This document shows positions 1 to 37,302 of a DNA stretch of 37,302 bases, one piece after another (the stretch's first letter is position 1; the number at the start of each line of letters is the position of its first letter). The DNA is from Lachnospiraceae bacterium. Its GTDB lineage: Bacteria; Bacillota; Clostridia; Lachnospirales; Lachnospiraceae. A program made the position numbers and the translations under genes. The stretch is taken from contig JAFYDI010000099.1 in assembly GCA_017544835.1 (NCBI GenBank), positions 1 to 37,302 on the forward strand, written 5' to 3'. Below the pieces are notes generated by a model that saw only the letters and a list, made by a program, of their open reading frames with translations, did not search any database and was not told the origin of the DNA.

Positions 1-1170
1 CTTGTCTTCAACCCAGTCGCCTAAGGATGTGGTGTCGTCATTACGGCCCTTGAACCATCCGTCGTCCATTACAAGGAGCTCAACACCGGCTTCTTTGGCC
101 TTTTTGGCTAGGCTTAAGATTCGTGATTCGCTGATATTAAAGTACGCAGCCTCCCAGGAGTTAAGAAGAATCGGTCTCGGCTTGTCTGCGAACTTGCCGC
201 GTACAATGTGCTTCTTAACAAAGTGCTGCATGTTAAGGGACAGTTCCCTGTAGCCTCGCGCCGAGTAAGTCATAACCGCTTCCGGAGTCTCAAACTCCTC
301 GTCCGGTCCCAGTACCCATTCAAAGTTTAATGGGTTAATACCCGTAATAAATCTTGTCTTATAAAAACCGCTTACATCCACCGCTTCGTAGTGATTGCCC
401 GAATATATCAGGTTGAATCCGTAACAGTCGCCGGCCTCTTCCGTTGCATCCGTTTTGGTTAACATAACAAAAGGATTGCTTCTGTTGGAAGATACCCCCG
501 ATGCCGTGGAGTTCACAAATGTGTGGCTCTCTACAATCGTGTCTGTACGCTTCATCTCACGTCCCCAGTTGCCGCCGAAGGTGATTGCCTTAAGGCCTGC
601 CTCGTCGAGGTCAAGCTGCAAGCTCATGATGCGCTTTATGGTGATGTTTTCTTTCTCCAAATTCTTAAGAACTGCCCGGCGGGTGATTACGTTGCACTTT
701 TCAAAAACCGTGTAGTAAAGCACAAGTTCAACAGCTCGAACGCGCTCCTTAAGCACTACTTTAAGCTGCTTGATATCTTCGCCCGTGGGAAGCGCCGAGG
801 GCATTTTTACAAGAAGTTCAGGCTCATCGAGTACTGTCGCCTCTTTGAAGATAAAGTCCGAAGTACTGCTGCCGTCCGGGTATTTTACAAGGATAAAGGG
901 CTCGCGGAAGTCTCCTTTACCCACCGATGATACTTCAAGCAGCATGTCTTCGGTAACGGTCAAAGAATCCTTGGTATAGTTAATCGTAGTGCCCTTGCCG
1001 TGGCTGACTTTCTCTCTGGCTGCCCTCACGGAATCCGCAAACAACTCATCGCTTACGTCCGCGCGCTTACCGTAATGGTAATGCTCCAAAAGGCCTTCGT
1101 CAGTCACTCCGAATATGTATGATGTGTTGTCGGTACTTAAGAAAAATGTGTTACCTTTTACAGTAATCAT
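1..1170 (-). CDS. Alpha-galactosidase, GH36 family (3' end cut by window edge)
   Basis: This is the first 390 residues of a clan-D glycoside hydrolase, which hydrolyses terminal alpha-1,6-galactosides such as melibiose or raffinose in the cytoplasm. The visible part is the N-terminal beta-sandwich domain and the start of the catalytic (beta/alpha)8 barrel. It includes the family signature LLVMDDGWF (DDGWF at residues 369-373) and the nearby SLGDWVEDK. The nucleophile Asp (KWDxN motif) and the acid/base lie beyond base 1, so activity cannot be judged. GH36 proteins are usually about 730 residues, so roughly half is missing. The start is the ATG at 1168-1170, 9 nt after the stop of the preceding gene. 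It is the last visible member of an operon with a TetR regulator, a GH2 enzyme and a GT-B-like protein, which suggests use of galactose-containing glycans. The family is secure; the substrate is inferred. Confidence 0.9.
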   Translation of the reverse strand, partial: MITVKGNTFFLSTDNTSYIFGVTDEGLLEHYHYGKRADVSDELFADSVRAAREKVSHGKGTTINYTKDSLTVTEDMLLEVSSVGKGDFREPFILVKYPDGSSTSDFIFKEATVLDEPELLVKMPSALPTGEDIKQLKVVLKERVRAVELVLYYTVFEKCNVITRRAVLKNLEKENITIKRIMSLQLDLDEAGLKAITFGGNWGREMKRTDTIVESHTFVNSTASGVSSNRSNPFVMLTKTDATEEAGDCYGFNLIYSGNHYEAVDVSGFYKTRFITGINPLNFEWVLGPDEEFETPEAVMTYSARGYRELSLNMQHFVKKHIVRGKFADKPRPILLNSWEAAYFNISESRILSLAKKAKEAGVELLVMDDGWFKGRNDDTTSLGDWVEDK

Positions 1171-1179
1171 TCAGTCACC

Positions 1180-2682
1180 CTATCCCTTATTCTTCTCATC
1201 CATTGCAAGCCTGACCACACGCATCGCGCCGTCATATAAACCTGCCTTCTTGTTGGTCACTATACTTTCGCACATGCCTTTAAGCATGTCGCCTGAATTC
1301 ATAAAAAGGTCTACCATCTGAAGTGTATGAGGAATGTCTCTGCACTCAAGCGTTCCGTCGCCCATCTCGGCGGAGTGAATTGCTCCCCACATCTCATGCT
1401 TGCCGACTCTCTTAATAAAGAGCTTGGGCACAGGGTAAAAAGAAAGTTCGCTGGGCTTTGTAACCATTACATCGGCGCTTCTCATTAAAAGATTGGTGCA
1501 GTAAACAGCCTCGAAGATATTCTTGTGGCAGAATGCGTGAATGCCGATAACTTCCGTTTCGGGATTAAGCGCTGCCTCAGAGAAGCTTTCGGTATCCTTC
1601 CAGTTGTTAAGATGCTCGTAATATAATCCGCTCATTCCCGGTATTTCTTTCTTAAGATCTTCCCATACTGCGCCGTAGTCACCTACGTTAACGTAGAGAG
1701 CCGCTTTCTTTTGCTTGATAAAAGGAATCAGGTAGGTAATTATTGCGGCAAAGATTTCTTTCTGCGCGCCGGCACCGCCGATGGTGAGTAAGAAGCGCAT
1801 GGGCTTGCCTTCTTCAAAACGCTTCATGCGGGCCTCGCAGTCCTTCTCGATGTTCTCCACAAGCTCGTAGTCTACGTAGTGGCCTGTGTATACGATGCTG
1901 CCCTCGGGCATGGGCTTATTGACTTTTTTGCCGTTCATTCCGTTAAGGATGCGATACCCTTGATAAGCGTTCTTACACTGAATGGTGTGAATGCCGCCTT
2001 CGGTCAAGTGAAGCGCCATGGGCCAGTTATCGGGGATAGCGTTAACCACGTGCTTCATGCCTGCGTGAAGTGCCGCCTGTGCGGGCCATGCATGGGTGCC
2101 TACAACCGGTATATCCTTGGGAACGTTCTTAAATACCGGGGCCATGAGTTCCGCGTTCTTTTGATCCGAAGCGTTATATGAAAGTGCGCGGAAGCCTTCG
2201 TAATTCATGGGTTCCCACACGAATTTATTAAACAATGGGTTCTTTGAAAGTCTGGAGCCAAGGGAGTATAAGTCGTTCTGGGCGCTTATAACCTTGGTGC
2301 AGGTGGTTTCTTTGTAGGAGTTTAAGTCCATCCAGTAAGGCGTGTATCCAAGTGCTCTGGCCGCCGAAGCAATCGCCATGGAAATACGGTAGTGGCCAAA
2401 GCCCATACGGATGTTGCCTACGATGATGCCCTTCTCCATGTCCCACTCTGCCGTGCTCGTATCAACGGTTTCATCATAATGAGCATTGGTCTTGGGGTCT
2501 CCCACCAGCACATTGATAACGCCGAGAGAATCACCGATATAGGGATTCTTGCTGAGGGTCACCTTGTAGTCCCTGCCTGAGTCGTCTCCGTACTTCTTCA
2601 TGTATTTGGCTTTGGATTTAACAGCCTTTTTGTAGGTCTTATCGGACATAACGTTTCCGAAAATCACTTTAGATCTGTCCAT
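1180..2682 (-). CDS. Uncharacterised GT-B-like (MurG/MGDG-synthase-like) protein
   Basis: A 500-residue soluble protein with no signal peptide or membrane segment. I do not recognise a named family, although the layout is that of GT-B glycosyltransferases of the MurG/monogalactosyldiacylglycerol-synthase type. There is a glycine-rich N-terminal turn, GNIRMGFGHYRIS (residues 89-101, compare the GxGH loop), and a second Rossmann-like entry, FLLTIGGAGAQKE (297-309). A C-terminal stretch SADVMVTKPSELSFYPVPK (402-420) resembles the donor-binding region of MurG and MGDG synthases, which usually reads TKPG or KpGg followed by E. Here it reads KPSE. Gaps of 9-10 nt to GH36 and GH2 genes show one operon. 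A role in making or remodelling a galactoside is plausible but inferred; a degenerate, non-catalytic GT fold is possible. Confidence 0.65.
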   Translation of the reverse strand: MDRSKVIFGNVMSDKTYKKAVKSKAKYMKKYGDDSGRDYKVTLSKNPYIGDSLGVINVLVGDPKTNAHYDETVDTSTAEWDMEKGIIVGNIRMGFGHYRISMAIASAARALGYTPYWMDLNSYKETTCTKVISAQNDLYSLGSRLSKNPLFNKFVWEPMNYEGFRALSYNASDQKNAELMAPVFKNVPKDIPVVGTHAWPAQAALHAGMKHVVNAIPDNWPMALHLTEGGIHTIQCKNAYQGYRILNGMNGKKVNKPMPEGSIVYTGHYVDYELVENIEKDCEARMKRFEEGKPMRFLLTIGGAGAQKEIFAAIITYLIPFIKQKKAALYVNVGDYGAVWEDLKKEIPGMSGLYYEHLNNWKDTESFSEAALNPETEVIGIHAFCHKNIFEAVYCTNLLMRSADVMVTKPSELSFYPVPKLFIKRVGKHEMWGAIHSAEMGDGTLECRDIPHTLQMVDLFMNSGDMLKGMCESIVTNKKAGLYDGAMRVVRLAMDEKNKG

Positions 2683-2692
2683 GAATTACTCC

Positions 2693-5107
2693 TTATAAGC
2701 TTTCTGTATTGTCGCAGGTTACGTTGAATTTAAGCTCTACGCTCTCTGCATCCATAGCCTCTATTGTGAGGCTTCCGTGACCTTCGCCACGTGTCTTTAC
2801 ATAAGTGCCGCCCATACCGCCCTTAAGGCTTATGATACTTGGTCCGATAATTTCAATCGCACCTTCCGCCGTAAGTTTAAGCGGTTCGTTGTAAAAGAAA
2901 GAGACGTTTCCAAACTCATCCGTGGCTTTAATTCTGACGGAAGCTACGTCGTAGCTCTTTCTTTCTACAAGCTCGGTGAAGTCTGATTCGGCCTCTATGA
3001 ATATCTTCTTAACAGGCTTTTTAACAAGCGTCTTAACCACCTTGCCGTCCTTAATGGCTTCAAAGCGGTACTCTGTAGCCTCGGCACCCCAGTCACCTAC
3101 ATACTTGTTATAAAGCGGGGTCGCATTGGCTATACCCATCCGATGAAGCAAAATAAGCTTGATTCCAAGGCGGATAAGCTCTCCCGAAGGATGGTTAAGT
3201 CCGTTGACAGCCACTATGTTAAGAGCTCTCTTAAGGTCTCTTTTGTATGCCGCAGAGCCTTCTTCGCCCTTTTCTATTGCGTCACCGATAAAGTCGTCCA
3301 CCATGATGGGGCCGTGGGAAAGATTCTTAAAGGGCGAGTCCTCTGCACGGTACTCCTTGATGAATCGGTCGTTTTTGTACATTCTTACGCTGTCGGCGTT
3401 GGTATATATCCAGGTAACGCCTCTGTTACACGCGGGATGCTCGCCTATATCCATGGTGGAAGAAAGTTCCAACACCGGTGTATCGTCCTGTAAAGCGCTG
3501 TAAATATACGCTGCGGGCTTTAAGTTTCTGAACATGTCAAGAACTCCGTGATAGCAGATTCTGTCGCCGCTTCCGAAATCCTTGTGAGTATTGTAATCGG
3601 CCATGCACCAGCCAAAAGAACCTGCAATGTCTCTTTCGCCCGATACCGCATTAAGCACTGTTGCGTGTCTGATGGCATGCTCGCGTCTGTGTTCCTCCGC
3701 ATCATAGTTCTTGGTGGGGAACATGTGGCCGTTGTATTCGCTTATGAGGTACGCCTTACGCATGTCCGAAGTAACTTTTTTCTTCTTATCGCAGCCTGCG
3801 TTGGTTCCGTCATGCAGGAAATCGTTGTAAGTGTATACATCCTCTAAAAGGTGCGACTTCTTAATGCATCTCACGCCGCCGGTGGCTCTGGTCTTGTCAA
3901 GTTCATGAGCCGCCTTGTTGGTAGCTTCGTAGAAAGCATCGTCGTCCGGTGATTCATTGATGCGAACGCCCCAGAGGATAATCGAAGGATGATTGCGATA
4001 CTGCGTCACCATTTCTTTGGTATTCTCAACGGCAATCGCCTTCCACTCGTCTCCGCCTATATGCTGCCAGCCGGGAATCTCGGTAAAAACAAGCAATCCT
4101 ATCTCATCACACCTCTTGATAAAGTCATGTGACTGAGGATAGTGGGAAGTTCTCACCGCGTTTAATCCAAGCTCGCACTTAAGCACGTCCGCGTCCATAA
4201 TCTGCATGGACTCAGGCATCGCATAGCCTACATAAGGGTAACTCTGGTGACGGTTCAAGCCGCGAATCTTAACCTTATTACCGTTAAGGTAGAAGCCATC
4301 CGCCTTGAATTTGGCCTCTCTGAAGCCAAAAGAAATCTCCTCGGCATCAATAATCTCTCCCGACTGCTTCTGAAGTCTTACCTCAACCGCATATAGTTTG
4401 GGGGTATCTATGTCCCAGAGGGTAATGTCCTCTAAGTTAATGTCGTAAGAAACTCTCTGTCTGCCGCCCTCTACGCTGACTGCTTGCTTTCCAAGGAGTT
4501 TATCGTCTATGTAAGTCGCAACTTCCATGGACTCCGAAGCGTCTGCCACGGCTGCAGAATATGTAAGCTCGGCGGCAAGAGTCGCTTTTTTACCATCAAA
4601 ATCTATGTCGCTGTATACGAACACATCGTCAAAAGAACACCTGTCGGTCACTTCCAGGTATACGTCTCTGTAGATGCCTCCGTATGTCATATAATCAATT
4701 ACAAATCCGAAAGGGGGCTGGTTAAGCGTTTCATTGCTGTCTACCATTACCGATATACGGTTTGGGGCGCCAAAATGAAGCTTATCCGTAAGATCGATTG
4801 TAAAAGCTGTGTAGCCGCATCTGTGCGTAAGCTGTAATTCCCGATTTAAGTAAAGACTTGCTTCATGGGCGACGCCATCAAACGTAATGCGCACGCGCTT
4901 ATCCTTCCAGGCTTCCGGGATAACTACGGTCTTGTCATAAAGAAATATCCCCCGGTAAGCGGACTCGTCGAAACAGTTAAAGGGAGTGACTGCCACACTA
5001 TGAGGGAGTCTCACTGTCTCGGCGTTTCCGTCGGGTATAGCGGAGAATGGCTCCGCATCTTCGGATATACGGCTAAATTGCCAGTCGTTGTTTAAGTAAA
5101 TTATCAT
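2693..5107 (-). CDS. Glycoside hydrolase family 2 (beta-galactosidase-type)
   Basis: An 804-residue GH2 enzyme with the usual order: jelly-roll sugar-binding domain (about 1-150), Ig-like domain (about 155-262), TIM-barrel catalytic domain (about 265-540) and C-terminal beta domains. The acid/base is in VRINESPDD (Glu385) and the nucleophile in LISEYNGH (Glu457). Other barrel signatures are GLNRHQSYP (283-291), NAVRTSHYPQ and FTEIPGWQ. It has no signal peptide, so it is intracellular and probably acts on an imported oligosaccharide. GH2 includes beta-galactosidases, glucuronidases and mannosidases. Beta-galactosidase is my preference because of the RTSHYP and NE motifs and the alpha-galactosidase in the same operon, but specificity is unproven. 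It starts 11 nt after the tetR stop and is followed 10 nt later by the GT-B-like gene. Confidence 0.88.
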   Translation of the reverse strand: MIIYLNNDWQFSRISEDAEPFSAIPDGNAETVRLPHSVAVTPFNCFDESAYRGIFLYDKTVVIPEAWKDKRVRITFDGVAHEASLYLNRELQLTHRCGYTAFTIDLTDKLHFGAPNRISVMVDSNETLNQPPFGFVIDYMTYGGIYRDVYLEVTDRCSFDDVFVYSDIDFDGKKATLAAELTYSAAVADASESMEVATYIDDKLLGKQAVSVEGGRQRVSYDINLEDITLWDIDTPKLYAVEVRLQKQSGEIIDAEEISFGFREAKFKADGFYLNGNKVKIRGLNRHQSYPYVGYAMPESMQIMDADVLKCELGLNAVRTSHYPQSHDFIKRCDEIGLLVFTEIPGWQHIGGDEWKAIAVENTKEMVTQYRNHPSIILWGVRINESPDDDAFYEATNKAAHELDKTRATGGVRCIKKSHLLEDVYTYNDFLHDGTNAGCDKKKKVTSDMRKAYLISEYNGHMFPTKNYDAEEHRREHAIRHATVLNAVSGERDIAGSFGWCMADYNTHKDFGSGDRICYHGVLDMFRNLKPAAYIYSALQDDTPVLELSSTMDIGEHPACNRGVTWIYTNADSVRMYKNDRFIKEYRAEDSPFKNLSHGPIMVDDFIGDAIEKGEEGSAAYKRDLKRALNIVAVNGLNHPSGELIRLGIKLILLHRMGIANATPLYNKYVGDWGAEATEYRFEAIKDGKVVKTLVKKPVKKIFIEAESDFTELVERKSYDVASVRIKATDEFGNVSFFYNEPLKLTAEGAIEIIGPSIISLKGGMGGTYVKTRGEGHGSLTIEAMDAESVELKFNVTCDNTESL

Positions 5108-5118
5108 AGCGGGATCCT

Positions 5119-5703
5119 TTATTTGGTACGAATTCCTTCAACTATAATGCCTACTACTTCATCAATCGCTTTTTGATATGAGATTTTGTTGGAAATCAAG
5201 ATGTCTCGCTGGAAGAATTGTTCCAACGCGGCCTCATACATCAATTTTACCAACAGTATGTTAACGGGTCTGATAACGCCTTCTTTCTGTCCCTGCTCCA
5301 AAAGCGCTATGGTGGTCTCCCATCCGCTTTCCAGGCGTTTCTCAACTTCCTTGTAGATTACGGGATACTTCTCTTTAAGAAGATAGAGCTTTTCAAAATC
5401 AATTTCTTTGTAGCTCTCAGGCATTACGCCAAGTATCTTTCTAATCTTGTCAAGAGTGGACAAAGAATGGTCGCTTAATACTTCCTGCTCACTTTTCTTA
5501 ATGCCGTCAAAGAGGTAATCAACCATGGCAAGGAACAATTCTTCCTTGTCGTTAAAAACAACGTACATGGTCTTCTTGCTGATGTGGCAATAGGATGCTA
5601 CATCGTCCATGGTGAACTTAAGGCCTTTTTGATTGAACAGGTTAATGCAGGCCTGCATAATTGATTCTTTTAATTCTTCTGTACTTTTCTGACTCTTTGG
5701 CAT
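5119..5703 (-). CDS. TetR/AcrR-family transcriptional regulator
   Basis: A 194-residue regulator. Residues ~9-55 form the TetR helix-turn-helix (SIMQACINLFNQKGLKFTMD, then DVASYCHISKKTMYVVFNDK). The remaining helical part is the ligand-binding and dimer domain, whose inducer is unknown. It is the first gene of the galactosidase operon, 11 nt before GH2, so it most likely controls the operon and itself. Its promoter region contains repeated GGAAAC/GTTTCC half-sites, annotated separately, that overlap the predicted -35 to -10 spacer. The start ATG has an AGGA ribosome site about 6 nt upstream. Confidence 0.9.
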   Translation of the reverse strand: MPKSQKSTEELKESIMQACINLFNQKGLKFTMDDVASYCHISKKTMYVVFNDKEELFLAMVDYLFDGIKKSEQEVLSDHSLSTLDKIRKILGVMPESYKEIDFEKLYLLKEKYPVIYKEVEKRLESGWETTIALLEQGQKEGVIRPVNILLVKLMYEAALEQFFQRDILISNKISYQKAIDEVVGIIVEGIRTK

Positions 5704-5715
5704 ATTAATTCCTCA

Positions 5716-5779
5716 TTTTGGAAACTGGTTTTAATGTTTTGGTTTCCTTTACTGTAACAGATTTTGGAAACCCGCGCAA
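5716..5779 (-). promoter_or_regulatory. Promoter and candidate operators of the tetR-galactosidase operon
   Basis: A minus-strand promoter reads TTGCGC (5774-5779), 17-nt spacer, TACAGT (5751-5756). Three copies of a TTTTGG(A/T)(A/T)(A/T)C(C) element lie at 5716-5725, 5737-5747 and 5762-5772. The middle copy is inverted relative to its neighbours at the GGAAAC/GGTTTCC core. The rightmost copy lies inside the spacer and the middle one just downstream of the -10. This placement fits repression by the TetR protein encoded immediately downstream; which pair forms the true operator is inference. Confidence 0.6.
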
Positions 5780-5784
5780 CAAAA

Positions 5785-5807
5785 AAAGCACCGAAAATCG
5801 GTGCTTT
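5785..5807 (-). terminator. Rho-independent terminator after pepD
   Basis: A 10-bp stem (AAAGCACCGA with TCGGTGCTTT) and 3-nt loop is followed on the minus strand by a run of seven T residues. It lies just after the pepD stop and separates it from the tetR operon. Confidence 0.9.
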
Positions 5808-5826
5808 CAATTGTGCAAAAGTACTG

Positions 5827-7239
5827 TTACTCCGCAATAACCTTTAATATGTAGTTCCACACACGCTCGGCTGATGATAAAGACAAGCGTTCTTTGGTGG
5901 TATGAATGTCGAACATGTTGGGTCCGAAAGAAACACAGTCAAGGCCGGGAATCTTCTTGGCAAATACGCCGCATTCGAGGCCTGCGTGAAGTGCCTGAAT
6001 CTCAGGCTCGGAGCCATACATCTCACGGTATACGCTTACCATCTTATCACGAAGAGGCGATTCTTTCCTGTATGCCCAGCCGGGATATTCACCGCGTACA
6101 CTGCTGATAGCGTGGTGCGTGGTTGCAATATCTATAAGGTTCTTGATAAGCTCGTCCTTCTTGGCATCGTCGTTGCTGCGAACGGAGATGCTTAAAGACA
6201 CTCCTCTTTCGTCCATGGCGATAATGCCGTGGTTGAGGCTTGTCTCCACAAGTCCTTCGATGTCCTTACTCATGGAGATGACACCGTTTGGAAGACTTGT
6301 AAGGAAGTGACTTAATGTAGTGTCTGAATTTCTGTACCACTTAAGGCTCTCGGGCTTGGAAGCAATACGATCCATTGTTAAACGGGCGCCGGCCTCTACC
6401 GACAGGTAGTTCTCAAGAATCTCGTACTTAATAATCTCGAAAAGTTCAGGCTCAACGGGCTTGCAAAGTACAACAGCTTCGCATGAGTTGCAGATAGCGT
6501 TGTCTGCGGTACCGCCCTTTATGGAGTTAAGTCCCATAAGGAGCTTGGCATCGCTTAACTTGGCCAGGACTTGTCCCATTAATACAATGGCGTTGGCTCT
6601 GCCCTTATCTATCTCGGTACCGGAGTGGCCTCCGAGTAAACCATCGATTGTAATCTTGTATACGGCTCCGATATCCTCTTTAACTTCGTTCATGGGGAAT
6701 CTGAAGTCGATTCTGGCACCGCCCGCACAGCTTACGAGGAAGATTCCCTCTTCTTCGGAGTCTATGTTAAGCATGGTGGTAGCCTTACAAGGTGATAAAT
6801 CAATAACTGCCGCACCGAGCATGCCTACTTCTTCGTCGACCGTAACCACAAGCTCGAGTCTGGGTAACGCGTGAGTCTCATCCGCAAGCAATGCAAGACC
6901 GTATGCCACTGCAATACCGTCATCGCCGCCTAAGCTTGTACCTCTTGCGTAGAGAAAATCTCCGTCTGTCTGAAGGTCAAGACCTTCTGTAGTCATATCG
7001 ATGTCTCTGTCGGCATCGTGAACAGCCACCATGTCCATATGACCCTGGATAATGATGGGCGCTTTGTCCTCACAGCCTTTGGATGCCTCTCTTATAATAA
7101 TTACATTATTGGCATCGTCCTGATGGTACTCAAGGTTATGGTCTACAGCAAACTTAACGAGCCAGTCGCTGATAATCTTGGTATTGCCCGAACCATGGGG
7201 CATGGTGCAGATTTCTTTAAAATAATCTAAATATGTCAT
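5827..7239 (-). CDS. pepD: Aminoacyl-histidine dipeptidase, peptidase family M20C
   Basis: A 470-residue cytosolic metallodipeptidase of the PepD/carnosinase-like M20C family, which cleaves Xaa-His and other dipeptides. The di-zinc site and catalytic base are visible: GHMDMVAV (His67, Asp69), SLGGDDGIA (Asp106), TVDEEVGMLGA (Glu136-Glu137) and, near the C-terminus, FDIHTTKERL carrying the last metal ligand. The length matches the family (~480). It lies 75 nt downstream of rplT with a small inverted repeat but no T-run between them, so it could be partly co-transcribed with the ribosomal operon. It ends at a clear terminator. Confidence 0.95.
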   Translation of the reverse strand: MTYLDYFKEICTMPHGSGNTKIISDWLVKFAVDHNLEYHQDDANNVIIIREASKGCEDKAPIIIQGHMDMVAVHDADRDIDMTTEGLDLQTDGDFLYARGTSLGGDDGIAVAYGLALLADETHALPRLELVVTVDEEVGMLGAAVIDLSPCKATTMLNIDSEEEGIFLVSCAGGARIDFRFPMNEVKEDIGAVYKITIDGLLGGHSGTEIDKGRANAIVLMGQVLAKLSDAKLLMGLNSIKGGTADNAICNSCEAVVLCKPVEPELFEIIKYEILENYLSVEAGARLTMDRIASKPESLKWYRNSDTTLSHFLTSLPNGVISMSKDIEGLVETSLNHGIIAMDERGVSLSISVRSNDDAKKDELIKNLIDIATTHHAISSVRGEYPGWAYRKESPLRDKMVSVYREMYGSEPEIQALHAGLECGVFAKKIPGLDCVSFGPNMFDIHTTKERLSLSSAERVWNYILKVIAE

Positions 7240-7263
7240 TGTCCATTCTCTTTAACGAATCAT

Positions 7264-7283
7264 CCCGCAGATTGCTCTGCGGG
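7264..7283 (-). repeat. Inverted repeat between rplT and pepD
   Basis: CCCGCAG and CTGCGGG are separated by 6 nt. No T-run follows in the minus direction, so it is not a canonical intrinsic terminator. It could be a weak attenuator or an mRNA end-stabilising hairpin that lowers pepD expression relative to rplT. Confidence 0.5.
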
Positions 7284-7314
7284 AAGTAATTTCGTAATCT
7301 GTATTGTGTCTGAC

Positions 7315-7737
7315 TTATGCTTCCACTGCTTCTGCTGTAGCCTCAGCCTTAGCTGCTGCCTTCTCTGCCTTCTTAGCTTCCTTGTCAAGAGCCTTCTTAA
7401 CAACATCGCAAAGAGTCTTGAAATCCTTGGAATCGTTAACAGCGAGGTCTGCAAGCATCTTTCTGTTCATATCAACACCTGCTGTCTTTAAGCCAAACAT
7501 GAACTTTGAATAGGAAAGACCGTTAAGTCTTGCTGCAGCGTTGATACGTGCGATCCAAAGCTGTCTGAACTGACGCTTCTTCTCCTTACGTCCTGCGTAA
7601 GAAGATGTAAGAGCTCTCATAACTGCCTGTTTAGCGGTTCTGTACTGTTTGGAACGAGCTCCTCTGTAGCCCTTAGCGAGCTTTAATACTCTATTATGCT
7701 TTTTCTTGGCATTTAAGCCACCTTTAATTCTTGCCAT
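7315..7737 (-). CDS. rplT: 50S ribosomal protein L20
   Basis: L20 binds 23S rRNA early in 50S assembly, and in Firmicutes and E. coli it also represses its own operon. The N-terminus ([20 protein letters not shown]) and [20 protein letters not shown] are diagnostic. At 140 residues it is longer than the usual ~117 because of an Ala/Lys/Glu-rich tail (about residues 118-140, [20 protein letters not shown]). It is 22 nt downstream of rpmI. Confidence 0.98.
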
Positions 7738-7759
7738 TTCTATTCCTCCATACTACTTC

Positions 7760-7957
7760 TTACATGTAAGGTAAGATCTTCTTCATATTCTTTACATTTG
7801 TTTCATCAGTGATAGCGGGCTTTCTTAAGTTACGCTTTCTCTTTGTAGTCTTCTTGGTTAAGATATGGCGCTTGTAAGCCTTGTTTCTCTTTAACTTACC
7901 GGTTCCTGTAACTTTAAAGCGCTTTGCAGCTGCTCTGCTTGTTTTCATCTTGGGCAT
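7760..7957 (-). CDS. rpmI: 50S ribosomal protein L35
   Basis: A 65-residue, highly basic protein starting [20 protein letters not shown] and containing [20 protein letters not shown], characteristic of L35. The start has an AGGAGG ribosome site a few bases upstream. It lies between infC and rplT as in most Firmicutes. The 86-nt infC-rpmI gap contains a direct repeat of GCGTCGC that may form a small hairpin, but I see no separate promoter there. Confidence 0.98.
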
Positions 7958-8043
7958 GATTGTTCCTCCTAAGTATTTGAAAATTTGTTAGTATGGGATG
8001 CGACGCAAAGCGACGCTTTCTCTCAACTTATATTTATCCGACG

Positions 8044-8553
8044 TTAGTTCTTCTTGCCGGCTAAAAACATGGTCATGGAACGGCCTTCAACCTTGGGCGC
8101 CTTTTCAATAACGGCTGCGTCTGCAAGACCTTCCGCGAAATCGTCAAGGATGTGTTTGGATGTCTGCATGTGAGCCATCTCACGTCCTCTGAAACGAAGT
8201 GTTACCTTGACTCTGTCGCCTTCCTTAAGGAATTTTCTTGCGGCATTAATCTTGGTATTTAAGTCGTTGGTGTCAATGTTGGGTGTTAAACGAATTTCCT
8301 TAATCTCAACTACGTGCTGCTTCTTCTTGGCTTCTTTCTCGCGCTTCATCTGTTCGTATTTGAACTTGCCGTAGTCTACGATACGACATACGGGAGGCTG
8401 TGCCGTGGGCGCAATCTTAACAAGATCCACACCTGCTTCATCGGCTAATGCCTGTGCTTCCTTAGAAGACATGATTCCGAGCTGCTCGCCGTTTTCTCCG
8501 ATGACACGAACTTCTTTGTCACGGATCTGTTCATTAATCATTAATTCGCTAAT
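8044..8553 (-). CDS. infC: Translation initiation factor IF-3, probable ATT start
   Basis: IF-3 binds the 30S subunit and discriminates against non-canonical start codons. Landmarks are SELMINEQIRDKEVRVIGENG at the N-terminus, the linker and basic helix region KYEQMKREKEAKKKQ, and the C-terminal DRVKVTLRFRGREMAH. I choose the ATT at 8551-8553 as the start because a perfect GGAGGG lies 7 nt upstream (8561-8566), giving 169 residues, the usual length. The in-frame ATGs at 8566-8568 and about 8577 have no ribosome site, and the first overlaps the GGAGGG itself. An ATT start is known for infC in E. coli and Geobacillus, where it allows IF-3 autorepression. A longer reading frame extends to 8661 but runs through leader secondary structure. 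Confidence 0.93.
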   Translation of the reverse strand: MSELMINEQIRDKEVRVIGENGEQLGIMSSKEAQALADEAGVDLVKIAPTAQPPVCRIVDYGKFKYEQMKREKEAKKKQHVVEIKEIRLTPNIDTNDLNTKINAARKFLKEGDRVKVTLRFRGREMAHMQTSKHILDDFAEGLADAAVIEKAPKVEGRSMTMFLAGKKN

Positions 8554-8604
8554 AGTCTTACCCTCCATAAAGTACATCCCGCGTCCGGGAGCGAATATTG
8601 TCAA

Positions 8605-8746
8605 GTATCCGATTGCCTGTGACCCAGACAATAAAATAGCGGATACACAAGGTATCCGCAATCTTTCAAAACAAACGACACATTTCGCTATATTCGGAAA
8701 TTGTTAACCGCCGTTAAGCCTTCTGCCACGGGGTGAGAGCGGATAC
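8605..8746 (-). ncRNA. infC-rpmI-rplT leader with four alternating arms (candidate attenuator)
   Basis: In RNA order the leader holds A = GUAUCCGC (8746-8739), B = GCGGAUAC (8659-8652), C = GUAUCCGC (8646-8639) and D = CGGAUAC (8611-8605). B with C makes an 8-bp hairpin with a 5-nt loop followed by UAUUUUAUU, a terminator-like structure. A with B plus C with D is the exclusive alternative. This is the logic of attenuation. L20 or IF-3 autoregulation of this operon by leader RNA is known in Firmicutes (L20 leader). Whether this leader belongs to that class or senses something else is inference. Confidence 0.6.
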
Positions 8747-8777
8747 TCTTCTTCAAAGTGTACTGAAGTACTGATAT

Positions 8778-8806
8778 AAGATAGCATACGTATATCCCGA
8801 TGTCAA
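8778..8806 (-). promoter_or_regulatory. Strong promoter of infC operon
   Basis: TTGACA (8801-8806), 17-nt spacer, TATCTT (8778-8783), preceded by a TGC extended -10. Transcription would begin near 8771, giving a leader of about 220 nt before the ATT start. Confidence 0.85.
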
Positions 8807-8895
8807 GAGATATTTTAAATTTATATCAGCGCGCTGTACCGTATCTGATAATAGCATATGTTTGGAGATTGTGCCAGTGTTTCTTTTGCCTAAGG
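8807..8895 (-). other. Intergenic segment after the HTH gene
   Basis: This 89-base gap lies between the HTH stop and the infC promoter. It carries a palindrome CAGCGCGCTG (about 8827-8836) and flanking TATCAG/CTGATA arms that could form a weak hairpin on the minus strand followed by an A/T-rich stretch. I cannot call a firm terminator. Confidence 0.3.
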
Positions 8896-9129
8896 TTAAT
8901 CGTCCGAAGGGTCAGGCGTGGCCGTCGGGTCGTACTCAAGGATATCGCCGGGTTGACAGTTAAGCACTTCGCATATAGCCTCAAGGGTCGAGAAACGAAT
9001 GGCGCTGATTTTGCCCGTCTTCATCTTGGAGAGGTTAACGTTGGATACGCCTACTTTCTCCGAAAGCTCGTTAAGGCTTATCTTACGGTCCGCCATGACG
9101 CGATCCAGTCTTAGAATGATTTTTCCCAT
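8896..9129 (-). CDS. Small Cro/CI-type HTH regulator (YozG-like)
   Basis: A 77-residue DNA-binding protein made almost entirely of one helix-turn-helix: RVMADRKISLNELSEKVGVS, then NVNLSKMKTGKISAIRFSTL, with the CQPGDILEY ending typical of the short YozG/Xre family. These usually pair with a DUF2975 membrane protein, as here with a 9-nt gap. It is a likely autoregulator acting on the ATCGATAAA-type palindromes in front of the pair. The last ten residues (Pro/Asp-rich) are a disordered tail. Confidence 0.88.
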   Translation of the reverse strand: MGKIILRLDRVMADRKISLNELSEKVGVSNVNLSKMKTGKISAIRFSTLEAICEVLNCQPGDILEYDPTATPDPSDD

Positions 9130-9138
9130 AAGCTCCTC

Positions 9139-9687
9139 CTATAAAGTCTCGTCTTCAAGCTTCTGAAGCTCTACACCATATTCAAAAATTGTTGAAAAGC
9201 ACCAGAAAGAAAGAGCCACGATTGCCGCAATACCAAGCGATTCCGTAAGAACCATAACAGATACCACAATACCCGTAATCTTAATTTTTTTAGCTATTTC
9301 TTCGGTAAAAGGTGTATCGCTTTCCGCAATAAGCTTAAACAGATTTCTGATAATAACAACCGCCGCAAAAGCAAGCCCCACCATAACCATTGCAACGATG
9401 CAGTTAATTCCTGCCTTAAGTGTAATGCTTTCTATATTGAGCTTTTCAATAAAGTCAAAGCCGTGTACATCCATCCCCTGCGTAAAATCAACCGGACCGT
9501 ATACATTAATTGTCTTGCCCAGAATGTCGATGCTCTTGCCGTCGGGGCCGAACTTAAATGCGAAGCAGCATAACGCTCCGATTCCGCATATTATAATACC
9601 TGCCAAAAGAATACCCCTGATTACATTTAATACCTTTGTAGTAGTGAGTGCTGCCTTCTTGATGTTTGTGATTTTTGTGTTTTCCAT
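9139..9687 (-). CDS. DUF2975 membrane protein
   Basis: A 182-residue protein with about four membrane helices: VIRGILLAGIIICGIGALCC (~22-45), INCIVAMVMVGLAFAAVVII (~94-113), and a final pair around KITGIVVSVMVLTESLGIAA and IVALSFWCFS. The FKLIAESDTPFTEEIAKKI segment before the third helix is characteristic of DUF2975/YoaS proteins. Function is unknown; family members are nearly always coupled to a YozG-type HTH regulator, as here. An extracytoplasmic loop lies between helices 1 and 2. Confidence 0.85.
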   Translation of the reverse strand: MENTKITNIKKAALTTTKVLNVIRGILLAGIIICGIGALCCFAFKFGPDGKSIDILGKTINVYGPVDFTQGMDVHGFDFIEKLNIESITLKAGINCIVAMVMVGLAFAAVVIIRNLFKLIAESDTPFTEEIAKKIKITGIVVSVMVLTESLGIAAIVALSFWCFSTIFEYGVELQKLEDETL

Positions 9688-9744
9688 GATTAATTCTCCT
9701 TGTGTGTTGTATGTGTTATTATGTTTCGCGTAAATGTTTTATCG

Positions 9745-9813
9745 TTTATCGATAAATTATATATAACACACATAAAAATGCTTGTCAATAACTTTTTAAT
9801 GTTTTTCGATAAA
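9745..9813 (-). promoter_or_regulatory. Promoter and palindromic operators of the DUF2975-HTH pair
   Basis: A near-consensus minus-strand promoter, TTGACA about 9782-9787, 17-nt spacer, then TATATA within TTATATATAAT. A perfect palindrome TTTATCGATAAA (9745-9756) covers the likely start of transcription, and a second copy of the half-site in TTTTTCGATAAA (9802-9813) lies upstream of the -35. These are good candidates for autorepressor sites of the HTH protein. Confidence 0.65.
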
Positions 9814-9852
9814 TTTTTTATGTTTTTTCTTTCTCCTCTTTCAAGGCCAAAG

Positions 9853-9874
9853 AAAAACGGCCGTCTCCGACCGC
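9853..9874 (-). terminator. Terminator after the ybaK-type gene
   Basis: On the minus strand GCGGTCG-GAGA-CGGCCGT forms a 7-bp stem with a GNRA tetraloop, followed by TTTTTC. It ends the five-gene mtaD operon. Confidence 0.8.
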
Positions 9875-9896
9875 TTCTTTTAACCTATATTAACCG

Positions 9897-10376
9897 TTAA
9901 CACACAATATCCGCTGTCTTACAGCCCACAACGCTAAGCAGGTCCGAAGGCGCCAGTTCTATCTGGTAGCCCACCTTGCCAGCGCTCACAAAAATGGTGT
10001 CGTACGCCGCAGCCGTCTCATGGATAAACGTCTTAAAGGGCTTCTTCATGCCTATGGGGGAGCATCCGCCATGTACATAGCCCGTAAGCGGCAACAGTTC
10101 CTTTTGCTTAATCATCGCAATCGACTTCTCTTCCGCCACAGTCGCCGCCTTCTTAAGATCAAGCTCGCACTTAACCGGCACTACGAACACGTAATACGCT
10201 CCGGTCTTGCCCTGGGTCACGAGAGTCTTAAACACCTTGTCCGCGTCCTCACCAAGTATCCCCGCGATATCCTCGCCGGTTAGCGTCGGGTCTGCCTCGT
10301 AAGTATGTACATTATATGTAATCTTCTTGCTGTCAAGCACGCGACAGACATTGGTCTTGTCATTATTCTTAGCCAT
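9897..10376 (-). CDS. ybaK: Cys-tRNA(Pro)/Cys-tRNA(Cys) deacylase, YbaK/EbsC family
   Basis: A 159-residue trans-editing enzyme that hydrolyses Cys mischarged on tRNA(Pro). The family core is visible: EDADKVFKTLVTQGK, YYVFVVPVKCELDLKKAA, the GYVHGGCSPIGMKK loop and the FVSAGKVGYQIELAPSDLL ending. Its ATG overlaps the TAA of the upstream epimerase gene by one base, so it is translationally coupled. It closes a five-gene operon. Confidence 0.93.
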   Translation of the reverse strand: MAKNNDKTNVCRVLDSKKITYNVHTYEADPTLTGEDIAGILGEDADKVFKTLVTQGKTGAYYVFVVPVKCELDLKKAATVAEEKSIAMIKQKELLPLTGYVHGGCSPIGMKKPFKTFIHETAAAYDTIFVSAGKVGYQIELAPSDLLSVVGCKTADIVC

Positions 10377-11266
10377 TACATCTTACCTCTCTCTTTAAGC
10401 CACGAAACGGATTTTTTAAGTGCCTCGATAGTCTTAGTCTCAAGCACGCACCTTGCGCCCAGGCTTCCGGCCAAAGAAAGCCTTTCATTTAAATCAATCT
10501 CTCCGTCCCCAAGCGCCAAATGATTCTTCGGCGGATTCTCGCGCCCGTCATGGATATGGAAATGCTTAAGCTGCGACACGTTCTCCGTAATAAACGGAAC
10601 ATCCTTCTCGCCCACAGCCTTTGAGTGCCCAATATCCCAAGTCAGACAGAAACAAGGGCTCTCCAGCATATACTCAATCGCTTTCTTTTCATACTCACGG
10701 AATCCGTCGGTATTCTCGACGGCAATCTTAATATCACTGTCGCCGATCCATTCCTCTACGCAAGTGCGAAACCGCTTGAAAGACTCCATATAAGTATCGA
10801 AGTCCCTGTCATACATCTGCACCTTCCTGTCGGGCAGAGTAATAAAGATTCCGTGCTCCATATGCATATTGATGGTAAGCGGCTGACTCTTGTCCCCGTA
10901 AGCATCGCGTAAAGGCAATAACTTCCGCGCCACCTCGATAGTTCTTCGCACCGTCTCAAGATAAGCCTCCGCCACCAACGGATTAAAGTCCGCAATATTA
11001 AGCTTCTCATCAAGATGAATCGTATAATAGATTCCCGCCTCGCGCGCCGCCTTAATAAACTCCTCCGTCTTCTCAAGCTTATCAATCTGATATTCCGGAA
11101 AGTTCATATTAAGCTCTATAAACCGTAAGCCCAACTCACGGCACAGCTTAACATTATCGCCAAGCGTCTTATTCTCAATCAAAGTCGGCATTCCAAACTG
11201 CATATAATCCACAACCTCCGATAAACCACAGGCGGACACGCCAACACGCATCCGCCCGATAATCAC
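10376..11266 (-). CDS. Sugar phosphate isomerase/epimerase-like TIM-barrel protein
   Basis: A 296-residue protein of the xylose-isomerase-like/AP-endonuclease-2 TIM-barrel superfamily. Barrel strands with metal-ligand motifs are visible: FIELNMNFPEY, YTIHLDEKLNI, LTINMHMEHG, IKIAVENTDGF (Glu), FCLTWDIGHSKAVG (Asp, His), LKHFHIHDGREN (His-x-His) and ARCVLETKTIE (Glu). The set supports a divalent-metal epimerase or isomerase; the substrate is unknown. It begins with GTG overlapping the preceding stop codon (GTGA, 4 nt). Co-operonic genes act on S-adenosylhomocysteine products, so a nucleoside-sugar or ribose-derived substrate is possible but speculative. Confidence 0.8.
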   Translation of the reverse strand: MIIGRMRVGVSACGLSEVVDYMQFGMPTLIENKTLGDNVKLCRELGLRFIELNMNFPEYQIDKLEKTEEFIKAAREAGIYYTIHLDEKLNIADFNPLVAEAYLETVRRTIEVARKLLPLRDAYGDKSQPLTINMHMEHGIFITLPDRKVQMYDRDFDTYMESFKRFRTCVEEWIGDSDIKIAVENTDGFREYEKKAIEYMLESPCFCLTWDIGHSKAVGEKDVPFITENVSQLKHFHIHDGRENPPKNHLALGDGEIDLNERLSLAGSLGARCVLETKTIEALKKSVSWLKERGKM

Positions 11267-11580
11267 GCTTTATTTTTCTTAAGCTTAAGTTTGATTACAA
11301 GAACAGCCACCAAAAATCCCACTGCCGCTCCGAGGAAAATGTCTGCAAGGATATTCATATAAAGAAGCCCGCTCAAACCAATCTTCCTGTAACTGATACC
11401 CAAAAGCGACAGCAAGTACAGCACAAATGCTATAACCGCGCCCCACACGTTCTTCTTAACCGTCTTAAGCGCCCATATGCCCACAGGAGCAAAAACAAGC
11501 GCAGCCATAAGAATAATCACGCTGAACACGGAAAAAAGCACATCCACATATAAAACGGTGACATTCGTAAAATCAAACAT
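11263..11580 (-). CDS. Small three-helix membrane protein, function unknown
   Basis: A 105-residue protein with three membrane segments (about 8-33 VLYVDVLFSVFSVIILMAAL, 44-62 VWGAVIAFVLYLLSLLGI, and 73-98 YMNILADIFLGAAVGFLVAV) and a lysine-rich tail KLKLKKNKA, which predicts the C-terminus inside. I recognise no family. It is tightly packed between ahcY (1-nt gap) and the epimerase (4-nt overlap), so it belongs to that operon. Confidence 0.75.
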   Translation of the reverse strand: MFDFTNVTVLYVDVLFSVFSVIILMAALVFAPVGIWALKTVKKNVWGAVIAFVLYLLSLLGISYRKIGLSGLLYMNILADIFLGAAVGFLVAVLVIKLKLKKNKA

Positions 11581-11581
11581 A

Positions 11582-12829
11582 TTAATCTACGCTCCAGCCC
11601 GAAAGATATTCAACCTGCTCGGGAGTAAGTGTATCGATGGAAAGATTCATAGCCTTAAGTTTATGACGGCCTATTTCGTCATCGATTGAATCAGGAACGT
11701 TGTAAACCTTTGTAACGAGCTCATTCTTGTGCTCGGCAAGCCATAAAAGGCTTAATGCCTGCACCGAGAAGGACATATCCATAATCTCTGCTGGATGACC
11801 CATACCGCAGGCAAGGTTAACAAGACGGCCTTCACCGAGAACGTTAAGAGTACGTCCGTCGGGTAAAGTGTAGCCGATGATGTTCTTTCTGCGGGTCTCG
11901 GCCTTGGTAGCGGCACTTCTTAAGTACGCAACATCAACCTCGCAATCGAAGTGGCCTGCGTTACAAAGAATAGCATTGTCCTTCATAACGTCGAAGTGGC
12001 GCTTAACGATTACATCCTTGCAGCCGGTAACGGTTACGAAGATATCGCCGTACTTGGCAGCCTCGTCCATGGGCATGATTCTGAAGCCGTCCATGGTAGC
12101 ATCGAGTGCCTTGAAAGGATCGATTTCGGTAACGATAACGTCTGCACCCATACCCTTTGCACGAAGAGCAACACCCTTACCGCACCAGCCGTAACCTGCT
12201 ACAACTACGGTCTTGCCTGCAACGATAAGGTTGGTGGTATCCATAATAGCGGTCCATACAGACTGACCTGTGCCGTATTTATTGTCATAGTAATGCTTGG
12301 CCTTGGCATCATTAACTGCCATCATGGGGCAGGGAAGAATGCCGTCACGCTCACGGGCTTTAAGTCTGTGAATACCGGTAGTGGTCTCTTCACATCCGCC
12401 GATAAGGCAGTCAGCGTATTCCTTGCAGCGACCGGACAAAAGATTAATCAAATCTCCGCCGTCATCCACGATTAAATGAGGATGGCATGCAAGTGTAGCG
12501 GCAAGAAGGTCTTCGTACTCCTCGGGAGTAACACCATACTTACCGAAAGTCTCAACGCCCATCTCCGCAACAGCAGCAGCCACGTCATCCTGAGTGGAAA
12601 GAGGGTTGCATCCGGTAAGGTAAACCTCTGCACCGCCCTTCTTAAGCACAAGTCCCAGATTGGCGGTCTTGGCTTCAAGGTGCACGGATACTGCGATTCT
12701 TAAGCCTTTAAAGGGCTGTTCTTTCTCAAATTTCTTCTCAATCTCGGTAAGTGCGGGCATGAATGCGCGTACCCACTCGATTTTCTTGCGGCCTTCCGGT
12801 GCAAGTGAAGGATCTTTAATAATACTCAT
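11582..12829 (-). CDS. ahcY: Adenosylhomocysteinase (SAH hydrolase)
   Basis: Converts S-adenosyl-L-homocysteine to adenosine and homocysteine using bound NAD. The 415-residue length fits the shorter bacterial/archaeal form. Visible features are SVHLEAKTANL (about 48-58), DDGGDLINLL, GGCEETTTGIHRL, the AVNDAKAKHYYDNKYGTGQS helix with substrate-binding residues, and the Rossmann NAD loop VVVAGYGWCGKGVA (GYGWCGKG at 212-219), followed by VTVTGCKDVI and ILCNAGHFD. It lies 9 nt downstream of mtaD, which suggests joint control of SAH and deoxyadenosine/adenosine flux. Confidence 0.97.
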   Translation of the reverse strand: MSIIKDPSLAPEGRKKIEWVRAFMPALTEIEKKFEKEQPFKGLRIAVSVHLEAKTANLGLVLKKGGAEVYLTGCNPLSTQDDVAAAVAEMGVETFGKYGVTPEEYEDLLAATLACHPHLIVDDGGDLINLLSGRCKEYADCLIGGCEETTTGIHRLKARERDGILPCPMMAVNDAKAKHYYDNKYGTGQSVWTAIMDTTNLIVAGKTVVVAGYGWCGKGVALRAKGMGADVIVTEIDPFKALDATMDGFRIMPMDEAAKYGDIFVTVTGCKDVIVKRHFDVMKDNAILCNAGHFDCEVDVAYLRSAATKAETRRKNIIGYTLPDGRTLNVLGEGRLVNLACGMGHPAEIMDMSFSVQALSLLWLAEHKNELVTKVYNVPDSIDDEIGRHKLKAMNLSIDTLTPEQVEYLSGWSVD

Positions 12830-12838
12830 AAGTCTCTC

Positions 12839-14110
12839 CTATAAATATTTCTCTACAATTTTATCCACTTCATAATATACTTTATCCATATCGATTGTCA
12901 AAAGAACATTGTCCTTCATAACAAACTTTCCGTTAATCATAACAGACTCAACCTCGGAACCGTTAGCCGAATAACACAAAGCCGATATAGGATTGTTCTC
13001 AGGATACATGGAAGGTGTGCGAAGATTCAGGAAAATAATGTCCGCAATCGCGCCTTCTTTAATCACGCCGAGCTTATCTTCCATATGAAGAGCCTTGGCC
13101 GCATTGACCGTCGCAAAGTTCACAACCGCCTCAGCCGACATAACGGTCGATGACTTGTGAATGCCCTTATGAATAAGGCTTAACAGTCCCATCTCCCTAA
13201 ACATGTTAAGAGTGTTGTTACTAGCACATCCGTCGGTTCCGACGCACAGGTTCACACCCTTCTCCTGCATTTCCTTAATAGGCGCAAATCCGTTACCGAG
13301 CTTGGCATTGGACGCAGGATTGGTAACAACCGTCGCACCGCTCTCCTTAAGAATATCTATATCATCGCCACGCATCTGCACACAGTGAGCAAGAATCGTC
13401 TCATCATCAAGGAATCCGATATCACGTAAGAGCTCAACCGGAGTCTTGCCATACTTCTTAATGCAGTCCTCAATCTCGGTTACGCTCTCAGAAAGGTGAG
13501 TCTGATGAAGCATGCCTCTGTCCTTACTCTCCTTAACCACCTGCTCCATAAGCTTCGGTCCCGCACTGTAAATCGCATGGGGCGAAAGAATGAACTTACA
13601 GGTATCAGACTCAAATTCTTCTTTCTCCTCTATTGCCTCTTTAAATCTTGAATAGCCGTCGGTATAAAGGTCCTCGCCCACAAGTCCGCGTCCGATATAT
13701 CCGCGCATACCCGCAGCGCCCGCCGCAAGCGGCGACTGACGATGGAACATATGCATATCCACAAACGTCGTAGTACCCGACTTAATCATCTCGGCAAAAG
13801 CAAGCAAATTGGTCCAATACGCCGCATCCTTCGGAAGCCTGTCCTCAACCGGCATGCACCGATTAAACAACCACTCGCCGAAATCCACATCATCCGCGTA
13901 ATTCCTAAGCACCGACATATACGCATGCGTATGCATGTTGATAAGACCGGGCATTACAAGCTTATGAGTAGCATCGATTATCTCATAAGTCGCGCCTTTG
14001 TCCTCGGCAAAAGAAAGCTTGTTGCCGTTAACATACAAAGTTTTCTCCTCGATACGGATGTGGCCGTTCTCGGAAATTAATAACTTACCACCTGTAATCT
14101 TATAATTCAT
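12839..14110 (-). CDS. mtaD: 5-methylthioadenosine/S-adenosylhomocysteine deaminase
   Basis: A 423-residue amidohydrolase that deaminates SAH, MTA and related adenosines to inosyl products. Metal ligands are visible in MPGLINMHTHAYMS (His60, His62), GMLHQTHLSES, ILAHCVQMRG and CVGTDGCASNN; the C-terminal IADIIFLNLRTPSMYPENNP is typical of the family. It starts at ATG 14108-14110 with a GGGGAG-type ribosome site upstream. It is the first gene of the operon mtaD-ahcY-membrane protein-epimerase-ybaK. Confidence 0.93.
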   Translation of the reverse strand: MNYKITGGKLLISENGHIRIEEKTLYVNGNKLSFAEDKGATYEIIDATHKLVMPGLINMHTHAYMSVLRNYADDVDFGEWLFNRCMPVEDRLPKDAAYWTNLLAFAEMIKSGTTTFVDMHMFHRQSPLAAGAAGMRGYIGRGLVGEDLYTDGYSRFKEAIEEKEEFESDTCKFILSPHAIYSAGPKLMEQVVKESKDRGMLHQTHLSESVTEIEDCIKKYGKTPVELLRDIGFLDDETILAHCVQMRGDDIDILKESGATVVTNPASNAKLGNGFAPIKEMQEKGVNLCVGTDGCASNNTLNMFREMGLLSLIHKGIHKSSTVMSAEAVVNFATVNAAKALHMEDKLGVIKEGAIADIIFLNLRTPSMYPENNPISALCYSANGSEVESVMINGKFVMKDNVLLTIDMDKVYYEVDKIVEKYL

Positions 14111-14160
14111 ACTTAATCTCCCCTGAAAAGAAACAGTATATTATGTTTCAATAAGTATTA

Positions 14161-14207
14161 AAAATGTACGTTTATAGTACCATATTATACAGGTTAGGAC
14201 AAGGTAA
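14161..14207 (-). promoter_or_regulatory. Candidate promoter of mtaD operon with small palindrome
   Basis: A minus-strand TTGTCC-17-TACTAT element lies upstream of mtaD. A short palindrome AAGGT-A-ACCTT (about 14201-14211) overlaps the region just upstream of the -35 and the end of the lipoprotein gene, and could bind a regulator. I see no SAM or SAH riboswitch. Confidence 0.45.
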
Positions 14208-14209
14208 CC

Positions 14210-15544
14210 TTACCTCCAGTGGGCGTAAAACGTCTTCTCTTCAAAATCGTTGCATTCATAATACATAGAGATTCTGGTTCCGCCATTTGTCGCGGTATAC
14301 CAGCCGTCGAATGTCTTACCATCCATACTTGCCATCGGTAACGGGCCTATCATACCGCCCTTGAAAACAGCTATCGAATCTTTGTCGGTGCTACCACCGT
14401 TCGGGTCAAATTTATATAAAACTTTTTCTTTTTCACTCTCATAATTCGGCGAGATAATGTAAGCCAGTCTGCCTTCACAGTCAGCCATATGTCCGCCTCG
14501 TTTGTAAAAGAGATAGTCACTTTCCATTACAGCATTACTTGCATTTCCCTCAATAACGCGCATTACTATTTTGCCATCACCGGTATCCGTTACACGTTTA
14601 ACCAATGCCGACTGACCGAGAAATGTTTCTGTGTCGTAAGGATCCGTATCAAACGTAACAAGAATGATATCTCCTGTCTTGGGCTTATAGGATCCGCCTC
14701 CGTATATCGTGTCCTTCCATTCATAGCATGCGGCACTCGTCCCCTCAGTAAACAATTTAGCACTTGCAACAACGCTCGTGGAAAGGCAATTTGAGGGCAA
14801 TCCTGCCATTCTTATGCACCAGCTCACAAATTCAGAGCCCCAATAGGCGCCATAATTATCGCTTAAGTTCTCGTACTCAACATAGTCGCCTTCCCCCAAA
14901 GCATTCAGGCCCCCCAGGTCATCCTCATTGTTTCCTTCATGATACCCAATCTGCGACTCTGCGATAGCCACTGCATCTTCTCTAAGGTTCCCTGTTCGTA
15001 TAACTTTCATCAGTCTGTCAAAAAACGGGCTGCTTTCGTAGACTCTCAAGCATGATTCTTTGTCACTCGCCTTTGCTTTTTCCCCCTGATTGAGAGATAA
15101 ATAATAAGGCAATTCATTTCCCGAAAAGAACGGTATCTCTTCATTAATCTTGGCATCTTTCCTCACATATACCTGGCTTACACCGAAACTGCTTAGAAAG
15201 AACACATCGCCTCGGCATTCCCAGTTGTATCGCCCGTAATAATTCACAAAAGCTCTGCCACTGTTTTCGAAGGTAATACTTGACACATTATTTCCTGTAG
15301 CCAGGTATCCAACTCCGTCAGCATTTACACTGATATACGATCCTTCCAATCCTACATTCGGAAAATCTTCCTCTGACAAATGATTGTCTCCTACAGCGTA
15401 CCAATATAGATTGTATCTTCCTGCCATGTCCGGAGTGAACCTCGGCTCCGTATCCGAAGCCCCCTTTTTAACGCATCCCGCAAGCAAAAGAATGCCTGCC
15501 AGCATAACCGCTTTTAAAATTCCCATATTTCTTCGTCTTAACAT
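14210..15544 (-). CDS. Lipoprotein with degenerate CHAP-like domain and C-terminal B-repeat
   Basis: A 444-residue exported lipoprotein: signal peptide with lipobox LLLAGC (Cys24). Residues ~25-190 are a beta-rich region. Residues ~190-365 form a CHAP/NlpC-like amidase domain (AVAIAESQIGYHEGNNED, YWGSEFVSWCIRMAGLP, KPKTGDIILVTFD, VIEGNASNAV). Residues ~374-443 are a Listeria-Bacteroides (InlB-type) repeat (YKFDPNGGS ... FDGWYT ... FYAHW). In the usual W-C-A-x-F-V-S-W-C motif the catalytic Cys is Gly236, and the usual catalytic His before GIV is Gln311. The enzyme is therefore probably inactive and may act as a binding protein on the cell surface. The start ATG has GGGGTGG 9 nt upstream. It ends before the mtaD promoter. 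Confidence 0.8.
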   Translation of the reverse strand: MLRRRNMGILKAVMLAGILLLAGCVKKGASDTEPRFTPDMAGRYNLYWYAVGDNHLSEEDFPNVGLEGSYISVNADGVGYLATGNNVSSITFENSGRAFVNYYGRYNWECRGDVFFLSSFGVSQVYVRKDAKINEEIPFFSGNELPYYLSLNQGEKAKASDKESCLRVYESSPFFDRLMKVIRTGNLREDAVAIAESQIGYHEGNNEDDLGGLNALGEGDYVEYENLSDNYGAYWGSEFVSWCIRMAGLPSNCLSTSVVASAKLFTEGTSAACYEWKDTIYGGGSYKPKTGDIILVTFDTDPYDTETFLGQSALVKRVTDTGDGKIVMRVIEGNASNAVMESDYLFYKRGGHMADCEGRLAYIISPNYESEKEKVLYKFDPNGGSTDKDSIAVFKGGMIGPLPMASMDGKTFDGWYTATNGGTRISMYYECNDFEEKTFYAHWR

Positions 15545-15600
15545 TTAACTGTACCACCCCAAATAAATTTTGCGCATTGAAATGCACCAAAGATAGCATA
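15542..15600 (-). promoter_or_regulatory. Candidate promoter and leader of the lipoprotein gene
   Basis: An extended -10 element (TGC then TATCTT, near 15590) precedes a 5' leader that holds TTTATTTGGGGTGGT. That 15-mer also occurs within the htpG promoter at 32222-32236. No good -35 is visible. Confidence 0.35.
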
Positions 15601-15641
15601 ACACAAAAGAATGAAATCAAAAATCTATTTACTGTCAATTT

Positions 15642-15848
15642 TTGAGTACAACAAATAATTCTTGCCTCAACTCAATACAAGGACTACTCTCAGTTTCTGG
15701 AATCAACATTGATTACAAGGGGTTGCTTAAGTATGCCAAGGAAAAGGGTGTTGCCCCCGTCGATTTGTCTGATGAAGAAAAGAACATGTTTATTAAGAAT
15801 TCAGACATGAAGACAATCAACGAACTCCGCGAAGAAATTGAAGCATAA
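15642..15848 (+). CDS. Small plus-strand ORF or gene remnant (TTG start)
   Basis: A 68-codon frame on the opposite strand to its neighbours. The likely coding part is INIDYKGLLKYAKEKGVAPV, then DLSDEEKNMFIKNSDMKTIN and ELREEIEA, an amphipathic, charged helical sequence with natural codon use, ending right before a strong terminator. The first in-frame start is TTG with no ribosome site, and no plus promoter is evident. It may be the tail of a decayed gene or a genuine small protein starting at a downstream non-ATG codon. I recognise no family. Confidence 0.35.
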   Translation: MSTTNNSCLNSIQGLLSVSGINIDYKGLLKYAKEKGVAPVDLSDEEKNMFIKNSDMKTINELREEIEA

Positions 15849-15860
15849 ATCATTGCAACA

Positions 15861-15886
15861 AAAAAAGAGCCATAGGCTCTTTTTTA
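15861..15886. terminator. Bidirectional terminator between converging small genes
   Basis: An 11-bp stem (AAAAAAGAGCC with GGCTCTTTTTT) and a 3-nt loop, with A-runs and T-runs on the correct sides for both strands. It serves the plus-strand small ORF and the minus-strand 55-residue membrane peptide. Confidence 0.93.
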
Positions 15887-16051
15887 TTTGTCTTTCTTGT
15901 CTCGAAGGACATCTGCTATCTCTTCGAGATTGGCATTCATATCCTCAAGCTCTCTCGGCACCTTAATCAAAAATCTGATAATAAGTACCGAAAGCACTAT
16001 ACCCAAAATCAATACGCAAATCTGGTATACCCCCACAAATGCATCAAGCAT
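15884..16051 (-). CDS. 55-residue single-pass membrane protein
   Basis: A short gene with a strong ribosome site (GAGGGGG, 7 nt before ATG at 16049-16051). The peptide starts MLDAFVGVYQICVLILGIVL with one membrane helix (about residues 5-29), then a charged cytoplasmic helix VPRELEDMNANLEEIADVLR ending in DKKDK. I recognise no family, although this layout resembles small lactococcin- or holin-like accessory peptides. It is 19 nt downstream of mtnN, probably co-transcribed with it, and ends at the bidirectional terminator. Confidence 0.75.
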   Translation of the reverse strand: MLDAFVGVYQICVLILGIVLSVLIIRFLIKVPRELEDMNANLEEIADVLRDKKDK

Positions 16052-16070
16052 CAATGTACCCCCTCTCTCA

Positions 16071-16739
16071 TTATATTAACTTAATCAAATGTGTAATCAT
16101 ATCCACCAGGCAGTCTGCCGCAACAGGCATGAGCTCGTCGAAGGATTCAGACGCGTTATCGTCTGCGGAGTCCGAGATACAGCGAAGTACCACGAAAGGC
16201 ACTTTGTTAAGAAAAGCGGTATGCGCTACGGCACAGCCTTCCATCTCCACACAGAGAGCCGTGGTCTTTTTGAAAATTGCATCCTTCTCCTTGGTAGAGG
16301 ACACAAAGGTATCTCCGGTGGCTATACGGCCGATATGTACGCCGCCTTCGTCGCCTGCTACTTCCTTGGCCTTTTCTACCAAAGCAGGGTCGGCATAATA
16401 TACAGGCTCAAGAGGATCGAAGTTCTTGATGACATAATCCTGCATATCGTGGTACACCAGTTCACTTCCGACCACAAGGTCAAGCTTACCTACGCTCGGA
16501 ACAAGGCTGCCCGCAATACCGTTCTGAATAAGAGCCTTCGGTTTATACTTGTCAATAAGAATCTGTGTATGCATGGCCGCATTAACCTTGCCTACACCGC
16601 AACGACATATAACCACGTCAACACCGTCAAGCTTACCGGTATAATAATCGAGTCCGGCGTGCACTTTCTTCTTCTTGTCTTTAAGAAGATGTACCAGTGT
16701 CTTCATCTCAATATCCATTGCAGAAATTATTCCAATCAT
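16071..16739 (-). CDS. mtnN: 5'-methylthioadenosine/S-adenosylhomocysteine nucleosidase
   Basis: A 222-residue enzyme that removes adenine from MTA and SAH, feeding methionine salvage and the LuxS route. Family features are IGIISAMDIEMKTL (Glu11), CRCGVGKVNAA, ALIQNGIAGSL, ATGDTFVSS, VEMEGCAVAH (Met166, Glu167) and CISDSADD (catalytic Asp190). The start ATG has GGAGG 6 nt upstream. A TGT-TATAAT extended -10 (TATAAT at 16773-16778) lies upstream, with a poor -35. Confidence 0.96.
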   Translation of the reverse strand: MIGIISAMDIEMKTLVHLLKDKKKKVHAGLDYYTGKLDGVDVVICRCGVGKVNAAMHTQILIDKYKPKALIQNGIAGSLVPSVGKLDLVVGSELVYHDMQDYVIKNFDPLEPVYYADPALVEKAKEVAGDEGGVHIGRIATGDTFVSSTKEKDAIFKKTTALCVEMEGCAVAHTAFLNKVPFVVLRCISDSADDNASESFDELMPVAADCLVDMITHLIKLI

Positions 16740-16772
16740 TTTAACCCTCCGATATTTACCTCATCGCCATTC

Positions 16773-16781
16773 ATTATAACA
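16773..16781 (-). promoter_or_regulatory. Extended -10 promoter of mtnN
   Basis: TATAAT on the minus strand preceded by TGT, 34 nt upstream of the start codon. The -35 region is weak, as is common for extended -10 promoters. Confidence 0.6.
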
Positions 16782-16833
16782 TACAGAATGTCGCAAAGAT
16801 ATACGATACATAGCATTTTACACCGTAAGAATT

Positions 16834-16862
16834 AAAAAAAAGGCACCCCGCATGGGATGCCT
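16834..16862 (-). terminator. Terminator after the SEC-C gene
   Basis: On the minus strand AGGCATCCC-ATG-CGGGGTGCCT forms a stem with one mismatch or wobble and is followed by eight T residues. Confidence 0.9.
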
Positions 16863-16877
16863 CATAAATTCATAATA

Positions 16878-17390
16878 TTATGCGTTCTTGCCGCAGCACT
16901 TCTTGTACTTCTTGCCGGAACCGCAAGGGCAGGGATCGTTGGGATAAACCTTAGCTTCCTTACGAATGGTCTGGGAAGCCTTCTGCTCCTTGTAAAGCTC
17001 CTTCTGCTTCTCTTCGTCAAAGATTGCATTCCACTGAGGAAGCTTGTAGAGCCAGTCTGCGCCTGCAGCTACCATGTTCTTGTAAAGAAGCTCCTTGTCA
17101 AATCCAAGGTTAACCTCGGTATCAGCTTCCATGGTCTCGATGGGGTTGGGGTTTACAAGGGAATCGTTGATTCCGTCAAGGAAACCGGTCATAATCATCT
17201 GAGAAACCTTATATTTCTTGGCAAGTTCAGCCACGGTACCCGTTACAACTTCATCGGGATTCTTTAAAAGCTTCTCGTAAATACCTTTTTCTTTCTCAAA
17301 GTAGTCGTTCCAAAGTTCCTGGAGTTTCTTCTGATCCTGTTCTTCGGAATAGGCGCTGTTACGCCACTTTTCAAGTAATGTCTGTGCCAT
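16878..17390 (-). CDS. SEC-C zinc-motif protein
   Basis: A 170-residue soluble protein. Its C-terminus is a SEC-C zinc-binding motif ([20 protein letters not shown], residues ~148-167), the module found at the end of SecA and in many small stand-alone proteins. The N-terminal ~125 residues are helical and acidic and resemble no family I can name. The function of stand-alone SEC-C proteins is largely unknown; some link to translation or protein export. It is monocistronic: own promoter upstream and terminator downstream. Confidence 0.85.
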
Positions 17391-17446
17391 AATTAACCTC
17401 TCATGTTCTTAAATAAGCGTATTCATCCGTAAAACGCCACGCACGT

Positions 17447-17475
17447 AGTGTATCACAGCGTTATTAAAAATTCAA
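17447..17475 (-). promoter_or_regulatory. Promoter of the SEC-C gene
   Basis: TTGAAT (17470-17475), 17-nt spacer, TACACT (17447-17452), with a TGA extended -10. It overlaps the 3' flank of the upstream HAD gene, where I see no convincing terminator. Confidence 0.7.
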
Positions 17476-17482
17476 CAACACA

Positions 17483-18337
17483 TTATTTATCGTTCTCAAA
17501 CCACTTAAAATCCGCAATTGTGCGCTTACGCGTAAGCTTGCCGATCAGCCAGATGTATATCCACGTAAGAATCGGAAGTATAAGCGCCGCCCCAAGAGTT
17601 ACTTTGAATAAAGTCTTAGCAAGCGGAGTCTTAAAGAAAGAAAGCACCAGCATCGCCACAAACAGCACCGCAATCAGGCACAGGCACACAACCGATGCAA
17701 TCCTCTGCCCCTTTGTGTAAGAGGACGTAAATCCCTCCACCTTAACAACACTCGCAAGGTCTTCCTCCGCCTGCTTAACGGAGGTAAACAGGAAAGCATG
17801 CATGCCCGCTTTATTGGCGCCGTCTATGTTTTTCTGCACATCGTCAAAGAAAACGCATTCCTCGGGCTTTAAATTATATTTTTTAAATAAAGCCTCATAA
17901 ATCTCGGGTTCAGGCTTTGTAAGCTTAACATCACAGCTTAAAATATATCCGTCCGTCTCTTCGATAAAAGAAAGCGCGTCCCAGCATTCCCTCACCGCTT
18001 TAAAAGACATGTTCGACAGGCAATATACCTTATATCCTCTTCTTTTTAAATCGATTATCCAGCCGCGGGTATAATCAAAAATTTTAAGAAGCCCGTTAAA
18101 ATCCGCATAAATCTCGCGCATCTTCTCTTCCATGCCCGGGTCGTTCTCTATGAACTTATCTAAGATTTCCTCCTCGCTCATCACGCCTCTGTCGATTTCG
18201 TTCCAGATAGGCGCATAAACCGTAGCCTTGGCTATTCTGTCAAGTTCTTCATCTGTGATGCCAAACTTCTGAAAGAAAGGCTTCCATCCAAACTCAACAA
18301 GTACATTTCCGATATCAAATACAACGTTTTTAATCAT
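17483..18337 (-). CDS. HAD-family hydrolase fused to two membrane helices
   Basis: A 284-residue protein. Residues 1-200 are a HAD subfamily IA phosphatase of the YihX type: motif I VVFDIGNVLVEF (nucleophile Asp8), motif II CLSNMS, motif III KLTKPEPEIYE (Lys) and motif IV FFDDVQKNID (Asp-Asp). Residues ~213-265 add two hydrophobic helices (VCLCLIAVLFVAMLVLSFF and TLGAALILPILTWIYIWLIG) and a basic tail. The domain is normally soluble, so membrane tethering is unusual. It is the last gene of the DUF5717/DUF5716 operon, 20 nt after the coiled-coil gene, which suggests that its phosphatase activity serves that system. Substrate unknown. Confidence 0.85.
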   Translation of the reverse strand: MIKNVVFDIGNVLVEFGWKPFFQKFGITDEELDRIAKATVYAPIWNEIDRGVMSEEEILDKFIENDPGMEEKMREIYADFNGLLKIFDYTRGWIIDLKRRGYKVYCLSNMSFKAVRECWDALSFIEETDGYILSCDVKLTKPEPEIYEALFKKYNLKPEECVFFDDVQKNIDGANKAGMHAFLFTSVKQAEEDLASVVKVEGFTSSYTKGQRIASVVCLCLIAVLFVAMLVLSFFKTPLAKTLFKVTLGAALILPILTWIYIWLIGKLTRKRTIADFKWFENDK

Positions 18338-18357
18338 TTTATCATCCTTAACATGGG

Positions 18358-19515
18358 CTATCTCTGCCCGAATTTATTGACTGTTTCCATAAGCGAGTCA
18401 GCCGCCTGCGGATACCGCTTTATAACATCCTTAACCTCATCGCGGGCTTCCGATGCAATCTCCTGATTGTATTCAAGTTGCTTACGAAGCTTCTGTCTCC
18501 TGCCTATAAGATTGTGCCGAACTTCCACCAGCTCGCGGTGATCGTAGATGGCATCCGACTGATATACCCACACATCGGGGTCCTTAATGTTCATATTGCG
18601 AAGCCTTCTTAAAAGCTTGGCGGTCTCGGTCTCATATGCCGCCTCATTCTTTGCAAACGCCCGCCTGTTCTCGCGTTCCTTAAGATACTTGGCATGTAAG
18701 TCCTTAAGCTCCGCCGCGCTTGACACCTGATACTTGGTATAGAGGTAATCTAACAGGTTCTTATTGTTGACGTAGCGAATCTTAACCTTGTTCTCAAGCA
18801 AAATAAGGCTGTTTGACGTGCTCTCAATTCTTTTCTTCTCGCGCACATAATCCGTGTACTTAATGTATACCCACGTAACGGCTATAGCCGTAATGCCCAC
18901 CGTAATATAATAACCGATTGCCACATCAAGCTTTAATAATACCTGAAGCAAAAGAAGGATTACTATCAGGACTGCTGCCGCCACCATGGCAATCATAGCA
19001 ATTCCGCGGGAGTTCTCCAGGTCTCTTGTAACCTCGCGGCGACGCATTTCGTAAGCGGTTCGCTCTGTATCGATGCGCGCAAGGTCGCTTTTAACCTTAG
19101 CCTTGTAATCCTCTTCCTTGGTAAGCTTGTCGATGCCTTCCTGAGCCTCGGAAGCAATAGCTTCCATCTTCTCATATTCCTTGTCCGTCATAAGACTCGG
19201 AGTCTTGGCGTATTTCTCGTGATCCTTCCTAAGATCGTGGATGTTGCGGGCAATCTTATCAAGGTCTTCTTTCTCATCGGGAGGAAGCTTTTCAATTTCT
19301 TCCAGATCGGCAAGGTAAGAATTAACCGTCGCATACTCTTCATTAATCCTGTCCATCTCATCCGAGGCGTCCTTCATCTGCTCAAGGCAGCTTATGACAT
19401 ACTGCTCGCGAAGATAGGGATCGTTCATGTTAATGTTGTCTCTGGAGCTTGCAACCTCATCCCATGCACTTTCGGGCGTATTCTTTTTCCTGAATAATTT
19501 GTCCAAAAAACCCAT
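18358..19515 (-). CDS. Coiled-coil protein with two membrane helices
   Basis: A 385-residue protein. Residues ~40-180 are long charged coiled coils (IEKLPPDEKEDLDKIARNIH, EKMEAIASEAQEGIDKLTKE), followed by two membrane helices close together (~184-210 GIAMIAMVAAAVLIVILLLL and ~214-236 VAIGYYITVGITAIAVTWVY). A second cytoplasmic coiled-coil and basic helical part follows (240-385). The short hairpin loop means both coiled-coil arms are probably on the cytoplasmic side. I recognise no family. It is the fourth gene of the operon, with gaps of about 20 nt on both sides, and could anchor the complex to the membrane. Confidence 0.8.
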   Translation of the reverse strand: MGFLDKLFRKKNTPESAWDEVASSRDNINMNDPYLREQYVISCLEQMKDASDEMDRINEEYATVNSYLADLEEIEKLPPDEKEDLDKIARNIHDLRKDHEKYAKTPSLMTDKEYEKMEAIASEAQEGIDKLTKEEDYKAKVKSDLARIDTERTAYEMRRREVTRDLENSRGIAMIAMVAAAVLIVILLLLQVLLKLDVAIGYYITVGITAIAVTWVYIKYTDYVREKKRIESTSNSLILLENKVKIRYVNNKNLLDYLYTKYQVSSAAELKDLHAKYLKERENRRAFAKNEAAYETETAKLLRRLRNMNIKDPDVWVYQSDAIYDHRELVEVRHNLIGRRQKLRKQLEYNQEIASEARDEVKDVIKRYPQAADSLMETVNKFGQR

Positions 19516-19536
19516 TCTTAGTGACCCCCTGTATTA

Positions 19537-20385
19537 CTACAAATCACCGTTTTCAAGAGCAATGTCGCGATACTCGTCCTTAAGCTCGCCGGTCATTGCG
19601 GAAATTTCCTCGTAGTACAAAGCCGCATCCTTCCGATCTTTAAGTTCGAAGAGGTTCTTTAAGTGCTTAGCCTTATCGGATGCGTCAAATTCGGCCTTAA
19701 GCTCTTCTATCTCGCCTTCTATCGGAATGCTCATTCGGTATGCATCCTCGGAATCGGCTATAAGCTTAATATATTCATTCTCCGGAAGCCTCAAGCGCTC
19801 GGCGGTAAGAAGGTGCTTGAAAGCCTTTTCGTCATTGTTAATCTCATAAGCCTTCTTAAAATACGAAACCGCGGAGTCATACAGGCACAAAGCCATACAG
19901 GTAACTCCCATATTATTGTAAATACGGCTTCTAAGTTCCGTCTCTTCCTCGTCGATGCCTGATAAAACATGCTCGTATTCCTTAAGAGCAAGGTAATAGT
20001 GGTGGTTCTCGTAGAGGAAATCCGCCTTGGCCTTCCACTTTTCGAATACATTCATGGATACATTCATCCTGAGAATGCTCTCGACCTTCTCTATCTCATC
20101 GGCGTTGTAATATCCCACATATTCAAGTATGGTCCCCACAAACGCTCCGGGAAGGGCATTGTTATTGACTAACATAAAGAGATTACGCGCAAGGTCCGTA
20201 AGTCCGCACTCAAGGTCTATCCATTCCACCAGTTTCTTGTCAAGAATGTCCTTGTCAATCAGGAAGGCGTTCTCATAGAGGACATAGCACAGTTCCTCCA
20301 TGGTATAGATATTCACGTAAACTTTTTCAAAATAGTAAGGAGTGGTCGCAACCTTGCCGACCGTTGTAAGCACACGATTCGTCAC
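19537..20385 (-). CDS. TPR-containing cytoplasmic protein
   Basis: A 282-residue helical protein. A tetratricopeptide pair is visible at roughly residues 115-185 (ADFLYENHHYYLALKEYEHV, IYNNMGVTCMALCLYDSAVS, YFKKAYEIN). The N-terminal third (VGKVATTPYYFEKVYVNIYT) is less clear. I place the start at the GTG (20383-20385), which overlaps the TGA of the upstream gene by 4 nt and has a perfect GGAGG 10 nt upstream (20396-20400). A frame upstream could add 7 residues but would overlap by 25 nt. TPR proteins mediate protein contacts; here it would join the Hsp70-like protein and the solenoid. Confidence 0.82.
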   Translation of the reverse strand: MTNRVLTTVGKVATTPYYFEKVYVNIYTMEELCYVLYENAFLIDKDILDKKLVEWIDLECGLTDLARNLFMLVNNNALPGAFVGTILEYVGYYNADEIEKVESILRMNVSMNVFEKWKAKADFLYENHHYYLALKEYEHVLSGIDEEETELRSRIYNNMGVTCMALCLYDSAVSYFKKAYEINNDEKAFKHLLTAERLRLPENEYIKLIADSEDAYRMSIPIEGEIEELKAEFDASDKAKHLKNLFELKDRKDAALYYEEISAMTGELKDEYRDIALENGDL

Positions 20386-21683
20386 AGATTGATTACCTCC
20401 TTCCATTCAATATCGGAGGCCTTAAACAGTTCACCAAAGCCCAAATCCTTAATGGTGACCTGCATACGCATCTCTGAAATCATGGACACATCCACCTTGA
20501 CCCTTGAAGTCTTGGGAGGGCGCTTCGGAAGGTCCGCAAGCGTAATATCCACTATCTCAGGATTCTTACCCGTCAAAGGCGTAATGACCAAAGAAAGCTT
20601 GTTGCCCTTATCGATTATAACCTCAACACTGCCTGATGCCTCAAACCAGTTAACGCCCGCATCAAGAAGCGCAAGGTAACCGGGCTCTCCGCGCTTAAGT
20701 ACGTTAAGTCCTACATTGGACTTAAGCTTATCGTTACCCAGGAACACGTGGCTCTCGCTTAAAAGCGTCTTATGAATCTTGTTCTTGGCAGAGTATGCAG
20801 CGCCCTTGGAATAAAGGTTATTACCCTCAAATACGCGGCTTGTTTTCACAACGGAGCGGATAGTCTCCCCGAATATCTCCTGCCTGAAGTTCTCGCCTAT
20901 AAAGTATACGGAGGATACGATTCTTCCCTCGCATATCTGAGCCACAAGCTTGCATAACTCTCCGTCGGCATATCTTGCCTCTTCGGAATTGATGATTAAA
21001 TCTTTAATATCCGCAGTCTTAAAAGAATGATAAGACTCCGGGTCGATAAATGCCACTATGGGCGTAGTATTCTTATTACATTCCATCCTTAAGGACTTAA
21101 GGTATGTCTCTGAAAAGTCCAGCAAAAGAACATCTCTGTTCCAAAGGTCCGTAGGCTGGTAAATCGTATAGTAGTAAAAGCTCTCCATGTGGCTTTGGAA
21201 GAAGACATTCTCAGTCTTAAGGCCAAGAGATGCCACCACTTCGGTAAGAACCTCCACCATTCTATCGTCAAGCGAAGACACCGTAATCATAAGCGACGAT
21301 ATCTTATTAAGAGAAACCGTCATGGATAAAAGAGAAAGCGACCTCTTCATGAAAAGCGCAAGCAAAGCAGACGGTCTGAAGCTCTCATCTCCGACCGCTA
21401 TCTCATCGCCCGCCATTGCTTTTTCTAAGATCTTATCCACAAAAAATCCGTCCGTATCGCGGTTCTTAATGGCATCATTACCTGAGAACCACTGGTTGAC
21501 TTCCTTTCTTTTGAATAAAACCGTAGGTATCAGGTATGAAGCGCCGCCTGGGATTGTGGACAGAGTATCCACCTTCTCATCATCCATACGGGTGAAACTT
21601 ATCTGAGAATAGGTGTCTGTTAAGTCAAAGCCCACTGCATATTCTTCTGTATTCGGTTTTCTTAAGTCTCCGAATAAATCCAT
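20382..21683 (-). CDS. Degenerate Hsp70/actin-fold protein (DUF5716-like)
   Basis: A 433-residue protein I associate with DUF5716. The N-terminal half follows the Hsp70 nucleotide-binding fold: VGFDLTDTYSQISF (17-30) at phosphate loop 1, SYLIPTVLFKRKEVNQWFSG (49-68) like the Hsp70 IPSVVxF region, DVLLLDFSETYLKSLRM (184-200) at phosphate loop 2, and SVYFIGENFRQEIF (258-271) with LYSKGAAYSAK (290-300) at the adenosine region. The loops have lost many Gly and acidic residues, so ATP binding is doubtful. Residues ~350-425 are a beta domain (SRVKVDVSMISEMRMQVTIK, then DLGFGEL) like the Hsp70 substrate-binding beta domain. The gene starts 15 nt after DUF5717 and its stop overlaps the TPR gene start. 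Confidence 0.85.
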   Translation of the reverse strand: MDLFGDLRKPNTEEYAVGFDLTDTYSQISFTRMDDEKVDTLSTIPGGASYLIPTVLFKRKEVNQWFSGNDAIKNRDTDGFFVDKILEKAMAGDEIAVGDESFRPSALLALFMKRSLSLLSMTVSLNKISSLMITVSSLDDRMVEVLTEVVASLGLKTENVFFQSHMESFYYYTIYQPTDLWNRDVLLLDFSETYLKSLRMECNKNTTPIVAFIDPESYHSFKTADIKDLIINSEEARYADGELCKLVAQICEGRIVSSVYFIGENFRQEIFGETIRSVVKTSRVFEGNNLYSKGAAYSAKNKIHKTLLSESHVFLGNDKLKSNVGLNVLKRGEPGYLALLDAGVNWFEASGSVEVIIDKGNKLSLVITPLTGKNPEIVDITLADLPKRPPKTSRVKVDVSMISEMRMQVTIKDLGFGELFKASDIEWKEVINL

Positions 21684-21698
21684 CTGTATGTATCGTCC

Positions 21699-24600
21699 TT
21701 ACTCAAGTGTAAACATCTTGTCTATAACATAGGCGTGCTTGTGATAATCGTATAAAAGCTTGTCCACGGTATCGTAGTCCTGCAAAGTCTGGGCAATTAC
21801 AATATCGTTGACTTCGTTAAACCTGGAATCAAAGGAATCTCGGCTGATATCGCTCTTCTGGATACTTGCGCTCTCCGTAAGAAGTTCTTCGCCCTCAAAT
21901 TCCTCCGTTATATAGTACAAAAGGTTCTCGCCGAAGAACAGCACGAAGGCCTTCGCGTGAACTCCGCCGTACATATCGCGCATCTCTTCCGTCACATACT
22001 CGCCGGAAGACTCGCCCTCGCCCTCAATAATATAGTGAATAAACACTTTCTTGCCGGGGTCAGTCTTGTATTCGATGATGGTCTTGTCCGAGAATCTGTT
22101 AAGAGCAGGCTCTCTTCCGTCCCAGAAGTTCTTAAAGAAGGACATATATATGCCCTCTGCAAGGAGCTTGTTAAGATACTCATCGATAATCGGCGATACC
22201 GTCTCATCAATTCCGGCTTTATCTTCAGAAAAGTACTTAAGGTAAGCAAGCATGCAGACCGTCTGGATGTTCTCGCCCCTAAGGTGCGCCTTGGTAAGCT
22301 CCGTAAACACCTCCGGCTCCATAATGTACTCTCTTACAAAGTAGTCAAAAGAACACTGCGAAAGAAAGGCCATCTTAATGTCGCTGTTGCCGCCACCCTG
22401 CACGTACTTTCTGTATATATCCATACGCTCCGATACAAAGTACCCTGTATAGAGCATCTGAAGTATCAGGTTCTCGCACATCTTATATGTATCAAGGTCG
22501 AAGTTCTCGGCCGCCTTAAATATCTTACGAATATCCTTGGTCATTCCGCGGTAATTGTCCGCAAGGTACTTAAGAATTACCTCGTCGTACTTGCCCTGAG
22601 AAAAGGCCTTGGCCGCAATCTTCACCATGCGCTCGTCAGGCTCGTATTCGTCTCTTACAATAAGCTTTGAGCACAGTTTCACAAGGTCTCTTGCCTCTAT
22701 GCTCTCGGTTCCGAAACGCTTAACCCACTCGATTGCGGTATCATACATTCCTCTTATAACCAGGAAACGCTCCGCCGTAACTCGCTCTCTTACCGTCATT
22801 TCGACAGGCTCTAAGCCCGCAAGGACTTCGTCAAGCTCTCTTATCTCGTCGCGGTCATAGTAGTAATCCATTAGCTTGTTGCGTACCTCGGACTTGTACT
22901 CGCTGTCTATGCGTGGATCGTCAAGGATATGAGCATAGCGCTCTCTTGTCTCTTCATTAATCTCCACAGTCTCGGAGCTGCACTCGCACACATATACGTC
23001 AAATTCAAGATTGCCGTGTATCATGGGCATAATCTTGGTCGCAAGCTTACCGGGCACCATAAGCATCTCAAGATCGTACTTGGAACTTACGGAATATCTG
23101 TTGGAGAAATTATCCTCAAACATTATCTCAAAATCCCTGTTATAAAGCGGCACATAAGCTTCGCCGTCCTTCACGGGATAGAAGGTTTCCTCGCTCTCCC
23201 TGCTCTGGTACACGATAACCTTGTTAAGGTTCTTGTTATCAACCGTAATCTTATGTGTAAAAAGAAGCCTTGCCATATTATCCGCAAGTGACTTATCAAG
23301 GTCGGTATTGCCATACACATGCCTGTATATGGTCGCAAGGTCCTTGTTGATAAGTCCCGAAGATATGCAGTCCACACTGAATCTTTCGATACGGTCTCTG
23401 AAATTATCATAAATATCGGGCAGTACTTCTCTGTCCGCTATCACACGCGCGTAAAGGTATGCCGCATAGTCCCATTTAAGATTACTCTCATAGGAGAAGT
23501 AAAGGTATACCATCTTGGGAATGTCATTGTCCACGGTGATATCCATGGATTCCATGTAGAACTCATAAAGCCTTGTGGCACGGACCTCCGAAAGGACTCC
23601 GAGTTCATACCAGTCGTGAGCTTCCGAGTCACGTCTCTCGCCCTTAATAAGGTATTCACATATGATAAGAAGCTTGTCTTCGCCCGGTTTTAACTCGTAA
23701 CACTTTTTAAGAAGCGGCCAGAGGCGCCTGTTGTATTCTTTCTCCTTAGATACGAGATATACGAACTGGTCGCAGACGTCGTCGGTAAGGATTTCATTCT
23801 GCGAAGCGTAGTTAAGAAGCTTAATCTCAAAAGGCGTAAGCGCAGTAAGAAGCGTAGGATTCTGATTAAGCATGTTAACCGCTTCTACCAGGAACATAGG
23901 GCTTACGCAGCCTGTTTCAATCTGCTGTCTTATAAAGAGCCACTTCTTGGAAGGGCTTACCGCAAACTCCTCGGAAAGGTACAAAAGGAGCCAGCCGACT
24001 CTCCAGTCCGAAGGGTCGCTTGAATATATCTTATTAACCTCGTCGGTTATGTTGTCTATGTAACTGTCCTCTCTTGTGTAGAGGGTCGTTAAGTACAAGT
24101 AATATGCCCAGATTGTGGGTGAATTGATATCGGGGTTATCTTTAAGCTCATTCTCGGCCTGGTCGAGTATCCATTTGGCCTCGTTGTAGCGCTCTTCTAT
24201 CATAAGCATCTGAGCCTTGAAAAGCTTGGGATACAGCAAATCGGGGCTGATTTCCCTCATGCGGTCCACCAGACGGTTCGTCTCCGTAATCCAGGTGCCA
24301 AGAGCAATCTTACGGGTTCTGAAGGCCTCGTAGTATGTAAACATATCGTAGCTTGAATGCATCATCTCAAGGTGCTTCGAACGCTCCGCCTTAGTCACAA
24401 CCTCGCTTGATACGGTTACGCTCACTTCAAAAGAAACATACGCGTTATAAAAGCGCACCTTGCCAAAGTTCAGTCCGCCGTGAAGATTGTCGGGATTTAT
24501 AAGCACAGGAAAGCTTAAGTAATTGCCAAGGAAATCATCATCCGTCACCACAGACTTCGTAAAGCTTATAAACTCGCCATCCGCCTCAACATTTAAGAAA

Positions 24601-25268
24601 GTGTATCCCCAACCGTTTCTGGTAATGTTAACGTACTCTTCCACTATGCCTATGGGGTCGTCAATGGTAATCTGCGTGCGCTCGGGTATGAATTCAACCG
24701 GCTGCTTCTTATTGATGGAAAGAAGGAACTCTTCAACATTCTGCTCGTTACCGTAGAAGCGCGAAAGTCCGAGATACAATTTCTTGTACCTTAAGTCGTT
24801 ACCTACGAAAAGATTGATAAACTCTTCCGAATAAAACAGTTTAACCGCTTCATTCCAGGAGGACTTGGCAAGATTGGTGAAATGGAACAGATTCTTGATG
24901 CTTCCGAGACTTGACTCGATATTCTTCTTAAGAACAGTTACAACATAAGGAAGGTAGTACTCGCCCTGATTGGAGATTATATAAAGCTCCCCTTGGGCTA
25001 CATCTCCCTCTTCAAGCCCCTGCGCCGAGAAAGTATATCCAATCTCCGACTCAAGTCCCGAGAAACTGTCCACTATAAGTTCCATGCGAATGTCCGAGGA
25101 GTAGACTCGTCCCTCGGTAAGACGGCCTCTTACGGCCTTGATAAAGAAGCTCCCCGTATATATTTCATCGGGAGCAAGCGTTAACTCTATGCGCGACAAA
25201 GAAAGGTCCAAAGACCCTTTTTCATAATCGAATTGTCCGTTTAAGATTCTTTCTACCGTCCGCCTCAT
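21699..25268 (-). CDS. Giant alpha-solenoid protein (DUF5717-like)
   Basis: A protein of about 1189 residues that I associate with DUF5717. The N-terminal ~115 residues are beta-rich (LDLSLSRIELTLAPDEIYTG, GELYIISNQGEYYLPYVVTV) and look like an Ig-like sandwich; a second beta region lies near residues 215-300. From ~310 to ~1000 is a long run of helical pairs with TPR/SEL1-like spacing (LYPKLFKAQMLMIEERYNEA, WVKRFGTESIEARDLVKLCS). The C-terminal ~200 residues again contain beta strands. No signal peptide or membrane helix. I choose ATG 25266-25268; a TTG two codons upstream is possible. It is the first gene of the operon and lies next to the Hsp70-like gene. Function unknown; architecture suggests a large scaffold. 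Confidence 0.85.
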   Translation of the reverse strand: MRRTVERILNGQFDYEKGSLDLSLSRIELTLAPDEIYTGSFFIKAVRGRLTEGRVYSSDIRMELIVDSFSGLESEIGYTFSAQGLEEGDVAQGELYIISNQGEYYLPYVVTVLKKNIESSLGSIKNLFHFTNLAKSSWNEAVKLFYSEEFINLFVGNDLRYKKLYLGLSRFYGNEQNVEEFLLSINKKQPVEFIPERTQITIDDPIGIVEEYVNITRNGWGYTFLNVEADGEFISFTKSVVTDDDFLGNYLSFPVLINPDNLHGGLNFGKVRFYNAYVSFEVSVTVSSEVVTKAERSKHLEMMHSSYDMFTYYEAFRTRKIALGTWITETNRLVDRMREISPDLLYPKLFKAQMLMIEERYNEAKWILDQAENELKDNPDINSPTIWAYYLYLTTLYTREDSYIDNITDEVNKIYSSDPSDWRVGWLLLYLSEEFAVSPSKKWLFIRQQIETGCVSPMFLVEAVNMLNQNPTLLTALTPFEIKLLNYASQNEILTDDVCDQFVYLVSKEKEYNRRLWPLLKKCYELKPGEDKLLIICEYLIKGERRDSEAHDWYELGVLSEVRATRLYEFYMESMDITVDNDIPKMVYLYFSYESNLKWDYAAYLYARVIADREVLPDIYDNFRDRIERFSVDCISSGLINKDLATIYRHVYGNTDLDKSLADNMARLLFTHKITVDNKNLNKVIVYQSRESEETFYPVKDGEAYVPLYNRDFEIMFEDNFSNRYSVSSKYDLEMLMVPGKLATKIMPMIHGNLEFDVYVCECSSETVEINEETRERYAHILDDPRIDSEYKSEVRNKLMDYYYDRDEIRELDEVLAGLEPVEMTVRERVTAERFLVIRGMYDTAIEWVKRFGTESIEARDLVKLCSKLIVRDEYEPDERMVKIAAKAFSQGKYDEVILKYLADNYRGMTKDIRKIFKAAENFDLDTYKMCENLILQMLYTGYFVSERMDIYRKYVQGGGNSDIKMAFLSQCSFDYFVREYIMEPEVFTELTKAHLRGENIQTVCMLAYLKYFSEDKAGIDETVSPIIDEYLNKLLAEGIYMSFFKNFWDGREPALNRFSDKTIIEYKTDPGKKVFIHYIIEGEGESSGEYVTEEMRDMYGGVHAKAFVLFFGENLLYYITEEFEGEELLTESASIQKSDISRDSFDSRFNEVNDIVIAQTLQDYDTVDKLLYDYHKHAYVIDKMFTLE

Positions 25269-25343
25269 TAACAAACGCCCCGTTTTTCAGGGTTCTTCTC
25301 CACTCAGTTTCTTGCTTTTGCGCATAATCCCGCATTCTTTAAT

Positions 25344-25378
25344 ATTATAACATTTCTGCTTGAATTGTGAAACAATTC
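25344..25378 (-). promoter_or_regulatory. Promoter of the DUF5717-DUF5716 operon with overlapping palindrome
   Basis: TTTCAC (25367-25372), 17-nt spacer, TATAAT (25344-25349) with a TG extended -10. An inverted repeat GAATTG-5-CAATTC (25362-25378) covers the -35 and could bind a repressor. Transcript start near 25337, about 70 nt before the ATG. Confidence 0.65.
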
Positions 25379-25436
25379 GCTTAAATATTTGTGTCTTTCT
25401 TAAGCCGCAAGATTTGTGACGTCAAATGTGACGACG

Positions 25437-25514
25437 TTGTAAGAATTTGTAAGAAGTGTCCCGCAAACTGTAAGGGCATTCGATTTTGTCAGAGAGCCCC
25501 GTCCCATATACTAA
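25437..25514 (+). promoter_or_regulatory. Promoter of vanZ-like gene with phased TGTAAG repeats
   Basis: TTGTCA (25486-25491), 17-nt spacer, TACTAA (25509-25514). Upstream, TGTAAG occurs at 25438, 25448 and 25469, with spacings of 10 and 21 bases, i.e. on one face of the helix, as in response-regulator sites. TGTGACG also repeats just before this. Which regulator binds is unknown. Confidence 0.55.
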
Positions 25515-25546
25515 AATCACAAGATACAAACACGGAGGACACAAAC

Positions 25547-26140
25547 ATGATGACATGGTTAACAAGCATTCTCGACGGATTAAAGGTATACGGAAGCATC
25601 GCTCCCGTAATTGCTCTGGCCCTTATCCTCAGAGCTTTTGCTCAGAAGAAACTTAATATCGTACGCTTCATCGTTGACCAGATGACAGTTTTATATCTCA
25701 TCTGCGTGATCATGCTTGTGTTCTTCCCCCTTCCCACAATGGAAAAGGCTACAGCACTTAACGCATACCACGGACGTTTCCTTCCCGGCAGCTTCATCTT
25801 CGACATCGCCAAGGAAAAGTCACTTGAAAGCGTATTACAGGTTCTTTTTAACATCGCAATGACCGTTCCTTTCGGCATGGTACTTACTTATCGCTTCGGC
25901 CTTAACAAGAAGCAGGTAATTCTTTACAGCTTCCTTCTTTCACTCTTCATCGAAATCGGACAGCTTACAGGCCTCTTCTTCATCTTTAACGGTTCCTACA
26001 GATTGTTCGATGCAGACGATCTTATCTGCAACACCTTAGGCGGACTCATCGGATTCATCGTAATGACCAAGCATGTACAGCTTCCTTCACTTGAAAGCTA
26101 CACCGTTTCTCTTAAGAAGAGAGTTACAGTTACAGAATAA
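25547..26140 (+). CDS. VanZ-family membrane protein
   Basis: A 197-residue protein with four or five membrane helices: GSIAPVIALALILRAF, MTVLYLICVIMLVFFPLP, VLFNIAMTVPFGMVLTYRFG and ILYSFLLSLFIEIGQLTGLF. The family core NIAMTVPFGMVLTYRF, LSLFIEIGQLTG and FDADDLICNTLGGLIGF is diagnostic. VanZ gives low-level teicoplanin resistance in Tn1546, but most homologues are envelope proteins of unknown role. The ATG at 25547 has GGAGGA 7 nt upstream; the open frame runs further 5' but that part has no initiation signals. It is the only large plus-strand gene and stands alone. Confidence 0.9.
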   Translation: MMTWLTSILDGLKVYGSIAPVIALALILRAFAQKKLNIVRFIVDQMTVLYLICVIMLVFFPLPTMEKATALNAYHGRFLPGSFIFDIAKEKSLESVLQVLFNIAMTVPFGMVLTYRFGLNKKQVILYSFLLSLFIEIGQLTGLFFIFNGSYRLFDADDLICNTLGGLIGFIVMTKHVQLPSLESYTVSLKKRVTVTE

Positions 26141-26148
26141 AAGATTAA

Positions 26149-26177
26149 AAAGGCCGGGGCACAAGCCTCGGCCTTTG
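26149..26177. terminator. Bidirectional terminator between convergent genes
   Basis: AAGGCCGGGGC-ACAA-GCCTCGGCCTT forms a long stem with A/T-runs on both sides, ending vanZ on the plus strand and the membrane glycosyltransferase-like gene on the minus strand. Confidence 0.92.
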
Positions 26178-26237
26178 TTATATTTCCGCCTTAAATGCAG
26201 TTATCCATTCTTTGGAAACAACTCTATATTATATTCT

Positions 26238-27614
26238 CTATATCTCTTCCTGTACGGCCCTTCCTTTAAAGCTCTCATTAATCAGATACAATATAACCAC
26301 TAACCTTGTTAGCGCAATCAATATACTTCCTATCTGCGATATGGCAAAGGTTCCGCCACTCAAATACTCTGAATAACTTATCAAAGAACAGATTGCTATA
26401 CCTGCAGCCGCAGGAACCGCTCTCCTATCCATCACAGCTAATATAATCAACACTATTTCGCCCGCATATGCATATCTTTCATGCATTGACGGAAGAAAAA
26501 ACGTTAATACCATAATAGTTAAACATGTAATGAAAAGCATAGACTTTCCGCTCAAATTAATTCTATCCGATATGATTTTGTAAAAAATCAGTCCCAAAAC
26601 GGTCGCTGCGAGAACTACTCCCATGACAAAGTATCCTTCTGTCAGTTCACCGGCCTGCCCGATAAAACTAAAGAAGTTATAGTATCTCATGGATAAATTG
26701 CTTGAATACTGTCCCGTTTGAGAGAAATAAACCAAAATGACATCCTTTAAGGACTTTCCTTCTATCAGCATAGGGATAGCAGGCGCCAGATAAATAATCG
26801 GTATATATACGAATTGTGAGATTTGAAATTTTCTCTTTTTCTGAACAAACACGCAAAGCATCAGAACAGGTAAAAAGAAAACGGCTTGAAGTTTTAAAGC
26901 AAATGCAATAGCAAAATAAATGAAAACGTATTCCGCTGAATATCGTTCATCTTTAAACGCCTTTATCATTGCATACAGCGACATAACAATGAAAAACGAA
27001 TATATACTGTCACACTGTCCCCAAGCTGACGAATTAAGCACGATGACAGGATTAAGAATAATCAATCCAAAAATCAAGATTTTTCGAAGTACATTTACAC
27101 CGGGAGTACAATACTCAAAAAGCTTTACGCAAGCTGCACCCAAAGCATAATCAAAAAGCATAGGAAGCATTTTAACGACCAGAATACGCGAGAGGCCGGT
27201 CATGGAGAGCAAAATCATTATATCTACATAGAGCGGTGAATAGTTGCTGATGTTGCATCCAAATGAATGCCATCCTATCTCCCTTATTTGATCTACCCAC
27301 CTGCCATTATAAATAATAAAGTCTTCAGATTCATAACTTAACATCTTAAACCTTACCAAAATGGAAAACACCACTATCAACATGAGGATGATTAATTCCC
27401 CAACAGTCATTCCCCCGATTTTGGTATCAGTTATGGCACGTATTACCATAAAGTCATATTTATCAGATAACCAGATTAATCCGCATCCGACTATAATTCC
27501 CCCGATAGCCGCACCAATTCTGGTCATTGACAAGCTGCCGTTAACTGCCCAGATAATTATCAAAGAAATAATAGTTAATGCATAAAGGCTAATTTTAATA
27601 ACTGTTTTCTTCAT
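26238..27614 (-). CDS. Multi-membrane GT-C/mannosyltransferase-like protein
   Basis: A protein of about 458 residues with roughly ten membrane helices. NPVIVLNSSAWGQCDSIYSF (WGQxDS) with a following charged loop is typical of polyprenyl-phosphate-sugar dependent GT-C mannosyltransferase-like proteins. The helix LQAVFFLPVLMLCVF and the lumenal segment LPSMHERYAYAGEI (the HERY element) also fit this class. It would transfer a sugar at the outer face; substrate unknown. The start ATG at 27612-27614 has GAGG 9 nt upstream and lies within the last 20 bases of the preceding gene, so the two are translationally coupled. Base composition is more AT-rich than the rest of the window. Confidence 0.78.
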   Translation of the reverse strand: MKKTVIKISLYALTIISLIIIWAVNGSLSMTRIGAAIGGIIVGCGLIWLSDKYDFMVIRAITDTKIGGMTVGELIILMLIVVFSILVRFKMLSYESEDFIIYNGRWVDQIREIGWHSFGCNISNYSPLYVDIMILLSMTGLSRILVVKMLPMLFDYALGAACVKLFEYCTPGVNVLRKILIFGLIILNPVIVLNSSAWGQCDSIYSFFIVMSLYAMIKAFKDERYSAEYVFIYFAIAFALKLQAVFFLPVLMLCVFVQKKRKFQISQFVYIPIIYLAPAIPMLIEGKSLKDVILVYFSQTGQYSSNLSMRYYNFFSFIGQAGELTEGYFVMGVVLAATVLGLIFYKIISDRINLSGKSMLFITCLTIMVLTFFLPSMHERYAYAGEIVLIILAVMDRRAVPAAAGIAICSLISYSEYLSGGTFAISQIGSILIALTRLVVILYLINESFKGRAVQEEI

Positions 27615-29364
27615 AATTCGGCACCTCATATACCCATATATTCCAATATGATGAATCATTTGTAAAGCAGCCTATATAATTCAGTCCGTATCTGTCACAA
27701 TTTAAAATTTCTCCGGCACTGAAAATATACCGGCAATTAAGTTCTTTAAGTTTATCAAAGTTTAAACGTAAGTCATTGATTTTACCGTTGAAAGATTTAC
27801 CAAGCATATATGCATTTCCCCATTCATGGTAGAATGCATAGCATCTTGAGCCCCAATTGTCAAAATAAGCTTTGTTGTAATCATTCATTTCAAGTTCGTC
27901 GGCTATAATCTCACGAAAGGCTTTCTTGTATTCCAAAGGATAGTTATTTGAATATCCGTCAATTGTATAGAAGCCATGCATTAACGCCGCAACCGGGCTT
28001 ATTCCGATATGAACAACCCGATACGTTGACATATCTTTCCCTATCCTTTCGGATATAGTTTCCATCAAGTCTTCTGAATAGAGGTTCCTCATGGTAATAT
28101 ATCCTGTAACATGCTCCCCATTGTTAATCTGATTAACATTTTGGTAAAAAATGCCGGATTTATCTCGCGCTATCATATTAAGAGTAGGAAAAAGAATGAT
28201 AGCTATCAGGCAATAGGATACCCATAAGTATAGTTTCTTTTGCGGAAATGCCTCTATTATTATCGCCACCGAAATACCGAGTAAAATATACCATGCTCCG
28301 GGAAGAAAATAGTGAAATCGAGCCAATTGGAAGGATTTCAAAATGCCGGTCAATTGATGTTGAATTCTGTATACAAACCCCGATTCAAAAAAGGCAGATA
28401 AAAAGCAAAGTACAATTATCGTTCCTATCGCTATAATAAACACTTTACAATAATTTCTAATTTCTTTCTTCGCGGCAAGTAATAAGATTGCTATTCCCAC
28501 CGGTATGATGATGTACTCATGCTTGGATTCAGCCTCATATGAATAGTTTCCCACTCTCAACCGTTGTAAAAACAGTTGCAAAACAGAGCCGTCCTTGGCT
28601 CCGAGTCCGGACTCTACTCTGTGACTCACCCATGAATCAGCAGAAAAAACTTCAATAAATAAATCGATATTACACGCCACATATGTTGCAGTCAAAACGC
28701 CAAGTGCCAAAAGGATTAACCAATCACTCCTTTTCTCTTTCACACTGATAATTACAAAAGTTGCAAACAGCAGTGCAATTGCTGCCCATCCGGACAACAC
28801 AAAACTTGTAGAAAGAGCGTAATATATTATCATCAGGCAAGAAATAATTGTATTCAAACACGACTTGGCACGGATTTTGAGAATCGCGTAAACTAACAAA
28901 GGTGTTCCTGCAACAACATTTCCGTAAATGCTATGAACAGGCAAAAGTGCAAAAAGGAACGCCGCTGAAGCTGCAGCAACACTATTATGCGTCAGCTCCT
29001 TAACACATAAATATGTACCTATGTAAGAGGTAACAACAACAATACAATGTTGAAGCAAAAAAGCTGTATATACATCAAATATTCGATATAAAGGCACAAA
29101 AATAGGGCAGAAAGGCTTCAACCCCTCCTTGGGAATTCCACACATCATCTGCTCATATATTTTGCTTCCGCTATATCTTGCAGGAAAAACATAATTAAAT
29201 ATAGTCTCATCCAATTGATCGTGAAAAGGGAATACTGCATTTCCTATTCCATCTCGAATACTTAGAAATATAATAGGACTCAGAATTACCGCTATAGCCA
29301 GGAATCCTACAATTTTCCAAAAGTAGCGTGATAAAAATCGATTTTCCCTTTTAATCAGATCCAT
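27595..29364 (-). CDS. Large membrane protein of YkoS/DUF6044-like type
   Basis: A protein of about 589 residues with some ten to twelve membrane helices in the N-terminal ~410 residues and a soluble extracytoplasmic C-terminal domain (about 420-589, THE HVTGYITMRNLYSEDLMETI, IDGYSNNYPLEYKKAFREII). FPFHDQLDETIFNYVFPARY after helix 1 (the HDxLDE motif) recalls YkoS/DUF6044 GT-C-like proteins. The donor and acceptor are unknown. It is the first of a two-gene unit with the GT-C-like protein. The start is probably ATG 29362-29364; a TTG nine bases upstream has similar support. A GTGACA-17-AATAAT promoter lies at 29400-29428. Confidence 0.72.
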   Translation of the reverse strand: MDLIKRENRFLSRYFWKIVGFLAIAVILSPIIFLSIRDGIGNAVFPFHDQLDETIFNYVFPARYSGSKIYEQMMCGIPKEGLKPFCPIFVPLYRIFDVYTAFLLQHCIVVVTSYIGTYLCVKELTHNSVAAASAAFLFALLPVHSIYGNVVAGTPLLVYAILKIRAKSCLNTIISCLMIIYYALSTSFVLSGWAAIALLFATFVIISVKEKRSDWLILLALGVLTATYVACNIDLFIEVFSADSWVSHRVESGLGAKDGSVLQLFLQRLRVGNYSYEAESKHEYIIIPVGIAILLLAAKKEIRNYCKVFIIAIGTIIVLCFLSAFFESGFVYRIQHQLTGILKSFQLARFHYFLPGAWYILLGISVAIIIEAFPQKKLYLWVSYCLIAIILFPTLNMIARDKSGIFYQNVNQINNGEHVTGYITMRNLYSEDLMETISERIGKDMSTYRVVHIGISPVAALMHGFYTIDGYSNNYPLEYKKAFREIIADELEMNDYNKAYFDNWGSRCYAFYHEWGNAYMLGKSFNGKINDLRLNFDKLKELNCRYIFSAGEILNCDRYGLNYIGCFTNDSSYWNIWVYEVPNYEENSY

Positions 29365-29399
29365 AATTGCCAATATCTCTCTTCTATTTTATTTAAATT

Positions 29400-29428
29400 A
29401 TTATTACATAAATAGAAATAATTGTCAC
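29400..29428 (-). promoter_or_regulatory. Candidate promoter of the membrane-protein pair
   Basis: GTGACA (29423-29428), 17-nt spacer, AATAAT (29400-29405), 36 nt upstream of the gene. Confidence 0.5.
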
Positions 29429-29445
29429 GTACTATCCCCTATTTA

Positions 29446-29476
29446 AAAGCCCCCGGGCCATAGGCTCGAGGGCTTT
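29446..29476 (-). terminator. Terminator after the flavodoxin gene
   Basis: An interrupted stem AAAGCCC with GGGCTTT outside and GGGCC with GGCTC inside (ATA loop), followed on the minus strand by TTTTAAAT. Confidence 0.8.
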
Positions 29477-29532
29477 AAGTAGGGGATAAAAAGGATATAT
29501 AAAAAGGAGTTACATGAAAAAGGATGTAAGCG

Positions 29533-29940
29533 TTAGTTAATTACGCTCCTTGCGAAAGCCTTAGCGGCCTCGCAGTCGGCTGCGTTGGGGCGAGCCTTAT
29601 GGAGCACCATGAATTCGCCGCGACAATGATATTCCTTGTCGCTTACATTTATGCCTAAATCTTCGGCAAGCTTCTTAACCTGTGCATAGGTCGAAGGAAG
29701 CAATGCCGCAGTACTGAAATTGACTAATGTTCCAATCTTGTCTTTATTATCCTTAAGAAATTTCTTCACTGTCTCATCAATGCCCGCAGCGTACACTGCA
29801 CTTCCCAGGAAAAGAACGTCCGCCTTTTCATTAAGAGGCTCATATACTTTCAAAGCAGGTACATTCACCGCTTCCGAAATTGCATTGGCAAGTTTCTCTG
29901 TATTACCGGTTCTTGAAAAATATCTGATTGCTATATTCAT
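29533..29940 (-). CDS. Short flavodoxin-like protein
   Basis: A 135-residue FMN-binding protein of the flavodoxin/Flav_1 group, probably an electron carrier or FMN oxidoreductase. The FMN phosphate loop is IRYFSRTGNTEKLA (residues ~4-17; the canonical loop is T/S-x-T-G-N-T), followed by VLFLGSAVYAAGIDETVKKF. The start ATG at 29938-29940 has GGAGG 7 nt upstream; an open extension to 29997 lacks a start signal. Monocistronic, with a strong promoter and terminator. Confidence 0.88.
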   Translation of the reverse strand: MNIAIRYFSRTGNTEKLANAISEAVNVPALKVYEPLNEKADVLFLGSAVYAAGIDETVKKFLKDNKDKIGTLVNFSTAALLPSTYAQVKKLAEDLGINVSDKEYHCRGEFMVLHKARPNAADCEAAKAFARSVIN

Positions 29941-29976
29941 ATCGTTGCCTCCGTGTATTTCATTGTGTATATTTGT

Positions 29977-30004
29977 ATTGTACGCAATCTTTCGCAAATG
30001 TCAA
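29977..30004 (-). promoter_or_regulatory. Promoter of the flavodoxin gene
   Basis: TTGACA (29999-30004), 16-nt spacer, TACAAT (29977-29982). Confidence 0.8.
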
Positions 30005-30057
30005 TAGAGTTTATAGTTTTTTAAGAATTATATTGTGCACGATTTATTTTAGAGCAT

Positions 30058-30088
30058 AAAAAAGCCCCTTGTGTCACACACACGGGGC
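30058..30088 (-). terminator. Terminator after htpG
   Basis: On the minus strand GCCCCGTGTGTGTGACACAA then GGGGC gives a GC-rich stem followed by TTTTTTATGC. Confidence 0.88.
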
Positions 30089-30102
30089 CTGAATACGTTA
30101 AA

Positions 30103-32148
30103 TTATTTATCTGCTTCGGCAAGTTTAAGAAGAATGTCGTTGCTGCGCTGAACGAATTTGGTCATGTCCTCTGAAGAGAGGGGTGCCTGCTGGAGCTTGG
30201 CGAGGTCGTAGAGCTGCTCGGCAAAGAGAGATACGTCTTCGTCCTTGTGGGCTACCATGTACTCAACCAACGGGTGGTTGGCATTGAGAATGAGGGTCTC
30301 GCCGGTCTCGGCGCCAAACATCTTGGGATCCATACCGGGCATAGCGTACATCTTCATCATGTCCTGCATTCTGCGTGATTCCTCGGATAAGGTAATCATG
30401 GAAGCAATCTTCTTGTTCTTAAGCTTCTCGACGGTGAGTTTTAAGTCTTTAAGCTTAAGGGTCTTTTCAAAGACGGTCTTTAAGTCTTTGGCTTCGGCAT
30501 CGAGTTCTTCCTGAGCTTTCTTGGAGGTCTTAGACTTCAAAGTGTCTGTTATGTCGGCATCGATACGAGAGAACTTAATGCCGGGGTTCTTGGCTTCAAG
30601 CTGGGAGATGAAGGGCTGGTCGATGTTGTGTTTAAGCACTACAGCGTCCATCTTGGCCTGCTTGAACATGTTGATGTACTGGCTCTGCTGCTGTTCGTCG
30701 GTTACGTAGTAGATGGTCTTGTCTTTCTCCTTGGCATCAGCATCTTCGGAAGAAGCCTCGTCCACTACTTCTGCGTCAACCTTCTCGCCGTTTTCATCGG
30801 TAGCATTCTCTTCTACGTCGATGGGCTTAACCTCGAGGCACTCGGGAAGTGTCATATACTTACCGTCTAAGTTCTTAAAAAGAATGTAGTCTGTCATCTT
30901 CTCGCAGAACTTATCGTCCTTTAAGCAGCCGTATTTGATGAAGGGAGAAATGTCTTCCCAGTATTTTTCGTAGTTTTCTTTGTCGGTCTTGCACATGCCG
31001 GATAACTTGTCGGCAACCTTCTTAGTGATGTACTCGGAAATCTTGGTAACAAAGCCGTCGTTCTGAAGAGCGGAACGGGATACGTTAAGAGGAAGGTCGG
31101 GGCAGTCTATAACGCCCTTTAAGAGCATTAAGAACTCGGGGATAACTTCCTTGATGTTATCGGCAATAAATACCTGGTTGTTGTAAAGCTTGATGGTACC
31201 TTCGATGGATTCGTACTCCATGTTAATCTTGGGGAAGTAAAGGATACCCTTTAAGTTGAAAGGATAGTCCATGTTAAGGTGAATCCAGAAAAGGGGCTCC
31301 TTGTAATCGTTGAAGACTTCGCGATAGAACTTCTTGTAGTCTTCGTCGGAGCACTCATTGGGGTGCCTGGTCCACAAAGGATTGGTCTCGTTAAGAAGTT
31401 CGGGGCGTTTTTCGATTTTAAGTTTAGCCTCATCTCCTTCTTTCTCAGGCTTAATCTCTTCGATTACAACGTCGGAATCAAGCTTTTCAGAAGCCTTTAT
31501 AGTTTCGGTGCCCTTGTCGGGAGCTTCGGAAATATAAATCTCGGTAGGCATGAAGGAACAATACTTCTTAATAACCTCACGAGCCTTGTATTTGTTGCAG
31601 AACTCCAAGCAGTCATCGTTAAGGAAAAGGGTAATCTTGGTGCCGACTTCAGGCTTCTCGCACTCTTCCATGGAGTACTCTGTACCGCCGTCGCACTCCC
31701 AATGAACTGCCTTGGAACCGGGCTTGTAGGAAAGAGTATCGATGTGAACTTCCTTGGCTACCATGAATGCCGAGTAGAAGCCGAGACCGAAGTGACCGAT
31801 AATCTGGTCTTCATTGGCCTTGTCCTTGTACTTGCTGATAAAATCCGTAGCACCGGAAAAAGCAATCTGGTTGATGTATTCTTCAACTTCGCCACCGGTC
31901 ATACCAAGACCGTTATCGATAAAAGTAAGTGTCTTGTCTGTAGAATTAACTACTACGTCGATGCGTCCCTTATAGTCTGCGGGAAGCTCGTACTCGCCCA
32001 TCATGGCAAGCTTTTTAAGCTTGGTGATGGCATCGCAGCCGTTGGAAATAAGCTCTCTGTAAAAAATATCGTGATCGGAATATAACCACTTTTTGATAAT
32101 AGGGAAAATATTCTCGCTGTTAATTGATAAACTACCGTGTTTAGCCAT
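30103..32148 (-). CDS. htpG: Hsp90-family molecular chaperone HtpG
   Basis: A 681-residue cytosolic Hsp90. The GHKL ATPase motifs are visible: YRELISNGCDAITKL (Asn36), FIDNGLGMT (Asp78, Gly80) and GHFGLGFYSAF (118-128). The middle-domain catalytic arginine is in LNVSRSALQ (Arg358). The C-terminal dimer domain ends near SNDILLKLAEADK, without MEEVD as expected in bacteria. It is longer than the usual ~625 because of an acidic linker at about residues 444-477 (DVEENATDENGEKVDAEVVD...). Its promoter carries a CIRCE element and so is probably under HrcA control. Monocistronic. Confidence 0.97.
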   Translation of the reverse strand: MAKHGSLSINSENIFPIIKKWLYSDHDIFYRELISNGCDAITKLKKLAMMGEYELPADYKGRIDVVVNSTDKTLTFIDNGLGMTGGEVEEYINQIAFSGATDFISKYKDKANEDQIIGHFGLGFYSAFMVAKEVHIDTLSYKPGSKAVHWECDGGTEYSMEECEKPEVGTKITLFLNDDCLEFCNKYKAREVIKKYCSFMPTEIYISEAPDKGTETIKASEKLDSDVVIEEIKPEKEGDEAKLKIEKRPELLNETNPLWTRHPNECSDEDYKKFYREVFNDYKEPLFWIHLNMDYPFNLKGILYFPKINMEYESIEGTIKLYNNQVFIADNIKEVIPEFLMLLKGVIDCPDLPLNVSRSALQNDGFVTKISEYITKKVADKLSGMCKTDKENYEKYWEDISPFIKYGCLKDDKFCEKMTDYILFKNLDGKYMTLPECLEVKPIDVEENATDENGEKVDAEVVDEASSEDADAKEKDKTIYYVTDEQQQSQYINMFKQAKMDAVVLKHNIDQPFISQLEAKNPGIKFSRIDADITDTLKSKTSKKAQEELDAEAKDLKTVFEKTLKLKDLKLTVEKLKNKKIASMITLSEESRRMQDMMKMYAMPGMDPKMFGAETGETLILNANHPLVEYMVAHKDEDVSLFAEQLYDLAKLQQAPLSSEDMTKFVQRSNDILLKLAEADK

Positions 32149-32180
32149 TAATAATGCCTTCTTTCTAAGTTCTTAATTCA

Positions 32181-32200
32181 GGAAAAGCAAACGCTTTTCC
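32181..32200 (-). other. 5' UTR hairpin of htpG
   Basis: A perfect 8-bp stem GGAAAAGC with GCTTTTCC around a 4-nt loop, located roughly at positions +7 to +26 of the predicted htpG transcript. It could stabilise the mRNA 5' end or influence initiation; it is not a terminator (no T-run) . Confidence 0.6.
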
Positions 32201-32213
32201 CCTGCCAACATAC

Positions 32214-32241
32214 AGTATAAACCACCCCAAATAAAAGTCAA
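32214..32241 (-). promoter_or_regulatory. Promoter of htpG
   Basis: TTGACT (32236-32241), 16-nt spacer, TATACT (32214-32219). An alternative upstream promoter TTGACG-17-TGTTAA overlaps the CIRCE element. Confidence 0.7.
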
Positions 32242-32248
32242 CGAAAAA

Positions 32249-32275
32249 TTAGCACTCATTTAACATGAGTGCTAA
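32249..32275. promoter_or_regulatory. CIRCE element (HrcA operator) at htpG
   Basis: A perfect TTAGCACTC-N9-GAGTGCTAA inverted repeat, the binding site of the heat-shock repressor HrcA. It lies 7 bp upstream of the best -35 of htpG, an unusual position because CIRCE normally sits at or just after the transcription start. Confidence 0.97.
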
Positions 32276-32341
32276 TCAGCATCGTCAAACCCTTGAAAAT
32301 ACAGGATTCTTTCAAATATAAACTTTTTATAAAAAGATAAA

Positions 32342-32390
32342 CGAGGGGGCCTTTGGGTACAAATCACAGGTGATAAGTGTTGCCCCCTCG
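32342..32390 (-). terminator. Terminator after the PrsA-like gene
   Basis: CGAGGGGGC and GCCCCCTCG pair as a perfect 9-bp stem around a ~31-nt loop, followed on the minus strand by TTTATCTTTTT. Confidence 0.75.
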
Positions 32391-32401
32391 CCTATATCAA
32401 A

Positions 32402-33439
32402 TTAAAATTCCACGTCAAAGAACGTCTTGGTCTTAACGTCCTTATCGTGAATCATGATTATCTGATTGTAAAGCTTCTCGTTCAAAGTTTTGGAAAGCGT
32501 CCCCAGAAACTCATCATAAGTCTCATCAAACACAGCTTCCTTGCGCGCCGCAAGAATCTCAACCTTGTTAAGCTGCGTCTCATCGATATCAAAGTCGCTT
32601 ACGCACTTAAGAATCACGTAGCCTTCGCTCGTTACGAACACTTCGCTTATCTCGTCCTTGTCAAGGGAAAAAGCAGCCTCCTCAAAGGTCTCTTCCATCT
32701 CTCCGCGCTTGAAAGTGAAGGTAGTCTCATCGCCCTCATTGTACTTGGCGCTCAAAGCTTCAAAAGAATCCTCTCCTGCCACCGCAAGTTCTCTTACCAG
32801 GCGGGCTCTCTCCGCCGCTTCCCTCTGCGTACGCTCCGAATACTCAATACGATTACCGCGGGCATCGTGCGTGTAAGTCTTAATAAGAATAGCCTGCACC
32901 GTAATGGTACGAGCCTCATCATCGCTTATCTCGGGATTAATGTCCCTGATTACATACTCATAAACCTTGTCCGCAAGGGCATATTCGCTGTAGAAATTGA
33001 CTATGTCTTCCTCCGTTACGTTAAGAACTTCCCTCTCCTTATCATTAAGGCTTGCATAAAAGCTCTCCGAGGCCTTCTTAACCGCTTCGGTCTCGCGTTC
33101 GTCAAGCGAAAGCCCGTAAGACTCAGCCATCAGGTTCATAACCTTAACCTGCGCAATCTTGGCAAGCACCATATCCTTGACGCGCTTCTCAAGAGACTCT
33201 CCGTCACGCGACTGACTCCAAAGCTCCGGCCCATATACGTCCTCGTACTGATTCTGAATCGTGGTAAGATACAGCATCATCTCCGGCAGATAACAGGTCT
33301 TGTTGTTAATACGCATAAGCTCATCAGAACCAAAGCCGGTGGTAATTACAATATCCCTCTTCGTGCATCCTGTGAGGCAAAGACACCCTATCGCCAAAAC
33401 TGATATTATGTTAACCAATAATCGTTTTTTTGCTGACAT
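32402..33439 (-). CDS. PrsA-like peptidyl-prolyl isomerase lipoprotein
   Basis: A 345-residue exported lipoprotein foldase. The start ATG (33437-33439) has AGGAAG 6 nt upstream; signal peptide with lipobox CLCLTGC (Cys ~24). Residues ~50-200 form a SurA/PrsA-like helical chaperone region (LEKRVKDMVLAKIAQVKVMN, LNDKEREVLNVTEEDIVNFY). The parvulin domain follows from ~195: ITVQAILIKTYTHDA, RELAVAGEDSFEALSAKYNE, AAFSLDKDEISEVFVTSEGY. The open frame runs 72 codons further upstream, but that part overlaps the PHP gene and is not coding. It is the last gene of the thyA operon. Confidence 0.86.
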   Translation of the reverse strand: MSAKKRLLVNIISVLAIGCLCLTGCTKRDIVITTGFGSDELMRINNKTCYLPEMMLYLTTIQNQYEDVYGPELWSQSRDGESLEKRVKDMVLAKIAQVKVMNLMAESYGLSLDERETEAVKKASESFYASLNDKEREVLNVTEEDIVNFYSEYALADKVYEYVIRDINPEISDDEARTITVQAILIKTYTHDARGNRIEYSERTQREAAERARLVRELAVAGEDSFEALSAKYNEGDETTFTFKRGEMEETFEEAAFSLDKDEISEVFVTSEGYVILKCVSDFDIDETQLNKVEILAARKEAVFDETYDEFLGTLSKTLNEKLYNQIIMIHDKDVKTKTFFDVEF

Positions 33440-33455
33440 CAAATACTTCCTAAAA

Positions 33456-34223
33456 CTAGTTCTCGGCAAGCAAATTACCTTTCTTGTCGTACCAGCGCAA
33501 TCCGTCGGTAAGGACGCGGTCCTCATCGTTCTTAATACGCTGTATATAGTCCTCAACAGACTTAAGAGGTGTCGGGAACGCTGTGCCGCCGAAGTACAGT
33601 CTGGTGCTGTGCTGGTCGGAGCCTGCAGTACCGGGAAGGTTATTGGCATTGGCAAGTGCTACAGCCTTGTCGTTCCAGATACGGTTGTCGGTTCCGTCTT
33701 CCTTGGGACGAACGTGAGCTGCGTTGAACATCTCGATACCGTCCACATATTTCTCAAAAGTCTTAATCTCGCTTATATAATAAGCCTCTCTGTAGGGATG
33801 TGCCTGAATGACCATACCACCCACCGAGTGGAGCATCTCAAGCTGCTTCGGAATATCGGCATCGTGGAGCTCGGGATGAGCCTTCATCCAGTCAATCGTA
33901 AATCCGTAAATCAGGAAATCATGGGCATCGTGGCCGGCTTCGTATCCTAAGAATACAGGGAGTCCAATCTTGTCACCCTCGGCCTTTGCATTGTGATAGC
34001 CCATAAAAAACTTATCAAGCCACTCCTCCCAGGGAAGGCTTCTGTCTACTGCAGTATTACCGCCCCAGTTGTGGTCGGTAACCATTACGCCGGCGTAGCC
34101 TGCGTCCTTGTACGCTCTTACCATCTCGGCAGCGGGACATTGTCCGCACTTGCTGCCCTCGGACGTGTGCATGTGAGTCTCGTAGAGGTAAGGGTACTGT
34201 CTCTTAATCTCTTCAACAGTCAT
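33456..34223 (-). CDS. PHP-domain metal-dependent phosphoesterase
   Basis: A 255-residue PHP-family hydrolase with a trinuclear metal site. Ligand motifs are YETHMHTSEGS (His17, His19), GVMVTDHNWGG (Asp-His), VFLGYEAGHDAH (Glu), VIQAHPYRE (His) and TAGSDQHS (Asp-x-His). PHP enzymes act on histidinol phosphate, nucleotides or polysaccharide phosphates; the substrate here is unknown. The start ATG is 2 nt after the folA-like stop, and the foldase gene follows 16 nt later. Confidence 0.87.
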   Translation of the reverse strand: MTVEEIKRQYPYLYETHMHTSEGSKCGQCPAAEMVRAYKDAGYAGVMVTDHNWGGNTAVDRSLPWEEWLDKFFMGYHNAKAEGDKIGLPVFLGYEAGHDAHDFLIYGFTIDWMKAHPELHDADIPKQLEMLHSVGGMVIQAHPYREAYYISEIKTFEKYVDGIEMFNAAHVRPKEDGTDNRIWNDKAVALANANNLPGTAGSDQHSTRLYFGGTAFPTPLKSVEDYIQRIKNDEDRVLTDGLRWYDKKGNLLAEN

Positions 34224-34225
34224 TA

Positions 34226-34726
34226 TTAATCATTCCTCTCGTATCTTAAGAAGCTATACACGATGTCAAAGCAGTACTGCTCCTCCGAGTCGGCGGTGAT
34301 ACGAAAGTCCGAGTGCTTATCTAGATTCTCATAGTAAGCATCCGCCTTGTATTCATAGTCAATCTTGGTTACGTGTACCACTCTCGTTTCGGGCAGAAAC
34401 TCCCTGTAAAGCTTCTCATTATCGATAATGTAAATGTCTTCGTCGGGGTAGTCTTTAAGTGCCTCTCGTAACGCTTCGATTGAGTCAAAAGAAAACACAT
34501 CTGAAGAAGTCCTGACATTCGCCTTGACTCCGTCTGTGAAAATCATGTTGACGCTTCCTCTGATGGGAAGATTCCCCGGAAGCTCTTTAAGATATTTAAC
34601 CCCGTAAACCGCAATCTTGCCTTCCAACGCTTTCAGGCGTTCCTTCTTCTCGGAAGGGATGGTTGCAAGGGGCGAATCCTTGTAGGATATGCCCCAGTTT
34701 GAATCTACTGTAACAAAGGCGTTCAT
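34226..34726 (-). CDS. folA: Divergent dihydrofolate reductase
   Basis: A 166-residue protein with the start of the DHFR fold (MNAFVTVDSNWGISYKDSPL) and expected strand order, placed right after thyA as folA often is. Several hallmark residues differ: the GRKTWESL cofactor motif is YGVKYLKELP, and the IGG near the C-terminus is IIDNEKLY. It overlaps the thyA stop by one base (TAATG), so it is translationally coupled. Whether it reduces dihydrofolate efficiently or has shifted role is unclear. A second folA elsewhere in the genome would support the latter. Confidence 0.7.
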   Translation of the reverse strand: MNAFVTVDSNWGISYKDSPLATIPSEKKERLKALEGKIAVYGVKYLKELPGNLPIRGSVNMIFTDGVKANVRTSSDVFSFDSIEALREALKDYPDEDIYIIDNEKLYREFLPETRVVHVTKIDYEYKADAYYENLDKHSDFRITADSEEQYCFDIVYSFLRYERND

Positions 34727-35574
34727 TAAATGGCCACCTCAATATTCTCTATCTGCGGATGAGTCTCGTAACCCTCCAAACTCACATCGTTTCTGGTAAA
34801 CTGATAAAAATCCTTAATGTCGGGATTTAAGTGGAACTTAGGAGCCGGCAGGGGCTCTCTGGAAATAAGTTCCTTAATAAGCGGCACATGTCTGTCGTAA
34901 ATGTGAGCATCGGCAATTACATGCACGAACTCACCCACGTTCATGTCACATACCTGCGCAAGCATATGTACAAGAACGGAATACTGCACTACATTCCAGT
35001 TATTGGCCGCAAGCACGTCCTGAGACATTTGATTCAGAATCGCATTGAGCGTAAGCTTGTCCTCACCGGGTCTCTGCGTAACATTAAAGGTCATGGAATA
35101 CGCACAAGGATAAAGATTCATCTCGTGAAGGTCCTGATGCACATAGATATTCGTAAGAATCCTTCGGCTGAAGGGATTGTTCTTAAGGTCGTATATGACT
35201 CTATCGACCTGATCCATCATGCCTTCCTTGTACTGATGCTTGATGCTCATCTGATAGCCGTAAGCCTTACCGATGGAACCGTCCTCGTCAGCCCACTCGT
35301 CCCAGATATGAGAGTGCAGGTCATGCACATTATTAGACTTCTGCTGCCAAATCCAGAGCATCTCATCCGTCGCACTCTTAAGAGCAGTCTTTCGTAGCGT
35401 AAGAATAGGGAACTCTTCCCTTAAATCATATCTGTTCACAACACCGAACTTTTTAATAGTGTACGCAGGCGTTCCGTCAGCCCAGTGAGGTCTTACCTTC
35501 TCGCCCTCGGTACTCGTCCCATTTTCCAATATATCCTTACACATATTGATAAAAATCTTATCCGCTACGCTCAT
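34726..35574 (-). CDS. thyA: Thymidylate synthase ThyA
   Basis: A 282-residue enzyme that methylates dUMP to dTMP using methylene-tetrahydrofolate. The active site reads MNLYPCAYSMTFNV (catalytic Cys), then LNQMSQDVLAANNWNVVQYS and HVIADAHIYDRHV near the dUMP-binding end. Compared with E. coli, PCH is PCA and the Arg of QRS is Met (NQMS), so this belongs to a divergent clostridial branch. The ATG at 35572-35574 has GGAGGAG upstream; an open frame extends 17 codons further without a ribosome site. It is the first gene of an operon with folA, PHP and the foldase. Confidence 0.93.
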   Translation of the reverse strand: MSVADKIFINMCKDILENGTSTEGEKVRPHWADGTPAYTIKKFGVVNRYDLREEFPILTLRKTALKSATDEMLWIWQQKSNNVHDLHSHIWDEWADEDGSIGKAYGYQMSIKHQYKEGMMDQVDRVIYDLKNNPFSRRILTNIYVHQDLHEMNLYPCAYSMTFNVTQRPGEDKLTLNAILNQMSQDVLAANNWNVVQYSVLVHMLAQVCDMNVGEFVHVIADAHIYDRHVPLIKELISREPLPAPKFHLNPDIKDFYQFTRNDVSLEGYETHPQIENIEVAI

Positions 35575-35725
35575 GATACTCCTCCCAATATTTACTACCA
35601 AAAGTCTACCACACACGCCCTTCAAAGTCTATGAATCGGCATCTTAATAATTTATAAAGGGCTCCATAAAACGGAGCCCTCCGGTATCATCAAGCCGACC
35701 GATAATAAAGCGCTTTAGCGGTTTA
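35575..35725 (-). other. Intergenic region upstream of thyA
   Basis: About 150 bases containing the Rpn terminator (separate entry). A weak TAGACT -10-like element lies near 35605 on the minus strand, with no good -35. A second inverted repeat, TAATAAA/TTTATTA with AGCG/CGCT, sits at 35706-35730 and overlaps the stop codon of the nuclease gene. Confidence 0.4.
35658..35680 (-). terminator. Terminator after the Rpn-like gene
   Basis: GGGCTCC-7-GGAGCCC forms a 7-bp stem followed on the minus strand by TTTATAAATT. Confidence 0.75.
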
Positions 35726-36541
35726 TTATTGCGCGATAGTCAAAAGAGATTTCTCAGCTTCTTCGTATTCCTCTTCGGTGTAACCAAGTTCCATAATCGA
35801 ATCCTTGGTATAGCCTTTTTGAATCATTTTTACGATCTTTTCATTGTGCTCTGCTTTAATCCATTCCCTGGCACACTGATTAACATACTCATCCATTATC
35901 TTACTCACAGCCGTAAAACCTCCTTCCGTTTCCTTTAACTCAGTCACTCGCCTCGATAAGGCGGGAAACTTTGAATTCTTAACTTCCTTCTTGGTAAAGC
36001 AAGACATAAGTTCCGCAATATCAGAGCCGTCGTCTATGGTAGTATTGACAAAGATTTCATGCAAACCGTTATCCACCACCTCGCCGGTCTCGCGAATCAC
36101 TTTATCAACGTGGTATATGGTCTTACCACCCTTCAAAAAATCAAACTCGGAAATGTATACCACATACACTTCCCTTACATCCTGAAACTCTTCTCCTGCT
36201 ACGGACTCCCTTACAGTAATAATTGAAGCGTTGTACCGCGCTCGTCTCAAATGATTGTCATGATCCGCCCGCTGAATCTCGATGTTGCAAAGAGTACCAT
36301 CCTTAAGCCTGCATAGGGCATCCAGTCGCGCCGACCGCCCATAAAGATTCCTGATACTCTCCTGCGTACGAACCTCATCGACAATTAGCTCATCGTCCTC
36401 TAAAATCGTACGAAGAATCTCCTGGCATACCTCTCTGTCTGCCGCGATGACTTCAAAAAAAATGTCATCTATGGGTCTAAAGTCCATAATCCTTGAGCGC
36501 TTATCTTCGTAAGCACCGTAACTGCAATATTCTGTTTTCAT
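35726..36541 (-). CDS. Rpn-family/PDDEXK_2 PD-(D/E)XK nuclease
   Basis: A 271-residue protein of the recombination-promoting nuclease / transposase-like PD-(D/E)XK group common in Lachnospiraceae. The core is visible: RPIDDIFFEVIAADREVCQEILRTILED at the N-terminus, then Asp74 in RSARLDAL and Glu88-x-Gln90 in LCNIEIQRADH, forming the D-ExQ catalytic set. The C-terminal ~60 residues (ending KSLLTIAQ) contain the usual helical EKIVKMIQKGYTKDSIMELG segment. Rpn proteins cut DNA and promote RecA-independent transfer of sequence. A LexA-type box lies just upstream of its promoter. The start ATG lacks a strong ribosome site; the downstream Met19 is an alternative. Confidence 0.88.
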   Translation of the reverse strand: MKTEYCSYGAYEDKRSRIMDFRPIDDIFFEVIAADREVCQEILRTILEDDELIVDEVRTQESIRNLYGRSARLDALCRLKDGTLCNIEIQRADHDNHLRRARYNASIITVRESVAGEEFQDVREVYVVYISEFDFLKGGKTIYHVDKVIRETGEVVDNGLHEIFVNTTIDDGSDIAELMSCFTKKEVKNSKFPALSRRVTELKETEGGFTAVSKIMDEYVNQCAREWIKAEHNEKIVKMIQKGYTKDSIMELGYTEEEYEEAEKSLLTIAQ

Positions 36542-36577
36542 AACTTACCAATGTATCTCCCGGAGTAAGCCAAAATC

Positions 36578-36606
36578 ATTATATCACATGGGTGACCCGG
36601 TGTAAA
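36578..36606 (-). promoter_or_regulatory. Promoter of the Rpn-like gene
   Basis: TTTACA (36601-36606), 17-nt spacer, TATAAT (36578-36583). The spacer contains a small palindrome GGGT-G-ACCC (36590-36598). Confidence 0.8.
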
Positions 36607-36614
36607 GGATTTTT

Positions 36615-36628
36615 CGAACATTTGTTCG
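36615..36628. promoter_or_regulatory. LexA-type box upstream of the Rpn-like gene
   Basis: CGAACATTTGTTCG matches the Gram-positive LexA/DinR site (CGAAC-N4-GTTCG) in both half-sites. It lies 8 bp upstream of the -35. SOS control of the nuclease is the natural inference. Confidence 0.75.
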
Positions 36629-36725
36629 CTATTATTTCAATTGTGCTATTAGTCGGTGATTATCGTAAGATTTTGTAAGAGGGAAAAAGAAAAGCTAATG
36701 ACTTAAACAACTTTAACAAGAAAAA
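36629..36725. other. Intergenic segment with GTAAGA repeats
   Basis: Between the LexA box and the DUF1902 stop. GTAAGA occurs at 36665 and 36675, ten bases apart, like the phased repeats before the vanZ-like gene. I see no gene or terminator here. Confidence 0.4.
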
Positions 36726-36944
36726 TTAAGATAAAAGTATATCGGTAGTTGACACCTTAACAGATTTGACATCGGCGATTCCGTTGGCTTCAATCATTTC
36801 CGGAACGGTTACTTTAATCTTTTCTAACAGTGCATCATAGGAACCTGACTCAAGAGAGATTCCCAGTTCATCACATATGGCAACCCATACTTCAGCATCT
36901 TCGTCCCAATGAACTCTGACTATAACGTCCATAAAATACCTCAC
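36726..36944 (-). CDS. DUF1902 small protein (HicB-like fold)
   Basis: A 72-residue protein; VIVRVHWDEDAEVWVAICDELGISLES followed by a helical DALLEKIKVTVPEMIEANG is the DUF1902/HicB-like partial RNase-H fold. HicB proteins are usually antitoxins, but no HicA toxin gene lies beside it in this window. The start is either GTG 36942-36944 (AAAGGAG 7 nt upstream) or ATG 36930-36932 (GAGG 6 nt upstream). Its promoter region has a LexA-type box and a second promoter with a perfect palindrome, so it appears strongly regulated. Confidence 0.82.
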   Translation of the reverse strand: MRYFMDVIVRVHWDEDAEVWVAICDELGISLESGSYDALLEKIKVTVPEMIEANGIADVKSVKVSTTDILLS

Positions 36945-37012
36945 AGACTTTCTCCTTTCCCATGCAAATGTACTATTCTATATTACAAAGGCAGGTACTC
37001 GGATTTCTAACC

Positions 37013-37041
37013 GCCATTCCGTCATAAAAAGTCGGAATGGC
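37013..37041. repeat. Inverted repeat in the DUF1902 leader
   Basis: GCCATTCCG and CGGAATGGC are perfect 9-base arms around an 11-nt loop. It is transcribed in the DUF1902 leader from both promoters. No T-run follows in the minus direction, so a leader hairpin or protein-binding site is more likely than a terminator. Confidence 0.6.
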
Positions 37042-37059
37042 ACTTGTATGTACATCGTC

Positions 37060-37088
37060 AGTATATCATACAGAGGTTAACCTCTCAA
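37060..37088 (-). promoter_or_regulatory. Downstream promoter of the DUF1902 gene with palindrome
   Basis: TTGAGA (37083-37088), 17-nt spacer, TATACT (37060-37065). A perfect 14-bp palindrome AGAGGTTAACCTCT (37072-37085) fills the spacer and overlaps the -35: a textbook repressor position. Confidence 0.6.
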
Positions 37089-37130
37089 CGCCGCCTAAGC
37101 ATAAATGAACTTAAACCCTTGAATAATGCA

Positions 37131-37159
37131 ATTATAGAACACATGTTCTTATTTGTCAA
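37131..37159 (-). promoter_or_regulatory. Consensus promoter of the DUF1902 gene carrying a LexA-type box
   Basis: A fully consensus TTGACA (37154-37159), 17-nt spacer, TATAAT (37131-37136). GAACACATGTTC (37137-37148), a LexA/DinR-type site, lies inside the spacer immediately next to the -10, as expected for direct repression. Being near-symmetric, it could also affect the plus-strand gene to the right. Confidence 0.8.
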
Positions 37160-37294
37160 CCCGTATCCCCCCGTTAATTCTTGAATGATATAGTAGAAGG
37201 TAACGTTCGATTAATGAAATACCCAATCGACGGCGGAATGTTCCGCATGGAAAACATATTGACTTAAACCGGTTAACAAGGAGGAATCCATAAT

Positions 37295-37302
37295 ATGCAC
37301 AC
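37295..37302 (+). CDS. Start of a plus-strand gene cut by the window edge
   Basis: ATG at 37295-37297 follows an AAGGAGG ribosome site (about 37278-37284) at a spacing of about 10 nt. Only Met-His and part of a third codon are inside the window, so the product cannot be named. Its upstream region shares the LexA-box region with the DUF1902 gene, so a SOS-related product is possible. Confidence 0.6.

Follow-up and report, generated by a model that had tools for sequence, protein, structure and literature searches.

A lidless pseudo-Hsp70 of Lachnospiraceae and its gene set as a probable reduced form of a multi-Hsp70 operon

Genes P1, P2, P3 and, in some loci, P4 represent with high probability the reduced, Lachnospiraceae-type form of a multi-Hsp70 machine specific to the order, as far as architecture and relationship are concerned. 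The evidence is computational and covers homology, predicted fold, motif loss, ancestry and conserved gene order. The explanation as a whole, a reduced multi-Hsp70 machine built round a pseudo-Hsp70 and acting in the way proposed below, is given a probability of about 0.5.

The window, i.e. the whole stretch of DNA analysed, comprises 37,302 nt of a Lachnospiraceae bacterium (GCA_017544835.1, contig JAFYDI010000099.1, positions 1 to 37,302, forward strand). P1 to P5 all lie on the minus strand, from 25274 down to 17483, with intergenic gaps of 15, 21 and 20 nt, as described in an earlier note made from the sequence. The 4-nt overlap of P2 and P3 seen there is also real, the most likely start of P3 being a GTG that shares GTGA with the P2 stop and has an AAGGAGG ribosome-binding site ahead of it. 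Its ‘one clear promoter’ fared less well: the promoter-like site is present and ranks first among 20 matches in the stretch, but shuffled DNA is expected to give 19.0 matches, so that the site alone is weak evidence. No RNA family was found in the window at the gathering threshold.

Table 1. Features of the window
Feature	Coordinates	Strand	Remarks
P1, DUF5717 protein	21699..25274	-	1191 aa; alternative start ATG 25268
P2, DUF5716 protein	20382..21683	-	433 aa; Pfam, DnaK profile, fold of a relative, motif and length tables, trees
P3, TPR protein	19537..20385	-	282 aa from GTG 20385; ORF list: start 20406, 289 aa
P4, coiled-coil membrane protein	18358..19515	-	385 aa; alignment and hydropathy
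P5, HAD-IA hydrolase with hydrophobic C-terminal tail	17483..18337	-	284 aa; neighbour, outside the core set
Promoter-like site TTCACA-16-TATAAT	25344..25371	-	TG ahead of the second hexamer; motif scan
htpG (Hsp90)	30103..32148	-	PF00183, E 2.8e-62; 4.8 kb upstream of P1
CIRCE-type heat-shock operator	32249..32275	.	0/18 mismatches; 101 nt upstream of htpG

The pseudo-Hsp70 and its TPR partner

P2 matches Pfam DUF5716 above the curated cut-off (E 1.3e-99), the family named in the earlier note. A DnaK profile and the predicted fold of a P2-P3 fusion from a relative (locus L067) indicate an actin-like NBD followed by SBD-beta, and the fold modelled on this fusion comes closest to those of DnaK and Ssz1. 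Both the motif order of an Hsp70 and the terminal SBD-like beta domain proposed earlier are thereby supported, and the reading survives the search for an actin/Hsp70 fold by structure prediction.

Degradation of the phosphate loops, also suspected earlier, is evident from the alignments. In DnaK numbering, the K70 column holds a lysine in 0/38 P2 and in 0/31 HspB, the pseudo-Hsp70 of the larger operon; this loss could be blurred by alignment, since a lysine occurs within two aligned columns in 17/38 P2 and 14/31 HspB. T199 and D201 are each kept in a single P2 of 38 and in none of the 31 HspB, while E171, which has no reliable alignment in HspB and P2, was left out of the comparison. P2 retains D8 (33/38), D194 (22/38) and G341 (38/38), and the persistence of D8 and G341 means that it may still bind some ligand at the old nucleotide site. 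These retained positions are also what would speak for an active but divergent ATPase using other residues, which is very unlikely given the state of the K70, T199 and D201 columns and the disappearance of roughly half of the region containing subdomain IIB.

Subdomain IIB, the main GrpE-binding part of DnaK, is missing from P2: 64 residues (52-71) separate the D201 and G341 columns, versus 133-136 in DnaK, and the span of 137 residues (125-145) in HspB shows it to be kept there. The alpha-helical lid is absent as well, with a median of 13 residues after SBD-beta versus 142 in DnaK. SBD-beta itself carries conserved positions, including a D-x-GFG motif. Judged from alignments, trees and the model, P2 is a lidless pseudo-Hsp70 without subdomain IIB, and the ortholog of HspB.

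P3 consists of a conserved N-terminal segment followed by TPR repeats, in agreement with the TPR partner assumed earlier. Natural P2-P3 fusions in 5/41 loci and one confident joint model, that of the L067 fusion, support a partnership of the two proteins.

Composition and distribution of the gene set

P1 matches PF18984 and PF18983 (DUF5717, also correctly named in the earlier note) above the curated cut-off, with E 2.7e-291 and 8.1e-98. Its model (pLDDT 86.7) predicts two N-terminal PapD/ASH-like Ig domains (about residues 20-117 and 193-291), a TPR-like solenoid (about 293-1060) interrupted by a beta insert (673-737), and a C-terminal beta domain (1064-1139), in an arrangement that is unsure because pTM is only 0.56. 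Foldseek and VIA find resemblance to TPR solenoids and to domains of the ciliary ASH type, which agrees with the giant helical solenoid with beta domains described earlier; against solved structures, the best sequence match of P1 (E 0.044) is too weak for use. HrpB1 and AMIN matches of P1 and P2 lie under the Pfam cut-offs and were dropped, the AMIN match recurring in 1/37 P2 proteins.

P4 comprises a coiled coil, a hydrophobic two-helix hairpin (about residues 172-218) and a second coiled coil; the two coiled coils probably share one side of the membrane. Hydropathy gives two hydrophobic segments in P4 and two to three overlapping ones in P5, as expected for the coiled-coil membrane partner and the membrane-bound HAD of the earlier note; the P4 profile finds nothing among PDB sequences at E 0.1 or better. 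P4 lies downstream of P3 in 16/41 loci, its profile matches in 66/150 family genomes (one match weak, E 4.6e-4), and homologs close the larger operon in 6 loci. P4 is thus rejected as an obligate member, and as fewer than half of the genomes have it, membrane tethering cannot be a general need. The HAD phosphatase is not supported as a member: of the 71 near loci that allowed a judgement, 2 have it immediately after P4, namely the window and the closely related L147, and the P5 form of 284-296 aa occurs, among 81 loci, only in these two, L143 and L156. It is rated as a gene that neighbours the set in a few close relatives.

The order P1-P2-P3 is invariant in 41/41 loci, which were picked via a P2 match so that P2 is present by construction. 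Conservation of the five genes as a unit, as proposed earlier, is not confirmed; the earlier idea of chaperone-like genes accompanied by a membrane protein is supported. The P1-P2-P3(-P4) set is near-universal in sampled Lachnospiraceae genomes and has housekeeping neighbours. Neither P1 nor the GrpE-like protein GrpL is found in 101/196 order genomes, so the system is dispensable at that level. In a class sample, the P1 profile matches 12/291 genomes, ten in Lachnospiraceae and two weakly (G758, E 2.6e-4; G789, E 3.0e-5), and the GrpE-like profile 0/291, a result that shows little by itself as the sample holds no known positive. A description of DUF5717 or DUF5716 was not found in the literature searched; the one paper found to mention DUF5716 is PMC8115291.

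A set of this composition could also be a scaffold of cell architecture or of the envelope, with the Hsp70 fold serving as a protein-protein adaptor that binds no client. The lost catalytic parts of P2, the combination of ASH/PapD-like domains with a TPR-like solenoid that is typical of scaffolds, the near-universal occurrence in the family and the hairpin and coiled coils of P4 would all fit. This role is nevertheless rather unlikely, as P2 keeps its SBD-beta with D-x-GFG among its conserved positions, and the larger operon has the look of a chaperone set, since a GrpE-like protein accompanies its three catalytically complete Hsp70s.

The larger operon, its ancestry and htpG

In sister families, a larger operon encodes four Hsp70 paralogs (HspA, HspB, HspC and HspD), GrpL, P3 and sometimes P4, together with an Ig-solenoid scaffold made of P1a and P1b, in two genes or one; in Lachnospiraceae, P1 is one chain. 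Residues K70, T199 and D201 are complete in HspA, HspC and 27/28 HspD. These three paralogs lack the usual lid, and at its position HspD carries a vWA domain with the MIDAS-type motif D[TS][TS]GSM in 28/28 proteins (Pfam VWA, E 3.1e-8 in locus L195). In GrpL, the GrpE domain sits on a long helical chain; in the L195 protein (645 aa) it occupies residues 510-642 (PF01025, E 1.4e-14). A calcineurin-like phosphoesterase lies just upstream of the operon among the ten L195 genes scanned.

In trees, P2 nests within HspB, with a warning from the tree tool about long branches in both. This nesting and the spread over several families suggest that the larger form is ancestral; it may instead have been gained in the sister families. 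The larger operon lies outside the window, hence the earlier note missed this descent. Tentatively, with the odds somewhat against it, the operon may be viewed as an undescribed protein-handling machine, in which three lidless or vWA-capped Hsp70 ATPases, a pseudo-Hsp70 and a GrpE-like factor would sit on an Ig-TPR scaffold, whittled to a near-universal ATP-independent core in one main human gut family.

Wherever htpG is present in the locus DNA, it lies upstream on the same strand: in 31/121 family loci, or 29/118 without the duplicates of three identical pairs (L037/L085, L041/L130 and L101/L102), with a gap of 127 nt or less in 6/31. Scored against the CIRCE consensus, an operator with at most 2/18 mismatches accompanies 21/31 htpG loci. 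No site with 2 mismatches or fewer belongs to the P1 operon itself, the good sites being those of htpG and, in L201, of a gene read by eye as hrcA; sites with 4 mismatches are about equally frequent in shuffled DNA. Nine DnaK control loci gave no CIRCE site, a void control as the stretches fetched probably end short of the operon start. The htpG neighbour is possibly linked in function to the P1 operon; only relatives of the window show the linkage, which may go back to a single inherited placement.

Such a link would suit a complex that acts only with the general chaperones, as a hand-over adaptor in which P3 and P2 dock on DnaK or HtpG. The likeness of the P2 fold to DnaK and Ssz1 points the same way (Ssz1 works with Ssb in the ribosome-associated complex, RAC), as do the TPR family membership of P3 and the htpG and CIRCE placements. 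The restriction of htpG linkage to part of the family does not, nor does the search for a J-domain partner, a trait of RAC: neither the ten L195 genes nor those window genes that were scanned match DnaJ. To our knowledge, bacterial Hsp90 and Hsp70 also lack the EEVD tail, the signal read by TPR co-chaperones. Dependence on the general chaperones alone is therefore doubtful.

Mode of action and comparison with known systems

The mode of action proposed for P1-P2-P3(-P4), for which the odds are just short of even, starts from the loss in Lachnospiraceae of GrpL and of all three Hsp70 ATPases, together with that of subdomain IIB in the surviving P2. Complex formation, location, client binding and hand-over are the steps that we infer. 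With P3 at the place of the lid, P2 would offer its SBD-beta as an ATP-independent subunit binding clients or partners. P1 would be the scaffold of the assembly, through a hypothetical P2-P1 contact, and P4, where present, would anchor it to the membrane on the cytoplasmic side. Release could occur by competition or by hand-over to general chaperones such as DnaK and HtpG.

DUF5717 and DUF5716, near-universal in sampled Lachnospiraceae, thus gain a likely class of function and an evolutionary origin. The role left to an Hsp70 after loss of ATP hydrolysis and of its exchange factor becomes directly testable, because the large operon, the reduced forms and several stages of HspB all survive. The P2-P3 pair, naturally fused in some species, is a compact target for structure and pull-down work.

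A role in defence or conflict, on the lines of CoCoNuT CnuD or of those GTPase systems that include HSP70 and GrpE, is disfavoured and highly improbable. Conflict systems joining HSP70, GrpE, TPR and vWA parts are described in PMC7159879 (section 29) and PMC11090510, but PADLOC gives no family match for P1-P4, and its unnamed candidate model PDC-M61B matches HspA, HspC and HspD weakly (E 4e-5 to 5.5e-9). Neither a GTPase nor a nuclease match was found among the ten L195 genes scanned, nor a GTPase among ten Pfam-named neighbour clusters of family loci; the near-universal distribution and housekeeping neighbours also argue against this role.

Compared with DnaK/Hsp70 (PF00012), the NBD and SBD-beta of P2 remain recognisable by profile and predicted fold, whereas K70, subdomain IIB, the lid and, in all but one protein each, T199 and D201 are missing. 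MoxR-vWA chaperone modules resemble the larger operon as ATP-driven chaperones with vWA, TPR and membrane parts; the larger operon, however, has Hsp70 instead of an AAA+ ATPase, and its vWA is fused to Hsp70. Ssz1 of RAC has an NBD that binds ATP, according to the title of entry 4gni, and pairs with a J-protein, while the partners of P2 would be TPR and Ig-solenoid proteins. CnuD of Type III CoCoNuT, as presented in PMC11090510, likewise joins an Hsp70-like NBD/SBD with degenerate motifs to helical repeats, but no McrB, DUF2357 or HEPN match was found in the genes scanned here. The GTPase-centred GAP1-N2 conflict systems share one or two HSP70s with GrpE, and proteins in which FNIII repeats are joined to DnaJ or TPR (PMC7159879, section 29); by contrast, the larger operon has four Hsp70s, and the set described here is near-universal in its family instead of forming a variable island.

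Conserved genes around a degenerate Hsp70

P1 (DUF5717), P2 (DUF5716) and the TPR protein P3 form a conserved gene set, in which P2 descends from an Hsp70 that has lost its ATPase. ORF calling recovered the five closely spaced minus-strand genes where the earlier note had placed them. The P2/P3 overlap also holds, GTGA at the most likely P3 start being shared with the P2 stop, and Pfam scores far above cut-offs bear out the DUF5717 (both halves) and DUF5716_C identities. The "one clear promoter" is the top-scoring promoter-like site of the window, though chance alone would give 19 matches of this kind.

With one Lachnospiraceae genome per genus, a profile search detected P2 (PF18980) in 145 of 150 genomes, and in none of 14 controls. 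P1 or its fragments persist in three of the five P2-negative genomes, while P1, P2 and P3 are all absent from G029 and G091 (the P3 search in G029 gave weak TPR matches alone, E 9.6e-5 and 3.2e-4). Forty loci were drawn from the 145 positive genomes, favouring long contigs and divergence, with genes called by a simple codon-based script. Counting the window, all 41 loci have P1, P2 and P3 side by side in one direction, and five carry a P2-P3 fusion. The claim of a conserved five-gene unit stands for these three genes but not beyond them: the coiled-coil gene P4 comes next in 16/41, and the HAD gene lies directly 3′ of P4 in 2 of 71 judgeable loci. The latter come from a set of 81 (80 further family loci, L101 and L102 being identical, plus the window), where the order P1-P2-P3-P4 occurs in 72. 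The P4 profile matches 66 of the 150 genomes, once weakly. Housekeeping functions make up the other common neighbours (purine synthesis, valyl-tRNA synthetase, malic enzyme, aminotransferase, amino-acid transporter). A defence role is disfavoured by this setting, and a scan with PADLOC profiles, together with a gene scan of L195, a larger-operon locus described below, also counted against it.

Features of the window and of loci L201 and L202
Feature	Position	Strand	Remark
DUF6937-DUF6938 protein	1180-2682	-	strong scores; function not assigned
S-adenosylhomocysteine hydrolase, amidohydrolase, methylthioadenosine/SAH nucleosidase	11582-16739	-	downstream, close together; resembles a cluster for recycling SAM by-products
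Terminator-like hairpin and T run	16863-16840		3′ of SEC-C motif gene
SEC-C motif protein (PRK05590 family)	16878-17390	-	92 nt past HAD gene
P3 start, most likely GTG	20385	-
htpG (Hsp90)	30103-32148	-	4.8 kb upstream of P1
CIRCE-type site	32249-32275		exact; upstream of htpG
PD-(D/E)XK nuclease-family transposase (PF12784)	35726-36541	-	close to window end
L201 (G561:C8), perfect CIRCE-type site and hrcA-like gene	22-1089		hrcA-like gene read by eye, 3.6 kb from P1a, opposite strand
L202 (G565:C66), PP2C-like phosphatase, kinase, Hsp70 homolog in a row	6161-10880		first two by eye, from translations

A larger operon in sister families

An Hsp70 search of 20 relatives turned up additional Hsp70 genes in families of the order other than Lachnospiraceae. 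They belong to a related larger operon, which encodes a GrpE-like protein and three Hsp70s with all catalytic residues in place. At L195 it comprises P1a, P1b, HspA, GrpL, HspB, HspC, HspD and P3, sometimes joined by P4 at other such loci; GrpL is GrpE-like on a long helical chain (PF01025, E 1.4e-14 at L195). By eye, an aminotransferase at L195 and a valyl-tRNA synthetase at L197 are flanks in common with Lachnospiraceae loci.

Across 47 loci, 39 of them added in a second round, the order P1b-HspA-GrpL-HspB-HspC-HspD-P3 occurs in 25, six of which also have P4. P1a is a separate gene in 17 of these, is fused with P1b in three (L205, L216, L231) and was not recognised in five (L222, L223, L234, L238, L239). 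The remaining 22 comprise six loci truncated where the contig or the locus ends (L196, L200, L201, L226, L230, L232), eight with P1a-P1b alone (L213, L214, L219, L220, L227-L229, L242), three partial operons (L208, L211, L236), three with Hsp-type pieces without P1 (L198, L199, L203) and two of the reduced P1-P2-P3 type (L224, L225). In seven of the eight P1a-P1b-alone genomes GrpL lies on a different contig, so the operon is dispersed there; no GrpL was found in the eighth, G734.

The P1 profile matches 94 of 196 order genomes and, in a class sample of 291, ten genomes of the window's family plus two weak matches. Of the 196 order genomes, 70 carry GrpL (69 together with P1) and 101 have neither gene. 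P1 occurs without GrpL in all 21 P1-bearing Lachnospiraceae of this set and in four genomes outside (G572, G710, G715, G734).

Ancestry of P2 and loss of Hsp70 parts

The catalytic residues D8, T11, T12, K70, E171, D194, G196-198, T199 and D201 (DnaK numbering) are invariant in 34 HspA and 30 HspC, and are kept in 27 of 28 HspD, the exception being a broken gene piece at L197; N13 is replaced by H in two HspC. All 31 HspB lack K70, G198, T199 and D201 (R at D201 in 28), with D8 and D194 retained in 30, and their subdomain IIB stretch is full-length (median 137 residues versus 136 in DnaK). The degraded phosphate loops ascribed to P2 are confirmed in 38 proteins, P2-P3 fusions excluded: none keeps K70, one has T199 and one D201, 33 retain D8 and 22 D194, and the IIB stretch measures 64 residues. 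K70 is the least certain of these losses, since 14/31 HspB and 17/38 P2 have a lysine no more than two alignment columns away. Median lengths after SBD-beta are 9-22 residues in HspA, HspB, HspC and P2, and 142 in DnaK; in HspD a C-terminal vWA domain occupies this place, with a MIDAS-type motif in 28/28.

A quick tree (89 of 170 proteins) nests P2 in HspB, closest to that of L197, with HspC as sister of both. A more careful tree covers 44 proteins, rows from eleven long-branched loci having been taken out. P2 forms a single clade in it and HspB on its own does not; grouping P2 with HspC (p-AU 2.5e-61) or HspA (p-AU 2.7e-4) is rejected. Because the tree tool flags long branches in P2/HspB in both trees, orthology was also rested on gene order and the DUF5716_C score (in L195, HspB 90 bits versus 41 for HspC). 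Together with the residue and IIB counts, these data point to a stepwise series from a full ATPase Hsp70, through a pseudo-Hsp70 with a whole NBD (HspB), to one without IIB (P2). Judged from sequence, P2 is an Hsp70 descendant but probably not a functioning Hsp70. Subdomain IIB is the main GrpE contact, and the IIB-less form coincides with absence of the GrpE-like gene.

Heat-shock linkage and proposed assembly

In the family, htpG accompanies 31 of 121 loci (5/41 in the window and L037-L076, 26/80 in L085-L164; 29/118 with identical pairs removed). In every such locus it lies upstream of P1 in the same orientation, the gap ranging from 11 to 5365 nt (≤127 nt in six). The near loci (L085-L164) reach ~6.4 kb upstream of P1, so farther copies fall outside view. 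A CIRCE-type operator (≤2 of 18 mismatches) stands at htpG in 21/31 loci, 19 of them perfect. Since many loci are related, this linkage is suggestive rather than independent evidence. At L201 the genome's DnaK lies within ~1 kb of the hrcA-like gene, and the larger operon thus sits beside general heat-shock genes there.

The larger operon may be the ancestral form. P1, P2 and P3 would constitute one assembly, in which SBD-beta of P2 could bind clients or a partner without ATP, P3 would stand in for the lid and P4 might anchor the whole to the membrane. Rival readings make P1-P2-P3(-P4) a pure scaffold, or an adaptor for DnaK or HtpG. No functional description of DUF5716 or DUF5717, nor a publication recognisable as describing this operon, was found in the literature searched.

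The P1-P2-P3(-P4) system and the larger operon are filed here under Hsp70 chaperone machinery. Conflict systems combining HSP70, GrpE and TPR proteins are already published and are GTPase-centred (PMC7159879); the phosphatase-kinase row at L202 resembles kinase-phosphatase modules described for conflict systems. The closest working parallel to the proposed mechanism is Ssz1, whose rudimentary SBD shows transient, low-affinity binding to nascent chains ahead of Ssb (PMC7083937).
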